From Mumia sp. Pv4-285 (GTDB lineage Bacteria; Actinomycetota; Actinomycetes; Propionibacteriales; Nocardioidaceae), in NCBI RefSeq assembly GCF_041320275.1, contig NZ_CP162023.1, positions 1,054,001 to 1,118,000 of the forward strand: a stretch of DNA of 64,000 nt. The letters run 5' to 3'. The first letter of the stretch is position 1. Every line of letters begins with the position of its first letter. Below the pieces are notes generated by a model that saw only the letters and a list, made by a program, of their open reading frames with translations, did no database searches and was not told where the DNA came from. Position numbers and translations under genes: made by a program. This document shows, piece after piece, positions 1 through 64,000 of the stretch.

Positions 1-192
1 GACCTCGACGACCTCGACCGGTCGCGGTGGATCAACCTGACCGGCGTGTCCGGCCACGCCTACCACCGCAACTACGTCGACCAGACGGAGCTGTGGGCGG
101 AGGGCAGGACCTTGCCGTGGGTCTTCACGGCGAAGAAGGTCGAGGATGCCGCCGAGGACACCCTCACCCTGACCCCCGACCTGGAGGGTTAG
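1..192 (+). CDS. Penicillin acylase family protein, C-terminal end (partial)
   Basis: The open frame enters from the left edge and ends at TAG 190-192, giving the last 63 residues. The stretch SGHAYHRNYVDQTELW followed by GRTLPW resembles the conserved C-terminal end of penicillin amidase-type Ntn hydrolases, where a GxSGHP..Y.DQ..LW motif precedes a W-P-F turn. Such enzymes are usually exported, self-cleaving amidases that act on acyl-homoserine lactones, beta-lactams or other amides. The catalytic N-terminal serine lies outside the window, so substrate and activity cannot be judged. A repeat-laden inverted repeat follows at once and may end its transcript. Confidence 0.7.
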   Translation, partial: DLDDLDRSRWINLTGVSGHAYHRNYVDQTELWAEGRTLPWVFTAKKVEDAAEDTLTLTPDLEG

Positions 193-196
193 AGCG

Positions 197-397
197 GGTC
201 TCGATCGCTTCGCGCCTCGACCAGCGGTGGTAGGGCCGCCTCGACCAGCGGTGGTAGGGCCGCCTCGACCAGCGGTGGTAGGGCCGCCTCGACCAGCGGT
301 GGTAGGGCCGCCTCGACCAGCGGTGGTAGGGCCGCCTCGACCAGCGGCCCCCCTGCTTCGTTGGTCGAGGCCGGAGCGCCAGCGGAGGATCGAGACC
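197..397. repeat. Inverted-repeat element carrying five and a half 24-bp tandem repeats
   Basis: A 24-bp unit beginning CGCCTCGACCAGCGG is repeated without change at 213-236, 237-260, 261-284, 285-308 and 309-332, with a partial copy at 333-347. The array sits inside a larger inverted repeat: GGTCTCGATC at 197-206 pairs with GATCGAGACC at 388-397, and CCTCGACC at 215-222 pairs with GGTCGAGG at 363-370. It fills the gap between two convergent genes and could form a bidirectional terminator. Inverted repeats of the type GGTCTCGA...TCGAGACC are common between genes in Nocardioides-like genomes; the internal array looks like a slippage expansion of one arm. Confidence 0.85.
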
Positions 398-404
398 GGC
401 TTCG

Positions 405-974
405 TCAGCGGGCCGGCAGGATCAGCGTCCGCTCCGGAGTGACGGCGACATCGACGCGCTGGTCGTGGGGCTCCGGACCGACGTCGTCGACGATCTCGTG
501 GTCGTGCACGAGCGCCACCCGGGCCACCTCCGGACGTGCTTGGAGCGCCGCGTCGTAGAACCCGCCCCCACGGCCCAGCCGATAACCGGAGGTGTCGACC
601 GCGAGCGCGGGGACGAGCACCACTTCGACTCGATCCAGGGCGTCCGGGTCGTCGTCCCCGGTGGGCTCCGGGATCCCGAACCGACCGACGGCGAGCGCGT
701 CGCGACCGGTGTAGCGCAGCCACGTCATGCGGCGTCCAGGCAGTGCACGCGGCACCACGACCACGACCCCGTCGGCGAGGAGCCGGTCGAGCAGCGGCCA
801 GGTCGGTGGCTCGCCGGCGATCGACAGGTACGCGGCGACCCGGCGGACTGCGCGCTCGTGGACGACTGCGCTCGCGCGGACGGCGAGTGCCGCCGCGGCC
901 GCCTCCAGCGCCCGCTCGTCGAGCGTGGACCGGCGCTCGAGGAGGACCTCGCGCAGGCGCTGCTTCTCGGTCAC
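405..974 (-). CDS. 5-formyltetrahydrofolate cyclo-ligase
   Basis: This 189-residue protein belongs to the 5-FTHF cyclo-ligase family, which uses ATP to convert 5-formyl-THF (folinate) to 5,10-methenyl-THF in the cytoplasm. Visible motifs are the N-terminal basic KQRLRE...R helix, VVVPRALPGRRMTWLRY and the glycine-rich GYRLGRGGGFYD signature at about residues 128-139 that binds the phosphate. Length matches the family. The GTG start at 974 lies six bases after a TACCGT hexamer (986 down to 981), so the mRNA is probably leaderless. It is divergent from galU with only 30 nt between start codons; the same neighbour pair is found in mycobacteria. Confidence 0.9.
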   Translation of the reverse strand: MTEKQRLREVLLERRSTLDERALEAAAAALAVRASAVVHERAVRRVAAYLSIAGEPPTWPLLDRLLADGVVVVVPRALPGRRMTWLRYTGRDALAVGRFGIPEPTGDDDPDALDRVEVVLVPALAVDTSGYRLGRGGGFYDAALQARPEVARVALVHDHEIVDDVGPEPHDQRVDVAVTPERTLILPAR

Positions 975-980
975 ACCCCG

Positions 981-997
981 ACGGTAGTGCCTACGAT
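981..997. promoter_or_regulatory. Overlapping divergent promoters of the cyclo-ligase and galU
   Basis: The minus-strand hexamer TACCGT occupies 986-981 and the plus-strand hexamer TACGAT 992-997, five bases apart. Each is followed by 6-7 nt and then a start codon (GTG 974, ATG 1005), which puts predicted transcription starts at or next to the start codons. The -35 region of each promoter must lie in or beyond the other promoter, so the two polymerases cannot bind at the same time. Confidence 0.65.
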
Positions 998-1004
998 GTT
1001 CGGC

Positions 1005-2390
1005 ATGAGCGCAGAGGGACTGACGGCCGCCCGTTCGGCGATGGAGGCGGCTGGTGTCCCGCCCCGAGCGATCGAGGTGTTCGCGCACTACTACGCCGAG
1101 CTCGAGGCCGGCGCGACCGGGATGATTCCCGAGGACGAGGTGGACCCGATCGAGGCGCCGCCACGCCTCGCGGACGCCGAGGTGGACGAGGCGACGATCC
1201 GCGACGCTCTCGCGCGAACGGTCGTGATCAAGCTGAACGGCGGCCTCGGGACGTCGATGGGCATGGACAAGGCCAAGTCCCTCCTCCCGGTACGCGGGGA
1301 CCGCTCCTTCCTCGACGTGCTGGCCGCGCAGGTGCTGAGGGTCCGCGAGGTCTACGACGTCGCCCTGCCGCTGCTCCTCATGGACAGCTTCCGCACGCGC
1401 GACGACTCCCTCGCGGCGCTCGCGGCCCACCCGGACCTCGAGATCGACGGGCTGCCGCTGGACTTCCTCCAGAACAAGGAGCCGAAGCTCCGCTCCGACG
1501 ACCTCACGCCGGTGTCGTGGCCGACCGACCCCAACCTCGAGTGGACGCCTCCCGGCCACGGAGACCTCTACACGGCGCTCGACGCCTCCGGTGCGCTCCA
1601 GGCGCTGCTCGATGCGGGCTACCGGTACGCGTCGGTGTCGAACTCCGACAACCTCGGCAGCTACCCGAACCCGAGGATGGCGGGCTGGTTCGCCCAGTCG
1701 GGTGCGCCGTACGCGGCCGAGGTCTGCCGGCGCACGGCGGCCGACGTGAAGGGCGGCTACCTCGTGCGCCGCAAGTCCGACGGCCGGCTCGTCCTGCGGG
1801 AGACGGCGCAGACACCGAAGGAGGACCAGGCCCTCGCCGACGACATCACCCGCCACCGGTGGTTCCACACCAACAACCTCTGGTTCGACCTCGAGGCGCT
1901 GGCCGCCGTGATCGAGGAGAGCGACGGAGTCCTCGGCCTGCCGCTCATCCGCAACGTGAAGACCGTGGACCCGACCGACTCCCGGTCGCCCGAGGTCATC
2001 CAGATCGAGAGCGCGATGGGTGCCGCGGTCCAGGTCTTCGACGGTGCGGTGGCGATCGAGGTCGAGCGTGAGCGGTTCCTGCCGGTCAAGACCACCGACG
2101 ACCTCCTTCTCGTACGCTCCGACTTCTACGACCTCGACGACGACTTCCACCTGGTCGCGCGGCGCGACGAAGCCCCGCTCGTGAGGCTCGACAAGGGCTG
2201 CTACAAGCTCGTCCACGACTTCGACGCGCGCTTCCCGGCAGGCCCGGTCTCGCTCGTCGATGCGACCGGGTTCACGGTGGCCGGAGACTGGACGTTCGGT
2301 GCCGACGTCCGTGTCGTCGGCGACGTCACGGTGCCCGCAGACGGCTCACCAGGGACGATCGACGACGGCACCGTGCTCGAAGGGCCCTAG
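1005..2390 (+). CDS. galU: UTP--glucose-1-phosphate uridylyltransferase (eukaryotic-type UGPase)
   Basis: A 461-residue UDPGP-type nucleotidyltransferase, which makes UDP-glucose from UTP and glucose-1-phosphate. The nucleotide-binding loop is at residues 73-96 (VVIKLNGGLGTSMG, then KAKSLLPV), followed by LDFLQNKEPKL, the PPGHGDLY substrate loop and SNSDNLG. The length and NGGLGT motif indicate the UGP1-like rather than the short GalU fold. I chose ATG 1005 because TACGAT (992-997) lies seven bases upstream, fitting a leaderless transcript; ATG 996 is inside that hexamer. UDP-glucose would feed the UDP-glucose dehydrogenase of the distant EPS locus. The gene opens the moeA-moaC-mog-rimJ-sepX series, as in mycobacteria. 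Confidence 0.92.
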   Translation: MSAEGLTAARSAMEAAGVPPRAIEVFAHYYAELEAGATGMIPEDEVDPIEAPPRLADAEVDEATIRDALARTVVIKLNGGLGTSMGMDKAKSLLPVRGDRSFLDVLAAQVLRVREVYDVALPLLLMDSFRTRDDSLAALAAHPDLEIDGLPLDFLQNKEPKLRSDDLTPVSWPTDPNLEWTPPGHGDLYTALDASGALQALLDAGYRYASVSNSDNLGSYPNPRMAGWFAQSGAPYAAEVCRRTAADVKGGYLVRRKSDGRLVLRETAQTPKEDQALADDITRHRWFHTNNLWFDLEALAAVIEESDGVLGLPLIRNVKTVDPTDSRSPEVIQIESAMGAAVQVFDGAVAIEVERERFLPVKTTDDLLLVRSDFYDLDDDFHLVARRDEAPLVRLDKGCYKLVHDFDARFPAGPVSLVDATGFTVAGDWTFGADVRVVGDVTVPADGSPGTIDDGTVLEGP

Positions 2391-2400
2391 GCTGTCGCCC

Positions 2401-3621
2401 ATGCGTACCGTCGACGAGCACCTCGCGAAGCTGCTCGACCTGATCGGACCGCTGCAGCCGTACGACCAGCCGCTGCTCGAGTCGCTCGGCCTGCCGCTGG
2501 TCGACGACGTGGTGAGCCCGATCGACCTGCCCCGGTTCACGAACTCCGCCATGGACGGGTATGCCGTCCGCGCGGCCGACGTCCAGGGCGCCAACCGGGA
2601 GTTCCCGGTGACGCTGCCGGTCGTCGGCGAGCAGGCCGCCGGGTCGAGCACCCCGACAGCGCTCACCTCGAAGACCGCCGTCAAGATCATGACCGGCGCT
2701 CCGATCCCGTCCGGCGCCGACACGGTCGTCCCGATCGAGCTCACCGACGGCGGAGACGCGGACGTCCAGATCTTCCAGGCGAGGCGCGCGGGCGAGAACG
2801 TGCGTCCGGCGGGGGAGGACGTCGCGGCAGGCGAGATCGTCGCCGAGGCCGGTACGGTGCTCGGCGCTCGTGAGGTCGGCCTCCTCGCCTCGCTCGGGTT
2901 CGCGCGGCTCCGGGCACGGCCACGCCCGAGGGTCGTGGTGCTGTCGACCGGGTCGGAGCTCCGGGAGCCTGGCGCGCGCCTCGACTACGACTCGATCTAC
3001 GACGGCAACTCCTACATGCTCGCGGCGTGCGCCAGGGCCGCGGGCGCGATCGCCTACCGGGTCGGCATCACTTCGGACGATCCGCGTGAGTTCGCCGACG
3101 TCCTCAACGACCAGCTCGTCCGCGCCGACCTCGTGGTCACGAGCGGCGGCATCAGCAAGGGGGCGTACGACGTGGTGAAGGCCGCGCTGACCGACGTCGG
3201 CACCGTCGAGTTCGCCGAGGTCGCGATGCAGCCGGGCAAGCCGCAGGGCTTCGGGACGGTCGGCGAGGAGAAGACCCCGATCGTCACGCTGCCCGGCAAC
3301 CCGGTCTCCTCCTACGTCTCGTTCGAGGTCTTCGTACTGCCGATGCTGCGTCGCATGATGGGCAAGCTCCCGTACCGGCGGCCGCTGGTCCAGGCCACGA
3401 TGACGGAGGAGATCCGCTCGCCCTCCGGCCGCCGGCAGTACCTGCGGGGCTGGTTCGAGGTGTCCTCGCGCGGCGCTCGGGTCACCCCGGTCAGCGGCCC
3501 GGGGTCCCACCTCGTCGCCGGACTGTCGCGGGCCAACTGCCTCGTGGTCGTGGACGAGGACGAGACAGCCCTGCACGTCGGTGACACGGCCAAGGTCCTC
3601 GTCCTGGACCGGGACTTCTGA
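2401..3621 (+). CDS. moeA: Molybdopterin molybdotransferase MoeA
   Basis: This 406-residue protein inserts molybdate into adenylated molybdopterin, the last step of molybdenum cofactor synthesis. The N-terminal MoeA region carries [14 protein letters not shown] and [18 protein letters not shown]; a MoCF-binding domain at about residues 180-315 has [21 protein letters not shown] and the PGKPQGFG and LPGNPVSS loops; a small C-terminal domain follows. ATG 2401 is seven bases after TAGGCT (2388-2393), a hexamer that contains the galU stop codon itself, so moeA probably has its own leaderless promoter. It overlaps moaC by one base (TGATG). Confidence 0.94.
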
Positions 3622-4124
3622 TGGCCGAGACCCACCCGTCCGCCGAGCCGGAGACCAAGAGGCGGCTGACGCACGTCGACGAGCACGGCGCGGCCCGCAT
3701 GGTCGACGTCTCGGACAAGGACGAGACGCGTCGGGAGGCGCGCGCCACCGGTTTCGTCCGTACGACGCCGGAGGTCGTCGCGCTGCTGCGTTCCGGTGAC
3801 GTGCCGAAGGGCGACGCGCTGGGCGTGGCGCGGGTCGCCGGCATCATGGCCACAAAACGGACGCCTGACCTCGTCCCGCTGTGCCACCCCTTGCCGATCA
3901 CGGGGGTCGAGGTCGACCTCGAGGTCACGGACGACGGCGTGGCGATCACCTCGACGGTCCGCACCCGCGGGCGTACCGGAGTCGAGATGGAGGCGCTCAC
4001 CTCGGTCAGCGTCGCGGCGCTGACCGTCGTCGACATGATCAAGGCGGTGGACAAGCACGCGGTGATCACCGACGTGCAGGTCCGGGCGAAGTCGGGCGGC
4101 AAGAGCGGAGACTGGTCGGCGTGA
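3621..4124 (+). CDS. moaC: Cyclic pyranopterin monophosphate synthase MoaC
   Basis: The 167-residue product rearranges the GTP-derived intermediate made by MoaA into cyclic pyranopterin monophosphate. Family motifs are MVDVSDK at the N-terminus, [19 protein letters not shown] with the conserved His, [20 protein letters not shown]-like sequence and a Lys-rich C-terminus. The N-terminal twenty residues are a variable extension. The start overlaps the moeA stop by one base and the stop overlaps the next GTG by four, so moeA-moaC-mog are translationally coupled. moaA is not present in the window. Confidence 0.94.
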
Positions 4125-4615
4125 AGGCACTCGTGGTGACGTGCTCCAACCGCGCCGCTGCCGGGGTCTACGAGGACACGACCGGGCCGATGATCGTGAC
4201 TGCGCTGCGGGAGTGGGGCTTCGAGGTGGACGACGCGGTCGTCGTCCCCGACGGTGACCCTGTCGAGGAGGCGCTGCGTGAGGCCGTCGAGTACCGCTAC
4301 GACGCAGTGGTCACTACCGGCGGCACCGGTGTCAGTCCCACCGACGCGACTCCCGAGGCCACCCGGGCGCTCCTCGACCGCGAGCTTCCCGGGGTCGCGG
4401 AGGCGATCCGTGCGTACGGCGTCGCCGCTGGCGTGCCCACCGCGATGCTGTCGCGGGGTACGGCCGGGGTCGCCGACCAGACGGTGATCGTGAACCTCCC
4501 CGGCTCGAGCGGCGGGGTGCGCGACGGGCTCGCGGTCCTCTCCGGTGTGCTCGTGCACGCCGTCGAGCAGGTCGCGGGTGTCGACCACGTCCGCGATGAA
4601 GGCGGTGCGTCCTGA
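4121..4615 (+). CDS. mog: MogA/MoaB family molybdopterin adenylyltransferase
   Basis: A 164-residue single MoCF-domain protein expected to adenylate molybdopterin ahead of metal insertion by MoeA. Motifs seen are [16 protein letters not shown], the binding loop [17 protein letters not shown] (about residues 65-81) and [13 protein letters not shown]. The GTG start at 4121 overlaps the moaC stop (GTGA). MogA (adenylyltransferase) and MoaB cannot be told apart by sequence alone; the position beside moeA and moaC supports cofactor synthesis. Confidence 0.88.
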
Positions 4616-5220
4616 GCACGGGCTGGCCGGCGACGCTCCACCACGGGCCCGTGGGACTGCGCCCGATCCGCCGCAGCGACGCCCGTGTCTGGGCGCGGCT
4701 GCGCCGTGACTCGGCGGAGTGGCTTGGGCGCTGGGAGGCGACGCTGCCGAGCAGCGTCCCCTCGGGCAACCGTTCGTACAGCGCCGCAGTGCGTTCGTTG
4801 CGCCAGCAGGCGGCGCAGGGAAGGACGCTTCCGTTCGTCACCACCTACGGCAGCGACGAGATGGTCGGCCAGGTCACCGTGTCCGGCATCACCTGGGGGT
4901 CGGCACGCTGGGCGCAGATCGGCTACTGGGTCTCGCGTGGCCATGCGGGCCGTGGCATCACCACCACCGCGGTCGCGATGGCGACCGACCACTGCTTCGA
5001 GGTGCTGGGCCTGCACCGGATCGAGATCGCGATCCGCCCTGAGAACACCGCCAGCCTGCGGGTCGTCGAGAAGCTCGGGTTCGACCGCGTCGGGCTCGCC
5101 CCTCGCTACCTGCACATCGACGGCGACTGGCGCGACCACCTGCTCTTCGCTGTCACGTCCGAGCAGGTCGTGCCCGGTGGACTCATCGCCCGCGTCGGCA
5201 CCGCCGGCGCCGAGCACTGA
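4612..5220 (+). CDS. RimJ/RimL-type GNAT N-acetyltransferase
   Basis: A GNAT-fold acetyltransferase of the RimJ class, expected to acetylate an N-terminal amine or another small amine with acetyl-CoA. Motifs include LRPIRRSDARVWARLR, a beta4 segment IGYWVSRGHAGRGITTTAV (the acetyl-CoA pyrophosphate loop is GHAGRG), HRIEIAIRPENTASLRVVEKLGF and a C-terminal WRDHLLFA. Homologues carry about ten residues (WPxxLxxGPV) before LRP. These are encoded here only if translation starts at CTG 4612, which overlaps the mog stop as CTGA and has AAGGCGG at 4599-4605. The conventional alternative is GTG 4651, which trims 13 residues. The place after mog and before sepX is conserved in actinobacteria. Confidence 0.8.
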   Translation: MSTGWPATLHHGPVGLRPIRRSDARVWARLRRDSAEWLGRWEATLPSSVPSGNRSYSAAVRSLRQQAAQGRTLPFVTTYGSDEMVGQVTVSGITWGSARWAQIGYWVSRGHAGRGITTTAVAMATDHCFEVLGLHRIEIAIRPENTASLRVVEKLGFDRVGLAPRYLHIDGDWRDHLLFAVTSEQVVPGGLIARVGTAGAEH

Positions 5221-5294
5221 CCGGTCCGAACCTCCTCGCGACACACCGCGCGAGGTCCCCGAGAGGCATGGGCACTACCGCGTACGGTTCTTCC

Positions 5295-6218
5295 GTGGGT
5301 ACGGGTCTCATCTTCGCAGCCGTGATCGCCATCTGGGTGGCGTACGGCGTTCCTCTGGCGCTGCGGCGTCACGAGGAGGCGAGTCGAGCCGGTTCCGTCA
5401 GCAGCTTCTCCGGAGCGCTCAGGGTGCTCACCCACCGCAAGGACGCCACGTCGTCCGACTCGTCGTCCGCGTCCTCGTCGGACGAGCCGGTCGAGACGTC
5501 GCAGGACGAGACCACCGATACGGCCGCCGAGGCGGCTGAGCCGGCTGAGCCGCCGGTCGAGGCTCCTGCGCCGCACCGCTACAACCGTCGTGCCGCCCGC
5601 ATCGCGGCCCGACGTCGCCGTCGGGTCCTCCTCGTCCTCCTCACGGCGTGCGCGGTGGTCGGCGGTCTCGCGATCGCCGGCATCCTGCTGCCGTGGGCGC
5701 CCGCGATCCCCGCCGGCGTGGTCGTCGCCTGGCTGGTCCTGTGCCGCGTGATGGTGCGCAGCGAGATCGGCCGACCGGTCCACATGCCGCGTGTCTTCAA
5801 CTCCGAGCGTCGCGCCGTCCGGAGCCGTCGGCGCCAGGAGCGCCGCAGCCAGCGGCGCGCCAGCCGCGAGGCGCACGACGACCCGGAGCTCCAGATCGAC
5901 CCCGACTCCGAGCTGACCGTCGTGCTGTCCGGTCAGTTCGAGGACCACGACCCCCAGCGCCGCAACGTCATGGAACGTGGTCCGCTCCCCGCAGGCGCCC
6001 TCGACCAGCAGGTCCTGGACGCCGTGCCGGTGACCACCGCATCGGGCACGACCCTCTGGGATCCGGTGCCCGTGACGCTGCCGACCTACGTCACGAAGCC
6101 GACCGCGGCACGCACCGTCCGCACGATCGACTTCGGGGACGGCCCGGCCGCCGACGGCGCTCGCGACGAGCGTTCGGACGGCGACACCGGCACCTCTCGT
6201 CGTGCCGTCGGAGACTGA
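5295..6218 (+). CDS. sepX: SepX/GlpR-type divisome membrane protein
   Basis: A 307-residue membrane protein. It has an N-terminal helix (GLIFAAVIAIWVAYGVPLAL) ending in the conserved basic LRRHEE, a long Ser/Glu-rich acidic linker, a second hydrophobic block of two helices (VLLVLLTACAVVGGLAIAG, then PAGVVVAWLVLCRVMV), a strongly basic segment and a disordered tail. This layout and the position after galU-moeA-rimJ match the actinobacterial SepX/GlpR family, which in Streptomyces and Corynebacterium works with DivIVA/Wag31 and the divisome. GTG 5295 follows TACGGT (5283-5288) by six bases; ATG 5268 is an alternative adding nine residues that homologues appear to lack. Naming rests on layout and synteny. 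Confidence 0.72.
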   Translation: MGTGLIFAAVIAIWVAYGVPLALRRHEEASRAGSVSSFSGALRVLTHRKDATSSDSSSASSSDEPVETSQDETTDTAAEAAEPAEPPVEAPAPHRYNRRAARIAARRRRRVLLVLLTACAVVGGLAIAGILLPWAPAIPAGVVVAWLVLCRVMVRSEIGRPVHMPRVFNSERRAVRSRRRQERRSQRRASREAHDDPELQIDPDSELTVVLSGQFEDHDPQRRNVMERGPLPAGALDQQVLDAVPVTTASGTTLWDPVPVTLPTYVTKPTAARTVRTIDFGDGPAADGARDERSDGDTGTSRRAVGD

Positions 6219-6281
6219 TCACGGGACCAGGGGGGCGGATTCGGGAGCGCCGCCCTCGCGTGGTAATCTCGATCTCGCTTT

Positions 6282-6357
6282 GGGGCTATGGCGCAGTTGG
6301 TAGCGCGTCTCGTTCGCAATGAGAAGGTCCGGGGTTCGAATCCCCGTAGCTCCACCA
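6282..6357 (+). tRNA. tRNA-Ala (anticodon CGC)
   Basis: A full cloverleaf reads GGGGCTA (acceptor), GCGC/GCGC D-stem, TCTCG-TTCGCAA-TGAGA anticodon arm with CGC at 6315-6317, CGGGG-TTCGAAT-CCCCG T-arm and TAGCTCC, discriminator A and an encoded CCA at 6355-6357. The third acceptor pair is G3:U70 (6284 with 6351), the identity element for alanyl-tRNA synthetase. TAATCT at 6264-6269 is a likely -10 box. Confidence 0.97.
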
Positions 6358-6360
6358 GCC

Positions 6361-6394
6361 GAAGGCCGGATCCACTCCCGTGGATCCGGCCTTC
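6361..6394 (+). terminator. Rho-independent-type terminator after tRNA-Ala
   Basis: GAAGGCCGGATCCA (6361-6374) and TGGATCCGGCCTTC (6381-6394) form a perfect 14-bp stem with a six-base loop. The downstream tract is only mildly T-rich, as is usual in high-GC actinobacteria. It separates the tRNA from the convergent lipoprotein gene. Confidence 0.8.
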
Positions 6395-6450
6395 GTCGTT
6401 CTGCGTTCGGGCACCAATGCCGTAGATCGGTGCCGGTATGTGGCACCGAT

Positions 6451-7104
6451 CTACCGCACTGATCTCTTCGGTGCGCCGGTCGCGACGTACGCGTCACCCT
6501 CGCACCGGGCGTTGAGCTGGACGGGCGCTCCCGTTGCGATCGCCTCTGTGGTGGCGGTCAGCTGCTCAGGAATGCGTACGAGCACCTCGACTGACGCCCA
6601 TCCGTCGACCTCGGGACCGCTGGAGCGTGTGACCCGCAGGTGCGCCTTGTCCGCGAGGTCGGGTGGTGCGACGCCAGAGCTGTCAGGTCCTGATTCCCAG
6701 ACCCCCTCGAGCCGAGCCGCGGCGACGCAGCGCGGATAGTCGCTCGCAAGGTGGAGACGGTCTGGCCAGTCGTCCACGTCCAGGCTCTGGTCGACGTACA
6801 GCGACGCCATCTCCGGTGGCTCGGTGACGATGACGACGGTGCCGGGATCGAAACCAGCAGCGGCGCGTACGGTGACGGGCGGACTCGACTCCAGCGCGGA
6901 CCCCTCGCAGTCGAGTGCGGCTGCGTCGCCGAGCACGGCGACGGCGGAAGGTGTCCGGAGGACGGAGACCGGGCGGTAGGCCGTGCCCGTGTGCTCGAGT
7001 CGGGTGCTGCAGTCCGGCCCATCGCCTTGCGGGCCCTCCGCGCAGCCGGCGACCCCGACGCCGAGCATCAGGGCGACCAGTGGCAGGGCGCGTGCGGTCG
7101 TCAC
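6451..7104 (-). CDS. Small exported lipoprotein of unknown function
   Basis: The 217-residue product has a lipoprotein signal peptide (basic start, hydrophobic LPLVALMLGVGV, lipobox VAGC near residue 20), so it should be anchored to the outer face of the membrane. The rest has five further cysteines but no motif I recognise. The GTG start at 7104 overlaps the stop of the DUF4349 gene as GTGA, so it is the last gene of a sigma factor/DUF4349/lipoprotein operon and is likely to work with that signalling unit, for example as an accessory sensor. The function is not known. Confidence 0.75.
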   Translation of the reverse strand: MTTARALPLVALMLGVGVAGCAEGPQGDGPDCSTRLEHTGTAYRPVSVLRTPSAVAVLGDAAALDCEGSALESSPPVTVRAAAGFDPGTVVIVTEPPEMASLYVDQSLDVDDWPDRLHLASDYPRCVAAARLEGVWESGPDSSGVAPPDLADKAHLRVTRSSGPEVDGWASVEVLVRIPEQLTATTEAIATGAPVQLNARCEGDAYVATGAPKRSVR

Positions 7105-8078
7105 CGTCGTACGACGCGGCGGCCGACGACGTACACGCCGCCGAGGAGGGCCAGGACCGCCGCCCACGGCAGCAGCACGCCGATGACGGTGACCGCCCCG
7201 TCGAAGGTCGCGACCAGCCCGTTCCAGCCCGACGTGAGCCCGCCGACGAAGCCGGAGGCGTCCGGCTCGTCCGCTTGCGTCGGTTCGGTGAGCTCGAGCT
7301 GGTACGTCGCCATCGCCACCTGGTCCGACAGCCCGCGTCGCTCGGCCTGCAAGGACTCCAGCTCACCCTGCCGCTGCGACAAGGTCTCCTCCGCCGCGAG
7401 CAGCGCGGCCGTGGTCGGCGCGTCGCTCACGAACTGCTGGAGGCGAGCGACGGATGCCTGCAGCGCGGAGATGCGCGCATCGAGGTCGCGCCCCTGCGCG
7501 GTGACGTCGGTGCTCTCGACCTGGAGGTCGGAGACGGCACCCAGGTCGCGTACCCGCGCGGTCGCGTCACCGGCGCGTGACGCCGGCACCCGCAGGCGGA
7601 GGGAGACCGACGTCGAGTCGCCGGACGTCGATTCCGATCGGTTCTCGACGCGGCCGCCTGCGGTGGTCACCCAGGTGGACAGGGCATCGGCTGCGGCCGG
7701 CGCGTCGTCGACCTCGACCGAGGCGTAGGTCGTCGTGATGATCTCGCGCGGTCCTGCCTCCGGCACGTCCTCGCGCGAAGCCTCCGTGCCGGGCTCGGCG
7801 ACGATCGCGCCGCCGTCGGCATCGGCTCCCGCGTCCTCGCTCGGCGTCTCCTGGACCAGTGAGCTGTCGCTCGCACTGTCGGATCCGTTCGGCTGCACCG
7901 CGGCCACGAAGAACCCGCCGAGCCCGAGGACCACCACGGCGGATGCCGCGACGAGAACGACCTTGCGGCGCTTACCGCGGCGGACCGAGTCGTCGTGGTC
8001 GATCGTCGAGGTGATCCTGCGGTACATCCGGTCGATCTGGTCGTCGGTGAGATCGGGGATCTCGGGCTGGACGGTCAT
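7101..8078 (-). CDS. DUF4349 membrane protein with anti-sigma-like cytoplasmic head
   Basis: This 325-residue protein has a 38-residue cytoplasmic head (PDLTDDQIDRMYRRI), a membrane helix at about 39-61, an acidic linker, a DUF4349 domain at about 110-265 containing a long coiled coil (195-255, heptads rich in Leu and Gln) and a second membrane helix at about 295-317. The head resembles the short cytoplasmic segments of anti-sigma factors, and the gene follows a sigma factor gene with a four-base ATGA overlap. An extracytoplasmic sensor that restrains the sigma factor is therefore plausible, but no zinc-binding HxxxCxxC motif is present, so the anti-sigma role is inference. Confidence 0.8.
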   Translation of the reverse strand: MTVQPEIPDLTDDQIDRMYRRITSTIDHDDSVRRGKRRKVVLVAASAVVVLGLGGFFVAAVQPNGSDSASDSSLVQETPSEDAGADADGGAIVAEPGTEASREDVPEAGPREIITTTYASVEVDDAPAAADALSTWVTTAGGRVENRSESTSGDSTSVSLRLRVPASRAGDATARVRDLGAVSDLQVESTDVTAQGRDLDARISALQASVARLQQFVSDAPTTAALLAAEETLSQRQGELESLQAERRGLSDQVAMATYQLELTEPTQADEPDASGFVGGLTSGWNGLVATFDGAVTVIGVLLPWAAVLALLGGVYVVGRRVVRR

Positions 8079-8647
8079 GCTGGCCCCCTCAGGTCGTCGG
8101 TCGCCGCTCGCATGCGGCTGCGGATGCGGGAGACGCGGTTGCGGACGGCCGCGTGCGTGACGCCGACCTCGTCCGCCGCGGCGGCGTACGTGCGGTCGCC
8201 GACGACGCAGAGCTCGAACAGCCGCTGGTCCAACGGAGTGAGGCCGGCGACGCTCTCGCGGACACGCGTGAGCAGGAGATCGGAGACGACGGCGTCGTCG
8301 GGTGCCTGCTCCGGGCTGGGAGCGCTGTCGTCGAGCGGCTCCCAGCGTCGCCGGCTTCGTCGGCGCCGGTGATTGAGCGCGGTGTACTTCGCGGTGGCGA
8401 GGAGCCACGGCAGCACCGAGGTGTCGACGAGTGAGATCTCGCTCCGTCGGCGCCAAGCGGTCACGAAGACGTCTTGGACGACCTCCTCGGCGTCCGAGGC
8501 GTCGCCCACCACGCGAAACGCCTGCCAGTAGACCGGGCGGACGTGGCGTGCGTACAGGTCGCCGAACGCGTCGCGGTCGCCCCGGCGCGTCCGTCTCCAC
8601 AGCAGGCGGTCGTCCGCGTCGTGCTCGAGCGGGAGGTCTGTCGACAT
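8075..8647 (-). CDS. ECF-type RNA polymerase sigma factor
   Basis: The 190-residue protein has the two-domain sigma-70 ECF layout. Region 2 spans roughly residues 25-90 (DAFGDLYARHVRPVYWQAFR, then DAEEVVQDVFVTAW) and region 4 spans roughly 125-180 (LTPLDQRLFELCVV, then TYAAAADEVGVTHAAVRNR, the helix-turn-helix). An acidic linker joins them. The ATG at 8647 has GGAG five bases upstream. It overlaps the DUF4349 gene by ATGA, which points to sigma/anti-sigma pairing. Its target promoters cannot be told from the window. Confidence 0.9.
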   Translation of the reverse strand: MSTDLPLEHDADDRLLWRRTRRGDRDAFGDLYARHVRPVYWQAFRVVGDASDAEEVVQDVFVTAWRRRSEISLVDTSVLPWLLATAKYTALNHRRRRSRRRWEPLDDSAPSPEQAPDDAVVSDLLLTRVRESVAGLTPLDQRLFELCVVGDRTYAAAADEVGVTHAAVRNRVSRIRSRMRAATDDLRGPA

Positions 8648-8723
8648 GGCGCTCCGTTCGGGTCGTCCCTCATCTTCTCCATGTCGTGAGCGCCCTGACC
8701 GTCTCGTCTCCGTTTCGTAACCG

Positions 8724-9146
8724 TTATCCGACCACCACCGTGTTCTGGTTCGCGGCGAGCAGCCAGCGGCCGTCGTCCTTCGTCATCACGTACATCGGCG
8801 ATCCCTCGTACGCCTCGCCGTCTGCCTTCCCGTCGCGTCGCTCGACGCTCTGGCGGACCTTCACGGCAGCCACGTCGGGACGGAGGAAGAGGACGTGGAC
8901 GACCTCGTACGAGCCGACCGTCTCGGTCATCGCGCCGGGGAGCACGGTGCGCGTGAACGCGGCGATCGCGTCGCGACCGACGAGGAGCCGGCCCCCGCCG
9001 GTGGTCCAGATGGCGTCCTCGCGGAACAGCGCCACGAAGGCGTCGACGTTCTCCGTGTTCTGGGCGCGCTCGAGGTCGGCGACGACCGCGGTGACGGCCT
9101 CGATGTCGCGCGTGCGGGTCTGCGGATCTGTCGCTGTGCTGGTCAT
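8724..9146 (-). CDS. SgcJ/EcaC-type SnoaL-like (NTF2-fold) protein
   Basis: A 140-residue NTF2-fold protein of the SgcJ/EcaC family. The motifs are RDIEAVTAVVADLERAQN, DAFVALFREDAIWTTGGGR and a C-terminal WLLAANQNTVV. Many such proteins bind a small hydrophobic ligand in the cone and have no proven reaction. The ATG at 9146 lies six bases after GAGGCT (9158 down to 9153) in a promoter with a 19-bp spacer that holds a SoxR-box-like palindrome, so the gene may be induced by redox-active compounds. ATG 9167 gives a seven-residue longer product and is less likely. Confidence 0.82.
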   Translation of the reverse strand: MTSTATDPQTRTRDIEAVTAVVADLERAQNTENVDAFVALFREDAIWTTGGGRLLVGRDAIAAFTRTVLPGAMTETVGSYEVVHVLFLRPDVAAVKVRQSVERRDGKADGEAYEGSPMYVMTKDDGRWLLAANQNTVVVG

Positions 9147-9152
9147 GCCGCC

Positions 9153-9183
9153 AGCCTCGCGCCTCAAGTCGACTTGAGGTCAA
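9153..9183 (-). promoter_or_regulatory. MerR/SoxR-type promoter with perfect 18-bp palindrome
   Basis: CCTCAAGTCGACTTGAGG at 9162-9179 is a perfect palindrome that differs from the classical SoxR box only in its central bases. On the minus strand TTGACC (9183-9178) and GAGGCT (9158-9153) flank a 19-bp spacer covering most of the palindrome. Long spacers with the operator inside are the hallmark of MerR-family activators. The predicted start point falls at ATG 9146. No soxR gene is in the window. Confidence 0.75.
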
Positions 9184-9244
9184 GGCGTTGCCGCGCAGTC
9201 TGCCACGGCCTGCACGACAGCGGCAGCGATGACAGGCTCGGTCC

Positions 9245-10072
9245 ATGCAGGCTCCGACAACGACCATGACCGACGGCCACGAGCTCCCTCTGCTCGGCCT
9301 CGGTACGTACCCGATGGACGACAGCGAGGCCGCGGAAGCCGTACGAGGTGCTCTCGACGTCGGCTACCGCCTCATCGACACCGCCGCGTCGTACGGCAAC
9401 GAGGCCGGTGTCGGGCAAGGCATCGCCACGAGCGACGTCCCGAGGGACGAGATCGTCGTGACCACGAAGCTGCGCGGCGAGCACCAGGGGTACGAGGCGA
9501 CGCTCCGGGCGTTCGCGCAGTCGCGCGAGCGGCTCGGGCTGGAGTACGTCGACCTCTACCTGATCCACTGGCCGCTTCCGCGGCTCGACCTGTACGTGGA
9601 CTCCTGGAAGGCGATGATCCAGCTGCGCGACGACGGCCTGGTCAACAGCCTCGGCGTCTCCAACTTCACTCCGGAGCAGATCGCGCGGCTGGTCGACGAG
9701 ACCGGCGTCGGCCCCGTCGTGAACCAGATCGAGCTCCACCCCCACTTCGTCCAGGAGAGCATGCGGGCGTACGACGCCGAGCAGGGGATCGTCACCGAAG
9801 GGTGGCAGCCGCTGGCACGCAAGACCGACCTGCTCGCGCAGGCCGACCTTGCCGAGATCGCCGAGCAGCACAGCGTCACCCCGGGGCAGGTCGTGCTGCG
9901 CTGGCACGTCCAGAGCGGCGTCGTTCCGATCCCGAAGTCGAGCAGTCCGCAACGGCAGCGGGAGAACCTCGACGTCTTCGGGTTCACGCTGAGCGAGTCG
10001 GAGATGGCGCGCGTCGCCGACCGGCCGCAGGCGCGCAGCGGCGGAGACCCGGACACGCACGAAGAGTTCTGA
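9245..10072 (+). CDS. Aldo/keto reductase
   Basis: A 275-residue (alpha/beta)8-barrel NADPH-dependent aldo/keto reductase of the 2,5-diketo-D-gluconate reductase group. The catalytic tetrad is visible as Asp45, Tyr50, Lys75 and His108 (DTAASYGNE, TTKLRGE, LIHWP), and the cofactor-binding PIPKSS motif is near the C-terminus. The substrate is not predictable. ATG 9245 is six bases after CAGGCT (9233-9238), consistent with a leaderless message. It is divergent from the SnoaL-like gene and shares with it the intergenic SoxR-box-like palindrome, which lies about 65 bp upstream of this gene. Confidence 0.92.
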   Translation: MQAPTTTMTDGHELPLLGLGTYPMDDSEAAEAVRGALDVGYRLIDTAASYGNEAGVGQGIATSDVPRDEIVVTTKLRGEHQGYEATLRAFAQSRERLGLEYVDLYLIHWPLPRLDLYVDSWKAMIQLRDDGLVNSLGVSNFTPEQIARLVDETGVGPVVNQIELHPHFVQESMRAYDAEQGIVTEGWQPLARKTDLLAQADLAEIAEQHSVTPGQVVLRWHVQSGVVPIPKSSSPQRQRENLDVFGFTLSESEMARVADRPQARSGGDPDTHEEF

Positions 10073-10144
10073 CGTCGCTGTCGATCGGCGTGTGGCTCGT
10101 ACGTCATCACGGTGCCAGGATCGATAACGACGGAAGGTGCACCG

Positions 10145-10522
10145 ATGCTCTACACACTCTTCATCCACAACGCCGACCCGCGCGAGGCCGGGGTCAGCCA
10201 GGAGGACATGGCGCCCGTCGAGGCGGCGTTCGGCCTCTACGCGAAGGAGCTCGACGCCGCAGGGGTCTTCGTGACCACCCAGATCCTCGGGTTCCCCGAG
10301 GCTGCGACGACGGTGACGGTCGTCGACGGCGAGCCCAAGATCCAGGACGGCCCGTTCGCCGACAGCAAGGAGTTCGTCGGCGGCGTGTTCGTGATCGACG
10401 TCCCCGACCTCGATGCCGCGCTGGCGTGGGCGCAGAAGTGCCCGGGCACGATGTACGGCGCGGTGGAGGTGCGGCCCACGACGCTCACCTGGAGCCGTGA
10501 GCGCGAGTGGTACCAGCCCTGA
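10145..10522 (+). CDS. DGPF (YCII-related) domain protein
   Basis: The 125-residue product has the YCII-related fold of DGPF-type proteins: an N-terminal beta-strand MLYTLFIHN and the motif KIQDGPFADSKEFVGGVFV at about residues 59-77 that gives the family its name. The gene ends inside the start of the adjacent ECF42-type sigma factor gene. DGPF/ECF42 pairs are a recognised genomic unit in actinobacteria, though the molecular role of the DGPF protein is unclear. GGAAGG lies nine bases before ATG 10145. Confidence 0.85.
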   Translation: MLYTLFIHNADPREAGVSQEDMAPVEAAFGLYAKELDAAGVFVTTQILGFPEAATTVTVVDGEPKIQDGPFADSKEFVGGVFVIDVPDLDAALAWAQKCPGTMYGAVEVRPTTLTWSREREWYQP

Positions 10523-11763
10523 CGGCGAGCGAGGAGGCCGAGCGTGCGGCGCGGACGTCGTACGGTCGCCTCCTCGCCCTCCTCGCGGCCTCGTCCGGTG
10601 ACATCGCCGCGGCGGAGGACGCGCTCGCGGACGCGTTCGAGCGCGCGCTGGCGACGTGGCCGGAGCGGGGCGTCCCGGCCAACCCGGAGGCATGGTTGCT
10701 CACGGCGGGCCGCAACCGCCTGCGCGACCTCTATCGTTCGGCGGCCTATCGCAGCGCCGCTCCGATGTCCGACGCCGAGGACCGCGCTCTCGGGACCCCC
10801 GGGCCGGTCGGTCGGGCAGAAGGTGACGCGATCCCCGACGAGCGGCTCGCGCTGCTCTTCGTCTGCGCGCACCCGGCGATCGACGCATCGGTTCGTACCC
10901 CGCTCATGCTCCAGACGGTGCTCGGGCTCGACGCACGTCGGATCGCCGAGGCGTACGCGGTGCCGACCAGCGCGATGGCCCAGCGGCTGGTGCGCGCGAA
11001 GCGGCGCATCCGCGACACGCGCATCCCGTTCGTCGTGCCGGAGCGGTCGGAGCTGCCGCATCGCCTGCCGGCCGTCCTGGAGACGGTGTATGGCGCGTAC
11101 GCGATCGACTGGGCCGCTGTGCCGAGCAGCGCCCTGCGGACGTCGGTCGCCGGAGAGGCGCACTACCTGGCCGTCCTGCTCGCCGCGCTCCTGCCGGACG
11201 AGCCCGAGGCGCTGGGGCTCGCCGCACTCGTGTCGTTGTCGCTGGCACGTGCTGGTGCTCGTACCGACGACATCGGCCGGTTCGTCCCGCTCGATGCTCA
11301 GGATCCGTCGCGGTGGGACGCCGAGCTCATCTCCCACGGCGAGCAGCTGCTCCGCACCGCCGCACGGCTCGGCCGCCCGGGGCGGTTCCAGCTCGAGGCG
11401 GCGATCCAGTCGGCGCACTGCGACCGCGCCCGCACCGGACGTACGGACGACGAAGCCCTCCTCCGGCTCCACCGCGCCCTGGTCGCCCTCGCGCCGACCC
11501 TCGGCGCACGGGTGGCGCTGGCCGCAGCGACGGCCCGGGTCGACGGCGCCGGAGCGGGACTCGAGATCCTCGAAGGCCTGGACGAGGACGTGGACCATGA
11601 CGCGGTGCGCAGGTTCCAGCCGGCGTGGGCGCTTCGGGCCCACCTGCTCACCGAGCTCGGCCGCGACGGCGAGGCGGCAGCGGCGTACGCGAAGGCGATC
11701 TCCCTGACCACCGACACGGTGAGCCGTGAGTTCCTTCAGCGCGGTCTCGACGCGCTAGTTTGA
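10507..11763 (+). CDS. ECF42-type RNA polymerase sigma factor with C-terminal extension
   Basis: A 418-residue sigma-70 ECF protein. Region 2 (AEDALADAFERALATWPERG, then NPEAWLLTAGRNRLRD) and region 4 (RIAEAYAVPTSAMAQRLVRAKRRI) occupy the first 175 residues, followed by about 240 residues of helical, tetratricopeptide-like extension typical of ECF42. Members are controlled by this C-terminal domain rather than by an anti-sigma factor and are linked to DGPF genes, as here. GTG 10507 overlaps the upstream gene by 16 bases and has GGAG ten bases before it; a CTG at 10519 would overlap by four but has no clear ribosome-binding site. Confidence 0.9.
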   Translation: MVPALTASEEAERAARTSYGRLLALLAASSGDIAAAEDALADAFERALATWPERGVPANPEAWLLTAGRNRLRDLYRSAAYRSAAPMSDAEDRALGTPGPVGRAEGDAIPDERLALLFVCAHPAIDASVRTPLMLQTVLGLDARRIAEAYAVPTSAMAQRLVRAKRRIRDTRIPFVVPERSELPHRLPAVLETVYGAYAIDWAAVPSSALRTSVAGEAHYLAVLLAALLPDEPEALGLAALVSLSLARAGARTDDIGRFVPLDAQDPSRWDAELISHGEQLLRTAARLGRPGRFQLEAAIQSAHCDRARTGRTDDEALLRLHRALVALAPTLGARVALAAATARVDGAGAGLEILEGLDEDVDHDAVRRFQPAWALRAHLLTELGRDGEAAAAYAKAISLTTDTVSREFLQRGLDALV

Positions 11764-11789
11764 GGGCACCCAGAGCGAAGGAGGGCCCC

Positions 11790-12371
11790 GTGGGCAAGGT
11801 GGTGATGTACGGCTCGGTGTCGGTAGACGGCTTCGTCGCGGACGAGCACGACCAGCCCGGACCGCTGTTCGACTGGTTGACCAGCGGTGACGTCCCGCTG
11901 GACGAGAGCGGCGTGGTGAAGGTGTCGCAATCGTCCTACGACTACACCCGCCCGTACTGGGACCAGATCGGGGTGACAGTCGTCGGCCGACACGTCTTCG
12001 ACCTGACGGACGGCTGGGACGGGAATCCTCCGAGCGGGATCGACCACGTGGTCGTCGTGACGCATCGACCGCAGCCAGCGGACTGGGACCCCGAGGCGCC
12101 CTTCCACTTCGTCGACGGCGTCGAGGCAGCCATGGCCAGGGCGCAAGAGCTTGCGGGTGACCGCATCGTCGAGGTCGCTGCGGGTGACGTCGGTGGCCAG
12201 ATGCTTGCCGCGGGCCTGGTCGACGAGGTGCGCATGGACGTCGTACCCGTCGTCTTCGGGTCCGGCAAGCGCTTCTTCGGGTCGGTCCAAGGACAGCAGC
12301 TGCTGGAGGATCCCGACGTGGTGACTCAGGGGAACCGGGTGCTTCACCTGCGCTGTCGGGTGCGCCGCTGA
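11790..12371 (+). CDS. Dihydrofolate reductase family protein (RibD C-terminal-like)
   Basis: The 193-residue protein has the RibD-C/DHFR-like fold found in many stand-alone reductases. Typical motifs are MYGSVSVDGFVAD at the N-terminus, VVGRHVFDLTDGW, a mid-protein GDVGGQMLAAGLVDE and VPVVFGSGKRFF. It is probably an NAD(P)H-dependent reductase of unknown substrate; the true folate reductase normally has a different length and loop. GTG 11790 has the strong Shine-Dalgarno GAAGGAGGG at 11777-11785. It ends ten bases from the end of the convergent pmt gene. Confidence 0.85.
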   Translation: MGKVVMYGSVSVDGFVADEHDQPGPLFDWLTSGDVPLDESGVVKVSQSSYDYTRPYWDQIGVTVVGRHVFDLTDGWDGNPPSGIDHVVVVTHRPQPADWDPEAPFHFVDGVEAAMARAQELAGDRIVEVAAGDVGGQMLAAGLVDEVRMDVVPVVFGSGKRFFGSVQGQQLLEDPDVVTQGNRVLHLRCRVRR

Positions 12372-12381
12372 GCGATCTCCG

Positions 12382-14046
12382 TCAGATCCAGCGCGAGAAC
12401 CACATGCGCTGCAACCACTCCTCGTGCGTGATGAGCACGTCGGTCCAGATGGGGAAGAACCACGCGAACAACGCGAGCGTCACCGCGACGTACGCCCCGA
12501 GCGCGACCGGCGCCCATCGGCGTCGCCGGCGCGGGCGAGGCCTGCGGAGAAGTCGGCCGACCACCAGGGCGACCGCGGCGCAGGTGAACGGGATGAACGC
12601 CGTCGCGTAAAAGAGGAAGATCGGGCGGTCGTCGTAGGCGAACCACGGAAGCCATGCTGCGAGCACGACGAGCACGAGGATGCCGAACCGCCAGTCGCGG
12701 TCGCGCAACCAGAACCAGCCTGACGCGAGCAGTGCGAGGACGCCGCCCCACCACACCGCCGGGTTTCCGAGGATCAGGACCTGGCGGAGGCAGGTGTCCG
12801 ATCCCGTCGCGGCGCACCCGGCAGTCGAGGCGGCGAGGTCGGTCTGGGCGTCGACGCCGACCGGTCGGTTGAGGACGAGCCAGCCCCACGGGTCCGACTG
12901 GTACGGGTGGGTCTTCCCGGCGAGGTAGTCGCCGGTGTGGAACGAGTAGACCATCTGGTGGTAGTGCCACAGCGACTGGAACGGCTGGATGAGCTCGCCG
13001 AGGAAACCCTTGTCGGACTGGTCCACGTACGAGCCCCAGGGCGGCGCGTCGCCGTAACCCATCCCGAACCGCGCCTCGAACACCTCGTGGTTCACCAGGA
13101 AGCCGGTCCAGGTGATGACGTAGACGACGACCGCAACGAGCACGAGCGAGACGAACGCCGGCAGGCCGTCGGCGAGCATCGACCGCCACCAAGCTCCGCG
13201 TACGCCGATCGCGTTGCGGTCGATCGCGTCGAGGACCCACACGACGACGCCGACGACGGCGAGGACGTACAGGGCACTCCACTTCGTCCCGACAGCGAGC
13301 CCGAAGCACACGCCGGCGGCGAGCCTCCACGGACGCAGCAGGAGCATCCGGACGGGACCGAAACCGGTGATCTGCTCGCTGTGCTCGAAGCGACGTGCCA
13401 GCCGCGTCCGTCCCCAGTCGCGGTCGGCGACCACGCAGGCGAGCGCGCACACCAGCCAGAACGCGAGAAACACGTCGAGCAGCGCCAGCCTCGACATCAC
13501 GAGGTGCACGCCGTCCACGGCGAGCAGCAGGCCGGCGAGGCAACCGAGCGCGGTGGAGCCGCTCATGCGGCGCACCATCCGGGCGAGGACGAGCACCGTG
13601 AGCGCACCCACGACGGCGGCAGAGATGCGCCAGCCGAACGCGTTCATGCCGAACAGGTGCTCGCCGAGCGCGATCATCCACTTGCCGACCTCGGGATGCA
13701 CCACCTGCGTCGGGTCGCCGGTCCACAGCCCGGTCACCTGGCCGGCCTCGACCTTCGGGTTGGCGCCCTCGACCCAGTCCTGTGCGTAGCCGAAGTGCAG
13801 CAGCGACCAGGCGTCCTTGGCGTAGTAGGTCTCGTCGAAGAGGAGGCGAGGCGGGTACTCCAGGCGCCACACCCGCGCCGCGAACGCCAGCAGCATGATC
13901 GCCAACGGACCGAGCCAGCCGGCCAGCCGTGGAGAGTCGGCGATCCGTGAGCGGAAACGCTCGCGCAGCGGGGGCAGCTCGGCGCCGTCGGGCGTACGGC
14001 CCAGGGGCACCACGGCGGCGCGCTCGCGGTCGATGGTCACGGACAC
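12382..14046 (-). CDS. pmt: Dolichyl-phosphate-mannose--protein O-mannosyltransferase (Pmt family)
   Basis: A 554-residue polytopic membrane protein of the GT39 family, which moves mannose from polyprenyl-phosphomannose to Ser/Thr of secreted proteins during Sec export. The catalytic Asp71-Glu72 pair is in LLFDETYYAKDAW, the first extracytoplasmic loop; VVHPEVGKWMIALGEHLFG and GTKWSALYVLAV follow, and about eleven helices are visible. The GTG start at 14046 lies six bases after TAGGGT (14058-14053), so the message is probably leaderless. It is divergent from rsmI by 37 nt, the same arrangement as Rv1002c/Rv1003 in mycobacteria. The secreted proteins in this window with Pro/Thr-rich linkers are candidate substrates. 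Confidence 0.93.
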   Translation of the reverse strand: MSVTIDRERAAVVPLGRTPDGAELPPLRERFRSRIADSPRLAGWLGPLAIMLLAFAARVWRLEYPPRLLFDETYYAKDAWSLLHFGYAQDWVEGANPKVEAGQVTGLWTGDPTQVVHPEVGKWMIALGEHLFGMNAFGWRISAAVVGALTVLVLARMVRRMSGSTALGCLAGLLLAVDGVHLVMSRLALLDVFLAFWLVCALACVVADRDWGRTRLARRFEHSEQITGFGPVRMLLLRPWRLAAGVCFGLAVGTKWSALYVLAVVGVVVWVLDAIDRNAIGVRGAWWRSMLADGLPAFVSLVLVAVVVYVITWTGFLVNHEVFEARFGMGYGDAPPWGSYVDQSDKGFLGELIQPFQSLWHYHQMVYSFHTGDYLAGKTHPYQSDPWGWLVLNRPVGVDAQTDLAASTAGCAATGSDTCLRQVLILGNPAVWWGGVLALLASGWFWLRDRDWRFGILVLVVLAAWLPWFAYDDRPIFLFYATAFIPFTCAAVALVVGRLLRRPRPRRRRRWAPVALGAYVAVTLALFAWFFPIWTDVLITHEEWLQRMWFSRWI

Positions 14047-14052
14047 GCGGCA

Positions 14053-14077
14053 ACCCTAGCGGCCCGCCCCGTACGCT
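14053..14077. promoter_or_regulatory. Face-to-face leaderless promoters of pmt and rsmI
   Basis: TAGGGT on the minus strand (14058-14053) and TACGCT on the plus strand (14072-14077) are 13 bp apart, and each lies six bases before its GTG start (14046 and 14084). The -35 element of either gene would sit on the other gene's -10 box or in its first codons, so initiation in the two directions should be mutually exclusive. Confidence 0.65.
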
Positions 14078-14083
14078 GAACGC

Positions 14084-14911
14084 GTGCTGATCCTCGCCGC
14101 GACGCCCATCGGCAATCCAGCAGATGCCTCGCTGCGCCTGCACCAGCTGCTTGCGGAAGCAGACGTGGTCGCCGCCGAGGACACCCGCCGCCTGCACCGC
14201 CTGGCGTCCGACCTGGACGTCCGCATCGGCGGGCGGATCGTCTCGTACTTCGAGGGCAACGAGTCCCGACGCACGCCGGAGCTGGTCGCCGACCTCGAGG
14301 CCGGCCGGACGGTCGTCCTCGTCACCGACGCCGGGATGCCGAGCGTGTCCGACCCTGGCTACCGCCTCGTCGCCGCCGCGGTCGAGGCTGGACTCGAGGT
14401 GACGGTCGCCCCGGGCCCGTCGGCGGCGCTCGCCGCGCTCGCGCTGTCGGGACTTCCCGTCGACCGCTTCACCTTCGAGGGCTTCCTGCCCCGCAAGACC
14501 GGCGAGCGTGACCGCGCGCTCGCTGCCCTCGCCGAGGAGGGGCGGACGATGGTCTTCTTCGAGTCGCCGCACCGTACGGCCGACGCGCTCGACGCGATGG
14601 CGGCAGCGTTCGGGCCCCAGCGGCGCGGCGCGGTGTGCCGCGAGCTGACCAAGACGTACGAAGAGGTCCGTCGCGGGTCCCTCGAGGACCTCGCGGTGTG
14701 GGCTCGCCCGGACGGCGACGACGAGCGGGTCCGGGGCGAGATCACGATCGTGGTCGACGGCGCGCCAGCCCGCGAGTACGACGAGGCGACCCTGCTCGAG
14801 ATGGTCGCCGCCGGCGAGCGTACGGGCATGTCGCGCAAGGACGCCATCGCCGACGTGGCCCGACGCACCGGCGTGCGCCGTCGCGCGGTGTTCGACCTCG
14901 TGCACCGCTGA
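14084..14911 (+). CDS. rsmI: 16S rRNA (cytidine(1402)-2'-O)-methyltransferase
   Basis: The 275-residue SAM-dependent tetrapyrrole-methylase-fold enzyme 2'-O-methylates C1402 in the 30S decoding centre. Motifs are LILAATPIGNPADASLR at the N-terminus, VVAAEDTRRLHRL, VTDAGMPSVSDPGYRLV, VAPGPSAALAALALSGL and MVFFESPHRTADALDAM, all diagnostic. The C-terminal helix-turn-helix-like GMSRKDAIADVARRTGVRR closes the protein. GTG 14084 follows TACGCT by six bases. A perfect hairpin overlaps its stop codon. Confidence 0.95.
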   Translation: MLILAATPIGNPADASLRLHQLLAEADVVAAEDTRRLHRLASDLDVRIGGRIVSYFEGNESRRTPELVADLEAGRTVVLVTDAGMPSVSDPGYRLVAAAVEAGLEVTVAPGPSAALAALALSGLPVDRFTFEGFLPRKTGERDRALAALAEEGRTMVFFESPHRTADALDAMAAAFGPQRRGAVCRELTKTYEEVRRGSLEDLAVWARPDGDDERVRGEITIVVDGAPAREYDEATLLEMVAAGERTGMSRKDAIADVARRTGVRRRAVFDLVHR

Positions 14912-14941
14912 GTGAGCGAAGTCGCGACTCCGCTCACTCAG
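14908..14941. terminator. Bidirectional terminator between rsmI and the secreted Ig-like gene
   Basis: CTGAGTGAGCG (14908-14918) pairs perfectly with CGCTCACTCAG (14931-14941) across a 12-base loop that contains GTCGCGAC. The stem includes the rsmI stop codon and lies eight bases from the stop of the convergent gene, so it can serve both. Confidence 0.8.
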
Positions 14942-14948
14942 CGGCCGG

Positions 14949-16634
14949 TCAGCGCACGCGCAGCTTCACCGGCTTGCTCGTGCTGGGCTTCGCGGCGCTG
15001 AGCAGCTGGTGACGTGTCTGCGGCGTCGAGGCGGCCACGAAGTGGGCGCGGATCTTGTAGGCGCCCTTGCGGGAGAACCGCTTCAGCGTGATCTTCACCT
15101 TGTTGGTGGGCGGGAACGTGGACCGCTTCCACGAACCGACCTTCTTGCCGTTGGCCGTGACGACGATCGAGCCGACGATCTGGTGGGGCGAGATGCCTCC
15201 CGGCACGGTCACTCTCACCGTGACCTTCGGCCGCGCGCCGCGCCGTACGGACTTGGATTGCAGCGACACCTTCGTGCGCGAAGCGCGGGGGACGACGGTG
15301 ATCGGCACTGCCCGTGCGGTCGACGGCGACACGAAACCGGTGGGGTGTACGAGCGGCCAGAACGACGCCTCGATCTGCTTCACGACACTGAGCCTGCGAG
15401 GGAGCCGCAGCGTCGCGACGCCGGAGTCGTTCACGTCGGCGTACGCGGTCCAACGGAGATTGGAACAGGTGCTCTCTGCTGCGCAGCCCGGCGGCCCTGC
15501 GCTGAACCGCACCTCACCTGCGACGGGTCCGCCGTCGGCCGCCGTGACCTTCGCCGTCGCAATGATCGTGTCGGTCTCGCCGAAGCGTGCCGTGCTCTTC
15601 GACAGCGTCAGTGCAGTCGTGGTGGTGCTCCTGGAGACAGCGGTGCTCTTCGACTCGACGCTGACCGGCGCATATCCCGGGCGCGAGGCGGTCATGCGGA
15701 CCCAGAGGCGTTGCGACCGATCCGCGGCGGAGCTGACGTACTCCGGTCCGGTCGCCCCAGCGATCGCGACTCCCGATCTGTACCACTGGTAGGTGAAGGA
15801 AAGCTTGTCGTTCGGATAGTTGAAGGTGCGGCTCGAGCGATCCACGGTGATCTTGTCAGCGCCCCACGCGGTCGGCAGGACGCGGAGCGAGGGAGCAACT
15901 CCCAGCGTCCGGATGATCGCTGGAACCTGGAGGGTGACGGACGTCCTCGCGTCGGCCTTCACGACGACGTAGGACCTGCGCGCTGGACCGGCGGCGCCCC
16001 AGTACTCCAGGATGTGGCGGCCGGGCTCGAGGGCGCGCAGCCTTGTGGTGTCGTCACGCGGGTTCGAGCGCCACCGCCAGTCGCCCTCCCGGTCGGCATG
16101 CCGCCGGAACACGACCGTGCCCATCACCGGCTTGACGCCTCGGTCGTCGACGAACGTGACTCTGACCTCGCCCGCGACTGCGAGCTTCGTGTGATGCCGC
16201 TTCGACGTCTTCCCGGCCTTCACCTTGAACGACTTCCCGCCGGCCGTGGTCAGCGTGCGACCTCTTGGCCCGCCGTCCCACATCGTCCCGCCGCCGAACC
16301 AGCGGTCCACGGCCTTCCAGCTGTTTGATCTGGCCAGAAGCCGGTACGTGCCTGCGGGGACCCGCTTGATGGTGAACGCGCCCGAGCGGGTCGTGCGGAC
16401 GGACTTCTGGCGCACCCACCGGTTGGACGCGCTGCGGCGGTAGGCGACCACCGTGACACCGTCTCGCGCGCGCTTGTCGGCACTCGCTGTCGAGACCTTC
16501 CCGCTGATCGTGGACCTGCCCTTCGAGGCTGCGCTCGCGGGCTGAGCGGCCAGCAGCAGGCCAGCGACCAGCGCGACGGCGACCAGGACCACGGACGTCG
16601 TCCGCGATCGGCGGAAGGTGGCGGACGCGGCCAT
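14949..16634 (-). CDS. Secreted multidomain protein with prealbumin-like and Ig-like domains
   Basis: A 561-residue exported protein. A Sec signal peptide (basic start, hydrophobic VVLVAVALVAGLLLAA, cleavage near QPASAAS at 31-37) is followed by a carboxypeptidase-regulatory-like beta domain at about 40-130 (GVTVVAYRR...GAFTIKRVPAGTYRLLA), a second such region, and Ig-like segments at about 240-330 (FTYQWYRSGVAIAGATGPEYV) and 340-560 (TTTALTLSKSTARFGETDT; KVTVRVTVPGG). The protein is rich in Lys/Arg and suited to binding an anionic cell-surface polymer. AAGGAG precedes ATG 16634. No catalytic site is seen; an adhesin or wall-associated structural role is inference. Confidence 0.8.
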   Translation of the reverse strand: MAASATFRRSRTTSVVLVAVALVAGLLLAAQPASAASKGRSTISGKVSTASADKRARDGVTVVAYRRSASNRWVRQKSVRTTRSGAFTIKRVPAGTYRLLARSNSWKAVDRWFGGGTMWDGGPRGRTLTTAGGKSFKVKAGKTSKRHHTKLAVAGEVRVTFVDDRGVKPVMGTVVFRRHADREGDWRWRSNPRDDTTRLRALEPGRHILEYWGAAGPARRSYVVVKADARTSVTLQVPAIIRTLGVAPSLRVLPTAWGADKITVDRSSRTFNYPNDKLSFTYQWYRSGVAIAGATGPEYVSSAADRSQRLWVRMTASRPGYAPVSVESKSTAVSRSTTTTALTLSKSTARFGETDTIIATAKVTAADGGPVAGEVRFSAGPPGCAAESTCSNLRWTAYADVNDSGVATLRLPRRLSVVKQIEASFWPLVHPTGFVSPSTARAVPITVVPRASRTKVSLQSKSVRRGARPKVTVRVTVPGGISPHQIVGSIVVTANGKKVGSWKRSTFPPTNKVKITLKRFSRKGAYKIRAHFVAASTPQTRHQLLSAAKPSTSKPVKLRVR

Positions 16635-16802
16635 GGCGGCTCCTTGCCTCGTAGGTGGGCCAAAGCATGGCACATCGGAGGGTCCGAGCGGATGGGCGGC
16701 AGAGATCGGCACGGACGGTCGTACGAGGTGTCCGTGGGCGCGGGCGGACGAGGTGTCGCGTGTAGCCTTTGACGTCGTCCGATGACACAGGAGCCCCTTT
16801 TG

Positions 16803-17972
16803 ATGAGCGACACCGACGACCTGCTGCTGCCCGAAGGCGTGCGGCTGGTTCACATCGGCCCGCACAAGACCGGGACGACTGCGATCCAGACGTCGCTCCA
16901 CGCTGCGCTTCCCACGCTGGCTGCTCATGGCGTCACGCGTGCAGGCAAGGCGCGGCACCCAGCGCTGGGCGTCGGCTACGCGGTCGACCACATGCTTCCC
17001 TACGCCAAGCCTCGCGCGGGCCGGCGCGCGTGGGAGCGACTGGTCGCCGACGCCCGCTCCGCGACGGGAAGCCGCGTCGTCGTCAGCAGCGAGTACTTCT
17101 CCGACGCCGACGCTGCGGCCGCGGCCAAGGTCGTCGACGCATTCGGCCCGGAGACGCACATCGTCATCACCCTGCGTCCTCTCGCGAAGATCCTGCCGTC
17201 GCAGTGGCAGCAGTACGTTCTCCGCGGCCTCCGCATGCCGTACGACCAGTGGTTGCGCAAGATCCTTGCCGATGACCGGGCGGTCGCCTCGCGCGTCAAC
17301 CCGTCGTTCTGGAAGCGTCACCGCCACGACGAGCTCGTCGAGCGCTGGGCCGCGGCGGCGGGCCGCGAGAACGTGACCGTCATCGTCCTCGACCCGTCGG
17401 ACCGCGGGATGCTGAACCGTACGTTCGAGCAGATGCTCGGTCTGCCCGAAGGCACCCTCGTCGACGCCGGTGGAGAGAACCGTTCCTTCACCTTCCAGGA
17501 GGCCGAGGCCCTGCGCGCCTACAACAAGGCGTACCTGGCCGACGGTCAGGACCGTGCGCTCCACGCCCGGATGGCGCGCACCACCGTCGGGGCCGTCGTG
17601 AAAGAACGCACGCCGACGGACTCCGAGGTGCCCGTTCCCACTCCCGGCTGGGCCCTCGCGAGAGCCGCTGAGATCGGCGCCGAGACGGCGGCGAACATCG
17701 CGGCCTCCGGCGTACGGGTCATCGGCGACCTCAGCGTGCTGTCGGTGCGCGGCTCCGCGTCGGACGAGGTCCCGGAGCCGGACCTGCCACCCGACATCGC
17801 AGGGCGGCTGGCGCTGGGCGTCCTCAAGGCGCATCAGCGGGCGACCGAGGTGGAGCAGGCGGCGGCCATCAACTCCGGCCGCATTCTCAAGACGCTTCCC
17901 ACCTCGGCGCTGGTGCGCGAGGTGATCCGTCGCGGCCGGCGCCGGATGAGACACGTCGTTCGTCGCGGGTGA
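16803..17972 (+). CDS. Sulfotransferase-like P-loop protein A (tandem paralogue 1)
   Basis: The 389-residue product starts MSDTDDLLLPEG and carries a PAPS-type P-loop, VHIGPHKTGTTAIQTSL (about 16-32), and a 3'-phosphate-binding motif LRPLAKILPSQWQQYV with the expected Arg and Ser. It should transfer sulfate from PAPS to a carbohydrate or lipid. It is the longest of three tandem paralogues that share the MSD(xx)LLLPE start, the SQWQQYV motif and RHRHDEL. ATG 16803 has AGGAG at 16789-16793 and matches the paralogue starts; ATG 16782 would add seven residues. A TAGCCT hexamer (16763-16768) recurs upstream of the next unit. Confidence 0.8.
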   Translation: MSDTDDLLLPEGVRLVHIGPHKTGTTAIQTSLHAALPTLAAHGVTRAGKARHPALGVGYAVDHMLPYAKPRAGRRAWERLVADARSATGSRVVVSSEYFSDADAAAAAKVVDAFGPETHIVITLRPLAKILPSQWQQYVLRGLRMPYDQWLRKILADDRAVASRVNPSFWKRHRHDELVERWAAAAGRENVTVIVLDPSDRGMLNRTFEQMLGLPEGTLVDAGGENRSFTFQEAEALRAYNKAYLADGQDRALHARMARTTVGAVVKERTPTDSEVPVPTPGWALARAAEIGAETAANIAASGVRVIGDLSVLSVRGSASDEVPEPDLPPDIAGRLALGVLKAHQRATEVEQAAAINSGRILKTLPTSALVREVIRRGRRRMRHVVRRG

Positions 17973-18105
17973 GCCCCTGACGACGCCGTCCAGGGCCACG
18001 GCGACGTGCGTGTAGCCTGTGGTTTCGTTCATCCCGACCGATAAGACAGCGCGCGGCCGACGCCGAGGACGACCCGGGCCGCGAGCGAGCGAGGAGCTGG
18101 ACACG

Positions 18106-18498
18106 ATGGGGCCTGCCGGTACGGGGCCCGCCACGGCGGCGGATGCCGAGGTGCTGCGCCGGGTCGACGCCGAGGCGCAGCGGCGTCACTGGAGTCGGCA
18201 CGCGCGTCGTCGGGTCGCCGCAGCCTGGCGCGGGTCTCACGACGTGACGGCCGATGACGACGCGACCTCCCCGGACGACGCGGTGACCGTCTCGCCCGAG
18301 AAGGTCGCCGGCGCGATTGCTGCTGTGGTCGCCCAGGCGCTCCAGGAGGAGCGTGCGCCTCTCGTACCCGACCCCGCCGACGCCCGGTCCGAGGATGCTG
18401 CCGACCTGCCCGTCGGGCGGCGTCCTCCGTCGCAGCTCAGCGTGGCCCAGCTGTCGGGCGTGGTCGTCCGCCGCATGCTCGGCGGAGGCCGGCGATGA
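18106..18498 (+). CDS. Small basic protein of unknown function, coupled to sulfotransferase B
   Basis: A 130-residue soluble protein with no recognised domain. The N-terminal part is Arg-rich (LRRVDAEAQRRHWSRHARRRVA), an acidic patch follows (TADDDATSPDDA), then a predicted helix KVAGAIAAVVAQALQEER and a C-terminal helix QLSGVVVRRMLGG. Its stop overlaps the ATG of sulfotransferase B (ATGA), so the two are made together; a scaffold or regulator of the sulfotransferases is one guess. ATG 18106 has GAGGAG at a good distance; a GTG at 18019 in the same frame would add 29 residues but lacks support. Confidence 0.65.
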   Translation: MGPAGTGPATAADAEVLRRVDAEAQRRHWSRHARRRVAAAWRGSHDVTADDDATSPDDAVTVSPEKVAGAIAAVVAQALQEERAPLVPDPADARSEDAADLPVGRRPPSQLSVAQLSGVVVRRMLGGGRR

Positions 18499-19646
18499 GC
18501 GACCTGCTGCTGCCCGAAGGCGTCCGGCTGGTTCACGTCGGGCCACCCAAGACCGCGACGACGTCGCTCCAGGCCTCGTTCCATGCAGCCCGTCCCGCGC
18601 TCGAGGAGCACGGCGTCCACTACGCGGGCACTCGGCGTCACGAGATGCTCGCGGTGGTCGCCGCAGTCGGAGGCAAGGGGTTCCTCGGCGGACCGGAGCC
18701 GGACCTGACCGAGTGGAAGGCGCTGCTCGCCGACATGGAAGCGGCCGGCAGCCGGCGCGTCGTCCTCAGCAGCGAGTACCTCGCGCAGGCGCGGAAGCCG
18801 AAGGTCCGCCGCATCGTCGACGAGATCGGGCACGACCAGATCCATGTCGTGCTCACGCTGCGGCCCCTCGACCGTCTCATCCCCTCGCAGTGGCAGCAGT
18901 ACGTCCAGACCGGTTATGACATCTCGTACGACGCCTGGCTCCGCGAGATGTTCAGCGATCCGCCGCCCAAGGGCCTGACCCCGACGTTCTGGGTCCGTCA
19001 CCGCCACGACGAGCTGGCGACCAGGTGGGCGGACGTCGTCGGCCCGGACAACGTCACCGTCGTCGTCCTCGATCCGCGTGACCACGAGCTCGTGCTCCGC
19101 GTTTTCGAGCAGCTGGTCGGCCTTCCCGACGGACTCCTGGAGCTCCAGGAGGATCTTTCCAACCGCTCGTTGACGCTCGCGGAGATCGAGATCGTCCGCG
19201 AGCTCAACCGGCTGTACAGGCAGGCGGGCTGGCCGTCCTCGGCGCACTTCCGTTACCTGCGCAACGGGGTGGTCAACGAGCTGCGCACCCGCCAGCCCGG
19301 CAAGGACGAGGCCAAGATCGTGACGCCTCCGTGGGCGCAGGACAAGATCGCTGAGCTGACCGGGACGATGGTCGCGAACCTACGGAAGTCCGGCGTACGC
19401 GTCGTCGGCGACCTGGACACGCTGGTGGCGACGCCTGCGCCGGCCGGTGCTGTCGAGCAGGCCGACTCTGCGCGTCGCGTGTCCGCAGAGGTCGCGTCGC
19501 TCGCGATGATCGGCGCGATGGCCCAGACGGGGGAGCCGAAGACCGACGCGCGCCGGCTCCGCAGCTGGCGGCCGGTCGACGACCACACGACCCGCGAGCT
19601 CGCGGGCCTGCTCCGACGCCGGCTGAAGCGGCGCGGCGAGGGCTGA
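18495..19646 (+). CDS. Sulfotransferase-like P-loop protein B (tandem paralogue 2)
   Basis: This 383-residue paralogue has the P-loop VHVGPPKTATTSLQASF at residues 13-29, closest of the three to the classical PKTGTT form, a PAPS 3'-phosphate motif LRPLDRLIPSQWQQYV and the shared RHRHDELATRW and VRVVGDLDTL blocks. The C-terminal 60 residues are divergent and basic. It overlaps the small upstream protein by four bases and is followed 16 bases later by paralogue C, so 18106-20787 reads as one operon. The acceptor is unknown. Confidence 0.82.
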   Translation: MSDLLLPEGVRLVHVGPPKTATTSLQASFHAARPALEEHGVHYAGTRRHEMLAVVAAVGGKGFLGGPEPDLTEWKALLADMEAAGSRRVVLSSEYLAQARKPKVRRIVDEIGHDQIHVVLTLRPLDRLIPSQWQQYVQTGYDISYDAWLREMFSDPPPKGLTPTFWVRHRHDELATRWADVVGPDNVTVVVLDPRDHELVLRVFEQLVGLPDGLLELQEDLSNRSLTLAEIEIVRELNRLYRQAGWPSSAHFRYLRNGVVNELRTRQPGKDEAKIVTPPWAQDKIAELTGTMVANLRKSGVRVVGDLDTLVATPAPAGAVEQADSARRVSAEVASLAMIGAMAQTGEPKTDARRLRSWRPVDDHTTRELAGLLRRRLKRRGEG

Positions 19647-19662
19647 CGCGGAGCCGGTTGAC

Positions 19663-20787
19663 ATGAGTGACCTGCTGCTGCCGGAGGACGGCCTTCTCCT
19701 CCACGTCGGACCCCACAAGACCGGCACGACAGCGGTCCAGAGTGCGTTCTTCCGTGGACGCCGGGTGCTCCGCAAGCACGGAGTCACCTATCCCGGACGC
19801 TCCCGCACACCGGTCCAGGCCGTGGCGGGGGTCGTCGGCAACCCGCCGATGACAGGAGACCCGGAGGGATCCCTCCGCGACTGGGAGCGCTTCGTCGCCT
19901 CCGTCCCGCGCCGAGGTCGCGTCGTCGTGTCGAGCGAGTTCTTCGCCGACGCGGAGGGCGCCGCCGTGGAGCGGGTCGTCTCCGACCTGGGTCCGGATCG
20001 CGTCCACGTCGTCGTCACGCTGCGCGCGCTCGACCGCATCGCGCCGTCGCAGTGGCAGCAGTACGTCCAGAACGGCAAGCGCTCGTCGCTGCGGCGGTGG
20101 CTGCGTGGGATCCTCCTCGACCGCGTACCGAGTCGGTCGGGGTTCTGGCGGCGCCATCGTCACGACGCTCTCGTACGCCGCTGGGCGGACGTCGTCGGAC
20201 CGGACCGCGTGACGGTCGTGGTCGTGGACGAGACGGACAGGTCGTCGCTCCTGCGCGTGTTCGAGGCGATGGTGGGGCTCCCCGACGGCGTCCTCGAGCC
20301 CGAGCAGGATCGCCTCAACCGGTCGATGACGATGCCGGAGGTCGAGCTCGTCCGAGCGCTGAACCGGGAGTTCCGCGCCCGAGGCTGGGACCCACGTGAC
20401 TATCGACGATACGTACGCCTCGGGGTGAGCCGCGCGCTCAAGAGCGTGCCGCCGCAGCCGGGGGCAGCGCGCGTGGTGCTGCCGCGGTGGGCGGTCGCGC
20501 GCCTGCACGACGTGAGCCAGGACGTCGTCGCCGGCATCCGTGCGAGCGGGGTCCGCGTGGTCGGCGACCTCGACTCGCTCGTGGTGGGAGCACCGGGGTC
20601 CGCGGGGCCTGAGAACACCGCCCGGTCGGCCGAGATCCCCGCCGACGTCGCCGCTCGTGCTGTCGCAGGGGCGATCGAAGCCGCGGTCGTGCCGCAGTCG
20701 GGCTTGAAGCCGATGCTTCGCCGCGTCCGTGAGATGCCGCCGTCGGAGATCGTCGGTCGGGTCCTGCCACGCGGGCGGCGCGGCTGA
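19663..20787 (+). CDS. Sulfotransferase-like P-loop protein C (tandem paralogue 3)
   Basis: A 374-residue paralogue with P-loop LHVGPHKTGTTAVQSAF (13-29), LRALDRIAPSQWQQYV as the 3'-phosphate site and the shared RHRHDALVRRWADVVG block. It uses the same MSDLLLPE start as paralogue B. The three proteins share motifs over their full length but have diverged in the middle and tail, which suggests an old tandem duplication with different acceptors. Its stop lies 30 bases before metG, which has its own promoter-like hexamer. Confidence 0.82.
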   Translation: MSDLLLPEDGLLLHVGPHKTGTTAVQSAFFRGRRVLRKHGVTYPGRSRTPVQAVAGVVGNPPMTGDPEGSLRDWERFVASVPRRGRVVVSSEFFADAEGAAVERVVSDLGPDRVHVVVTLRALDRIAPSQWQQYVQNGKRSSLRRWLRGILLDRVPSRSGFWRRHRHDALVRRWADVVGPDRVTVVVVDETDRSSLLRVFEAMVGLPDGVLEPEQDRLNRSMTMPEVELVRALNREFRARGWDPRDYRRYVRLGVSRALKSVPPQPGAARVVLPRWAVARLHDVSQDVVAGIRASGVRVVGDLDSLVVGAPGSAGPENTARSAEIPADVAARAVAGAIEAAVVPQSGLKPMLRRVREMPPSEIVGRVLPRGRRG

Positions 20788-20817
20788 CGACGGTGGGCCG
20801 TCCGTAGGATGGGCGCC

Positions 20818-22677
20818 ATGTCGAAGTCTGTCCTCACCGCGGTCGCCTGGCCCTACGCCAACGGCCCGCGCCACATCGGTCACGTGTCCGGGTTCGGCGT
20901 TCCGTCCGACATCTTCTCCCGGTACCACCGCATGATGGGCAACCGCGTGCTGATGATCTCGGGGACGGACGAGCACGGCACACCGATCCTCGTCCAGGCG
21001 GATGCCGAGGGGTCCACGGCGCGCGAGCTCGCCGACCGCTACAACCGGGTCATCGTCGACGACCTGGTGGGCCTCGGTGTCTCGTACGACCTCTTCACCC
21101 GCACGTCGACGCGCAACCACTACGCGATCGCGCAGGAGATCTTCGCCGGTCTGTACCGCAACGGCTACGTCGTCCCGAAGGTCACGACGGGGGCGATCTC
21201 GCCGTCGACCGGGCGCACGCTCCCGGACCGCTATATCGAGGGAACCTGCCCGATCTGCGGTTACGACGGTGCTCGCGGCGACCAGTGCGACAACTGCGGC
21301 AACCAGCTCGACCCCGCCGACCTGATCAACCCACGTAGCCGGATCAACGGCGAGACGCCGAAGTTCGTCGAGACCGAGCACTTCTTCCTCGACCTGCCCG
21401 CACTCGCGGAGGCGCTGACCGAGTGGCTGAAGTCGCGCAACGACTGGCGCCCCAACGTGCTGCGCTTCAGCCTCAACCTCGTCGAGAACCTGCGCCCCCG
21501 TGCGGTCACCCGTGACATCGACTGGGGCGTTCCCGTTCCTCTCCAGGGGTGGGACAACCGTACGGACAAGAAGCTCTACGTCTGGTTCGACGCGGTGATC
21601 GGCTACCTGTCCGCCTCGGTCGAGTGGGCCGTCCGCTCGGGCGACCCCGAGGCCTGGCGCGAGTGGTGGACCAACCCGGATGCCGAGTCCGCCTACTTCA
21701 TGGGCAAGGACAACATCACGTTCCACTCCCAGATCTGGCCGGCGCTGCTGCTCGGCTACCGGGGTCTCGGCAGCAAGGGCGGCGAGGCAGGCCCGCTCGG
21801 CGAGCTCGAGCTTCCGACCGAGGTGGTCTCCAGCGAGTACCTCACGATGAGCGGGTCCAAGTTCTCCACGAGTCGCGGCACGGTCATCTACGTCGGCGAC
21901 TTCCTCCGCGAGTTCGGTCCCGACGCGCTGCGCTACTTCATCGCGGTCGCTGGTCCCGAGAACCAGGACGCCGACTTCACGTGGGAGGAGTTCGTCCGCA
22001 GGACCAACTTCGAGCTCGCGAACGAGTGGGGCAACCTCGTGAACCGCTCGGTGTCGATGGCGCACAAGAACTTCGGCGAGATCCCGACGCCCGCGGCGCT
22101 CACCGATGCCGACCAGGCGCTGCTCGACACGGCCGCGGCCGCGTTCGACGTGGTCGGCGGGCACCTCGCGCGCAGCCGTTTCAAGCAGGGCATCGGCGAG
22201 GCGATGCGTGTCGTGACCGCCGCCAACCGCTACCTCTCCGACATGGAGCCCTGGAAGCTCAAGGACGACGCCGAGCGCCAGGCGACCGTCCTGCACACGG
22301 CGCTCCAGGTCGTCGCGGACGCCAACACGCTGCTCACGCCGTTCCTCCCGCACGCCGCGCAGCGCGTCTTCGAGACCCTCGGCGGCACCGGCGTGTGGGC
22401 CGCGCAGCCCGTGGCCCGCGAGGTCGTCGACGACCTTCCGGCGGACCCGATCGGTGTCGGCATCCCGGAGATGGGTCGCTCGTACCCGGTGATCACGGGC
22501 GACTACGGCGCAGAGCTGGCGGCCTGGCGTCGTACGGAGATCGTTGCCGGCACCCCGTTGTCGAAGCCGTCCCCGTTGTTCGCCAAGCTCGACCCGTCCC
22601 TCGGCGAGACCGGCCCGGAGTGGGCGCCGATCGTCCGGGAGGTCGCCGTCGAGCCCGTAGAGGACGCTTCGGCGTGA
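20818..22677 (+). CDS. metG: Methionyl-tRNA synthetase
   Basis: The 619-residue class I synthetase charges tRNA-Met. The HIGH motif is in [13 protein letters not shown] near residue 20, the zinc knuckle is [18 protein letters not shown], and the KMSKS-equivalent loop is [12 protein letters not shown]. The form is long but has no C-terminal EMAP/tRNA-binding domain. ATG 20818 is seven bases after TAGGAT (20805-20810); an earlier in-frame ATG at 20809 overlaps that hexamer, so I prefer the leaderless start. tatD follows with a GTGA overlap. Confidence 0.96.
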
Positions 22678-23519
22678 GCCGCGACGGAGACCGGCCGCCG
22701 CTCCCGGACGCACTGCCCGGCCCGGTGGTCGACAACCACTGCCACCTCGACATGGACGACTCCGCCGAGCAGCTCTCGGTGATCGACGCGCTCGACCGGG
22801 CGCGCCAGGTCAACGTGACGAGGATCGTCCAGATCGGCTGTGACCTGCCCGGAGCGCGGTGGGCGGTCGCCGCAGCGGATGCGCACGAGGCGATCGTCGC
22901 CGGGGTGGCGCTGCACCCCAACGAAGCGCCGCGGTTGGCGGCCGACGGCGAGCTCGACGCAGCACTGGCCGAGATCGAGTCGCTGGTCGCCTCCAGCCCA
23001 CGTGTGCGTGCCGTCGGCGAGACCGGCCTCGACTACTTCCGTACGGGCGAGGACGGTCTGGCTGCACAGCACGAGTCGTTCCGGGCCCACATCGAGATGG
23101 CGAAGAAGCACGACAAGACACTGGTCATCCACGACCGCGACGCCCACGCGGACGTCCTGGCCGTGCTGGACGAGGTCGGCGCTCCCGAGCGCACCGTCAT
23201 GCACTGCTTCTCGGGCCACGCCGACTTCGCGAGGGCCTGTGTCGAGCGCGGGTTCTGGCTCTCGTACGCCGGCACGGTGACGTTCAAGAACGCCCAGCCC
23301 GTGCGCGACGCACTGGCGGTCACCCCGCTGGACCAGGTCCTGGTCGAGACGGATGCGCCGTTCCTGACGCCGACGCCCCACCGGGGCAAGCCCAACGCGT
23401 CCTACCTGGTGCCGACGACGGTGCGGGCCATGGCGCAGGTCCTGGACGCCGACCTCGCCGAGCTGTGCGCGGCGATCGACGCCAACTCGGACGCGGCGTT
23501 CGGCGGCGCCTGGGGTTGA
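22674..23519 (+). CDS. tatD: TatD-family metal-dependent hydrolase (DNase)
   Basis: A 281-residue TIM-barrel metallohydrolase of the TatD family, which includes 3'-5' exodeoxyribonucleases. Metal-binding motifs are DNHCHLDMD near the start, [19 protein letters not shown], a central IHDRDAHAD and HCFSGH, and the final [12 protein letters not shown] 22674 overlaps the metG stop by four bases; the metG-tatD-rpfB-rsmA-ispE order is conserved in actinobacteria. Two strong palindromes follow the gene and probably terminate transcription. Confidence 0.93.
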
Positions 23520-23550
23520 GGGCCCCGCTTCCGCTGGTTGAGCCGCGCCA

Positions 23551-23637
23551 AACTCTGCGTTGGGCCCAACGCAGACGTGCGGCCCCACCGGAACGTTCAG
23601 GTGGGGCCGCAACTCTGCGGTGGGGCCAACGCAGAGT
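23551..23637. repeat. Composite palindromic (REP-like) element after tatD
   Basis: Three palindromes are stacked: a perfect 22-bp one at 23554-23575 with no loop, an 11-bp stem with a ten-base loop at 23579-23610, and an 8-bp stem at 23612-23619/23630-23637. The outer two share the core AACTCTGCGKT...AACGCAGA, so they are copies of one unit around a central hairpin. The pattern looks like an intergenic repetitive element rather than a simple terminator. Confidence 0.75.
23579..23610 (+). terminator. Hairpin terminator of tatD inside the palindromic element
   Basis: GCGGCCCCACC (23579-23589) pairs with GGTGGGGCCGC (23600-23610) around the loop GGAACGTTCA. It is the strongest hairpin before the rpfB promoter and is about 60 bases past the tatD stop. 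No T-tract follows. Confidence 0.55.
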
Positions 23638-23706
23638 GGTGTGCGGTCCGGCGAGAAACCTCGCAGAACCACACCGCCGTAAGTTCCCGAATCGCTGCGT
23701 GAGCCA

Positions 23707-25751
<2,045 letters not shown>

Positions 25752-25775
<24 letters not shown>

Positions 25776-25831
25776 GCTCAGCCCGACGCGCTCCCGGAGT
25801 GAGCTCAGCCCGACGCGCTCCCGGAGTGAGC
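25752..25831 (+). repeat. 27-bp tandem repeat, three copies, across the rsmA stop codon
   Basis: The unit beginning CAGCCCGACGCGCTCCCGGA starts at 25752, 25779 and 25806 with no differences over 26-27 bases. The first copy encodes the last residues and stop of RsmA (QPDALPE), the other two are downstream and end 13 bases before the ispE -10 hexamer. Recent duplication by slippage is the simplest origin. Confidence 0.9.
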
Positions 25832-25856
25832 GACCGCCGGACGGTAGGTTGAGCCG

Positions 25857-26774
25857 GTGCGTACGACGACCGCGCGGGTGCCCGCGAAGATCAACCTCTG
25901 CCTCGGCGTCGGCCCTCGACGCGACGACGGCTACCACCCCTTGGCGACGGTCTACCAGGCGGTCGACCTGTGCGACGAGGTCCGCGCGACCGAGGTCGAC
26001 GACGACGCCGTGACTGTGCGCACGCTGTTCGCGGGTGACGGCACGCGCGAGCAGGCTCCGGTGCCGACCGGTCCCGACAACCTCGCCGTACGCGCCGCGC
26101 TCGCGCTGCGTGACGCGTACGCCGTCGATGCGGGCGTGTCGCTCGCCATCCGCAAGGCGATCCCCGTGATGGGCGGCATGGCGGGAGGCTCTGCCGACGC
26201 CGCCGCCGCGCTGGTCGCCTGCGACGCGCTGTGGGGCACCCAGGCGACCCGCCGTGAGCTCGAGGAGATCGCCGCGAAGCTCGGCTCCGACGTCCCCTTC
26301 CTGCTGCACGGCGGCACTGCTCTCGGCGGCGGGCGCGGCGAGGAGGTCAGTCCGGTCCTGGCGCGCGGCCGGTTCCACTGGGTGTTCGCGATCGCCGACC
26401 ACGGGCTTTCGACCGCGCAGGTCTACGGCGAGTACGACGTGCTGCACGCCGACACGCCGCTCCCGATGCCCGAGGTGCCGCAGGAGCTCCTCACCGCACT
26501 GGCATCCGGCGACGCCGCCGCGCTCGGCCGCGCGTTGTCGAACGACCTCCAGGCTCCAGCGCTCCGTCTGCGTCCGGAGCTCCAGCAGGTCTTCGACGTA
26601 GCCGAGGAGGGCGACGCCCTCGGCGCCCTGGTGTCCGGTTCGGGGCCGACGGTGATGGTCCTCGCCGAGGACGCCGTCCACTCCGAGGAGCTGGCCCGCC
26701 TGCTGCTGGCGTCCGGAGTCTGCGCCGACGCCGTGCAGGCATCGGGCCCGGAGGCCGGGGCGCATCTCATCTGA
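25857..26774 (+). CDS. ispE: 4-(cytidine 5'-diphospho)-2-C-methyl-D-erythritol kinase
   Basis: A 305-residue GHMP kinase of the MEP isoprenoid pathway; it phosphorylates CDP-methylerythritol on its 2-OH. Signatures are VPAKINLCLGVGPRRDDGYH at the N-terminus, the ATP loop PVMGGMAGGSADAAAAL (motif 2) and the C-terminal GALVSGSGPTVMVL. GTG 25857 follows TAGGTT (25845-25850) by six bases, so it is probably transcribed leaderless from its own promoter despite following rsmA. Confidence 0.95.
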   Translation: MRTTTARVPAKINLCLGVGPRRDDGYHPLATVYQAVDLCDEVRATEVDDDAVTVRTLFAGDGTREQAPVPTGPDNLAVRAALALRDAYAVDAGVSLAIRKAIPVMGGMAGGSADAAAALVACDALWGTQATRRELEEIAAKLGSDVPFLLHGGTALGGGRGEEVSPVLARGRFHWVFAIADHGLSTAQVYGEYDVLHADTPLPMPEVPQELLTALASGDAAALGRALSNDLQAPALRLRPELQQVFDVAEEGDALGALVSGSGPTVMVLAEDAVHSEELARLLLASGVCADAVQASGPEAGAHLI

Positions 26775-26797
26775 CGCGTACGCCACGTGGACCCCGG

Positions 26798-26816
26798 CTA
26801 AGCGCTCGCTTAGTAT
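26798..26816 (+). promoter_or_regulatory. Palindromic operator overlapping the SDR -10 box
   Basis: CTAAGCGCTCGCTTAG at 26798-26813 is a perfect 16-bp palindrome (seven-base arms, two-base centre). TAGTAT at 26811-26816 begins inside its right arm and lies six bases before ATG 26823. Such AAGC...GCTT dyads are typical TetR-family sites; binding here would block the promoter directly. No regulator gene is adjacent. Confidence 0.75.
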
Positions 26817-26822
26817 CGGCCC

Positions 26823-27590
26823 ATGTCGACTGACCTGTTCTCTCTCGAAGGCCGCACCGCACTCGTCACCGGAGGGTCGCGCGGCATCGGCCGCATGATC
26901 GCCGAGGGCTTCCTCACCCAGGGTGCGCGCGTCTACATCACCGCCCGGAAGGCCGAGGCGTGCGACCGCGCAGCGGCCGAGATGTCCGACCTCGGGACCT
27001 GCGTCTCGCTGCCGTCCGACGTCTCGACCGTGGACGGGGTGCGTGAGCTCGTGGCGCGCTTCGGCGAGCTCGAGGACTCGCTGGACATCCTCGTGAACAA
27101 CGCGGGCGCAGCGTGGGGTGCGCCGTACGCGGAGTTCCCGGAGAGCGGCTGGGACAAGGTCATGGACGTCAACGTCAAGGCGCCCTTCTTCCTGACCCAG
27201 GCGCTCACCCCGCTGCTGGCGAAGGCCGCGACGGACCACCCGGCGAAGGTCATCAACATCGCCTCGATCGACGGCCTGTCGCTGAACGCGGACGAGACCT
27301 ACTCGTACCACGCGAGCAAGGCCGGGCTCGTCCACCTCACCCGCAAGCTCGGGGTCACCCTGGCGCCGGACAACATCGTGGTCAGCGGGATCGCGCCGGG
27401 CGCGTTCGCTTCGGAGATGAACCGAACGGCGCGTGACCACTCCGACGCCGTTGCCGCCCGCGTCCCGGCCGGCCGGATCGGGACCTCGGACGACATGGCA
27501 GGTGCGGCGATCTACTTGGCGTCTCGCGCCGGCGACTACGTGGTCGGCGAGACGCTCGTGGTCGACGGCGGCGTCACCCACGCGCGCTGA
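26823..27590 (+). CDS. SDR family oxidoreductase
   Basis: A 255-residue classical short-chain dehydrogenase/reductase. The Rossmann dinucleotide loop is VTGGSRGIGRM (about 16-26), NNAG is at about 91-94, and the catalytic residues are Ser in INIASIDG and the YHASK motif (Tyr and Lys four apart). A C-terminal VVGETLVVDGG is typical of the FabG-like group. The substrate is unknown; the TetR-type operator over its promoter suggests induction by a ligand such as an acyl-CoA or xenobiotic. Probably leaderless from TAGTAT. Confidence 0.92.
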   Translation: MSTDLFSLEGRTALVTGGSRGIGRMIAEGFLTQGARVYITARKAEACDRAAAEMSDLGTCVSLPSDVSTVDGVRELVARFGELEDSLDILVNNAGAAWGAPYAEFPESGWDKVMDVNVKAPFFLTQALTPLLAKAATDHPAKVINIASIDGLSLNADETYSYHASKAGLVHLTRKLGVTLAPDNIVVSGIAPGAFASEMNRTARDHSDAVAARVPAGRIGTSDDMAGAAIYLASRAGDYVVGETLVVDGGVTHAR

Positions 27591-27599
27591 GCGCGACCT

Positions 27600-28001
27600 T
27601 CACCGCACCACGGCGGCGGTCACGCTGAGCTCGATCAGCGCCCCCGGGACCGCGAGCCCGGACACGATCGCCGCCGTGACCAGCGGAGGGGCACCGTCGC
27701 GGGCGAGCCGCGGCCCCGCCACGGCGTACGCCGCCTGGACGTCGATCGCCTCGGCGAACAGGATCGTCCAGGCGACGACGTCGTCGAACGTGGCTCCCGC
27801 CTCGGCGAGTGCCGTCTCGACGTTGTCGAGGGCTCTCGTGACCTGGGCGGCGGGCTCGTCGGAGACGATCGTCCCGGACTCGTCGACGCCGTTCTGGCCT
27901 CCGACGAGGATGGTGGTCGCCCCCGGCGGGATGACGGCGACGTGGCTGAAGGCCGGGCTCTGGACCAGGCCTGACGGACTGTGCAGTGCGATCTCGGTCA
28001 T
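27600..28001 (-). CDS. RidA family protein
   Basis: A 133-residue RidA/YjgF-type trimeric protein. Members hydrolyse reactive enamine/imine intermediates from PLP enzymes; others of the family have lost this. Visible blocks are TILVGGQNGVDESGTIV, QVTRALDNVETALAEAGATFDDVV and a C-terminal VPGALIELSVTAAVVR. The Arg that binds the carboxylate in true RidA (in a C-terminal R-x-x-V-x-V segment) is not in its usual place, so deaminase activity is uncertain. ATG 28001 lies six bases after TAGCGT (28013-28008), so it is probably leaderless. It is divergent from the ABC-F gene. Confidence 0.85.
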   Translation of the reverse strand: MTEIALHSPSGLVQSPAFSHVAVIPPGATTILVGGQNGVDESGTIVSDEPAAQVTRALDNVETALAEAGATFDDVVAWTILFAEAIDVQAAYAVAGPRLARDGAPPLVTAAIVSGLAVPGALIELSVTAAVVR

Positions 28002-28007
28002 GTCTCG

Positions 28008-28083
28008 ACGCTACGGGCGTACCCGGACACCACGTGTCCGGATTGGAGTCGGGATCGGGGACACGTGGTCCGCCTCGTAGGCT
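28008..28083. promoter_or_regulatory. Divergent ridA/ABC-F promoter region with paired CACGTG dyads
   Basis: Minus-strand TAGCGT (28013-28008) serves ridA and TAGGCT (28078-28083) serves the ABC-F gene. Between them CCGGACAC-CAC-GTGTCCGG (28023-28041) is a perfect interrupted palindrome, and GGACACGTGGTCC (28059-28071) is an inverted copy of part of it. ACCACGTGTCC at 28029-28039 and its complement at 28059-28069 can also pair as an 11-bp stem. Because both genes look leaderless, these are more likely protein-binding sites than RNA attenuators. Confidence 0.6.
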
Positions 28084-28089
28084 GGCAGG

Positions 28090-29853
28090 GTGACTCCGCC
28101 GCAGAACCTCGTGAACCTGGACGGTGTCGACAAGTCCCACGGCACCCGTACGCTGCTGGACTCGGTGAGCCTCGGCGTCGCCGTGACCGACCGGATCGGG
28201 GTCGTCGGCCGCAACGGCGGCGGCAAGACCACGCTCCTGCGGGTCCTCTCCCGGATCGAGCCGCCCGACGCGGGCCGGGTCACGCACACGCGGGGCCTGG
28301 AGGTCGGGTTCCTCACCCAGGCCGACGAGCTCCACGAGGCGCACACGCTCCGGGAGGCCGTCCTCGGAGGCAAGGCCGACCACGAGTGGGCGTCCGACCC
28401 GACCACGCGCGAGGTCGTGACGGTCCTCCTCGCCGGCATCTCCCTCGACCGCATCGTCGAAGGCATGTCCGGCGGCGAGAGGCGGCGCGCGTCCCTGGCG
28501 AGGCTCCTTCTCGGCCAGCACGACCTCCTCGTTCTCGACGAGCCGACGAACCACCTCGACATCGACGCCATCGCGTGGCTCGCACGTCACCTGCGCATCC
28601 GCGAGTGCGCGATCGTGGTCGTGACCCACGACCGTTGGTTCCTCGACGAGGTCGCGACTCGCACGTGGGAGGTCCATGACGGCGTCGTCGACCAGTACGA
28701 CGGCGGCTACGCGGCGTACGTGCTGGCGCGTGCGGAGCGTGATCGCCAGGCGGCGGCGACGGAGAGCCGGCGGGCCAACCTGGCGCGCAAGGAGCTCGCC
28801 TGGCTCCGGCGGGGTGCGCCCGCGCGGACGTCGAAGCCGAAGTTCCGGATCGACGCCGCGAACGCGCTGATCGCCGACGAGCCGCCGCCGCGGGACCGGC
28901 TCGAGCTCGAGCGCTTCGCGACACAGCGGCTCGGCAAGGACGTCGTCGACCTCGAGGACGTCAGCCTCACCCGCGGTACGGCGCGGATCCTCGACCACGC
29001 GACCTGGCGGCTCGGCCCCGGCGACCGTGTCGGGCTCGTCGGTCCCAACGGCACCGGCAAGACCTCGGTGATGCGGTTGGTCGCGGGCACCCTCGAGCCC
29101 GACCGCGGACGGGTGAAGCGCGGCAAGACCATCTCCGTCGCGTACCTCTCGCAGGCCCTCGACGAGCTCGACCCGCAGGAGCGCGTGCTCGACGCGGTGA
29201 GCGGGCCGGAGCTGCGGGCGACCTCGTTGCTCGAGGGGTTCGGCTTCACGGGCGACCTCCTCACCTCACGGATCGGCGACCTGTCCGGCGGTGAGCGCCG
29301 CCGCCTCCAGGTGATGCGGCTGCTGCTGTCGGAGCCGAACGTCCTCCTGCTCGACGAGCCGACCAACGACCTCGACATCGACACGCTGACCGTGATCGAG
29401 GACTACCTCGACCGGTGGCCCGGCACGCTCGTCGTGGTCTCGCACGACCGCTACTTCCTCGAGCGCGTCACGGACACGGTCTACGAGCTGCCGGGAGACG
29501 GGTCCGTACGCATGCTCGTCGGCGGGGTCGACGCGTACCAGCCTCGCGACGTCGCCACGCGCCTGGCCATGTCGGCCGGACGGACACCCGTCGACGTGGT
29601 CGCCGCCACGACGGCCTCGGCGGACGCGGGACTGTCGGGTGCCGAGGAGCGCGCGGCGCAGAAGGAGATGGCGCGCATCGACCGTCGTCTGGCCAAGCTC
29701 TCGGAGCTCTCGGCAGGCATCGAGAAGCAGATGGCAGACCACCCGACGGACGTCGGGAAGCTGTCCGATCTGCAGGCCAGGCTGACCGAGATCACAGGCG
29801 AGAAGGGCGATCTGGAGTCAATCTGGTTGGAGCTCGCAGAGGTGTTAGGTTGA
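28090..29853 (+). CDS. ABC-F family ATP-binding protein (Uup-like)
   Basis: A 587-residue soluble protein with two ABC ATPase domains and no membrane segment. Domain 1 has Walker A GRNGGGKTT, signature MSGGERRRASLA and Walker B LLVLDEPTNHLD; domain 2 has GPNGTGKTS, LSGGERRRLQVM and LLLDEPTNDLD. A charged linker between domains and a C-terminal coiled coil (KEMARIDRRLAKLSELSAGI, about 525-587) are as in Uup. ABC-F proteins act on ribosomes or, for Uup, also on DNA junctions. The GTG start is six bases after TAGGCT. The gene follows rsmA-ispE in many actinobacteria. Confidence 0.93.
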   Translation: MTPPQNLVNLDGVDKSHGTRTLLDSVSLGVAVTDRIGVVGRNGGGKTTLLRVLSRIEPPDAGRVTHTRGLEVGFLTQADELHEAHTLREAVLGGKADHEWASDPTTREVVTVLLAGISLDRIVEGMSGGERRRASLARLLLGQHDLLVLDEPTNHLDIDAIAWLARHLRIRECAIVVVTHDRWFLDEVATRTWEVHDGVVDQYDGGYAAYVLARAERDRQAAATESRRANLARKELAWLRRGAPARTSKPKFRIDAANALIADEPPPRDRLELERFATQRLGKDVVDLEDVSLTRGTARILDHATWRLGPGDRVGLVGPNGTGKTSVMRLVAGTLEPDRGRVKRGKTISVAYLSQALDELDPQERVLDAVSGPELRATSLLEGFGFTGDLLTSRIGDLSGGERRRLQVMRLLLSEPNVLLLDEPTNDLDIDTLTVIEDYLDRWPGTLVVVSHDRYFLERVTDTVYELPGDGSVRMLVGGVDAYQPRDVATRLAMSAGRTPVDVVAATTASADAGLSGAEERAAQKEMARIDRRLAKLSELSAGIEKQMADHPTDVGKLSDLQARLTEITGEKGDLESIWLELAEVLG

Positions 29854-29884
29854 CCGGGCCCGGCTGTCAGCGACCTGTATCGGA

Positions 29885-31972
29885 GTGAGCGTGGCCCGAC
29901 CCGAATCTGCCGAGTCCTCGCACACGCGGGCCCGGTGGGTCATCCCGATCGCACTCGTCCTCGTCTGGCTGGTTCTCGGTGGTCTGGCCGGCCCGTTCGC
30001 CGGGAAGCTGTCGGAGGTGTCGGAGAACGACACGGCGGCCTTCCTGCCCGAGAGCGCGGAGTCGACCGAGGTTGCAGCGATCCAGGCGCAGTTCGCGCCG
30101 GACACGGTCCCGCTCGTCATCGTGTGGGAGTCGGACCAGCCGCTCTCGGACGCTGCCCGAGCCGACGTGGCAGAGCAGCTCGAGGCCGTCTCCCGGATCG
30201 AGGGGATCGACGGTCCTGCGAGAGGGCCCGTCCCGTCGGAGGACGGCGCGGCGCTCGCGGGGTACGCCCAGATCGATCCGGCGGCCGGTGAGGTCGAGAC
30301 GGTCGTCGACGACGTCCGCGCCGCGGTCAGCGAGGTGGACGGCGCGACCCCCTATGTCACCGGGCCGGGCGGGTTCGCCGCCGACATCGGCTCCGCGTTC
30401 GGGGGCATCGACGGGCTGCTGCTCGGTGTCGCACTGGTCGTCGTCCTGGTGATCCTGCTGGTGGTCTATCGGAGCCCCCTGCTGCCCTTCGCGGTCCTGC
30501 TCACCTCCGTCCTCGGGCTCGGTCTCGCCGCGTTCGTGGTCTACCAGCTCGCTGTCGCCGGCGTCCTCGACCTCAACGGGCAGAGCCAGGGGATCATGTC
30601 GATCCTGGTGGTCGGCGCGGCCACCGACTACGCCCTGCTCCTCGTCGCGCGCTACCGCGAGGAGCTGCGGGTCCACGACGACCGGTTCACGGCGATGAAG
30701 GTCGCGTGGCGTCGTGCGCTGCGACCGGTGATCGCCTCCGGCAGCACCGTGATCCTCGGTCTGCTGTGCCTGCTCCTGTCCGACCTCACCTCGAACCGAA
30801 GCCTCGGCCCGGTCGCTGCCCTCGGCATCGCGGCCGCGATGCTCTCCGCACTCACGTTCCTTCCGGCGGTCCTGGTGCTCCTCGGGCGCACGGCCTTCTG
30901 GCCGTTCCGCCCGAACGTCGGCAGCGCCAAGCCGGAGGAGTCGGGCATCTGGGGCCGGGTCGCCTCGCTCGTGAAGCACCGCCCGCGTCGGCTGTGGGTC
31001 GGCGCCACGCTGGCCCTCGCCCTGGCTGCGGCGTTCGCGCCGACGTTCAGCGCGTCTGGTGTCTCGCAGAGCGACATCCTGCTCGGTGAGTCCGAGGCGG
31101 TGAGCGGGCAGGAGGCGCTCACCCGCCACTTCCCCGGAGGGTCCGGCTCTCCTGCGGTCGTCATCGCGCCGGAGGACGACCTCGACGAGGTCGTGCGCAT
31201 CGTCGATCAGGCCGACGGCGTCGCCACCGTGGCGGCGATGCCCGCAGGCGAAGGCGCGGACGAGTCCCCGAAGGTGATCGACGGCCTCGTGATGATCGAG
31301 GTGACGCTGGAGGATCCGGCCGACAGCCACGCCGCGGAGGAGACCGTGCGCGCGCTGCGAGACGAGCTCCACGGGCTCGGCGACGAGGTTCTCGTCGGTG
31401 GCGAGACGGCGCAGCAGGTCGACGGCAACGACGTCGCGGAGCACGACCGTACGCTCATCATCCCCGTGGTGCTCATCGTCATCCTGCTCGTGCTCATCGT
31501 GCTGCTCCGGTCGGTGCTCGCGCCCGTCCTCCTCGTCGCGACCACCGTGCTGAGCTTCTTCTCGACCCTCGGGGTCGCGGCGCTGGTGTTCGAGCACGGT
31601 TTCGGCTGGCCGGGAGCAGACCCGTCGGTGCCGCTGTACGCGTTCGTCTTCCTCGTCGCGCTCGGCATCGACTACAACATCTTCCTGATGACGCGGGTGC
31701 GTGAGGAGTCGGCGAAGCGGGGGACCCACGAGGGCATCCTCCACGGGCTGGTGGTGACCGGTGGCGTGATCACGTCCGCCGGCGTGGTCCTCGCTGCCAC
31801 GTTCTCGGCCCTCGCGGTGATCCCGATCCTGTTCCTGGCGCAGATCGCGTTCCTGGTCGCGTTCGGCGTCCTCCTCGACGCACTCCTGGTGCGCTCGCTG
31901 CTCGTGCCCGCGCTGTCGTACGACATCGGCTCGCGCATCTGGTGGCCGAGCAGCCTCCAGCGCCGGCGCTGA
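29885..31972 (+). CDS. MMPL family transporter
   Basis: A 695-residue RND-superfamily membrane protein with the MMPL layout: helix 1 (WVIPIALVLVWLVLGGLAG), an extracytoplasmic loop of about 130 residues, five helices (LLLGVALVVVLVILLVVY onward), then the same arrangement repeated from about residue 365. The conserved ATDYALLLVARYREELR and the second-half LGIDYNIFLMTRVREES are the proton-relay motifs of the family. Relatives export lipids or drugs across the membrane of actinobacteria. The GTG start at 29885 is 31 bases past the ABC-F gene; GTG 29891 is an alternative. It converges with marR. Confidence 0.92.
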   Translation: MSVARPESAESSHTRARWVIPIALVLVWLVLGGLAGPFAGKLSEVSENDTAAFLPESAESTEVAAIQAQFAPDTVPLVIVWESDQPLSDAARADVAEQLEAVSRIEGIDGPARGPVPSEDGAALAGYAQIDPAAGEVETVVDDVRAAVSEVDGATPYVTGPGGFAADIGSAFGGIDGLLLGVALVVVLVILLVVYRSPLLPFAVLLTSVLGLGLAAFVVYQLAVAGVLDLNGQSQGIMSILVVGAATDYALLLVARYREELRVHDDRFTAMKVAWRRALRPVIASGSTVILGLLCLLLSDLTSNRSLGPVAALGIAAAMLSALTFLPAVLVLLGRTAFWPFRPNVGSAKPEESGIWGRVASLVKHRPRRLWVGATLALALAAAFAPTFSASGVSQSDILLGESEAVSGQEALTRHFPGGSGSPAVVIAPEDDLDEVVRIVDQADGVATVAAMPAGEGADESPKVIDGLVMIEVTLEDPADSHAAEETVRALRDELHGLGDEVLVGGETAQQVDGNDVAEHDRTLIIPVVLIVILLVLIVLLRSVLAPVLLVATTVLSFFSTLGVAALVFEHGFGWPGADPSVPLYAFVFLVALGIDYNIFLMTRVREESAKRGTHEGILHGLVVTGGVITSAGVVLAATFSALAVIPILFLAQIAFLVAFGVLLDALLVRSLLVPALSYDIGSRIWWPSSLQRRR

Positions 31973-31981
31973 CCGAGGCTC

Positions 31982-32017
<36 letters not shown>

Positions 32018-32025
32018 GGCTTCGC

Positions 32026-32544
32026 TCACGAGCCGTCAGAGGCGTCGAAGGGGAGGAGCAGGCCGCGCAGCAGCTCGGAGAGCCGGGCGGCGTCGTCCTC
32101 ACCGAGTGCGGCGAGCAGCTCCCGCTCTCGTGACAGGAGCGCTTCAAGCGCTGCGTCGACGACGGAGCGGCCCTCGTCGGTGAGCCGGACCTGGACTCCG
32201 CGCCGGTCAGCGGGGTCGGGCAGACGCTCCACGAACCCGCGCGTCGTGAGCCGGTCGATGCGGTTCGTCATCGTCCCGCTGGTGACGAGGGTCTCGCGCA
32301 GGAGCTGGCCGGGCGAGAGCTGGTACGGCTCTCCCGCACGCCGCAGGGCGGACAGCACGTCGAACTCCCAGCCGTCGAGATGCTGGTCGGCGAAGGCTTC
32401 GCGCCGAGCGAGGTCGAGATGCCTCGACAGCCGTGAGACCCGGCTCAGGATCTCCATCGGGTCGACGTCGAGGTCGGGGCGCTCACGACGCCACGCGGCG
32501 ACCAAGCGGTCCACCTCGTCTCGTTCCCACTCAGCCTCTCGCAC
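32026..32544 (-). CDS. MarR family transcriptional regulator
   Basis: The 172-residue winged-helix regulator has the MarR core at about 40-140: GWEFDVLSALRRAGEPYQLS, LLRETLVTSGTMTNRIDRL (recognition helix), GFVERLPDPADRRGVQVRLT (the wing with the conserved D-x-R-G) and a C-terminal dimerisation helix. GTG 32544 follows TACGCT (32556-32551) by six bases, and a 14-bp palindrome covers its presumed -35, which suggests autoregulation. The convergent MMPL gene may be a target, although its own promoter shows no copy of the palindrome. Confidence 0.9.
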   Translation of the reverse strand: MREAEWERDEVDRLVAAWRRERPDLDVDPMEILSRVSRLSRHLDLARREAFADQHLDGWEFDVLSALRRAGEPYQLSPGQLLRETLVTSGTMTNRIDRLTTRGFVERLPDPADRRGVQVRLTDEGRSVVDAALEALLSRERELLAALGEDDAARLSELLRGLLLPFDASDGS

Positions 32545-32550
32545 CTCGCC

Positions 32551-32580
32551 AGCGTACCGTCAAGATTCTCGACGTCGAGA
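32551..32580 (-). promoter_or_regulatory. marR promoter with TCTCGACGTCGAGA operator
   Basis: The minus-strand -10 TACGCT (32556-32551) precedes GTG 32544 by six bases. The perfect palindrome TCTCGACGTCGAGA at 32567-32580 covers the expected -35 position. Palindromes of this form are usual for MarR proteins in actinobacteria. Confidence 0.65.
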
Positions 32581-32601
32581 CTCCGCAGTCGGCGATCCGC
32601 T

Positions 32602-32645
32602 GTCAATAGATGTTGACGACTTCGCATGTGTCAACTATCGTTGAC
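32602..32645 (+). promoter_or_regulatory. HTH/Clp_N operon promoter with twin GTCAA-N6-TTGAC sites
   Basis: GTCAA-TAGATG-TTGAC (32602-32617) and GTCAA-CTATCG-TTGAC (32630-32645) are two copies of one dyad with centres 28 bp apart. The promoter is built from them: TTGACG at 32613-32618 is the -35, the spacer is exactly 17 bp and TATCGT at 32636-32641 is the -10. ATG 32649 is seven bases after it. A dimer on either site would cover a promoter element, so this looks like an autoregulated switch. Confidence 0.75.
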
Positions 32646-32648
32646 GGC

Positions 32649-32864
32649 ATGGCCGATCTGACAGACACCACGGACCGGGACCCCGCCATCGGCCTCCGTG
32701 CCGTTCGCGCACTCGGCGATCTCGCCGAGCGCCTCGAGCGGCTCCAGGTCGAACGCGCTCGAGAGCTCGGATGGTCGTGGCAGCAGATCGCCGACGCGCT
32801 CGGGGTGTCGCGCCAGGCCGCCCACAAGAAGCACGGCGGGTCCGAGCGACGAGGAGAGGACTGA
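32649..32864 (+). CDS. Small stand-alone helix-turn-helix protein
   Basis: A 71-residue protein that is nearly all DNA-binding domain: an N-terminal helix (IGLRAVRALGDLAERLERLQ) precedes a helix-turn-helix, WSWQQIADALGVSRQAAHKKHG at about 43-64. It has no effector domain, so it probably senses through partner proteins or acts as a simple autorepressor. It begins without a leader at the TATCGT promoter and is followed one base later by a Clp_N-domain gene. Similar HTH/Clp_N pairs occur in other actinobacteria, but I know of no assigned function. Confidence 0.85.
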   Translation: MADLTDTTDRDPAIGLRAVRALGDLAERLERLQVERARELGWSWQQIADALGVSRQAAHKKHGGSERRGED

Positions 32865-32865
32865 C

Positions 32866-33396
32866 ATGTTCGAGAAGTTCACCGCGACCGCGCGCGCCGC
32901 GGTCGTCGAGGCGCAGGCAGAGGCCCGTGACGCGGGAGACCGGCGGATCGAGCCGGTCCATGTTCTGGGTGCGCTCTCGAAGCAGGAGCCGTCCGGCGGA
33001 GTGCTCGCGCGGCACGGCATCACGTACGAGGCGCTGCGTGCGGAGATCGTACGCAGCGGGGACGGTGCTCTCGACGCCGCGGCTCTCGCCTCGCTGGGTG
33101 TCGACCTCGAGAGCGTCCGTGAGCAGGCCGACGCGACGTTCGGGCCTGGCGCCCTCGACCGGGCGGGGCGCCGCCGGGGGCACCTCCGGTTCGTGCGCGC
33201 GAGCAAGGCTGCGCTCGAGCAGGCGCTCCGCGTCACGGTCGCGGGCCCGGGCCGGGAGATCGGCGCGCCACAGCTCCTCGCCGGTGTCCTCGCCGTCGAC
33301 GACGCGCGAACGGCGGCCGTGCTCGGTGCCGTGTGCGACGACCCCGACACGCTGCGGGCCGAGGTCGCGCGGGCGGTCTCGGGAGAGGCGGCCTGA
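32866..33396 (+). CDS. Clp N-terminal-domain protein without ATPase
   Basis: A 176-residue protein made only of two Clp_N-type repeats: MFEKFTATARAAVVEAQAEARDAG...EPVHVLGAL at about 1-75 and FVRASKAALEQALRVTVAG...GAPQLLAGVLA at about 105-170. In ClpC/ClpA this domain docks adaptors and substrates; here no AAA+ module follows, so it may act as a decoy, adaptor or substrate receptor, as ClpS and free N-domains do. GAGGAGAGG precedes ATG 32866. It is cotranscribed with the small HTH protein, and the following methyltransferase starts right after its stop. Confidence 0.85.
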   Translation: MFEKFTATARAAVVEAQAEARDAGDRRIEPVHVLGALSKQEPSGGVLARHGITYEALRAEIVRSGDGALDAAALASLGVDLESVREQADATFGPGALDRAGRRRGHLRFVRASKAALEQALRVTVAGPGREIGAPQLLAGVLAVDDARTAAVLGAVCDDPDTLRAEVARAVSGEAA

Positions 33397-34167
33397 GTGC
33401 CGTCCTGGGACCCGGGGCTCTATCTCACCTACGAGTCCGAGCGAGCGCGCCCGTTCCTCGACCTGGTGGTCCGCGTGCCGACGGAGCCGCGCACGATCGT
33501 CGATCTCGGGTGCGGGCCGGGTCACCTCAGTGCAGTGCTCCGCCAGCGCTGGCCGCAGGCACGCATCACCGGTGTCGACTCGTCACCGGAGATGATCGAG
33601 CAGGCTCGCCGTGAGGGCGACGGCGAGGGGATCTCGTACGAGCTCGGTGACATCGCGTCGTGGAGTCCGCCGGCGCCGGTCGACCTGGTCGTGTCCAACG
33701 CGGCGTTCCAGTGGGTCCCGGAGCAGCTGGAGGTCGTGCCCCGACTGCGTCGCCACGTCGCGCCGGGGGGCGTGCTCGCCTTCCAGGTGCCGGACAACCA
33801 CGACGAGCCGAACCACGTGCTGCTCCGAGAGCTCGCGGGACGTGCGCCGTACGCCGAGCACGCTGCTGGCCTCGCGACGGCGCGCGGGGTCTCGCCGGCG
33901 GCGTACCTCGACGTCCTGGTCGACGACGGGTGGGACCTCGACGTTTGGGGAACGACGTACTTCCATGTGCTCCCGGGAGACGACCCCGTCTTCCGGTGGA
34001 TCTCGGGCACGGGTGCCCGTCCGGTCCTCCAGGCGCTGCCGCACGAGCTGCGGGCCGAGTTCGTCGAGAACTACAAGGCGGCGCTCCGCGAGGCGTACCC
34101 CCGGCGGGAGTACGGGACGGTGCTGCCGTTTCCGAGGACGTTCGTCGTCGCGAAGCGGCGCGTCTGA
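33397..34167 (+). CDS. tam: Trans-aconitate 2-methyltransferase-like SAM methyltransferase
   Basis: A 256-residue class I methyltransferase. The SAM motif I is IVDLGCGPGHLSAVL (about 33-47), motif II is ITGVDSSPEMI and the post-II segment is VSNAAFQWVPE. The WDPGLYLTYESERARPFLDL start and length match Tam, which methylates trans-aconitate to detoxify it. GTG 33397 abuts the stop of the Clp_N gene, so it may be the third gene of that operon. Its stop lies inside the first copy of a 25-bp tandem repeat. Confidence 0.87.
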   Translation: MPSWDPGLYLTYESERARPFLDLVVRVPTEPRTIVDLGCGPGHLSAVLRQRWPQARITGVDSSPEMIEQARREGDGEGISYELGDIASWSPPAPVDLVVSNAAFQWVPEQLEVVPRLRRHVAPGGVLAFQVPDNHDEPNHVLLRELAGRAPYAEHAAGLATARGVSPAAYLDVLVDDGWDLDVWGTTYFHVLPGDDPVFRWISGTGARPVLQALPHELRAEFVENYKAALREAYPRREYGTVLPFPRTFVVAKRRV

Positions 34168-34214
34168 CGGAGTCGCGAAGCGGCGCGTCTGACGGAGTCG
34201 CGAAGCGGCGCGTC
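34147..34214. repeat. 25-bp tandem repeat across the tam stop codon
   Basis: GTCGCGAAGCGGCGCGTCTG... (25 bp) starts at 34147 and 34172 and a partial copy at 34197-34214. The first copy encodes the last residues of the methyltransferase (VAKRRV) and its stop; the last reaches the stop codon of tetR. The design mirrors the 27-bp array at the end of rsmA. Confidence 0.9.
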
Positions 34215-34875
34215 AGTCTTCGTCGTGCGGCGGTGTCAGGACGGGCTTGACCTCGAGGTTGGAGAGGCCGTTCCACGCGAGGTTGACGAGGTGGGCGGTG
34301 ACGACGTCCTTGCTGGGCTTGCGGGCGTGCAGCCACCACTGGCCGGTGGTCGAGACCATGCCGACGAGCATCTGGGCGTACATCGGTGCAAGCTTCGACT
34401 CGTAGCCGCGTCGTTTGAACTCCCCGACGAGGATGTCCTCGACGCGGCTGGCGACGTCGCCGATGATGCTGACGTACGAACCGTTGGGGGAGCCGCCGAC
34501 GGGGGCGTCGCGGACCAGGATCCGGAACCCGTCCGAGCTGGTCTCGACGTAGGTGAGCAGCGCGAACGCGGCCTGCTGCAGGAGCTCGCGCGGGCCGCCG
34601 CTGGTGAGGGCGCCGCGCATCATGTCGAGCAGCGTGCGGACCTCGCGGTCGACCACCACGGCGTACAGGCCTTCCTTGCCGCCGAAGTGCTCGTAGACGA
34701 CCGGTTTCGAGACGGAGGCACGGGCCGCGATCTCCTCGACGGTGGTGCCGTCGACCCCGCGGTCCGCGAAGAGGGTCCGGGCGGTCGCGATGAGCTGCTC
34801 ACGCCGCTCGGCCGCCGTCATCCGCTTGCTGCTGCGCTTCGTCTCCGGATCCGGGTTCTTGGCCACTCTGGGCAT
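34213..34875 (-). CDS. TetR/AcrR family transcriptional regulator
   Basis: A 220-residue TetR-family repressor. The N-terminal HTH is MTAAERREQLIATARTLFAD, VDGTTVEEIAARASVSKPVVYEHFGGKEGLY at about 18-75; the rest is a helical ligand-binding/dimer domain rich in aromatics (QMLVGMVSTTGQWWLHARK). Genes of this type lie near glmU-prs in mycobacteria as well (Rv1019), which supports a conserved, chromosome-level regulator. Its own promoter shows no clear dyad. Whether it binds the CTAAGCG operator of the SDR or the desaturase dyad in this window is open. Confidence 0.9.
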   Translation of the reverse strand: MPRVAKNPDPETKRSSKRMTAAERREQLIATARTLFADRGVDGTTVEEIAARASVSKPVVYEHFGGKEGLYAVVVDREVRTLLDMMRGALTSGGPRELLQQAAFALLTYVETSSDGFRILVRDAPVGGSPNGSYVSIIGDVASRVEDILVGEFKRRGYESKLAPMYAQMLVGMVSTTGQWWLHARKPSKDVVTAHLVNLAWNGLSNLEVKPVLTPPHDED

Positions 34876-34889
34876 TGTGCCGTACGACC

Positions 34890-35258
34890 TCAGACCAGCA
34901 GGGCGACGGCGACCACGGACACCCCGATCCCCAGGCCCGAACCGACTGCCGAGCGGCGCGGGTGCTGGTCGGGGAGGATGCGCAGCTCCGGCCAGCGCAC
35001 GACGACGCCGGCCACGCCTGCCGCCAGCAGCGCGACGCACGTGCCCCACGCCCCGTAGGCGACAACGGCGGGCAGCTCGCTCCAGGGGACCAAGGATCGA
35101 GCGACGGCCAGCAGCGCGATGCCCTGAGCGGTCGCCGAGAGCAGCGCGAGCCGGTCTGCGCCTGGCTTGTTCGGTGGACGCCGCCAGGCCGTGTACGCCC
35201 CCGCCGCGAGGAGCACCAGGGCGACGGGAAGCACGAGATAGCGGGCGAGGTCGGTCAT
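34890..35258 (-). CDS. Small four-helix membrane protein
   Basis: A 122-residue hydrophobic protein with four likely helices (YLVLPVALVLLAAGAYTAW; LALLSATAQGIALLAVA; AVVAYGAWGTCVALLAAGVAGVVV; GSGLGIGVSVVAVALLV) and short basic loops. No family motif is recognised. It overlaps the serine hydrolase stop by ATGA, making it the last gene of the ArsR/hydrolase/membrane protein operon. It may anchor or modulate the hydrolase. Confidence 0.75.
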   Translation of the reverse strand: MTDLARYLVLPVALVLLAAGAYTAWRRPPNKPGADRLALLSATAQGIALLAVARSLVPWSELPAVVAYGAWGTCVALLAAGVAGVVVRWPELRILPDQHPRRSAVGSGLGIGVSVVAVALLV

Positions 35259-36298
35259 CGGGTGCCCTCCAAGATGTCGAGCGCGGCGTCGTCCACGTCG
35301 ATCGCGGTGTCCGCGAGGACGACCACGCCTCGTCCTCGGGTGCGGTCGAGCGCGACCATCGCGCGGTATCCGCCGGTGCCTCCGTTGTGCCAGGTCGTCC
35401 CATCGGCGGACGTGAACCAGGCGAGTCCGATCCGGTCGCCGTCCGCGGCGTCCCAGCGCGGTTCGACGGCGTCGGCGCCCGGTGCGCTCCTGTCGAGCAC
35501 GGCGCCGATCAGGACGGCGAGGTCGGCGGTGGTGGACCGGATGCCGCCGGCCGGCGCGTAGCCGTCCTGCACCCAGGGCTCCTCTGCCAGGCCGCTCGCC
35601 GCCCGGCCGTGGGTCGTAGCGTCCGCGTCGTCCTCGGGGACGGTCGTGTCGGTCAGTCCGAGTGGTTCGAGCAGACGGGTGCGCAGGAGCGCTGCGTAGT
35701 CGAGCCCGCTGCGTGCCGCGAGCGCCTGGCCGAGCAGGGCGCCGCCGAGGTTGGAGTACGACACGGAACCTCGCTCATCGCCCACCGACGCCTCGCGGGC
35801 TTCGGCGACAAGGTCGTCGACGCTCTCGTAGTACGGATTGCGGTGCCGCAACGTCGCGACGGCGGCGCCGGCCGTGCCCCAGAGCCCGCCACCCATGCGG
35901 GGGAGTCCGCTGCGGTGGCTTGCGAGCTCGGCGAGGGTCACGTCGGCCGCCGGGCTGTCTCCGAGATCCAGGTGGTCGCCGAGCGGTTCCTCGAGCGTCA
36001 CCTCCCCGCGGGCGACCGCGTCGGAGAGCAGCATCGACGTCATCACCTTGGCGACGGAACCGATCTCGTACGGGGTGTGCTCGTTCGCGCCGAAGCCGGC
36101 GTAGCGGACGCCGTCGGGCTCGACGAGCGCCACGCTCACCGCGTGGTGGCCGCGCCCCAACGCGTCACGTGTCCTGGCGGCGAGGGCGTCGTCGCCGGAC
36201 GCGTCCCCGAGCGTTGCGGGATGTGGAGCGAGCAGTGCGCCAAGGGCGACGACGACCGCCGCCGTGACCGCCCCGGCGATTGTTGTCGCGCGGGTCAT
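35255..36298 (-). CDS. Exported serine hydrolase of the beta-lactamase/DD-peptidase fold
   Basis: A 347-residue class C beta-lactamase-like (AmpC/EstB) protein. An N-terminal signal segment (TIAGAVTAAVVVALGALLA) precedes the catalytic SVAK motif at Ser81-Lys84 (EIGSVAKVMTSML), the second motif Tyr-Ser-Asn in SVSYSNLGG and the third HNGGTGG near the C-terminus. Members include esterases, D-amino-acid peptidases and beta-lactamases; the HxGGTGG form is more usual in esterase/peptidase branches. It is coupled by ATGA overlaps to an ArsR-type regulator upstream and a membrane protein downstream. Confidence 0.9.
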   Translation of the reverse strand: MTRATTIAGAVTAAVVVALGALLAPHPATLGDASGDDALAARTRDALGRGHHAVSVALVEPDGVRYAGFGANEHTPYEIGSVAKVMTSMLLSDAVARGEVTLEEPLGDHLDLGDSPAADVTLAELASHRSGLPRMGGGLWGTAGAAVATLRHRNPYYESVDDLVAEAREASVGDERGSVSYSNLGGALLGQALAARSGLDYAALLRTRLLEPLGLTDTTVPEDDADATTHGRAASGLAEEPWVQDGYAPAGGIRSTTADLAVLIGAVLDRSAPGADAVEPRWDAADGDRIGLAWFTSADGTTWHNGGTGGYRAMVALDRTRGRGVVVLADTAIDVDDAALDILEGTR

Positions 36299-36816
36299 CG
36301 CGTCCCTCCTGCGGCGGTCACCACCGCCAGCAGCGGGACGACGCGATCGGCAGGGACCACGTACTGGCCGCGTGCCGCCGTGGTGAGCCACCCGCCGGCC
36401 GTGAGCTGGTTGAGGTGGTGGTAGATCTGGCCGGTCGTTCCTCCACCGAGCTCGGTCAGCAGGTCGGAGGCGGTGCGCGCCCCGTTGAGGACGGCACGAA
36501 GGATCTGCATCCGGACCGGGCTGCCCAGCGCCGCGAGGGTGGGGGCGACATCGTCCCACGGCCGGTCGAGCAGCTCGTCGGTGTCGGCGCCGTACTGCCA
36601 GACGACCTCTCCGCCATCAGGCACGGTGAGCGAGCCGGCGTACACGACCGTTCCCGCGCCCGGCCTGCGCGCCGCGAGCCCTTCGAGCACCCAGAAGACC
36701 TCGGGGTCGTGCGCCGATGGCGCCGCGGGCTGTGCCTCCCCACCCGGGCGTGCTGCTTCGAGGGCGGCCACACGCTGTTCGAGCGCCTCGAGCCGAGCGT
36801 CCGTGGAAGATTCCAT
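36295..36816 (-). CDS. ArsR-like winged-helix transcriptional regulator
   Basis: The 173-residue protein begins with a coiled-coil-like helix (ARLEALEQRVAALEAAR), has a short variable domain and ends with a winged helix at about 90-165: ALGSPVRMQILRAVLNGART, DLLTELGGGTTGQIYHHLNQL (recognition helix) and LTTAARGQYVVPADR (wing). No metal-binding ELCVCDL motif is present, so it is unlikely to sense metals. ATG 36816 is seven bases after TAATCT (36829-36824), which lies inside a near-palindromic operator, so it likely represses its own operon. Confidence 0.85.
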   Translation of the reverse strand: MESSTDARLEALEQRVAALEAARPGGEAQPAAPSAHDPEVFWVLEGLAARRPGAGTVVYAGSLTVPDGGEVVWQYGADTDELLDRPWDDVAPTLAALGSPVRMQILRAVLNGARTASDLLTELGGGTTGQIYHHLNQLTAGGWLTTAARGQYVVPADRVVPLLAVVTAAGGTR

Positions 36817-36823
36817 GTGAACG

Positions 36824-36844
36824 AGATTACGGAATTACGCAATC
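36824..36844 (-). promoter_or_regulatory. arsR operon promoter inside a near-palindromic operator
   Basis: GATTACGGAATTACGCAATC at 36825-36844 matches its own reverse complement at 16 of 20 positions. The minus-strand -10 TAATCT (36829-36824) falls in its proximal arm and is seven bases before ATG 36816. A dimeric winged-helix protein bound here would block RNA polymerase. Confidence 0.7.
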
Positions 36845-36923
36845 ACGTACAAGCACAGGTCGTGATTGCGCGACTGGCCGACCGGGTCGACTCTGGGAGG
36901 AGACCAACTCCGAGGAGGTCGCC

Positions 36924-37157
36924 ATGCACATCAGCCCACTCGCCAAATGGACCGCGGTCGTCGTGGTCGTCGCGAGCTTCGTGATCTCAGGCCTGACCAT
37001 CCTGTCGCTCGCGCGCAGCGGTGTGCTCGACGGTGAGCCGTGGGAGCCGGTGGGTACCGCGCTCGCCATCTTCGGTGCGGTCACCGCGCTGATCGTCGGG
37101 ATCGCCGAGGCCGACATCGGCACCCACAAGACCAAGCGGGACGCTGCCCCGCGCTGA
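36924..37157 (+). CDS. Small two-helix membrane protein
   Basis: A 77-residue protein with two membrane helices (WTAVVVVVASFVISGLTILSLA and VGTALAIFGAVTALIVGIAEA) and a basic tail. CGAGGAGG lies a good distance before ATG 36924. No known family is recognised. It is divergent from the arsR operon and stops one base before the end of the convergent membrane-protein gene. Confidence 0.75.
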   Translation: MHISPLAKWTAVVVVVASFVISGLTILSLARSGVLDGEPWEPVGTALAIFGAVTALIVGIAEADIGTHKTKRDAAPR

Positions 37158-37158
37158 G

Positions 37159-37653
37159 TCAGGAACCCGGCATGCCCGCGATCGGCGCTGACGCCGACGC
37201 GAGTGCCGCTCGTGCGTCGCGGACCACGGCGCGCAGCGCCAGGGCGTAGAGCGCCGCGGCCAGCGCGAGCAGCAGGAGCGCCACGGCGTACTGCCCGTCG
37301 ACGCCGATCGGCTGCCCGCCGTTCAGCCGGCCGAAGGCGTTGCGGCCGCGGTGCACCGGCGTCAGGAAGTGGAAGACGAAGGTTGCCGCACCGGCGACCC
37401 CCAGCTGCAGCACGGTCGATCGTCTCGCGGACACCAGCGCGGCGATCACAAGGCCGGCGCCCGCAGTCAGCACCCCGAAGAACCACAGCCAACGCGCCGC
37501 CGTGAAGGCCTTCGGGTAGAAGTCTCCGAGGCACGCCTCGGGGAAGTCGCACTGGTCCTCGGAGTGGATGATCCAGTCCCAGTGCAGCCAGATCTCGAGG
37601 AGGCAGAGCAGCAGAGCGGCCGCGATGACGGCAGAGAGGGCGTACCGCCTCAC
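37159..37653 (-). CDS. Four-helix membrane protein coupled to the desaturase
   Basis: A 164-residue membrane protein. Helices are YALSAVIAAALLLCLLEIWL, WLWFFGVLTAGAGLVIAALV, LQLGVAGAATFVFHFLT and AVALLLLALAAALYALALRAV. The first loop between helices 1 and 2 has two cysteines (DQCDFPEACLG). GTG 37653 overlaps the desaturase stop (GTGA), so it is made with that enzyme and could assist it, for example in electron supply or membrane placement. No family was recognised. Confidence 0.7.
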   Translation of the reverse strand: MRRYALSAVIAAALLLCLLEIWLHWDWIIHSEDQCDFPEACLGDFYPKAFTAARWLWFFGVLTAGAGLVIAALVSARRSTVLQLGVAGAATFVFHFLTPVHRGRNAFGRLNGGQPIGVDGQYAVALLLLALAAALYALALRAVVRDARAALASASAPIAGMPGS

Positions 37654-38606
37654 GCGGCGGAGGGGGCTTCGACCCGCTTGGACTCGAGCCGCGACGCGAC
37701 GGGCCAGCGGACGTCGCGAACCCAGCCGGCCTTCTCCATGAGCCAGATCAGGCGTGCCGAGATGTCGACCTGACCGGGCAGCACGCCGTGGCGAGCGCAG
37801 GTCGGGTCGGCGTGGTGGAGGTTGTGCCACGACTCGCCCATCGAAGGGATCGCCAGCCACCACACGTTGCCGGAGCGGTCGCGCGACTTGAACGGCGCCT
37901 CGCCCATCGTGTGGCAGATCGAGTTGATCGACCACGTCACGTGGTGCACGAGGAAGACGCGCACCAGCGAGCCCCAGAAGAAGCCGGTCACCGCGCCCTG
38001 CCACGACCAGGTGGCGAGCCCGCCGATGACCGCCGGTGCGGCGAGCGAGACGAAGACCCAGAGGGGGAACTGCTTCGACAGCCGGACGATGTCGCGGTCC
38101 TTCAGGAGATCGGGCGCGTACTGGCGCTGCGGGGTCTGCTCGGCGTTGAACATCCAGCCGAGGTGCGCGTACGCGAAGCCCTTGGTCAGCGCCGGGATCG
38201 TCTCGCCGTACCGCCACGGCGAGTGCGGGTCGCCCTCGCGGTCGGAGAACTTGTGGTGCTTGCGGTGGTCGGCGACCCAGCGGGTGACGGGGCCCTGGAT
38301 CGCGAGACTGCCGGCGACGCCGAGCGCGATCTTGACCGGCCGGTTGGGCTTGAACGACTTGTGGGTGAAGTAGCGGTGCAGGCCGACCGTCACACCGAGC
38401 GAGCCGATCAGGTAGAAGACGACCAGGAGGGCGAGGTCGACGGGGCCGAGCCAGCCGCCCCACGCCACGGGGATCGCAGCCAGCAGCGCGATGAAGGGGA
38501 CGCCGACGAAGACAGCGAGCATCAGCTGCTCCGCCTTGCCGGGTGGCGCCCCCTCGGCGCCGTAGCCGGCTTCGTTGCGCATCGGGGCCTCGACTCGGGT
38601 GGACAT
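37650..38606 (-). CDS. Membrane fatty-acid desaturase (acyl-CoA delta-9 type)
   Basis: A 318-residue di-iron membrane desaturase. The three histidine boxes are HRYFTH (77-82), HRKHH (114-118) and HNLHH (261-265), with four membrane helices between them, as in stearoyl-CoA desaturases. It should introduce a double bond into a fatty acyl chain using O2 and an electron donor, to tune membrane fluidity. GAGGAG precedes ATG 38606; the 30-residue longer frame upstream has no good start. A dyad CCTACG-N4-CGTAGG lies in its promoter spacer, so it is likely controlled by a TetR-type regulator. Confidence 0.93.
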   Translation of the reverse strand: MSTRVEAPMRNEAGYGAEGAPPGKAEQLMLAVFVGVPFIALLAAIPVAWGGWLGPVDLALLVVFYLIGSLGVTVGLHRYFTHKSFKPNRPVKIALGVAGSLAIQGPVTRWVADHRKHHKFSDREGDPHSPWRYGETIPALTKGFAYAHLGWMFNAEQTPQRQYAPDLLKDRDIVRLSKQFPLWVFVSLAAPAVIGGLATWSWQGAVTGFFWGSLVRVFLVHHVTWSINSICHTMGEAPFKSRDRSGNVWWLAIPSMGESWHNLHHADPTCARHGVLPGQVDISARLIWLMEKAGWVRDVRWPVASRLESKRVEAPSAA

Positions 38607-38637
38607 CGGGATCTCCTCTTCCTCGGGCGACCTCAGA

Positions 38638-38666
38638 AGTATCCAAGACCTACGGTTGCGTAGGTT
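38638..38666 (-). promoter_or_regulatory. Desaturase promoter with CCTACG-N4-CGTAGG operator
   Basis: CCTACGGTTGCGTAGG at 38649-38664 is a perfect six-base-arm dyad. On the minus strand GATACT (38643-38638) is a likely -10, and the dyad fills the region up to the expected -35 (38666-38661). The arrangement fits repression of the desaturase gene by a dimeric regulator not identified here. Confidence 0.65.
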
Positions 38667-38786
38667 CAGTGTCTCCGGTCGGTCGCGACGCGGCAAGCCT
38701 TGCTGGCGCGTCCCGCGTCACGGTCCAGGTGGCATGGACGCGATGTAGGCGCGCGGTCGCGGATTCCGTACGCTGGGGGCGGATGA

Positions 38787-38866
38787 TCCCCGGTTGGTCT
38801 GTCGGCAGGGCCCGCCGCACTTTGAATGCGGATAAAGCGACGTAGGTTCGACTCCTACCCGGGGAG
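38787..38866 (+). tRNA. tRNA-Gln (anticodon TTG)
   Basis: TCCCCGG (38787-38793) pairs fully with CCGGGGA (38859-38865). The anticodon arm is CCGCA-CTTTGAA-TGCGG (38815-38831) with TTG at 38822-38824, and the T-arm GTAGG-TTCGACT-CCTAC (38842-38858) is canonical. The D-arm is GGTC/GGCC. The variable region is about ten bases, longer than the usual four or five, and CCA is not encoded. TACGCT at 38769-38774 may be the -10 box. Its position just before glmU supports a real gene. Confidence 0.8.
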
Positions 38867-38900
38867 CTCGTCCGACCTTGACGGCTGCAGAGAGGGACGC

Positions 38901-40367
38901 GTGAGCGAGCAGGCTGCGACCACCGTGATCGTGCTGGCCGCCGGAGGCGGCACACGGATGCGGTCCAAGACCATGAAGGTGCTGCACCCGCTGGCGGGGC
39001 GCACGTTGCTCGGGCACGCGCTGCACGCCGCGCGAGGCATCTCGCCCGAGCACGTCGTCGCGGTGATCGGCAACCAGCGGGAGCAGGTCGCCGAGCACCT
39101 CGCTCAGGTCGACCCCGACGTCGTCCAGGCGGTGCAGGACGAGCAGCTCGGCACCGGGCACGCGGTCGCGGTCGGCCTCGCAGCGCTCGGCGACAGCGCC
39201 GGCGGGACCGCGGTCGTCCTGTACGGCGACGTCCCGTTGCTCGAGCCCGAGACCCTGGCGGCGTTCGTGGCCGACCACCGCGAGCACGGTCGTACGCTCA
39301 GCGTCCTCACGGCACGGGTGGAGCAGCCCACCGGCTACGGCCGCGTCCTGCGCGGCACGGACGGCTCGGTGACCGCGATCGTCGAGGAGCGCGACGCGAC
39401 CGACGAGCAGCGCGCGGTCGACGAGATCAACTCGGGGATCCTGGCGTTCGACCTCGCCTGGGCCCAGGAGGCGTTGCGCGGCATCGGCAACGACAACGCC
39501 CAGGGCGAGTACTACCTCACCGACCTCGTCGGCGTGGCGGTCGCCGAGGGGCGGGCCGTCGGCGCCTTCCAGGTCGACGACGCCCTGCAGACCGAGGGCG
39601 TCAACACCCGCGTCCAGCTCGCGCGACTGGCGACCGAGGCCAACCGTCGCATCGTCGAGCGGCACATGCTCGCCGGTGTGACGGTCGTCGACCCGGCCAC
39701 GACGTGGATCGACGCAGACGTCTCGATCGGTGCGGACACCACCCTGCTTCCGGGCACCCAGATCCTGGGAGCGACCACCATCGGCGAGGACGCCGTGATC
39801 GGCCCCGACTCGACGCTGCTCGACATGGAGGTCGGCGACGGTGCCAGCGTCGTACGCACGCACGCGTCGCTGTCGGTGATCGAGGCCGGGGCCACGACCG
39901 GCCCCTTCACCTACCTGCGACCCGGCACCACCGTGGGGTCCGGCGGCAAGCTCGGCGCGTTCGTGGAGGCGAAGAACACCCGCCTCGGCGCCGGCGCGAA
40001 GGTGCCCCACCTCTCCTACGTGGGCGACGGCGACATCGGCGACGGCGCCAACGTGGGCGCAGGCACGATCTTCGCCAACTACGACGGCGTGAACAAGAAC
40101 CGTACGAGGATCGGCGCGCACGCGCGCACCTCGTCCAACAACACCTTCGTGGCCCCTGTGTCGGTCGGCGACGGAGCCTTCACCGGTGCCGGCGCCACGA
40201 TCCGCGAGGACGTCCCGCCAGGGGCGCTCGCGGTGTCGGCCGGATCACAGCGCACCATGGAAGGGTGGGTCGCCCGGAAACGTCCGGGCACCCCGTCGGC
40301 GGAGGCCGCCGCACGCGCCCTCGCAGAGCACGACAGCGACGACGACGTCCAGGAGACCACGCCGTGA
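38901..40367 (+). CDS. glmU: Bifunctional GlmU (GlcNAc-1-P uridylyltransferase / GlcN-1-P acetyltransferase)
   Basis: A 488-residue enzyme that makes UDP-GlcNAc for peptidoglycan and other polymers. The N-terminal uridylyltransferase domain (1-230) has VLAAGGGTRMRSKTMKVLH, LYGDVPLL, GYGRVLR and EINSGI; the C-terminal left-handed beta-helix (250-460) has hexapeptide repeats (IGADTTLLPGTQI) and the acetyl-CoA region with FANYDGVNKNRT. A 30-residue acidic tail follows. GTG 38901 has GAGGGA upstream. It overlaps prs by GTGA, the usual actinobacterial glmU-prs operon. Confidence 0.96.
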   Translation: MSEQAATTVIVLAAGGGTRMRSKTMKVLHPLAGRTLLGHALHAARGISPEHVVAVIGNQREQVAEHLAQVDPDVVQAVQDEQLGTGHAVAVGLAALGDSAGGTAVVLYGDVPLLEPETLAAFVADHREHGRTLSVLTARVEQPTGYGRVLRGTDGSVTAIVEERDATDEQRAVDEINSGILAFDLAWAQEALRGIGNDNAQGEYYLTDLVGVAVAEGRAVGAFQVDDALQTEGVNTRVQLARLATEANRRIVERHMLAGVTVVDPATTWIDADVSIGADTTLLPGTQILGATTIGEDAVIGPDSTLLDMEVGDGASVVRTHASLSVIEAGATTGPFTYLRPGTTVGSGGKLGAFVEAKNTRLGAGAKVPHLSYVGDGDIGDGANVGAGTIFANYDGVNKNRTRIGAHARTSSNNTFVAPVSVGDGAFTGAGATIREDVPPGALAVSAGSQRTMEGWVARKRPGTPSAEAAARALAEHDSDDDVQETTP

Positions 40368-41344
40368 CCGGAATCAAGCGGACCACCGAGAAGAACCTCA
40401 TGCTCTTCTCGGGTCGAGCCCATCCTGCGCTCGCCGAGGAAGTCGCGAAGGAGGTCGGGACGGCGCTCGTGCCGACCTCGGTCTACGACTTCGCGAACGG
40501 CGAGATCTACGTGCGCTACCAGGAGTCGGTACGCGGCTCCGACGCCTTCGTGATCCAGAGCCACGCCGCACCCATCAACGAGGCGATCATGGAGCAGCTG
40601 CTCATGGTCGACGCGCTGAAGCGGGCCTCGGCGAAGCGGATCACCGTGATCCAGCCGTTCTACGGATACGCCCGCCAGGACAAGAAGCACCGTGGTCGGG
40701 AGCCCATCTCGGCGCGGCTCATGGCTGACCTCTTCCTCACGGCGGGCGCCGACCGGCTCATGGTCGTCGACCTCCACACCGCGCAGATCCAGGGGTTCTT
40801 CGACGGACCCGTCGACCACCTGATGGCGATGCCGATCCTCACCGACCACGTGCTCGAGCGGTACGGCGACAAGCGGCTCGCCGTCGTCTCGCCGGACGCC
40901 GGCCGGATCAAGGTCGCCGAGAACTGGGCCGAGAAGCTCGGCGGCGTGCCGCTGGCGTTCATCCACAAGACCCGCGACATCGACCGGCCCAACGAGTCGG
41001 TCGCGAACCGCGTCGTCGGCGAGATCGCCGGTCGTACCTGCGTCCTGGTCGACGACCTCATCGACACCGGCGGCACGATCGTGCAGGCGTGCGAGGCGCT
41101 CATGGAGGCCGGCGCCGCCGACGTCATCATCGCCGCGACCCACGCCGTCTTCTCCGGGCCGGCCATCGAGCGTCTCGACTCGTGCTCGGCGACCGAGGTC
41201 ATCATCACGAACACCCTGCCGCTGCCCGACGAGAAGCGCTTCGACAAGCTCACCGAGCTCTCGATCGCTCCGCTCCTGGCCCGCGCGATCCGTGAGGTCT
41301 TCGAGGACGGCTCGGTCACGAGCCTGTTCGACGGCAAGGCGTAG
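40364..41344 (+). CDS. prs: Ribose-phosphate pyrophosphokinase
   Basis: A 326-residue class I PRPP synthetase that transfers pyrophosphate from ATP to ribose-5-phosphate. Motifs are FANGEIYVRYQESVRG, the ATP loop PFYGYARQDKKHRGREP, DLHTAQIQGFF, VVSPDAGRIKVAENW and the PRPP-binding loop CVLVDDLIDTGGT. PRPP feeds nucleotides, His, Trp and, in some actinobacteria, decaprenyl-phosphoarabinose. Four-base overlap with glmU. Confidence 0.97.
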   Translation: MTGIKRTTEKNLMLFSGRAHPALAEEVAKEVGTALVPTSVYDFANGEIYVRYQESVRGSDAFVIQSHAAPINEAIMEQLLMVDALKRASAKRITVIQPFYGYARQDKKHRGREPISARLMADLFLTAGADRLMVVDLHTAQIQGFFDGPVDHLMAMPILTDHVLERYGDKRLAVVSPDAGRIKVAENWAEKLGGVPLAFIHKTRDIDRPNESVANRVVGEIAGRTCVLVDDLIDTGGTIVQACEALMEAGAADVIIAATHAVFSGPAIERLDSCSATEVIITNTLPLPDEKRFDKLTELSIAPLLARAIREVFEDGSVTSLFDGKA

Positions 41345-41351
41345 AGCCGGT

Positions 41352-41381
41352 TTCGACAGCCTTCGCCCCGCCTTGTAGGAT
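41352..41381 (+). promoter_or_regulatory. rplY promoter; long untranslated leader follows
   Basis: TTCGAC at 41352-41357 and TAGGAT at 41376-41381 form a -35/-10 pair with an 18-bp spacer. The start of rplY is 168 bases after the -10, leaving a leader of about 160 nt (41388-41548) with GTTGGCTTTCCGTCAGC-like short stems but no riboswitch I recognise. It stands out because so many other genes here are leaderless. Confidence 0.5.
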
Positions 41382-41548
41382 GGGGAAGTTGCCTCGGCGA
41401 GGGTTGGCTTTCCGTCAGCCGTGATCGACTTGGTGTCTGGGACGCTCGGTGTCTTCGACAGCATGCGCGATGCGGCCGTCCGAAAGACCACCGTCGTCGG
41501 GGTGCGACCTCTGAATGATCGTCCAGAATCCAGAAGGAGCAGTACCCC

Positions 41549-42205
41549 GTGTCCGAGATCAAGATCAAGGCTGAGGCGCGTACCGAGTTCGGCAAGGGCG
41601 CCGCTCGCCGTATCCGTCGCGAGAACAAGGTTCCCGCGGTTCTCTACGGTCACGGCATCGACCCCATCCACGTCATGCTGCCGGGCCACGACCTGATGCT
41701 CGCCCTCAAGCAGCCCAACGCTCTGCTGTCGGTCGATGTCGAGGGCGACGCGCAGCTCGTGCTTCCCAAGCAGGTCCAGCGCGACCCCATCAAGGGCTTC
41801 ATCGAGCACGCCGACCTCCTGGTCGTGCGGCGCGGCGAGAAGGTCACCGTCGACATCCCGATCGTCGTGACCGGTGAGGTCATCAGCGGCGCGATGATCG
41901 TCACCGAGAACGCCTCCGTCGCGATCGAGGCCGAGGCGACGCACCTGCCCGAGACGATCGAGGTCGACGTCGAGGGTCTCGACGCCGGCGCGCAGATCCA
42001 CGCGTCCGACCTCAAGCTCGCCAAGGGCTCGTCGCTCGCCATCGATGCCGAGACGCTGATCGTGAACATCGTTGCGGCGCCGACCGCCGAGCAGGTGGAG
42101 GCCGAGCTCGAGACGGCCGAGGCCGAGGCCGGCGTCGAGCGTGACGAGCCGCAGGTCGAGGCCACCGAGGCTGACGCCGAGTCCGAGGACACCGACTCCG
42201 AGTGA
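41549..42205 (+). CDS. rplY: 50S ribosomal protein L25/Ctc
   Basis: A 218-residue CTC-type L25 that binds 5S rRNA. The L25 beta-barrel is at about 1-95 (EARTEFGKGAARRIRRENKVPAVLYGHG), the TL5/Ctc C-terminal domain at about 100-185 and a strongly acidic tail (DAESEDTDSE) ends the protein. AGAAGGAG precedes GTG 41549. The gene stands between prs and pth as in other actinobacteria and ends with a perfect hairpin terminator. Confidence 0.95.
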   Translation: MSEIKIKAEARTEFGKGAARRIRRENKVPAVLYGHGIDPIHVMLPGHDLMLALKQPNALLSVDVEGDAQLVLPKQVQRDPIKGFIEHADLLVVRRGEKVTVDIPIVVTGEVISGAMIVTENASVAIEAEATHLPETIEVDVEGLDAGAQIHASDLKLAKGSSLAIDAETLIVNIVAAPTAEQVEAELETAEAEAGVERDEPQVEATEADAESEDTDSE

Positions 42206-42208
42206 TCT

Positions 42209-42232
42209 CCGGCGGTCCTCCTGGACCGCCGG
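42209..42232 (+). terminator. Hairpin terminator of rplY
   Basis: CCGGCGGTCC (42209-42218), loop TCCT, GGACCGCCGG (42223-42232): a perfect 10-bp stem with a four-base loop three bases after the rplY stop region. No T-tract. Confidence 0.75.
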
Positions 42233-42266
42233 CTCCCGCTGACGACGCGATCAGGAGAACGACGCC

Positions 42267-42851
42267 ATGACGGAGTCGCCGTGGCTCGTGGTGGGCCTGG
42301 GCAACCCCGGCCCCGCCTATGCCTCGACGCGTCACAACATCGGCTACCTGGTCGCCGACCGTCTCGCTGAGATGGTCGGTGGCCGCTGGAAGTCGCACAA
42401 GCCCACGCGCACGGACGTCGTGGAGGGCCGCCTCGGCGGTCCTTCCGGCGTCCGTGTCGTGCTCGGGCGCTCCCGCGGCTACATGAACGAGAGCGGCGGC
42501 GGTGTCCGAGCGCTCTCGACGTTCTACAAGGTCCCGCCCACGCAGCTCGTCGTGGTCTACGACGAGCTGGACCTCCCGTACGAGACCATGCGCGTGAAGT
42601 TCGGCGGCGGAGACAACGGCCACAACGGACTGAAGTCCATCCGGTCGTCTCTGGGCACCGGCGACTACTTCAAGGTCCGGGTCGGCATCGGGCGGCCGCC
42701 GGGACGTCAGGACCCCGCCGACTACGTGCTCAAACCGTTCAGCAGCACCGAGCGGAAAGAGCTCCCGCTGGTCGTGGAGACCGCGGCCGACGCCGTCCAC
42801 ACACTCGTGGCTCGTGGGCTCGAGATCGCCCAGCGCGAGTTCAATTCCTGA
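42267..42851 (+). CDS. pth: Peptidyl-tRNA hydrolase
   Basis: A 194-residue Pth1 enzyme that frees tRNA from peptidyl-tRNA that fell off the ribosome. Signatures are LVVGLGNPGPAYASTRHNIGY with the catalytic His, RSRGYMNESGG, VVYDELDLP with the conserved Asp, and KFGGGDNGHNGLKSI. AGGAG lies before ATG 42267. A hairpin follows the stop. Confidence 0.96.
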   Translation: MTESPWLVVGLGNPGPAYASTRHNIGYLVADRLAEMVGGRWKSHKPTRTDVVEGRLGGPSGVRVVLGRSRGYMNESGGGVRALSTFYKVPPTQLVVVYDELDLPYETMRVKFGGGDNGHNGLKSIRSSLGTGDYFKVRVGIGRPPGRQDPADYVLKPFSSTERKELPLVVETAADAVHTLVARGLEIAQREFNS

Positions 42852-42855
42852 GGCG

Positions 42856-42875
42856 GTGTGGGGGAGCCCACACCC
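42856..42875 (+). terminator. Hairpin terminator of pth
   Basis: GGTGTGGG (42856-42863), loop GGAG, CCCACACC (42868-42875): a perfect 8-bp stem five bases after the pth stop. It separates the housekeeping genes from the exopolysaccharide locus. Confidence 0.7.
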
Positions 42876-42985
42876 CATTCGTTAACCTTTCGGCTGCTTT
42901 GTGGAAAAGCGGCACGAGCGACCCTTCCACCGTGCTTCACTCATGGCTGATGTATCGATCAATCGGGGTGAAAGGCTTGACGGAG

Positions 42986-44404
42986 ATGGACATCGCGAGG
43001 GAGCCGGCGCTCGGGCGGACCGTCCCGGTGCTGACGGATCGAGTCTCCTCGAACCTCGCACGCAAGATGCGCAACCGCTCCAGGATGGCTGCCCTCGCGT
43101 TCCTGCTGTCGACGCTGGGCTCAGCCCTGGTTGCGGCGGTGATCGCACCCCAGGTCGGACACTACGTGTGGCTCGTCGTGGGTGCCATCGCTGTCACGCT
43201 CGTCGTCGAATACTTCACGATCCCTGCCTACGAGCGCACCCGGTCCCTTCGTCCGTCCAAGCACCTCGTCGTCGCCGGCAGCATCGTGGTGCTCGCGCTG
43301 ACGATCGTCGAGGTGATCCGGCCGAGCACCGCGCGCACCAGCATGATCCTGATCCTCACGGCGGCGTTCCTGTGTGCCGCCGCCGTGGTCCTTCGCCACT
43401 TCGTCGCCGCCCCGCGGTCCACCCTGCTCGTCGGCGACCGCACGGGCGTCGGCCACTTCATCGCCCAGTGGGGTGGGCGCACCGACATCGAGATGAAGGG
43501 CATCTGTCTCGTCGGCCTCGCAGCTGACGAGGTCGTGCCGCGCGCGCTCGGAGGTGTCCCGGTGGTGGGCGCGCTGGCCGACGTGACGGCCGCGGCCGAG
43601 CAGCTCGCCGTCGACGAGGTCGTCGTGTCTCCCGGCCCGAGCCTCAGCGCGTACGACGTCCGTCGGCTCACCTGGGCGCTCGACCACTCGCTCGTCGAGC
43701 TGACCGTGGCGACCGAGGTCCACGGTGCGATGCCGCGCCGTGTCCAGCCGCGCGTCCTGGGTCGCAGGCTGATGCTGTCTGTGCGCTCGCCGCGCCGCCC
43801 CGCGCTGGCGCTGTGGCTGAAGGGCGCGATCGACCGCGTCGGAGCCCTCGTCCTGCTGCTGCTCCTCTCGCCGGTGTTCGTGGCGATCGCCCTCGGGGTG
43901 AAGCTCACGACGACAGGGCCGGTCTTCTTCCGTCAGACCAGGACCGGGATCGGCGGTTCACCGTTCGACATGCTCAAGTTCCGGACCATGGTGGTGGATG
44001 CCGAGGACCGCCTCGGGGCACTGATGGACCTCAACGAGGGGTCGGGTCCGTTGTTCAAGCTCCGCGACGACCCCCGTGTGACACCGATCGGCAAGTTCCT
44101 CCGCAAGACGTCGCTCGACGAGCTTCCCCAGCTGATCAACGTGCTGCTCGGTGAGATGTCCATGATCGGGCCGCGACCCGGCCTGCCGTCGGAGGTCGAG
44201 ACGTACGACGACTGGATCCGCCGGCGGCTCCACGTGAAGCCCGGCATCACTGGCCTGTGGCAGGTCAGTGGACGCTCGAACCTCAGCTGGCAGGACTCGG
44301 TCCGCCTCGACATCGACTACGTCGACAACTGGACGATCCGCAGCGACTTCGCGATCGCCGCCAAGACGGCTCGCGCAGTGATCAAGGGCGACGGAGCGCA
44401 CTGA
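42986..44404 (+). CDS. Exopolysaccharide polyprenyl-phosphate sugar-phosphate transferase (priming enzyme)
   Basis: A 472-residue polyisoprenyl-phosphate hexose-1-phosphate transferase of the WbaP/CpsE type, which loads the first sugar on undecaprenyl phosphate. Four N-terminal helices (about 38-150), a CoA-binding-like cytoplasmic domain (STLLVGDRTGVGHFIAQWGG) and a fifth re-entrant helix (VGALVLLLLLSPVFVAIALG) precede the catalytic domain: VFFRQTRTGIGG, FDMLKFRTM, LRKTSLDELPQLINVL, MSMIGPRPGLPSEV and PGITGLWQVSGRS. The start is uncertain: ATG 42986 is chosen, with GTG 42968 and ATG 42950 possible. It opens the EPS locus. Confidence 0.92.
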   Translation: MDIAREPALGRTVPVLTDRVSSNLARKMRNRSRMAALAFLLSTLGSALVAAVIAPQVGHYVWLVVGAIAVTLVVEYFTIPAYERTRSLRPSKHLVVAGSIVVLALTIVEVIRPSTARTSMILILTAAFLCAAAVVLRHFVAAPRSTLLVGDRTGVGHFIAQWGGRTDIEMKGICLVGLAADEVVPRALGGVPVVGALADVTAAAEQLAVDEVVVSPGPSLSAYDVRRLTWALDHSLVELTVATEVHGAMPRRVQPRVLGRRLMLSVRSPRRPALALWLKGAIDRVGALVLLLLLSPVFVAIALGVKLTTTGPVFFRQTRTGIGGSPFDMLKFRTMVVDAEDRLGALMDLNEGSGPLFKLRDDPRVTPIGKFLRKTSLDELPQLINVLLGEMSMIGPRPGLPSEVETYDDWIRRRLHVKPGITGLWQVSGRSNLSWQDSVRLDIDYVDNWTIRSDFAIAAKTARAVIKGDGAH

Positions 44405-44566
44405 GCGCGGCCCGACGGCCCCACCTTCCGGACTGACGACCACGACCGTGTCGCGGCCTTCGTGGTGCGCGCTCCGTAGGGCTCGCTTACGTTGAAGCTC
44501 TCGGGCCTTCACGAGCGCCGCTCGGCGGCGACACGCGGTGGAGGGCCTGGCGAGCACAGGGGGAAC

Positions 44567-46087
44567 ATGGGGGCCTCGCACGAGACCGCATCGTCAGCAC
44601 GGCCGTGGGCCGGCGGAAGGCGTGCGTCGAGTGTCGCCACCGTCGCGGCGGCGCTGCTCCTCGGTGCCTTCACGGCGCCCGCGTCGGGCGAGGTCCGCGT
44701 CCGTGACGCAGCGGGTGCCGAGCTGGTCAAGAACGGGTCGTTCGAGCGCGGCCTCCGCGGATGGCGTACGAACGACCGCCGGATGACGAAGCTCCGCCAG
44801 GTCCGTCGCGCGATCAAGGGCAAGCGCGCCGTACGGCTGCGTGCTGTGAAGGGCCGCCGCAACATCGTGCTCAACGACCGCAAGAACACGGTTCGCAAGG
44901 CCCCGAAGGGCGCGCGCTACCGGCTGAGCGCCTACGTCAGGTCCCCCGACCGGCTCGCAGGTGACCTGCGCGTGCGGGTCGTTCGCACCGTGCGTGGCAA
45001 GCCAAGGAGGACGCGCGTGTCGATCCATCGCGCGCGCTACCGGCTGACCCACCGACACTGGGTCCACGTGAGCCTCACCTTCAAGGTGAAGCGGAAGCGG
45101 TCGGCGCTCGACCTGAACGTCGTGGCCTGGAACGCCCGCCCTGGGCAGGTCCTGTACGTGGACCAGGTCTCGCTGCGGCGACTGAGGTCGGTCCGGGTTC
45201 CCGTCCGTGGGGTTCCCGAGGGAGGCGGGACCCTGACCAACGGGTGCCACTACTCCGCCCGTGGGGTCCCGGAGTGCGGCGCGTACGCCGGTGCTGCCGT
45301 GGGCGACAACGCGAGCCCGGCGGGGCACGAGTCACGCGCCGGTCAACCGCTCGGCGTGCACCGCACGTTCTGGAAGGCCGACGACGTCGCGGCTGCGGTC
45401 GCGACGGCGCGCGCCGACCTCGCCCGACGACGGGTGCCGTGGATGAGCTTCAAGCTCCCCTACTCGTGGACGGCCATGGCGGCCGGCGCAGGCGATGCGT
45501 GGGCCCGTGACATCGCGGCCCGGCTGAGCAAGCTCGACGGGCCGGTCTGGATCGCCTTCCACCACGAGCCGGAGAAGGACGGCGCCATCGCGAGCTGGAG
45601 AGCCATCCAGGAGCGACTCTCCCCGATCGTGCGGCGTACGGCGTCCAACGTCGCCTTCACCATCATCCTGACCGGCTGGAACCAGCTCTACGGGAGCGCT
45701 GCGTACTCGCTCCCCGCGATCTGGCCCAGGCGCACCGCAGTGGACGTCGTCGGGTTCGACGTCTACAACCGGTACGGCACACCGGACTCCAGCCAGACCA
45801 AGCCCGCCGATCTCGTGTCCGAGTACTTCGACCCTCTCTCGGCCTGGGCCCGCTCACGAGGGGTGGCGTGGGGGATCGCCGAGACCGGCTACACCGACGC
45901 CACCGCCGCCAAGGATCCGACGTGGCTGCGCCGGACGTACGCGGGGCTCGTCGCCAGGGGCGGCGTGGCGCTGGCGTACTTCGACAGCGCTCCCGCGAGC
46001 GCCACCGGCGACTGGCTCCTCGACGACGCGCGGAAGGCCCGGCAGTTCGCCGACGTGGTCTCCGGAACTCCGACGATGAGACGCTGA
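44567..46087 (+). CDS. Secreted GH26-like glycosidase with basic carbohydrate-binding region
   Basis: A 506-residue exported protein: signal peptide (about 20-41, ending PASGE), a CBM4/9-like jelly roll at about 50-205 (LVKNGSFERGLRGWRTN...LDLNVVAWNA) and a GH26-like (alpha/beta)8 barrel at about 225-500. Candidate catalytic residues are Glu334 in FHHEPEKDG (acid/base) and Glu439 in AETGYTD (nucleophile). The binding region is packed with Arg and Lys (for example RRAIKGKRAVRLRAVKGRRN), unlike its neighbour paralogue. It may trim or release the polymer made by the locus. GGGGGA precedes ATG 44567. Confidence 0.82.
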   Translation: MGASHETASSARPWAGGRRASSVATVAAALLLGAFTAPASGEVRVRDAAGAELVKNGSFERGLRGWRTNDRRMTKLRQVRRAIKGKRAVRLRAVKGRRNIVLNDRKNTVRKAPKGARYRLSAYVRSPDRLAGDLRVRVVRTVRGKPRRTRVSIHRARYRLTHRHWVHVSLTFKVKRKRSALDLNVVAWNARPGQVLYVDQVSLRRLRSVRVPVRGVPEGGGTLTNGCHYSARGVPECGAYAGAAVGDNASPAGHESRAGQPLGVHRTFWKADDVAAAVATARADLARRRVPWMSFKLPYSWTAMAAGAGDAWARDIAARLSKLDGPVWIAFHHEPEKDGAIASWRAIQERLSPIVRRTASNVAFTIILTGWNQLYGSAAYSLPAIWPRRTAVDVVGFDVYNRYGTPDSSQTKPADLVSEYFDPLSAWARSRGVAWGIAETGYTDATAAKDPTWLRRTYAGLVARGGVALAYFDSAPASATGDWLLDDARKARQFADVVSGTPTMRR

Positions 46088-46276
46088 CGAGAGCATGGCG
46101 CTCGGATGCGCGAGGGCCACCGCGATACCTGGCAGGTTTGCGTCAGTTGTCCGAGTTCTGACGATCTCTGGTCTTCACCTAGGGCCTCGGATACCGTTCC
46201 CCACCTCGGGTAAAGACGCGTGCCGTTCGCGGCGGATTCTCGGTACGCACCCTCTCTTGCCGCCGCACTGATACTG

Positions 46277-48010
46277 ATGACTGATCCTTTCAGCAGCCAC
46301 CAGTCCACCTCCCCCAAGAACCGAACACCGCGCCGTGGAGGCGACCATCGAGGGCCCCGCCGCCGGCGCTCGACGATCGCCGCAGCCGGCGCGGCTTCGC
46401 TCGTCGCAGGATTCGTCGTCCTCACGACCTCGACGCCTGCTTCCGGAGAATGGATCCCCGGTCCCGAGCTCGTCGTCAACGGATCGTTCGAGGACGGCAC
46501 GACGGGTTGGAAGACGAACGGTGGTCGTGAGACCCCGCTCGTCCAGGCCCGTCCCGGTGTCGACAGCGCGAACTCCGCGCTCATCTCGGCCTCCGCTCGT
46601 CGCAACCTCGTGCTGAACGACGCCAAGAACACGGTTCGCGACACCGATGCTGAGACGCGCTTCCGCGTCTCGGCGCTCGTGCGGTCGGACAACGTGACCT
46701 CGGGTGAGCTCCGCGTCCGCGAGGTGACCCAGAAGGTCGTGACGCTCAACCGCGAGCGCTTCCGCCTCGAAGCGGGCGCCGACTGGCAGCGCGTCAGCCT
46801 GGAGCTGACCGTGGAACGCAACGGCTCGAGCCTCGACCTGAACGTCATCACGTGGGACGCGCGCCCCGGCGAGAACCTGTACGTCGAGGACGTCTCGATG
46901 GTGCAGATGATCCAGGAGGGCACGAACCCGCCGCCGACCGAGCCCACCACGGAACCCACCCCGGAGCCGACTCCGACGACGGACCCCACCACGGCCCCGA
47001 CTCCGTCGCCCGAGCCCACCCCCACGGCTGAGCCGACGACGCCCACGGATCCCGAGGGCACGCCGCCGACGCCCACGCCGACGACGGCACCCACGACGCC
47101 TCCGCCGACGACCGAGCCTCCGAAGCCGGAGCCGGGCGGCGGCGTCCTGACGAACGGCTGCAAGTACTCCGCACGCGGCATCCCCGAGTGCGGTGCCTAC
47201 TTCGGCGCGGCGCTCGGGAGCAACGACGACCCGACCCCGCTCGAGAAGAAGGCGGGCCAGCGGTTCGGCATCCACCGCACCTTCTGGCAGGCCTCGCAGG
47301 TCGACGCCGCCGTCAGGACGGCCGAGCAGGACCTCGCCCTCGGACGGCTGCCCTGGATCAGCTTCAAGCTGCCGACGTCGTGGGAGGCCATGGCCTCCGG
47401 CGCGGGTGACGCCTGGGCCCGCGACATCGCCGATCGCCTCGGCGGACTGGACGGCCCCGTGTGGGTGGCGTTCCACCACGAGCCCGAGACCGACGGCGAC
47501 ATGGCCCAGTGGACGCAGATCCAGCGCCGGCTCGCGCCGATCGTGCGCAGCACCGCACCGAACGTCGCCTACACGATCATCCTCACCGGCTGGCACCAGG
47601 TCGAGGGGCAGGGCGACACCGCGTCGTACGGCCTCGACCGCATCTGGCCCACGGGGACCAAGATCGACGTGGTCGGTTTCGACGTCTACAACCGGTTCGG
47701 CACCGACCGCTCGAACCGAGACGCTCCGTACGACCTCGGCAAGGAGTTCTTCGAACCCCTCGCGAAGTGGTCGAAGGCGAACGGGATCCCGTGGGCCATC
47801 GGTGAGACCGGCTACACGGACGCCACGGCGAAGGCCGACTCGGACTGGCTCCAGAAGACGTACGACCAGCTCGTCGATCTCGACGGCATCGCGATGTCGT
47901 ACTTCAGCAGCTCGCTGAACGCGACCGGCGACTGGCTGCTCGACACGTCGGACCGGCAGGACCAGTTCGTCGACGTGCTCCGCGGGACACCGCTGCTGCC
48001 CGTCTCCTGA
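46277..48010 (+). CDS. Secreted CBM / Pro-Thr linker / GH26-like glycosidase
   Basis: A 577-residue paralogue of the preceding gene. A basic N-terminus and export helix (31-56), a CBM4/9-like domain (62-210, LVVNGSFEDGTTGWKTN), a 70-residue Pro/Thr/Glu linker (215-287) and a GH26-like domain (290-575) with Glu402 in FHHEPETDG and Glu510 in GETGYTD. The linker is a likely target for protein O-mannosylation by the Pmt of this window. The start is not certain: ATG 46277 has no good ribosome-binding site and a GTG at 46220 is in frame. A terminator follows. Confidence 0.82.
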   Translation: MTDPFSSHQSTSPKNRTPRRGGDHRGPRRRRSTIAAAGAASLVAGFVVLTTSTPASGEWIPGPELVVNGSFEDGTTGWKTNGGRETPLVQARPGVDSANSALISASARRNLVLNDAKNTVRDTDAETRFRVSALVRSDNVTSGELRVREVTQKVVTLNRERFRLEAGADWQRVSLELTVERNGSSLDLNVITWDARPGENLYVEDVSMVQMIQEGTNPPPTEPTTEPTPEPTPTTDPTTAPTPSPEPTPTAEPTTPTDPEGTPPTPTPTTAPTTPPPTTEPPKPEPGGGVLTNGCKYSARGIPECGAYFGAALGSNDDPTPLEKKAGQRFGIHRTFWQASQVDAAVRTAEQDLALGRLPWISFKLPTSWEAMASGAGDAWARDIADRLGGLDGPVWVAFHHEPETDGDMAQWTQIQRRLAPIVRSTAPNVAYTIILTGWHQVEGQGDTASYGLDRIWPTGTKIDVVGFDVYNRFGTDRSNRDAPYDLGKEFFEPLAKWSKANGIPWAIGETGYTDATAKADSDWLQKTYDQLVDLDGIAMSYFSSSLNATGDWLLDTSDRQDQFVDVLRGTPLLPVS

Positions 48011-48027
48011 CGGACCGTGGCTGAGAG

Positions 48028-48064
48028 GGCCCCGGGAAAGATCGAGAATCGGTCTCCCGGGGCC
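48028..48064 (+). terminator. Hairpin terminator after the GH26-like pair
   Basis: GGCCCCGGGA (48028-48037) pairs with TCCCGGGGCC (48055-48064) around a 17-base loop, and the stem can extend with AGAG/TTCT on the outside. TTCTGCTCTGCTTC follows, a weak pyrimidine tract. Confidence 0.75.
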
Positions 48065-48145
48065 TTCTGCTCTGCTTCAATGCTGGTCAGAGACGAATCG
48101 GGGCGTCGCCGAGCGGAGCCCGCTGACCAGAGGAGGGCGAGGTCG

Positions 48146-49108
48146 ATGGCGAAGCCGCGCACGTTGCTCGTCGCTGCGACCGGCGGCCACCTCGAACAGC
48201 TCTACCGGATCCACGAGCGGATCGTGCCGGAGTCGGGGGACGTCACCTGGGTCACGCACGACGATCCTCAGTCGCGATCGCTGCTGGCTGGCCGGCAGGT
48301 GGAGCTGGTCGACTACGTCCCGCCGCGCGGCTACGCCACGATCGCCCGGATCGCCCCGCACGCGTGGTCGATCATCAGGCGCGGCCGCTTCGACCGCGTC
48401 GTCTCGACCGGGGCCGGCGTCGCGCTGCCGTTCTTCCTCGCCGCCCGCGCCCAGGGCGTCCCGTGCCACTACATCGAGAGCGCAGCGCGCGCGGACGGGC
48501 CGAGCCTGACCGGACGCCTCGTGTCCCGCCTCCCGGGGGTGCGTCTCTACAGCCAGTACGAAAGCTGGTCCGGGGGCCGCTGGAACTACCGCGGCTCGTT
48601 GTTCGACGCCTTCGAGGTGGTCGAGAAGGCAGACGAGCCCATCAGCAAGGTCGTCGTGACGCTCGGCACCATGAGGACGTACGAGTTCCGCCGCCTCGTC
48701 GACCGGCTCGTGACGGTGCTGCCCGAGGTCGTCGACGGTGACGCCCAGGTCCTCTGGCAGGTCGGCGTCACCGACGCGAAGCCGCCGTTCGGCGAGGTCC
48801 ACGCCAACGTCCCCAACGCCGATCTTCGCGCAGCGATCGAGGACGCGGACCTCGTCGTGGCGCACTCGGGCATCGGCTCGGCGATCACCGCGCTCGAGCT
48901 CGGCAAGCGACCGGTCCTCGTGCCCCGCCGCCCTGCCTTCGGCGAGCACGTCGACGACCACCAGGCCTTGATCGCCGGCGAGCTGGGAGCGCGCGACCTC
49001 GCGATCTCGCGCGAGGCGGACGAGCTCACCGCCGACGATCTCCGTACCGCCGCACGCGGGCGTGTCCGCGTCGGCACCCGTCCAGAACCGTTCGCGCTCG
49101 TCGACTGA
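48146..49108 (+). CDS. Fused PssD/PssE-type (Alg14/Alg13-like) glycosyltransferase
   Basis: A 320-residue glycosyltransferase in which the two halves, separate in many EPS loci, are fused. The N-terminal half (1-165) is Alg14/PssD-like with VAATGGHLEQLYRI and SAARADGPSLTGRL; the C-terminal half (170-320) is Alg13/PssE-like, GT28 fold, with VVVTLGTMRTYEFRRLV and the UDP-sugar-binding ADLVVAHSGIGSAITALELG. It likely adds the second sugar, often a glucuronate, to the lipid-linked primer. The UDP-glucose dehydrogenase gene starts 19 bases downstream. Confidence 0.88.
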   Translation: MAKPRTLLVAATGGHLEQLYRIHERIVPESGDVTWVTHDDPQSRSLLAGRQVELVDYVPPRGYATIARIAPHAWSIIRRGRFDRVVSTGAGVALPFFLAARAQGVPCHYIESAARADGPSLTGRLVSRLPGVRLYSQYESWSGGRWNYRGSLFDAFEVVEKADEPISKVVVTLGTMRTYEFRRLVDRLVTVLPEVVDGDAQVLWQVGVTDAKPPFGEVHANVPNADLRAAIEDADLVVAHSGIGSAITALELGKRPVLVPRRPAFGEHVDDHQALIAGELGARDLAISREADELTADDLRTAARGRVRVGTRPEPFALVD

Positions 49109-49127
49109 CGGGCCACAGGAGTCCATC

Positions 49128-50495
49128 ATGAGTCGCACCTCGTCAGACCACCCCGACTCGGGTGTCCAGGTCTGTGTCATCGGCACCGGCTACGTCGGTC
49201 TCACCGCCGGCGCCTGCCTCGCGTACCTCGGCCACCGCGTCACGTGCGCCGACGCGTCGGCGGACCGTGTCGCGGCGCTGCGGCGCGGGACGATCCCGAT
49301 CTACGAGGCGGGGCTCGACGAGCTCGTCGAGGCTGGCGCGTCATCAGGTCGGCTGTCGTTCGTGACCAGCAACCTCGACGCGGTCCACGACGCCGACGTG
49401 GTCTTCCTGTGCCTCCCCACCCCGCAGGACGCCGACGGCAGCGCCGACCTCAGCCGAGTCCTGGCTGTTGCCGCAGAGATCGGCGCCTCCCTCAAGGAGG
49501 GCGCCGTCGTCGTCAACAAGTCGACGGTCCCGGTCGGTACGGCAGCCCGGGTGGCGGAGGCGCTCGGGCGACCTGACGTCCATGTCGTGTCGAACCCGGA
49601 GTTCCTCGCCGAGGGATCGGCCGTGCGTGACTTCCTCAACCCCGACCGCGTGGTCGTGGGGTCTGACGACGCCTCCGCGGCGGAGCGCGTCGCCGCGCTG
49701 TACGCCCCGCTCGACGCGCGCACCGTCGTGACCGACGTCGCCAGTGCCGAGACGATCAAGTACGCGTCCAACGCCTACCTCGCCATCCGACTGACCTTCG
49801 TCAACTCGATGGCCGCCGTGTGCGAGGCGTCCGGGGCGGACATCCGCGCGGTCACCGAGGGGATGGGTGCCGACCGCCGGATCGGCACCGCGTTCCTCAA
49901 GCCGGGTCCCGGCTGGGGTGGCTCGTGCTTCCCCAAGGACACGGCCGCCCTCGTACGAACCTCGGAGGAGCACGGCTTCGACTTCAGCCTGCTCCGCGCG
50001 GCGGTCGACGCGAACGCACAGCACCGGCGCTGGCTGCTCGGCAAGATCGTGGGGGCCGTCGGAGGCGACGTGCGCGGCAGGCGGGTGGCCCTGTGGGGAC
50101 TCACCTTCAAGGCGGGCACCGACGACCTCCGCGACTCGCCCGCGCTCGAGCTGGCTCACGACCTCGTCGCCCTCGGCGCCCAGGTCCGTGCGTACGACCC
50201 GACGGTCACGACCGACGTCGACGGGATCGACGTCGCTCGTTCCGCGCTCGCGGCGTGCGAGGACGCGGACGTCCTGGCGATCGGCACGGAGTGGCCGGAG
50301 TTCTCCGAAGTCGACCTCAGCGAGGTCGCCAGCGCCCTGGCAGGGGACGTCGTCGTCGACTGCCGCAACGTCCTCGACGCGCCCGCCGCGGCAGCCGCGG
50401 GTCTTCTCTACACCGGCGTCGGGCTCCGCGGCGTGGGCGTCGTACCGACCTCGGCTGCCGTCGACGCCGCCCTCGACGGCGGCACGGCGGCCTGA
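49128..50495 (+). CDS. UDP-glucose 6-dehydrogenase family protein
   Basis: A 455-residue UDP-glucose/GDP-mannose dehydrogenase. The NAD loop is VCVIGTGYVGLTAGACLAYLG; NKSTVPVGTA, VSNPEFLAEGSAVRDF and the catalytic Cys in GPGWGGSCFPKDTAAL follow, with the C-terminal LTFKAGTDDLRDSPAL. It oxidises UDP-glucose twice to UDP-glucuronate (or a related uronate), so the polymer of this locus should be acidic. AGGAG precedes ATG 49128. UDP-glucose can come from galU at 1.0 kb. Confidence 0.93.
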   Translation: MSRTSSDHPDSGVQVCVIGTGYVGLTAGACLAYLGHRVTCADASADRVAALRRGTIPIYEAGLDELVEAGASSGRLSFVTSNLDAVHDADVVFLCLPTPQDADGSADLSRVLAVAAEIGASLKEGAVVVNKSTVPVGTAARVAEALGRPDVHVVSNPEFLAEGSAVRDFLNPDRVVVGSDDASAAERVAALYAPLDARTVVTDVASAETIKYASNAYLAIRLTFVNSMAAVCEASGADIRAVTEGMGADRRIGTAFLKPGPGWGGSCFPKDTAALVRTSEEHGFDFSLLRAAVDANAQHRRWLLGKIVGAVGGDVRGRRVALWGLTFKAGTDDLRDSPALELAHDLVALGAQVRAYDPTVTTDVDGIDVARSALAACEDADVLAIGTEWPEFSEVDLSEVASALAGDVVVDCRNVLDAPAAAAAGLLYTGVGLRGVGVVPTSAAVDAALDGGTAA

Positions 50496-50576
50496 CCGGC
50501 AATCGAGCCGGGAAACCTCGGGATGACCACCCGGGGTCTATCCTGAGAGCTGGCCTCACACCAGGAAGGTTCCAGC

Positions 50577-52427
50577 GTGAGCGTTCCCCGCACCGACGCC
50601 GACGTCGAGTTCTCCGACTACGGATCCATCATCCGTCGTCGGTGGGTTCTCGTGGTTCTCGGCCTGGTCGCCGGTGTGGCTGTCGCGGTTCTCGCGATCG
50701 CCCTCATCCCGAAGACCTACACGTCGACCGCGTCCGTCATGGTGCAGCCCACCGGCCAGGACGGCACCGTGGCCAACGGGCGCACGTCCACCCCGATCAA
50801 CCTCGACACCGAGGCACAGATCGTCAAGTCGACGGTCGTCTCGCAGCAGGTGATCGACGCGCAGGAGAACCCGATCGAGACCGACCCGCGTGCCCTCGCC
50901 AAGCACGTCATGGTCACCGTGCCTCCGAACACGTCCGTCCTCAACATCTCGTTCTCGGCGTCCACGCCGGAGGACGCCCAGGCGGGCGCCGAGCAGTACG
51001 CCGAGACGTACCTCGCGAGCCGCAAGGCTGAGGCGGAGAGCCGCATCGATGCCGAGGCCCGGTCGATCCAGGCCCAGCTCGACACCTTGCAGGCGAGGCT
51101 CAAGGCGCAGTCCCAGCGGATCGCGCGACTGCCCGAGAACTCTCCCGAGCGCGTGTACGAGATCTCCCAGCGCGACCTGCTGGTCGACCAGATCGCGGCA
51201 CTCAACTCCGAGCTGGTCCGGCTCACGTCGACCGAGATCATGCCTGGCGACGTGATCACCGAGGCGCAGACACCGACGACGCCGACGAGTCCCAACATCA
51301 AGATCCTGGGCGCGAGCGGAGTGCTCGCCGGGTTGCTCGCCGGCCTGCTGATCGCCGTGGTGGTCGACCGGGCCGACAAGCGGGTCCGTGACCGTCGTGA
51401 CCTCGAGCGTCTCGGCCTCGACTCGCTGGTCGCCCTCGTCGAGGTGCCTGCCGCGCGCGACGTCGGGGGCGTGGTCGGGACCGGCCGCGGCACGGAGTCG
51501 CTCCGCCAGCTCCGCAACGCGCTGCTCGCACGCATCCCGGAGCAACGAGCCGTCGTCCTCGTCGCGGGAGCGTCCAACGACTCGACCGGGTCAGCCGTGG
51601 CCGTGAGCCTCGCTGCGACGCTCGCGCGCAGCGGCGTCGACGCGCTGCTCGTCTCCGCCAACTCCGTCCACTGCGCGGTCACCGACGTCCTCGGAGACAC
51701 CGATCGTCCCGGCCTCGCCGACATCCTGCACGGCAGGGTCGACGCGCCGAGCGCGATCGTCGACGTGCCGCAGGTCCCGGGTCTGCGGGCGATGTCCGCG
51801 GGTTCCGACGGCTCCTTGTACTCCGAGCTCCTGCAGAGCCACCACGTCAAGACCGTCCTCGGCGACCTGGCAGACCAGGCGTCGGTTCTGGTGGTCGACG
51901 TCGCACCGACCGGAGCCAACGCCGACGCACAGTCGCTCGCCGCGATGGGCGCAGGTGTGCTGGTGGTGGCGAGCGCTCAGCGCACGAACCGCGCCGAGGT
52001 CGTCGACGCGATCGATCAGCTCCGGCACGTCTCGGCGTCGATGCTGGGTGCCGTCGTCGCGGCTGTCCAGCCCGAGCGAGAGGCCAGCGTCGGTGGCCTC
52101 GCGACGATCACCGTCGACGAGGACGACCACGCGCACGGCGCGCACGAGCGCGTCGAGCGGGAGGACGAGGGAGCCGACGAGTCGCTGCTCGTGACGACGC
52201 TGGTCGACGTACCCGCGATCCGCGAGACCGACCTGGGCGACCCTGTGGCGACCGGTGCCCCTGCGGTCGAGGGGGCGGACGGGGTCGACGACGAGCTCGA
52301 GGACGACGAGGACGAGCAGCGTCCCGTGTACATCCACCGCACGGACGCCGAGCGCCCGACCAAGAAGAGCCGCTACTCGTTGTCACGGTCGGGCGCAGCG
52401 TCCCCGCCGGGGCGCGACAACGGCTGA
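50577..52427 (+). CDS. Wzz/Wzc-like chain-length protein with degenerate P-loop
   Basis: A 616-residue protein laid out like an actinobacterial Wzc/CapAB fusion: Wzz domain with helices at about 23-44 and 246-264, a periplasmic coiled coil (145-215), then a cytoplasmic MinD/BY-kinase-like domain (305-500). The P-loop position reads VAGASNDSTGSAVAVSLA (about 329-346), with no lysine, and the Walker B-like segment is VLVVDVAPTGANADA. No tyrosine cluster is found in the long acidic C-terminal tail. It probably controls chain length without kinase activity. AGGAAGG precedes GTG 50577. Confidence 0.85.
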   Translation: MSVPRTDADVEFSDYGSIIRRRWVLVVLGLVAGVAVAVLAIALIPKTYTSTASVMVQPTGQDGTVANGRTSTPINLDTEAQIVKSTVVSQQVIDAQENPIETDPRALAKHVMVTVPPNTSVLNISFSASTPEDAQAGAEQYAETYLASRKAEAESRIDAEARSIQAQLDTLQARLKAQSQRIARLPENSPERVYEISQRDLLVDQIAALNSELVRLTSTEIMPGDVITEAQTPTTPTSPNIKILGASGVLAGLLAGLLIAVVVDRADKRVRDRRDLERLGLDSLVALVEVPAARDVGGVVGTGRGTESLRQLRNALLARIPEQRAVVLVAGASNDSTGSAVAVSLAATLARSGVDALLVSANSVHCAVTDVLGDTDRPGLADILHGRVDAPSAIVDVPQVPGLRAMSAGSDGSLYSELLQSHHVKTVLGDLADQASVLVVDVAPTGANADAQSLAAMGAGVLVVASAQRTNRAEVVDAIDQLRHVSASMLGAVVAAVQPEREASVGGLATITVDEDDHAHGAHERVEREDEGADESLLVTTLVDVPAIRETDLGDPVATGAPAVEGADGVDDELEDDEDEQRPVYIHRTDAERPTKKSRYSLSRSGAASPPGRDNG

Positions 52428-52437
52428 CCTCACCGAC

Positions 52438-53892
52438 ATGAGCGTGACCGGGGCCGTTCCCGCGGGGCAGACCGCGGCGCTCCCGCCCCCACGGCCGCGC
52501 CGGCTGGGCCCCGCCTGGCCGCTGATCGTGCTTCTCGCCGGCTACCCATTGTTCTGGGTGGCCGGGCTGTCGGCCTTCGCGCTCCCGGTGATGGCTGTCC
52601 CCATGGCGGTCATCCTCTATCGTCGGCGCCCGCTCAAGCTCCCGCGCGGCTTCGCCCTGTGGGCGCTCTTCCTCGTCTGGAGCGTGTTCGGAGTGTTCCT
52701 CCTGGGGATCAATCCCCAGGGTTTCGTGCCTGGCGCCGCGGGCGGGCGGCTGTTCGGGTTCGGGATGCGCGAGCTCTCCTACTTCTCGGTCACCATCCTG
52801 CTGCTCTTCATCGGGAACCTGTCCGAGAAGGAGCTTCCGCAGAGCAGGCTCGTACGCCTCCTCGGGGTGTTCTTCGTGACGGTCGTGGCCGGTGGTCTCC
52901 TGGGGATGCTGGTGCCCCAGCTCCAGTTCACGTCGCTCTTCGAGATGTTCCTGCCAGGGTCGATCCGTTCCAACGACTTCGTCCAGAGCCTCGTCCATCC
53001 GCGCGCGGCGCAGGTTCAGGAGCTCCTGACCGACGCGACCCCGCGCCCTGCCGCGCCGTTCAGCTACACGAACGCGTGGGGTTTCCACCTCACGCTGCTC
53101 GGCGTCTGGTTCGTGGTGGCGAGGTTCTTCCTGAAGGGTTCCCGGGCCAAGCTGTTCTCGCTGTTCGTGCTCGTGGCGGGCTTGGTCGTCCTCGTCTACT
53201 CGCTGAACCGTGCGGCGTGGATGGGGGTCGCGGTCGCCGTCGCGTACGTCGCCATCAGGCTCGCGCTCCGCGGACGCCTGGTGATGGTCGCCTCGCTGGT
53301 GTTCATCGGCGCGATCGCCGGTGGTGCCGTGCTGGCCACGCCGCTCGGCGAGGTGGTGAGTGCGCGGCTCGAGAACGGCAAGAGCGACAACATCCGTGCG
53401 TTCACGACCGAGAAGGCGTTCGAGCTCTCGGCGCAGTCCCCGGTGGCCGGCTTCGGCACCACGCGTTCGACGTTCGGGTCGTCCTCGTCGATCGCGGTCG
53501 GCAAGTCCGCACAGTGTCCGGCATGCGGCAACGCCTCCATCGGCATGAACGGCTACTTCTACATGCTGATCGTGACGACCGGGTACGTCGGTGCGGCTCT
53601 GTTCTTCGGTTTCGGCGCCCTCCAGGTGTGGCGCACCCGATCGATATGGTCGCCCGTCGTGGTGGCGGGCAGCACAGTCATTCTCATGACTGGCTTCTAT
53701 GCCTTCTTCTACGATGGTGCGACGTGGCTGCTGGTCCCGTTCGCGACGCTCGGAATCCTGTGGCGTGAGGAGCGGGCAGCAGCAGTAGCCGTTTCCGAGG
53801 GAGTCGAGGGTGTCCGTGGTGGAGTCGAAGGCGTCCCCGTCCGGCGGCAGGGCGACGGTCGAGCGACTCTTCCCGCACCGTCTCGCGACTGA
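52438..53892 (+). CDS. Wzy/O-antigen ligase-like polymerase
   Basis: A 484-residue polytopic membrane protein with about eleven helices and one large extracytoplasmic loop (about 300-365) holding RLENGKSDNIRAFTTEKAFE and SPVAGFGTTRSTFG, the pattern of the O-antigen ligase/polymerase (Wzy/WaaL) family, whose large loop carries the catalytic Arg and a G-x-G. A pair of cysteines (QCPACGN) is unusual. It likely polymerises lipid-linked repeat units. The hydrophilic C-terminus overlaps the next gene by 83 bases. Confidence 0.85.
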   Translation: MSVTGAVPAGQTAALPPPRPRRLGPAWPLIVLLAGYPLFWVAGLSAFALPVMAVPMAVILYRRRPLKLPRGFALWALFLVWSVFGVFLLGINPQGFVPGAAGGRLFGFGMRELSYFSVTILLLFIGNLSEKELPQSRLVRLLGVFFVTVVAGGLLGMLVPQLQFTSLFEMFLPGSIRSNDFVQSLVHPRAAQVQELLTDATPRPAAPFSYTNAWGFHLTLLGVWFVVARFFLKGSRAKLFSLFVLVAGLVVLVYSLNRAAWMGVAVAVAYVAIRLALRGRLVMVASLVFIGAIAGGAVLATPLGEVVSARLENGKSDNIRAFTTEKAFELSAQSPVAGFGTTRSTFGSSSSIAVGKSAQCPACGNASIGMNGYFYMLIVTTGYVGAALFFGFGALQVWRTRSIWSPVVVAGSTVILMTGFYAFFYDGATWLLVPFATLGILWREERAAAVAVSEGVEGVRGGVEGVPVRRQGDGRATLPAPSRD

Positions 53893-55015
53893 CCCCGCGT
53901 CCGCCTCCGGTGGCCCGGAGAGCCGGTCCTTCGTCGCGATCCCGAGCGAGGCGAACGCCCGCCTGATCCTGCCGGCGGACCCGCGCCTCGCCGCGGTGGC
54001 GCTCCACCGCGCGCGTCGCCCGGTCAACCGTCGGAGCCGGGTCACGACCACGGCCGTGAGCGCACTCCTGAGGCTCGGCGCCGGCAGACTGCTTCCCGGT
54101 CGGATCCAGGCCGACGGCACGGACTCGATCGAGACCCTCCTCGCCGACGTCGTCAGATCGCCCGTGAGGATCGGGATCTTCCTCGGGCCTCCGCGAGCGA
54201 ACCGCAAGCCGGTCCTGCAGGTCCTCAGCCCCGACGGTGAGCTGCTCGCCATCGCCAAGGTCGGCACCAACCCGCTCACGGCGAGGCTGGCGACGGCAGA
54301 GGCCGAGGCGCTCCGACTCCTGGCAGCGGCACCGCTGCGCCACACCGTCGTCCCGACCCTGCTGGGCCTGCACACCTGGCACGACCTCGTCGTGATGGTC
54401 CAGTCGCCGCTCCCGATCTGGGAGCAGGGCATGCGGGACGACCCCGCACTGCGACGGCGGGCGATGCTCGAGATCGCGACCTCGCAGGGCGTGACCCGGC
54501 TTCCCTGGTCCGACTCCGAGCACCGGCGTGCGGTCGACCTGACCATCGAGCGCATCACAGAGCCTGTGGTCGCGGGTCTGATCCGTCGGGGCGCCGACCA
54601 CGTGCTCGAGAGCGCTCGCCAGGTCGACCTCGGGGCCTGGCACGGCGACCTGACCGCCTGGAACCTCGCCTGCGCCGGCGACCAGGTGCTGGTCTGGGAC
54701 TGGGAGCGCTTCTCGACAGGGGTCCCGGTCGGGTTCGATCTCCTGCACCACCACTTCCTCCCGTCGCTCAAGGGCGAGCCGTCCGCGCGCGCCGGAGCCG
54801 GAGCCGCGCTCCTCGACGACTCGCCCGGCCTCCTGCGCGGGGTCGTCGACGACCCGGAGGACGCCCGCACCGTCGCGCTCCTCTATCTGCTCGAGATCGG
54901 CGGCCGGTTCGCCGTCGACGGCCAGGCCCGGACGGGGACCGCGGGCGGCGACGTCGTCGAGTGGCTCCGCCCCGTCATCGACCTGCTCGACCGAAGGAAG
55001 GCCACCCATGGCTGA
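53810..55015 (+). CDS. Phosphotransferase (APH/choline-kinase fold) in the EPS locus
   Basis: A 401-residue protein with a protein-kinase-like fold. The catalytic loop is GAWHGDLTAWNLACAGDQVL and the metal site is VWDWERFSTGVP; the N-terminal lobe has LAIAKVGTNPLTARLATAEAEAL with the ATP-binding Lys and Glu. Relatives phosphorylate small molecules such as sugars, choline or aminoglycosides; in this setting a sugar or lipid substrate is more likely than a drug. The start is uncertain (GTG 53810, 53816 or 53819) and overlaps the upstream gene. It overlaps the next sulfotransferase by eight bases. Confidence 0.78.
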   Translation: MSVVESKASPSGGRATVERLFPHRLATDPASASGGPESRSFVAIPSEANARLILPADPRLAAVALHRARRPVNRRSRVTTTAVSALLRLGAGRLLPGRIQADGTDSIETLLADVVRSPVRIGIFLGPPRANRKPVLQVLSPDGELLAIAKVGTNPLTARLATAEAEALRLLAAAPLRHTVVPTLLGLHTWHDLVVMVQSPLPIWEQGMRDDPALRRRAMLEIATSQGVTRLPWSDSEHRRAVDLTIERITEPVVAGLIRRGADHVLESARQVDLGAWHGDLTAWNLACAGDQVLVWDWERFSTGVPVGFDLLHHHFLPSLKGEPSARAGAGAALLDDSPGLLRGVVDDPEDARTVALLYLLEIGGRFAVDGQARTGTAGGDVVEWLRPVIDLLDRRKATHG

Positions 55016-55877
55016 ACGCGGACCGATCGCCCAGTGGATCCACGGACGTGCGCGCAGCGCCAGCGCCGTCGCGGGGAGGATGACGTCCTCCGTCCGCATG
55101 ACGCCGCAGTTCCTCGTCGTCGGCGCCCAGCGGTGCGGCACCACCTCGCTGTACAAGACGCTGGTCCAGCACCCCGACGTCATGCCCGCGGGACTGCACA
55201 AGGGGATCCACTACTTCGACACCGCGTACGGCAAAGGCTGGTCGTGGTACCGCGGCCATTTCCCGACGACGTACGCCGCCCGGCGCAAGGAGCGTCGCAC
55301 CGGCACTCCGCCCATCACGGGGGAGGCCAGCCCGTACTACATGTTCCACCCGCTCGCGCCGGCCCGGATCGCGCAGGACCTCCCTGAAGCGCGGGTGATC
55401 GTGATGCTCCGCGACCCGGTGGAGCGTGCGTACTCGGCGTACACCCACGAGCGTGCCCGCGGGTTCGAGCCCGAGACCTTCGAGAAGGCCCTCGCCCTCG
55501 AGAGCCAGCGCCTGGCCGGGGTCGAGCTCGCGTTCGAGCGCGACCCGCTCCACCACTCGCTCGCGCACCAGCACAACGCGTACGTCGCCCGGGGCCAGTA
55601 CGTCGACCAGCTGGAAGCACTCGAGAAGGCGCTCGGACGTGACCGGATGCTGGTGGTGGACAGCGACGACCTGTTCGCGGACTTCGCCCCGCAGTTCCGT
55701 GAGGTGACCGAGTTCCTCGGGTTGAACGCCTGGCTGCCGGAGTCGTTCCAGCAGCGCAACGCTCGGCCGCGCCGCGGGCTGGAGGGTGAGCTGCGCGAGC
55801 GGCTCGAGGCGCACTTCGAGCCGTACGACCGTCGGCTGGCGCAGTGGTGGGGGCGCACGCCGAGCTGGCGCCGATGA
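55008..55877 (+). CDS. Sulfotransferase (heparan N-sulfotransferase-like)
   Basis: A 289-residue PAPS-dependent sulfotransferase. The 5'-phosphosulfate loop is VVGAQRCGTTSLYKTL (about 37-52), the 3'-phosphate site is MLRDPVERAYSAYTHE (133-148), with ITGEASPYYMFHP between, as in the NDST/HS-sulfotransferase group acting on polysaccharides. It should sulfate the repeat unit or polymer of this locus. Overlaps with the genes on both sides (8 and 4 bases) put it firmly in the operon. Confidence 0.92.
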   Translation: MAERGPIAQWIHGRARSASAVAGRMTSSVRMTPQFLVVGAQRCGTTSLYKTLVQHPDVMPAGLHKGIHYFDTAYGKGWSWYRGHFPTTYAARRKERRTGTPPITGEASPYYMFHPLAPARIAQDLPEARVIVMLRDPVERAYSAYTHERARGFEPETFEKALALESQRLAGVELAFERDPLHHSLAHQHNAYVARGQYVDQLEALEKALGRDRMLVVDSDDLFADFAPQFREVTEFLGLNAWLPESFQQRNARPRRGLEGELRERLEAHFEPYDRRLAQWWGRTPSWRR

Positions 55878-57433
55878 CCGAACGACCGCTGACCGACCAG
55901 GGATCGAAAGAGGCATCGTCCGGTGGCTCCGACATCTCCGGTCTCGCTCGTCGCGGTCTGCTGAGCCTCGGCGGCGCCGGTGTCAGCGCAGTCGCCAGCT
56001 TCGTGCTCATCGTCGTCGTCACCCGCAGCTTCGGGAAGGAGACGGCGGGCTACCTCTTCTCGGCGACGTCGCTGTTCGTGATCGCCGAGAGCCTGTGCGC
56101 GCTCGGGACGGCGACCGGCATGGTCTACTTCATCGCTCGGCTGCGCGCGCTCGGGCGCGGCGACGCGGTGAGGGCCCTCATCGGGGTCGCGGTGCGACCG
56201 GTCGCGATCGCCTCGGTCCTGGCCGGGACAGGCCTCTTCCTCGCTGCTCCCGCCCTCGCCGAACAGCTGGGCTCGGGTGGCTCGACAGCGCAGGCCACCC
56301 AGTTCATCAGGGTCGTCGCCGTGTTCCTCCCGTTCGCGACCTGCTACGACGTCTTCATCGCGGCCACGCAGGGCTTCCACACGATGACGCCGACCGTCGC
56401 GCTCGAGAAGGTGGGCCGCCCTGTCATCCAGCTCGGGGCACTGGCCGTCGCGGGAGCCTTCGGTCTCGCCTGGCTCCTCCCGTACGCCTGGGCTGCGCCG
56501 TACCTCGTCGCGCTGGTGCTGGTCGCTGTCTGGCTGGCGCGTCTCGTCCGCCACGACGCTGCCGCCGAGAACGCCACGAGCGACCGAGCCGTCACCACGG
56601 GGGCGTTCTGGCGCTACACGGCCCCGCGCGGCATCGCGAGCGCCGCCCAGCTGAGCCTGCAGAGGCTCGACATCGTCCTCGTCGCGCTCTACCTCGGTCC
56701 GGCGGAGGCCGCGATCTACACGGCAGCGACGCGGTTCGTCGTGCTCGGCCAGCTCGGCAGCCAGGCCGTCGCGCTCGCGGTCCAGCCGAAGTTCGCGGAG
56801 CTCCTCGCTCACGACGACCGCGTCAGCGCCCGACAGGTCTACCGGACGACCACGGCGTGGGTGATGGCCGTGACGTGGCCGGTGCACCTCGTCGTCGCCG
56901 TCCTCGCTCCGGTGGTCCTCAGGATCTTCGGTCCCGGGTACGACAGCGGCTGGTCGGTCGTCGTCGTCCTCGCACTGACGATGCTCTTCGCGACGTCCTG
57001 CGGCATGGTGACGATGCTCCTGGTGATGGCGGGGAAGACGACCTGGAACCTTCTCAACGTGCTGGTGGCGCTCACGGCGAACCTGGTGCTCAACCTCACC
57101 CTGATCCCGGTCTGGGGCATCTTCGGCTCGGCGGTGGCGTGGTCGGTCGCGATCGCGTTGAGCAACGCGCTCCCGCTGTTCCAGGTGAGACGGGCGCTCG
57201 GTCTCGACCCGTTCGGTCGCGGTTCGGTCGCCGTGGCCGGCCTCGCGACACTCTGCTTCGCGGCCGTGCCCGGCCTCGGATGGCTGCTCGGCGGTGATCC
57301 GGTCCTCCTGGTCGGACTCACGGTGGTGGGGGGCGTCCTCTACGCGGTCGGGCTCTGGTTCCTCCGCGGCGTGCTCGAGCTGGACGGCCTCGTCGGGTCG
57401 ATCGCGGGGCGGCTGCGGCCACGGCGGGTCTAG
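55874..57433 (+). CDS. Polysaccharide flippase (Wzx-like, MOP superfamily)
   Basis: A 519-residue protein with about 12-14 helices in the MOP/Wzx pattern, starting GLARRGLLSLGGAGVSAVASF. Internal motifs include LYLGPAEAAIYTAATRFVVLG and TTAWVMAVTWPVHLVVAVLAP. It should flip lipid-linked repeat units across the membrane for polymerisation by the Wzy-like protein. ATG 55874 overlaps the sulfotransferase stop (ATGA). Confidence 0.9.
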   Translation: MTERPLTDQGSKEASSGGSDISGLARRGLLSLGGAGVSAVASFVLIVVVTRSFGKETAGYLFSATSLFVIAESLCALGTATGMVYFIARLRALGRGDAVRALIGVAVRPVAIASVLAGTGLFLAAPALAEQLGSGGSTAQATQFIRVVAVFLPFATCYDVFIAATQGFHTMTPTVALEKVGRPVIQLGALAVAGAFGLAWLLPYAWAAPYLVALVLVAVWLARLVRHDAAAENATSDRAVTTGAFWRYTAPRGIASAAQLSLQRLDIVLVALYLGPAEAAIYTAATRFVVLGQLGSQAVALAVQPKFAELLAHDDRVSARQVYRTTTAWVMAVTWPVHLVVAVLAPVVLRIFGPGYDSGWSVVVVLALTMLFATSCGMVTMLLVMAGKTTWNLLNVLVALTANLVLNLTLIPVWGIFGSAVAWSVAIALSNALPLFQVRRALGLDPFGRGSVAVAGLATLCFAAVPGLGWLLGGDPVLLVGLTVVGGVLYAVGLWFLRGVLELDGLVGSIAGRLRPRRV

Positions 57434-57491
57434 ACGGGGAGTTGCCGCATTCTTCAGCGGCGTGGTCGGTCGTCTCGTTACGCTGACGCGC

Positions 57492-58268
57492 ATGTCCAGT
57501 CGCGCCACCCGCTCAGCTCTCTCGTACTCGCTCGTCGGTCTCGCGCTGCTCATCCTGGTCACCAAGGTGCACGCGATGGCCCTCCCCAGCGGCATCGCCT
57601 CGCAGATCGGGCACAACAGCGAAGCACTCGCCTTCGCCCTGCTCGTGTGCGCCGAGATCCAGTTCTTCCGGCCGTGGGCGCTCGGCCGTCGATTGGCGTG
57701 GCTGTGGACGGTGCTCGGAGCCGGGATCCTGTTCGCGGCAGCGTACGGGCTGCTCCAGACGGGCTGGACGTCGTCGGTGGTGACGCTCAACGAGCCCATC
57801 GTTGGCGCAGGCTTCGTGCTCCTCTACATCATGATCCCGCGGCCGTTCCGGTTCGCGCCGCTCGTCTCGCTCGCCATCTTGGCGTTCATCGTGATCTTCT
57901 TCGACACGGCGTTCGTCCTCGACCAGGCCGAGAGCCTCGTGCCGTTCCTCATCGCGCCGCTCGCCCTGGACGTGTTCGACCGGACGATCCTCGAGCCGGA
58001 CCAGCCCGACCGCCCGGTGCTGAGGGTGGTCTGGATCGGAGTGCTCGCCGTCGTCGGCCTGGCCTTCATGGCCTCCGCCCCGTGGGCGCGAGAGGACCTG
58101 GAGGGCTGGTTCCGGTACGGCATCGACTACGGCCAGCGCGCGTCCGAGGCGTACTGGGGCTGGATCCTCGTGCACGCCTACTTCGCCTACGTCCTCGGTC
58201 GCCTCTGGCACCCCGCCTCCGGACGGACCGCCTCGACGACTCGAGCGGATCGCCTCGAGGCGCGATGA
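57492..58268 (+). CDS. Polytopic membrane protein of unknown function in the EPS locus
   Basis: A 258-residue membrane protein with about seven helices (SYSLVGLALLILVTKVHAM; LWTVLGAGILFAAAYGLLQ; IVGAGFVLLYIMIPRPF; LVSLAILAFIVIFFDTAF; VVWIGVLAVVGLAFMASAP; WILVHAYFAYVLGRLWHP). It shows no family motif I recognise. ATG 57492 lies seven bases after TACGCT (57479-57484), so it likely has a leaderless promoter in the middle of the locus. Its stop overlaps the ATG of the sulfotransferase-glycosyltransferase fusion (ATGA), which suggests a joint task. Confidence 0.75.
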   Translation: MSSRATRSALSYSLVGLALLILVTKVHAMALPSGIASQIGHNSEALAFALLVCAEIQFFRPWALGRRLAWLWTVLGAGILFAAAYGLLQTGWTSSVVTLNEPIVGAGFVLLYIMIPRPFRFAPLVSLAILAFIVIFFDTAFVLDQAESLVPFLIAPLALDVFDRTILEPDQPDRPVLRVVWIGVLAVVGLAFMASAPWAREDLEGWFRYGIDYGQRASEAYWGWILVHAYFAYVLGRLWHPASGRTASTTRADRLEAR

Positions 58269-60205
58269 CGTTCTCACGACGAGCCGACCGCAGGACCGGC
58301 GGCGGGCGGATCCCCGTGCTCTACGTCGGCGGCCTCGGCAGGAGCGGATCCACACTTCTCGAGCGGTCGGTGGCCCAGCTTCCCGGTGTCTGCGGCCTCG
58401 GGGAGACCGTCTACATGTGGGAGCGCGGCCTCGTCAACGACGAGCGTTGCGGGTGCGGCCAGCCGTTCTCCGCGTGCGGGTTCTGGACCGCGGTGGGCGA
58501 CGCCGCGTTCGGTGGCTGGGAGAACGTCGACGCCGAGCGCCTCGCGACCCTCGCCCGGACGGTGGACGACGTGAAGCACGTCCCGAGGATGTTCCTCGGC
58601 CGTGGTGGTCGTCAGTTCGCCGAGGCGGCCGAGGAGTACGTCTCCTTCTACGAACGCCTGTACGCCGGTGTTCGCGACGTGACGGGCTGCGAGGTGATCG
58701 TGGACTCGTCCAAGATCACCTCCTTGGCGTACCTGCTCAACCGTTCCCAGCGCGTCGACCTGCGCATGGTCCACATCCTGCGTGACCCGAGGGCGGTCGC
58801 GTACGCGTGGACGAAGGTCGTCAGGCGCCCGGAGATCACCGGCTCCACCGCGTACATGCCGCGCTACTCGCCGGCGTACATGGGCTGCCTCTACAGCGGC
58901 CACCACGTCCTCCTCGAGGCGCTGCGCCTGCGCGGCGTCCCCACCATGAACCTGCGCTACGAGGACTTCGCCGACGAGCCGCTGCCGGCGGTGCGGGCCG
59001 TGGCCGAGTTCGCCGGGCTGACCTGGGACCGCGATGCCGTGTTCGGTGCCGACGACCACACGCTCGACCTCGGCACGGTCCACACGGCGAGCGGCAACCC
59101 GTCCCGGTTCCAGACCGGCGAGGTCGCCGTACGCCGCGACGAGTCGTGGCGCCGGGCGATGCCGCGGCGTCAGCAGCTGGTCGTCAGCGCGCTCACCGCA
59201 CCGCTGGCCCTGGCGTACGGCTACCGCCTCCGCCCCCCGGCGCCCGTGCCGGAGCCGACGCCGACGGGTCCGTCTGCGCTCGCCGAGCTCGACGTCTGGC
59301 CGTCGGTGACAGTCGTCGTCCCCACCCACGACCGGCCGGAGATGATGCGGCGGGCCGTGCGCTCCGTCGTCGAGCAGGACTACCCGGGCCGCATCGACGT
59401 GGTGGTGGTCTTCGACAAGGCCGATCCGGACACCTCGCTCGTCAGCGACGCGGCCGACCGCCCGGTGTCGGTGGTGCGCAACTCGCGGACACCCGGCCTC
59501 GCGGGCGCCCGCAACACAGGGATCCTCGGCTCCCGGTCCGAGCTGGTGGCCTTCCTCGACGACGACGACCACTGGGTCGCCGACAAGCTGTCACGGCAGG
59601 TGCGCGCACTCGCCGCCGAGCCCACCGCGCAGTTCGCGACGACCGCCATGGCGATCGAGTACGAGGACTCGACGATCGTCCGTCTCGCCGGCAAGACGCG
59701 GGTCACCCATCCCGACCTGGTGCGCTCGCGGCTCGCGATGCTGCACTCGTCGTCGTTCGTGGCACGACGCGATGCTCTCGTCGGTCCGATCGGGCTGATC
59801 GACGAGACCATCCCGCGCAGCATGGCCGAGGACTGGGACATCCTGCTCCGTGCCGCTCGCCAGCACCCGATCGTGCACCTCGACGAGCCGCTCGTGCGGG
59901 TGCGGTGGGGCCCCACCTCGTACTTCGCCGACCAGTGGCAGACCCGCAACGAGGCACGCCTCTGGATGCTCGAGCACCACCCCGAGCTGCTCGAGGACCG
60001 CGTCGGTGCCGGACTGACGTACGGCAAGCTCGCGTTCGGCTCGGCGATGCTGGGTCGACGCCGCGACGCGCTCGGCTGGAGCCGCCGCGCGGTGCGTGCC
60101 AACTGGCGCGAACCGCGTACGGTCCTGGCTCTTCTCGTGGTCGCTCGACTGGCCAAGGGCCAGTGGATCGTGGACCAGCTGAACCGGCGCGGACGCGGAA
60201 TCTGA
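58265..60205 (+). CDS. Sulfotransferase-glycosyltransferase (GT2) fusion protein
   Basis: A 646-residue two-domain protein. Residues 15-320 are a sulfotransferase: P-loop VGGLGRSGSTLLERSV (21-36), a Cys-rich CGCGQPFSACGFW (62-74), IVDSSKITSLAYLL and the 3'-phosphate site ILRDPRAVAYAWTK (171-184). A 25-residue Pro-rich linker leads to a GT-A family 2 domain (346-600): TVVVPTHDRPEMMRRAVRSV, PGLAGARNTGILGS, the DxD-type AFLDDDDHW (429-437) and AEDWDILLRA with the base-bearing ED. It could add a sugar and sulfate it. No frame break or stop lies between the domains. Confidence 0.88.
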   Translation: MTFSRRADRRTGGGRIPVLYVGGLGRSGSTLLERSVAQLPGVCGLGETVYMWERGLVNDERCGCGQPFSACGFWTAVGDAAFGGWENVDAERLATLARTVDDVKHVPRMFLGRGGRQFAEAAEEYVSFYERLYAGVRDVTGCEVIVDSSKITSLAYLLNRSQRVDLRMVHILRDPRAVAYAWTKVVRRPEITGSTAYMPRYSPAYMGCLYSGHHVLLEALRLRGVPTMNLRYEDFADEPLPAVRAVAEFAGLTWDRDAVFGADDHTLDLGTVHTASGNPSRFQTGEVAVRRDESWRRAMPRRQQLVVSALTAPLALAYGYRLRPPAPVPEPTPTGPSALAELDVWPSVTVVVPTHDRPEMMRRAVRSVVEQDYPGRIDVVVVFDKADPDTSLVSDAADRPVSVVRNSRTPGLAGARNTGILGSRSELVAFLDDDDHWVADKLSRQVRALAAEPTAQFATTAMAIEYEDSTIVRLAGKTRVTHPDLVRSRLAMLHSSSFVARRDALVGPIGLIDETIPRSMAEDWDILLRAARQHPIVHLDEPLVRVRWGPTSYFADQWQTRNEARLWMLEHHPELLEDRVGAGLTYGKLAFGSAMLGRRRDALGWSRRAVRANWREPRTVLALLVVARLAKGQWIVDQLNRRGRGI

Positions 60206-60302
60206 TCGGACTACCGCAATTCGCGGACAGCGTGACCCCGCGGCCGTTTGAATGGTCGGACGGGGTGCCACGGGGGCACCGCCCGTAGCTCCTGGAGATG
60301 CC

Positions 60303-63300
60303 ATGCTCGCGACCTTCCGACGGACCTCCGTCGTGGTGATCAGCGCAGTTCTTGCTGCTGCCACCGTCCAGCTCGCTCTCGGATCGGCAACGACTGCCGC
60401 CCCGAACCACACGCGAGTCGTCTCGGAGGTGCCTCCTTCCTGGACCCCGGCGATCAACAACGGGTCCGTCCGTGGCATCGCGCAGGTCGGGGCGACGACG
60501 GTGGCGATCGGCGACTTCACCAGTGTCACCCCGTCGGGCGGGTCCAGCGTCGCCCGCAACGGCGCCGTCGCCTTCAACGCGACCGCCGGCGGACTCGTGG
60601 GCGGCTTCAACCCCAGCTTCAACGGCGCTGTCAACGATGTGATCCCCGGACCGACCGACACCACGGTCTACGTCGCCGGGTCCTTCACCCAGGTGAACGG
60701 CACCGCGCGCAGCCGCATCGCACTCCTGAACCTCAGCAACGGATCTCTGGTCGCCTCGTTCGTGCCCCCCAACATCAACGGTGCCGTCAACAGCATCGCC
60801 AAGAACGGCAACCGCATCTACGTCGGCGGCAACTTCACGGCCGCCGCGAACACGACGCACGGCGGCCTCGCGATGATCAACGCCACGACGGGCGCCATCG
60901 ACCAGTCGTTCGGCAATGACGTGGCCGAACGCCACAACGACACAGGCAGCGGCGCGCAGGGAGCGATCGGAGTCCGTGACCTGGAGGTCACGCCCGACGG
61001 GTCGAAGCTGGTCGCGATCGGCAACTTCAAGAAGGTCGACGGGCTCAACCGTGACCAGGCGGTCGTCATCAACACCACTGGCGCGGCATCGCAGGTCGCC
61101 CCCGACTGGCGCACCCGCCGCTACGAGCCGTACTGCTTCAACTGGGCCTTCGACACGTACGTGCGCGGCGTGAGCATCTCGCCGGACGGCTCCTACTTCG
61201 TCGTCGCCTCGACCGGCGGGCCGAGTGGCGGCACGCTCTGCGACACCGCAGCACGCTTCGAGTTCGCCTCGACCGGCGACGACATCCAGCCCACCTGGAT
61301 CAACTACTCCGGTGGAGACACGCTCTGGGGCGTCGAGGTCACCGAGTCAGCGGTCTACGTCGGCGGCCACCAGCGCTGGATGAACAACAGCCTCGCCGGC
61401 GACTCCGCCGGACCCGGTGCCGTGCCGCGTCCCGGCCTGGCGGCCCTGGACACCGAGACGGGTGCACCGTTGAAGTGGAACGCCGCACGCAATCCGCGCG
61501 GCGCCGCGGTCTACGCGTTGGAAGCGACCCCTGCGGGTCTCTGGATGGGCAGCGACACCGAGTACGTCGGGGCGAACTACGCCTACCGTCGTCCCCGGCT
61601 CGCGTTCTTCCCGCATGCGACCGGTGCCGTCAAGGCGTCGGACTCGATCGCCGGTCTGCCCGGCACGGCCTACGTCGGTGGCTCCACGGCGACGTCCAAC
61701 GGCAACATTCTCTACCGCGTGAACGCGGGCGGCAGCACGGTCGGCACGGTCGACGCCGGGCCCGACTGGGAAGCCGACGACCAGGGCTCGAGCCCGTACC
61801 GCAACGAGGGCAGCAACGCCGCCGGCTGGGGCAGCGGCTCGACCACGGACAACACCGTGCCGACGACCACCCCGAACGCCGTCTTCGACTCGGAGCGGTG
61901 GTCACCCTCCGACGATCCGGCGATGAACTGGGCGTTCGCAGCTCCCAACGGCGCTCCGCTGCAGGTCCGGCTGTTCTTCTCGAACCGTTGCAGCTGCACC
62001 TCGGGTGCAGGGCAGCGTGCCTTCGACGTGTCGATCGACGGGACCAAGCGTCTCGACAACTTCGACATCGTCGCGGCGGTCGGTGACCAGCGCGGCACGA
62101 TGCGGGCCTTCAACATCACCAGCGACGGGACGGTCAACATCGACTTCTCCCACGAGGTCGAGAACCCGCTGATCAACGCGATCGAGATCGTCCGCACCGA
62201 CCAGGCACCGCCGGTCCCGGCGGGCAACTCGCTGAGGTCGATCCCGCTGACGACGAGTGGTGCCAGCCCAGCGGTCGAGGTGTCGACGCAAGGCATGGAC
62301 TGGTCAGCGGTCCGCGGCGCGTTCGTCGCCGGCGGCAAGCTCTGGTACGGCCGCACCAACTCGCTGTTCTACTCCCGCACCATCAGCGCGAACGGGACGC
62401 TCGGTCCGGAGGTCACGATCGACCCGTACAACGACCCCCTGTGGGCCGGTGTCTCCGCGGGCAACAACACGGGAACGTACGACGGCAACCGGGTCGGGCT
62501 GTACTCACAGCTGCCGGGCGTGACGAGCATGGCCTACAGCCAGGGTCGCCTCTACTACACACGCTCGGGCGACGCGAACCTCTACTGGCGCTGGTTCAGC
62601 ACCGACAGCGGGATCATCGGCTCCGACACGTTCACGGCCAACGGCGGCCGGTCGTGGAACGGCACGAGCGGGATGTTCTTCGCGAACGACGCGCTCTACT
62701 TCGTCTCGACCAACGGCAACCTCAACCGCATCGGGGTGTCCGCGGGCACTCCGAGCGGCGCGGTCACCGTGGTCGACGGTCCGGGGATGAGCGGCAACAA
62801 CTGGCGTGGCCGTGCGGTGTACCTGACGGGTGCGACCGCGCTCCCGCCGAACGTCAACCCGACGGCCGACTTCACGTCGTCCTGCGTCGACCTGACCTGC
62901 ACCTTCACGGGGGCCGCTACGGACTCCGACGGGACGATCGCCGGCTACGCGTGGGACTTCGGTGACGGTGACGTCGCGACCGGCGAGGTCGCGAACCACA
63001 CCTTCGACGATCCCGGCACGTACTCCGTCAAGGTCGTCGCCACCGACAACCGTGGAGGGACGGGTGAGCGGACCAGGCAGGTCCAGGTGACCGACACTCC
63101 GAACCCGTCCGGGCCGATCACCTTCGTGAACGAGTCGACAGCTGCCGTCAACACGGCCAGCCCGTCTGTCGCGATTCCGGCGGGTGTCCAGGCAGGCGAC
63201 ACGTTGCTGCTCACGGCGAGCGTCAACAACGCGCCCGCCATCAGCACTCCTGCGGGCTGGACGCTGGTCGACAGCGCGGCGACCACCGGACTCACGACGT

Positions 63301-63722
63301 CGGTGTGGACCCGTGAGGCGACCGCCTCGGACGCCGGCAACAACGTGACCGTCGGACTCAGCGCCATCGCCAAGACCACCCTCGCGATCACCGCGTACCG
63401 AGGTGCCGGCGGCGTCGGCGCGACGGCGACGAGCTCGGACGCCGCGACGGCGTCGCACACGACTCCGTCGATCGCCGTGCCCACCGGGTCGTGGGTCGTC
63501 TGGTTCTGGGCCGACAAGTCCCCGAACACCGCCGACTGGACGCCGGGTGCCGGCGTGACGCAGCGCGCCGAGGTCGTGTCCTCGGGCTCGGGTCGGGTGT
63601 CGACGTTCGTCGGCGACACGGCCGGTCCCAGGAGCGGCAACGTCGCCGGTACGACGTCGGTGACCGACGTCGCGAGCAGCCGGGGCGTGAGCTGGTCGAT
63701 CGTCCTCGAACCGAGCTCGTAA
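60303..63722 (+). CDS. Large secreted beta-propeller-like protein with malectin and PKD domains
   Basis: A 1,139-residue exported protein. The signal peptide (about 1-33) is followed by propeller-like repeats at about 40-470 (VYVAGSFTQVNG; IYVGGNFTAAAN; LVAIGNFKKVDG), a malectin-type domain at about 500-640 (VFDSERWSPSDDPAMNWAF...VRLFFSNRC), a second propeller-like part (650-850), a PKD domain (855-945, YAWDFGDGDVATGEVANHTF) and a C-terminal beta domain (950-1,139). Such proteins bind or organise surface polysaccharide. GGAG is close to ATG 60303. A lipoprotein gene begins one base after its stop. Confidence 0.85.
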   Translation: MLATFRRTSVVVISAVLAAATVQLALGSATTAAPNHTRVVSEVPPSWTPAINNGSVRGIAQVGATTVAIGDFTSVTPSGGSSVARNGAVAFNATAGGLVGGFNPSFNGAVNDVIPGPTDTTVYVAGSFTQVNGTARSRIALLNLSNGSLVASFVPPNINGAVNSIAKNGNRIYVGGNFTAAANTTHGGLAMINATTGAIDQSFGNDVAERHNDTGSGAQGAIGVRDLEVTPDGSKLVAIGNFKKVDGLNRDQAVVINTTGAASQVAPDWRTRRYEPYCFNWAFDTYVRGVSISPDGSYFVVASTGGPSGGTLCDTAARFEFASTGDDIQPTWINYSGGDTLWGVEVTESAVYVGGHQRWMNNSLAGDSAGPGAVPRPGLAALDTETGAPLKWNAARNPRGAAVYALEATPAGLWMGSDTEYVGANYAYRRPRLAFFPHATGAVKASDSIAGLPGTAYVGGSTATSNGNILYRVNAGGSTVGTVDAGPDWEADDQGSSPYRNEGSNAAGWGSGSTTDNTVPTTTPNAVFDSERWSPSDDPAMNWAFAAPNGAPLQVRLFFSNRCSCTSGAGQRAFDVSIDGTKRLDNFDIVAAVGDQRGTMRAFNITSDGTVNIDFSHEVENPLINAIEIVRTDQAPPVPAGNSLRSIPLTTSGASPAVEVSTQGMDWSAVRGAFVAGGKLWYGRTNSLFYSRTISANGTLGPEVTIDPYNDPLWAGVSAGNNTGTYDGNRVGLYSQLPGVTSMAYSQGRLYYTRSGDANLYWRWFSTDSGIIGSDTFTANGGRSWNGTSGMFFANDALYFVSTNGNLNRIGVSAGTPSGAVTVVDGPGMSGNNWRGRAVYLTGATALPPNVNPTADFTSSCVDLTCTFTGAATDSDGTIAGYAWDFGDGDVATGEVANHTFDDPGTYSVKVVATDNRGGTGERTRQVQVTDTPNPSGPITFVNESTAAVNTASPSVAIPAGVQAGDTLLLTASVNNAPAISTPAGWTLVDSAATTGLTTSVWTREATASDAGNNVTVGLSAIAKTTLAITAYRGAGGVGATATSSDAATASHTTPSIAVPTGSWVVWFWADKSPNTADWTPGAGVTQRAEVVSSGSGRVSTFVGDTAGPRSGNVAGTTSVTDVASSRGVSWSIVLEPSS

Positions 63723-63723
63723 G

Positions 63724-64000
63724 ATGCTCGCCGTGAGGAATCGACTCGCGCCGACTCTGGTCGCGCTCGCTGCCGCAGCGCTCGTACTCGGGGGATGCAG
63801 CAGCGACGACGAACCATCGGCCGGGTCGACCACGGCGACGAGCTCGGAGTCCCCGGCGTCGGACGACGGTGCGTCGTCCGACGCGGGGGACGGGTCCGGC
63901 GACTCGGGCACCGCTGACGGAGACGCCAGCGAGCCGACGCCGGAGCCGTCGACGAACCCTGCGGCCGAGCCCACCGACGGCACCGCCGAGTCGTCGCAGC
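63724..64000 (+). CDS. Lipoprotein, N-terminal part (runs off the window)
   Basis: The first 92 codons are visible. A lipoprotein signal (LAPTLVALAAAALVLGGC, lipobox LGGC near residue 25) precedes a low-complexity Ser/Asp/Glu/Pro/Thr-rich stretch, typical of a spacer that lifts a domain off the membrane. The functional domain lies past the right edge, so no role can be named. ATG 63724 is one base after the previous stop; GTG 63733 is an alternative start. Confidence 0.75.
   Translation, partial: MLAVRNRLAPTLVALAAAALVLGGCSSDDEPSAGSTTATSSESPASDDGASSDAGDGSGDSGTADGDASEPTPEPSTNPAAEPTDGTAESSQ

Follow-up and report, generated by a model that had tools for sequence, protein, structure and literature searches.

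The window analysed here, a 64,000-nucleotide stretch of the Mumia sp. Pv4-285 genome, contains a single open frame of 646 codons that spans 58265-60205 on the forward strand, as do all features described below unless stated otherwise. The frame runs from an ATG at 58265 to a stop at 60203-60205 with no internal stops, and its 646-residue product joins a sulfotransferase and a family 2 glycosyltransferase (GT2) in one chain, as the original prediction had claimed. More specifically, the N-terminal half (residues 1-322, 58265-59230) matches Sulfotransfer_3 (PF13469) with E 1.6e-10 and 42.1 bits when the whole protein is searched, and with E 2.8e-11 and 44.5 bits when this half is isolated, against a curated Pfam cut-off of 27. 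The C-terminal half (residues 345-646, 59297-60202) matches Glycos_transf_2 (PF00535) with E 3.7e-21 and 76.2 bits (curated cut-off 23.3), as well as 19 NCBIfam models, none at its own cut-off. Between the two domains lies a linker of 22 residues (RPPAPVPEPTPTGPSALAELDV, residues 323-344, 59231-59296), which is short, proline-rich and free of stops, as predicted. The single-chain fusion is thus confirmed.

All four motifs that had been named as retained were located in the translation. In the sulfotransferase half these are GRSGST (residues 25-30, 58337-58354), which we take to be the PAPS-binding P-loop, and RDPRAVAYAW (residues 173-182), whose first nine residues (58781-58807) presumably form the 3'-phosphate-binding motif, expected with Arg and Ser. 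R26, S27, G28, T30 and R173 are found in all 45 aligned sulfotransferases, and G25 in 44 of them. The glycosyltransferase half carries DDDD (residues 432-435, 59558-59569), assumed to be the DxD-type nucleotide-sugar/metal motif, and ED (residues 522-523, 59828-59833), presumably a further glycosyltransferase motif, both present in 49 of 49 aligned glycosyltransferases. The C-terminal half is predicted to adopt a GT-A fold and the N-terminal half a sulfotransferase fold. The best Foldseek match of the former is AvpGT (9jma, E 8.5e-13; GT-A fold), and the latter, modelled by AF2 at a pLDDT of 83.5, has sulfotransferases as its closest solved folds, namely 4gox (an olefin synthase domain) and TPST2, with TM-scores of about 0.5 and different substrates. 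The two-domain model reaches a pTM of 0.54, so the packing of the halves cannot be read reliably from it.

The fusion gene is the last gene of a Wzx/Wzy-type exopolysaccharide cluster. The same gene run holds an initiating sugar-phosphate transferase (42899-44404; PF02397, E 3e-66), a second glycosyltransferase, GT28-like and WelK/PssDE-like (48017-49108; PF04101, and NF046028 at E 1.2e-37, below cut-off), and a UDP-glucose/GDP-mannose dehydrogenase (49062-50495; PF03721, PF00984, PF03720), which probably supplies UDP-GlcA. These are followed by a Wzz protein with a tyrosine-autokinase-like domain (50577-52427; PF02706, with TIGR01007 below cut-off), a Wzy-like polymerase (52435-53892), a WpsI analogue (53810-55015), a second, separate sulfotransferase (55008-55877; PF00685, E 4.4e-16) and a Wzx-like flippase (55844-57433; PF01943). 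The cluster therefore combines Wzx, Wzy, Wzz, an initiating transferase and at least one sulfotransferase, the Wzy match lying slightly under its cut-off (PF04932, E 8.7e-7, 29.3 bits against 31.7). The WpsI analogue has neither a kinase match nor any family match in Pfam and NCBIfam, and is kinase-like by position only. An APS kinase gene, required for PAPS, is located elsewhere in the genome.

Immediately upstream of the fusion, 57492-58268 encodes a small membrane protein of 258 residues with five hydrophobic segments, unmatched in Pfam and NCBIfam at E 0.01. Its stop and the fusion start share 4 nt (ATGA, 58265-58268), and because of this overlap, co-translation of the two genes in the window is plausible. 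While the overlap itself had been predicted correctly, the accompanying proposal that this protein anchors the fusion enzyme at the membrane is not supported, since relatives of the membrane gene occur in only 4 of 58 loci at E 1e-6 (three of these at 1e-8). In L094, L095 and L098 the relative adjoins the Wzz gene, with the sulfotransferase gene some 8 kb away; the L100 relative is encoded on the opposite strand, about 1.4 kb away from the fused gene.

Two described systems serve as references. In the wps-1 cluster of Actinoplanes missouriensis, as set out in the available sections of a 2026 paper (PMC13390465), Wzz, Wzy, a kinase-like protein, a heparan-sulfate-type sulfotransferase and Wzx correspond to WpsK, J, I, H and G; compared by description, not by sequence, the window has the same order, with 53810-55015 in the kinase-like position. 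The window then continues with the fusion, whereas wps-1 has a split pair, the sulfotransferase WpsB adjoining the GT2 WpsA as separate proteins. According to the same sections, wps-1 also has GT26, GH26, methyltransferase and DUF4262 genes (PMC13390465). The window differs in a small membrane gene, which separates Wzx from the fusion, and in its upstream GT28-like gene. The wpsB sulfotransferase mutant is described in the paper as mild and the wpsA GT2 mutant as severe, which implies that sulfation in A. missouriensis is not required for every later step (PMC13390465). The synechan (Xss) system of Synechocystis sp. PCC 6803, as far as the excerpts of two reports describe it (PMC8205485, PMC13125312), is likewise a Wzx/Wzy exopolysaccharide cluster with two sulfotransferases. 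It makes a sulfated polymer, and its sulfotransferases XssA and XssE and eight glycosyltransferases are separate genes (PMC8205485, PMC13125312). The original prediction knew of no characterised sulfotransferase-GT2 fusion, and none was found in searches of the open-licence literature; subscription papers may hold one. In N-deacetylase/N-sulfotransferase (NDST), a sulfotransferase is fused to another glycan-modifying enzyme, as in the window, but the partner is a deacetylase and not a glycosyltransferase.

Eight of the related loci retrieved, the window included, are fused; one of the eight comes from another class. The same set contains 31 sulfotransferase-GT2 pairs that are split and adjacent, a pair counting as adjacent when a same-strand GT2 match follows the sulfotransferase within 400 nt. 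The loci were picked from the best matches, and shares among them are not population frequencies. In 24 of the 31 split pairs, a glycosyltransferase start codon and the sulfotransferase stop share a 4-bp overlap, including all eight split pairs of the deep group that also has six fusions. Pairing is not obligatory: among the aligned glycosyltransferases, 26 are adjacent to a sulfotransferase, 16 are apart (counting L140, where the GT2 precedes the sulfotransferase) and seven are fused, the 161-residue glycosyltransferase of L041 having been left out of the trees for its length. Among plasmid records, 337 match the query, one of which (Nonomuraea) does so over at least 80% of the query and is a split adjacent pair; the other 14 of the best 15 are sulfotransferase-only matches from Sinorhizobium. 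Two plasmid stretches that were retrieved bear no annotation. In one genus, all 15 genomes searched contained matches.

On the concatenated tree, the fused state requires five changes, all forced by starred branches. A single inheritance of the fusion was rejected, as a single fused clade is incompatible with all three alignments (p-AU 1.2e-85 for the concatenation, 3.9e-5 for the glycosyltransferase alone and 1.3e-7 for the sulfotransferase alone). An ancestral fusion followed by several fissions takes an equal number of changes and is thought unlikely, because 4-bp overlaps recur in split pairs of both deep groups. The two halves of the window protein have different nearest relatives.

Neighbouring gene pairs in the same 58 loci were scored for a shared open frame, irrespective of kinship. 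Sulfotransferase-GT2 pairs share one frame in 7 of 38 cases, GT28-sulfotransferase pairs in 6 of 17 (counting L131, whose sulfotransferase is partly masked) and GT28-GT2 pairs in 2 of 3. The fusion partners in the GT28 cases are relatives of the C-terminal part of the 48017-49108 protein. Both domains were confirmed by Pfam in seven of the eight GT28 fusions, those seven being the ones submitted, with L131 left out. No fusions were found among three other frequent neighbour pairs (53810-second sulfotransferase 0/32, Wzy-53810 0/30, second sulfotransferase-Wzx 0/17; total 0/79), a comparison that ignores relatedness and the extent of gene overlap and in which two of the three pairs include membrane proteins. 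Both halves are present in 44 of the 58 loci, together with the second sulfotransferase in 40, Wzy in 37 and Wzx in 32 of these 44. We read GT28, sulfotransferase and GT2 as a putative three-enzyme module whose members fuse repeatedly.

Taken together, we consider it likely, with a probability of roughly 0.7, that the window gene genuinely fuses a GT2 with a PAPS-dependent carbohydrate sulfotransferase, and that both would act in a common pathway of the Wzx/Wzy type, yielding a sulfated acidic exopolysaccharide. At the cytoplasmic face, an undecaprenyl-linked repeat unit would receive sugars from the GT28 and GT2 enzymes, and the sulfotransferase would sulfate one repeat-unit sugar before flipping by Wzx and polymerisation by Wzy, the three enzymes possibly forming a physical module. 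Separate sulfotransferase and GT2 genes were probably ancestral; with their 4-bp overlap they would be translated together, and fusion would then fix a 1:1 ratio of the halves. The repeated joining of such pairs suggests that the two steps work together, and with the conserved gene pairs it points to a shared job, in keeping with the link to repeat-unit assembly drawn in the original prediction. Points that weigh against this reading are the optional pairing of the two genes, the differing nearest relatives of the halves, the mild wpsB mutant, and the long branch and altered residues of the window sulfotransferase.

A neutral origin, in which enzymes of the same operon were joined by chance while their steps remain uncoupled, is the strongest competitor, even if an unlikely one. 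Neighbouring genes that overlap by 4 bp are easily fused, the halves are also found apart, and the fused share is small: 7 or more of the 197 family genomes, a minimum because a long-linker fusion appears as two matches in the genome scan, with frames checked in the fetched loci only. Against this, fusions of this pair occur in each of the two deep groups as well as in another class, and among the neighbour pairs compared only sugar-adding and sulfating enzymes fuse together. The neutral origin is given less weight because of the neighbour-pair control and the Pfam check of the GT28 fusions.

It is less probable still that the sulfotransferase half of the fusion is degenerate and serves a structural or targeting role only, with sulfation left to the second sulfotransferase (55008-55877). 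The branch of the window sulfotransferase is long (0.88), and near-invariant residues are altered: Y210 replaces a Trp found in 44 of 45 sequences, D102 an Arg found in 42, and A181, the last position of RDPRAVAYA, the Ser found in 41. However, the Ala at 181 is shared with the remaining three sequences (L125, L129 and L131), and the P-loop, G46-E47, the Cys triplet, R173-D174, H273 and G277-P279 are all kept.

The original prediction had named a sequencing error masking a gene boundary as its refutation. GC3 remains high in the fusion frame across the junction, and a codon-usage model built from 19 other window genes gives this frame a log-odds of +3.8 nats over 59233-59306, against -8.2 and -4.0 for the other frames; a hidden boundary is unlikely because codon usage favours the fusion frame through the linker. 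Furthermore, the WPSV that opens the glycosyltransferase core (59297 on) lies ahead of position 59307, where the linker is followed by the first stop in another frame, and WPxV occurs at the same place in 10 of 48 other glycosyltransferases, split and fused; the GTGA at 59306-59309, considered as a relic of an old junction, lies inside the conserved first strand and was taken as chance. An assembly or sequencing artefact, that is, two separate genes joined by a lost stop or by an indel, for instance in the run of six C at 59233-59238, would agree with that run, with the closest relatives of both halves being separate genes, with split pairs mostly sitting in different frames and with GTGA as a possible stop/start overlap, but is very improbable given a linker codon bias in the fusion frame only, a WPxV upstream of GTGA such that a start there would truncate the first strand, and seven more fused loci, all in other genomes.

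In the available parts of two papers from 2021 and 2026, bacterial sulfated polysaccharides are held to be exclusive to cyanobacteria, with actinomycetes an unproven possibility, and two other papers, in the parts available, describe sulfated capsules in marine Vibrio and Cobetia. Beyond the window, we tentatively propose, at somewhat less than even odds, that a widespread actinobacterial GT28-sulfotransferase-GT2 module couples sugar addition to sulfation on the lipid-linked unit. On this proposal, the close fit of its members would account for their fusion in each of the three pairwise combinations, the window gene would be a single sulfo-glycosyltransferase, and sulfated exopolysaccharides may be much commoner in the phylum than the single candidate cluster that we found reported would suggest. 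Sulfated polysaccharides, a valuable class of polymers, are considered rare among bacteria, and the fusion gene and its relatives are concrete candidates for their synthesis across Actinobacteria. The fusions also hint at which sulfotransferase partners which glycosyltransferase, which is useful for the assignment of sulfation sites and for engineering.

The gene at 58265-60205 on the forward strand is a single stop-free frame translating into 646 residues, in which Sulfotransfer_3 and Glycos_transf_2 each score above their Pfam cut-offs, in agreement with the original prediction of a single-chain fusion. The sulfotransferase (ST) part ends at YGYRL (aa 322). The core of the GT2 glycosyltransferase (GT) opens with WPSV at aa 345, and 10 of the 48 other aligned GT sequences likewise have WPxV there. 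The two are joined by the predicted short Pro-rich linker (22 residues), through which the frame runs unbroken. The expected overlap with the small upstream membrane gene (57492-58268) amounts to 4 nt, between the stop of that gene and the ATG of the fusion. A hidden gene boundary, named beforehand as what would refute the fusion, is disfavored by GC content, which holds its typical values by codon position throughout the linker, and by codon usage over 59233-59306, where a model trained on 19 other genes of the window gives the fusion frame a log-odds of +3.8 nats, against -8.2 and -4.0 for the other frames. The assembly consists of one 4.65 Mb contig, with a completeness of 99.1%. Judged by these sequence features, the fusion gene is real.

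Both domains retain their key motifs, as had been claimed. In the GT half, DDDD, W437, K441 and ED are invariant in all 49 aligned sequences, and R26, S27, G28, T30, G46-E47, C62, C64, C71, R173, H273 and G277 of the ST half are invariant in all 45. The window ST half carries A181, Y210 and D102 at positions where Ser, Trp and Arg are near-invariant, departures that would count against full ST activity. The invariant cysteines form a CxC-x6-C triplet (58448-58477, aa 62-71; 45/45), a possible metal site. AlphaFold2 predicted the whole fusion with a pLDDT of 76.9 and a pTM of 0.54, and the ST half alone with values of 83.5 and 0.85. Among predicted folds, Foldseek grouped the GT half with GT-A enzymes (9jma) and the ST half with the sulfotransferases 4gox and TPST2.

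The fusion lies near the end of a forward-strand gene run comprising, in order, an initiating sugar transferase, two tandem CBM4_9 and GH5-like proteins (44492-48010; the second has relatives in 15/58 related loci), a GT28-like transferase (48017-49108), a UDP-sugar dehydrogenase, a Wzz with an autokinase-like domain, a Wzy-like polymerase, the 53810-55015 gene, a second sulfotransferase (55008-55877), Wzx, the membrane gene and the fusion itself. After it comes the gene for a beta-propeller, malectin and PKD protein (60252-63722; relatives in 14/58 loci), which possibly binds the polymer. An APS kinase gene is found elsewhere in the genome. This outline points to a sulfated exopolysaccharide that contains uronic acid and is made by a Wzx/Wzy route, the polymer being a prediction. 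As read from the genome, one chain with two motif-bearing domains sits in an exopolysaccharide context.

The wps-1 cluster of Actinoplanes missouriensis, as described in PMC13390465, contains similar genes in a similar order, a likeness by description. There, WpsA (GT2) and WpsB (sulfotransferase) are separate proteins, whereas the window encodes one fused chain. The 53810-55015 protein, which has relatives in 36/58 loci and matches no model of Pfam or NCBIfam at E 0.01, occupies the place of the kinase-like WpsI. According to the same source, deletion of wpsA yields squashed sporangia, while deletion of wpsB leaves normal-looking sporangia that release approximately tenfold fewer spores, and sulfation is still unproven in A. 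missouriensis. If WpsA and WpsB are the counterparts of the two halves, the GT2 would be essential to the unit and the sulfate a decoration. Further literature was consulted (PMC8205485, PMC13125312, PMC11641403, PMC11766843, PMC11625862, PMC4483657). Among the matches listed from the open-licence literature, no sulfotransferase-GT2 fusion was found, in line with the earlier remark that no characterized example was known. The fusion is a new variant on an already known enzyme pair.

In the family scan at E 1e-3, one or both halves were matched in 166/197 genomes, many of these matches being weak and confined to the GT2 part. With the threshold at E 1e-30, matches came from 85/394 genomes of the class and 68/396 of the phylum; all three counts include the window genome. 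Both halves are present in 44 of the 58 loci examined (L033-L041, L065, L094-L141). These 44 also hold the second sulfotransferase (40), Wzy (37), 53810-55015 (35), Wzx (32) and the GT28-like gene (32), counts unchanged after removing overlapping matches. The order Wzy, 53810-55015, second sulfotransferase on one strand recurs in 30 of the 33 loci with all three among the best matches. A Sinorhizobium meliloti plasmid of 1.7 Mb carries a lone ST relative (L144:4971-5906, 30% identity), with no match to other cluster genes in the surrounding 10.9 kb.

Fused frames, whose distribution had been proposed as a check, occur in the window, in six further genomes of the family (L099-L104, 36-41% identity in each half) and in one genome of another class (L134, 42%). 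At least 7/197 family genomes carry a fusion. Among the matches listed, the window alone gave a single stop-free match across both halves in the class scan; in the phylum scan, the window and one further genome (G799) did so. At L134:607-3752 the fused gene lies directly 3' of another sulfotransferase from the same family, and similar tandem copies occur in L136 and L139. In 24/31 split adjacent pairs, a GT start codon lies where it would overlap the ST stop by 4 bp (21/26 in the first locus set, with exceptions L034, L035, L114, L118 and the masked L131; 3/5 in the second, with exceptions L135 and L138). ST and GT2 at L114:8733-10580 are unfused but in phase, with one stop codon between them.

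The GT tree (49 sequences, 7 fused) requires four changes of fused state, at least three of them forced; the ST tree (45, 7 fused) requires four and the concatenated tree (39 adjacent and fused pairs, 8 fused) five, all forced. These are parsimony counts, in which fusion and fission are not told apart. A single fused clade was rejected (p-AU 1.2e-85 concatenated, 1.3e-7 for ST and 3.9e-5 for GT alone). The nearest relatives of the two window halves differ: the ST half sits on a long branch, and the GT half groups with L097 and L098, where ST is absent from the stretch or on the opposite strand. Separate overlapping ST and GT genes are the likelier ancestor, because split pairs show the 4-bp overlap in each of the two deep groups (8/8 in the group with six fusions).

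As a control, neighboring matched genes on one strand were compared across the 58 loci, leaving out the window, and scored as fused when both matches fell in one open frame; the counts ignore relatedness among loci. One-frame pairs were found for ST-GT2 (7/38), GT28-ST (6/17; L119, L125, L129, L131, L140, L141) and GT28-GT2 (2/3; L123, L124). None occurred in this control for 53810-second sulfotransferase (0/32), Wzy-53810 (0/30) or second sulfotransferase-Wzx (0/17), nor among 24 other pair types listed, each with at most 10 pairs. Pfam placed Glyco_tran_28_C with Sulfotransfer_3 in open frames at L119:14106-15839, L125:4620-6284, L129:2010-3521 and L140:2362-4335 (all reverse strand) and L141:525-2207 (forward), each joining a GT28 C-terminal (PssE-like) domain to ST; L131 was left out. 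Glyco_tran_28_C with Glycos_transf_2 was found in L123 and L124, and both ST-GT2 domains in L134. Sugar-adding and sulfating enzymes therefore fuse mutually, in all three combinations. The neutral alternative, in which genes are joined by chance and their steps stay uncoupled, is weakened but retains some probability.

For the window protein, we propose that the GT2 half would extend a lipid-linked unit that the ST half would sulfate from PAPS in the cytoplasm, with the second sulfotransferase probably working at a different position. Provided the chain stays whole, both activities would be kept together; direct hand-over between the two sites is a guess. The most interesting point is that repeated fusion is confined, in these 58 loci, to sugar-adding and sulfating enzymes.
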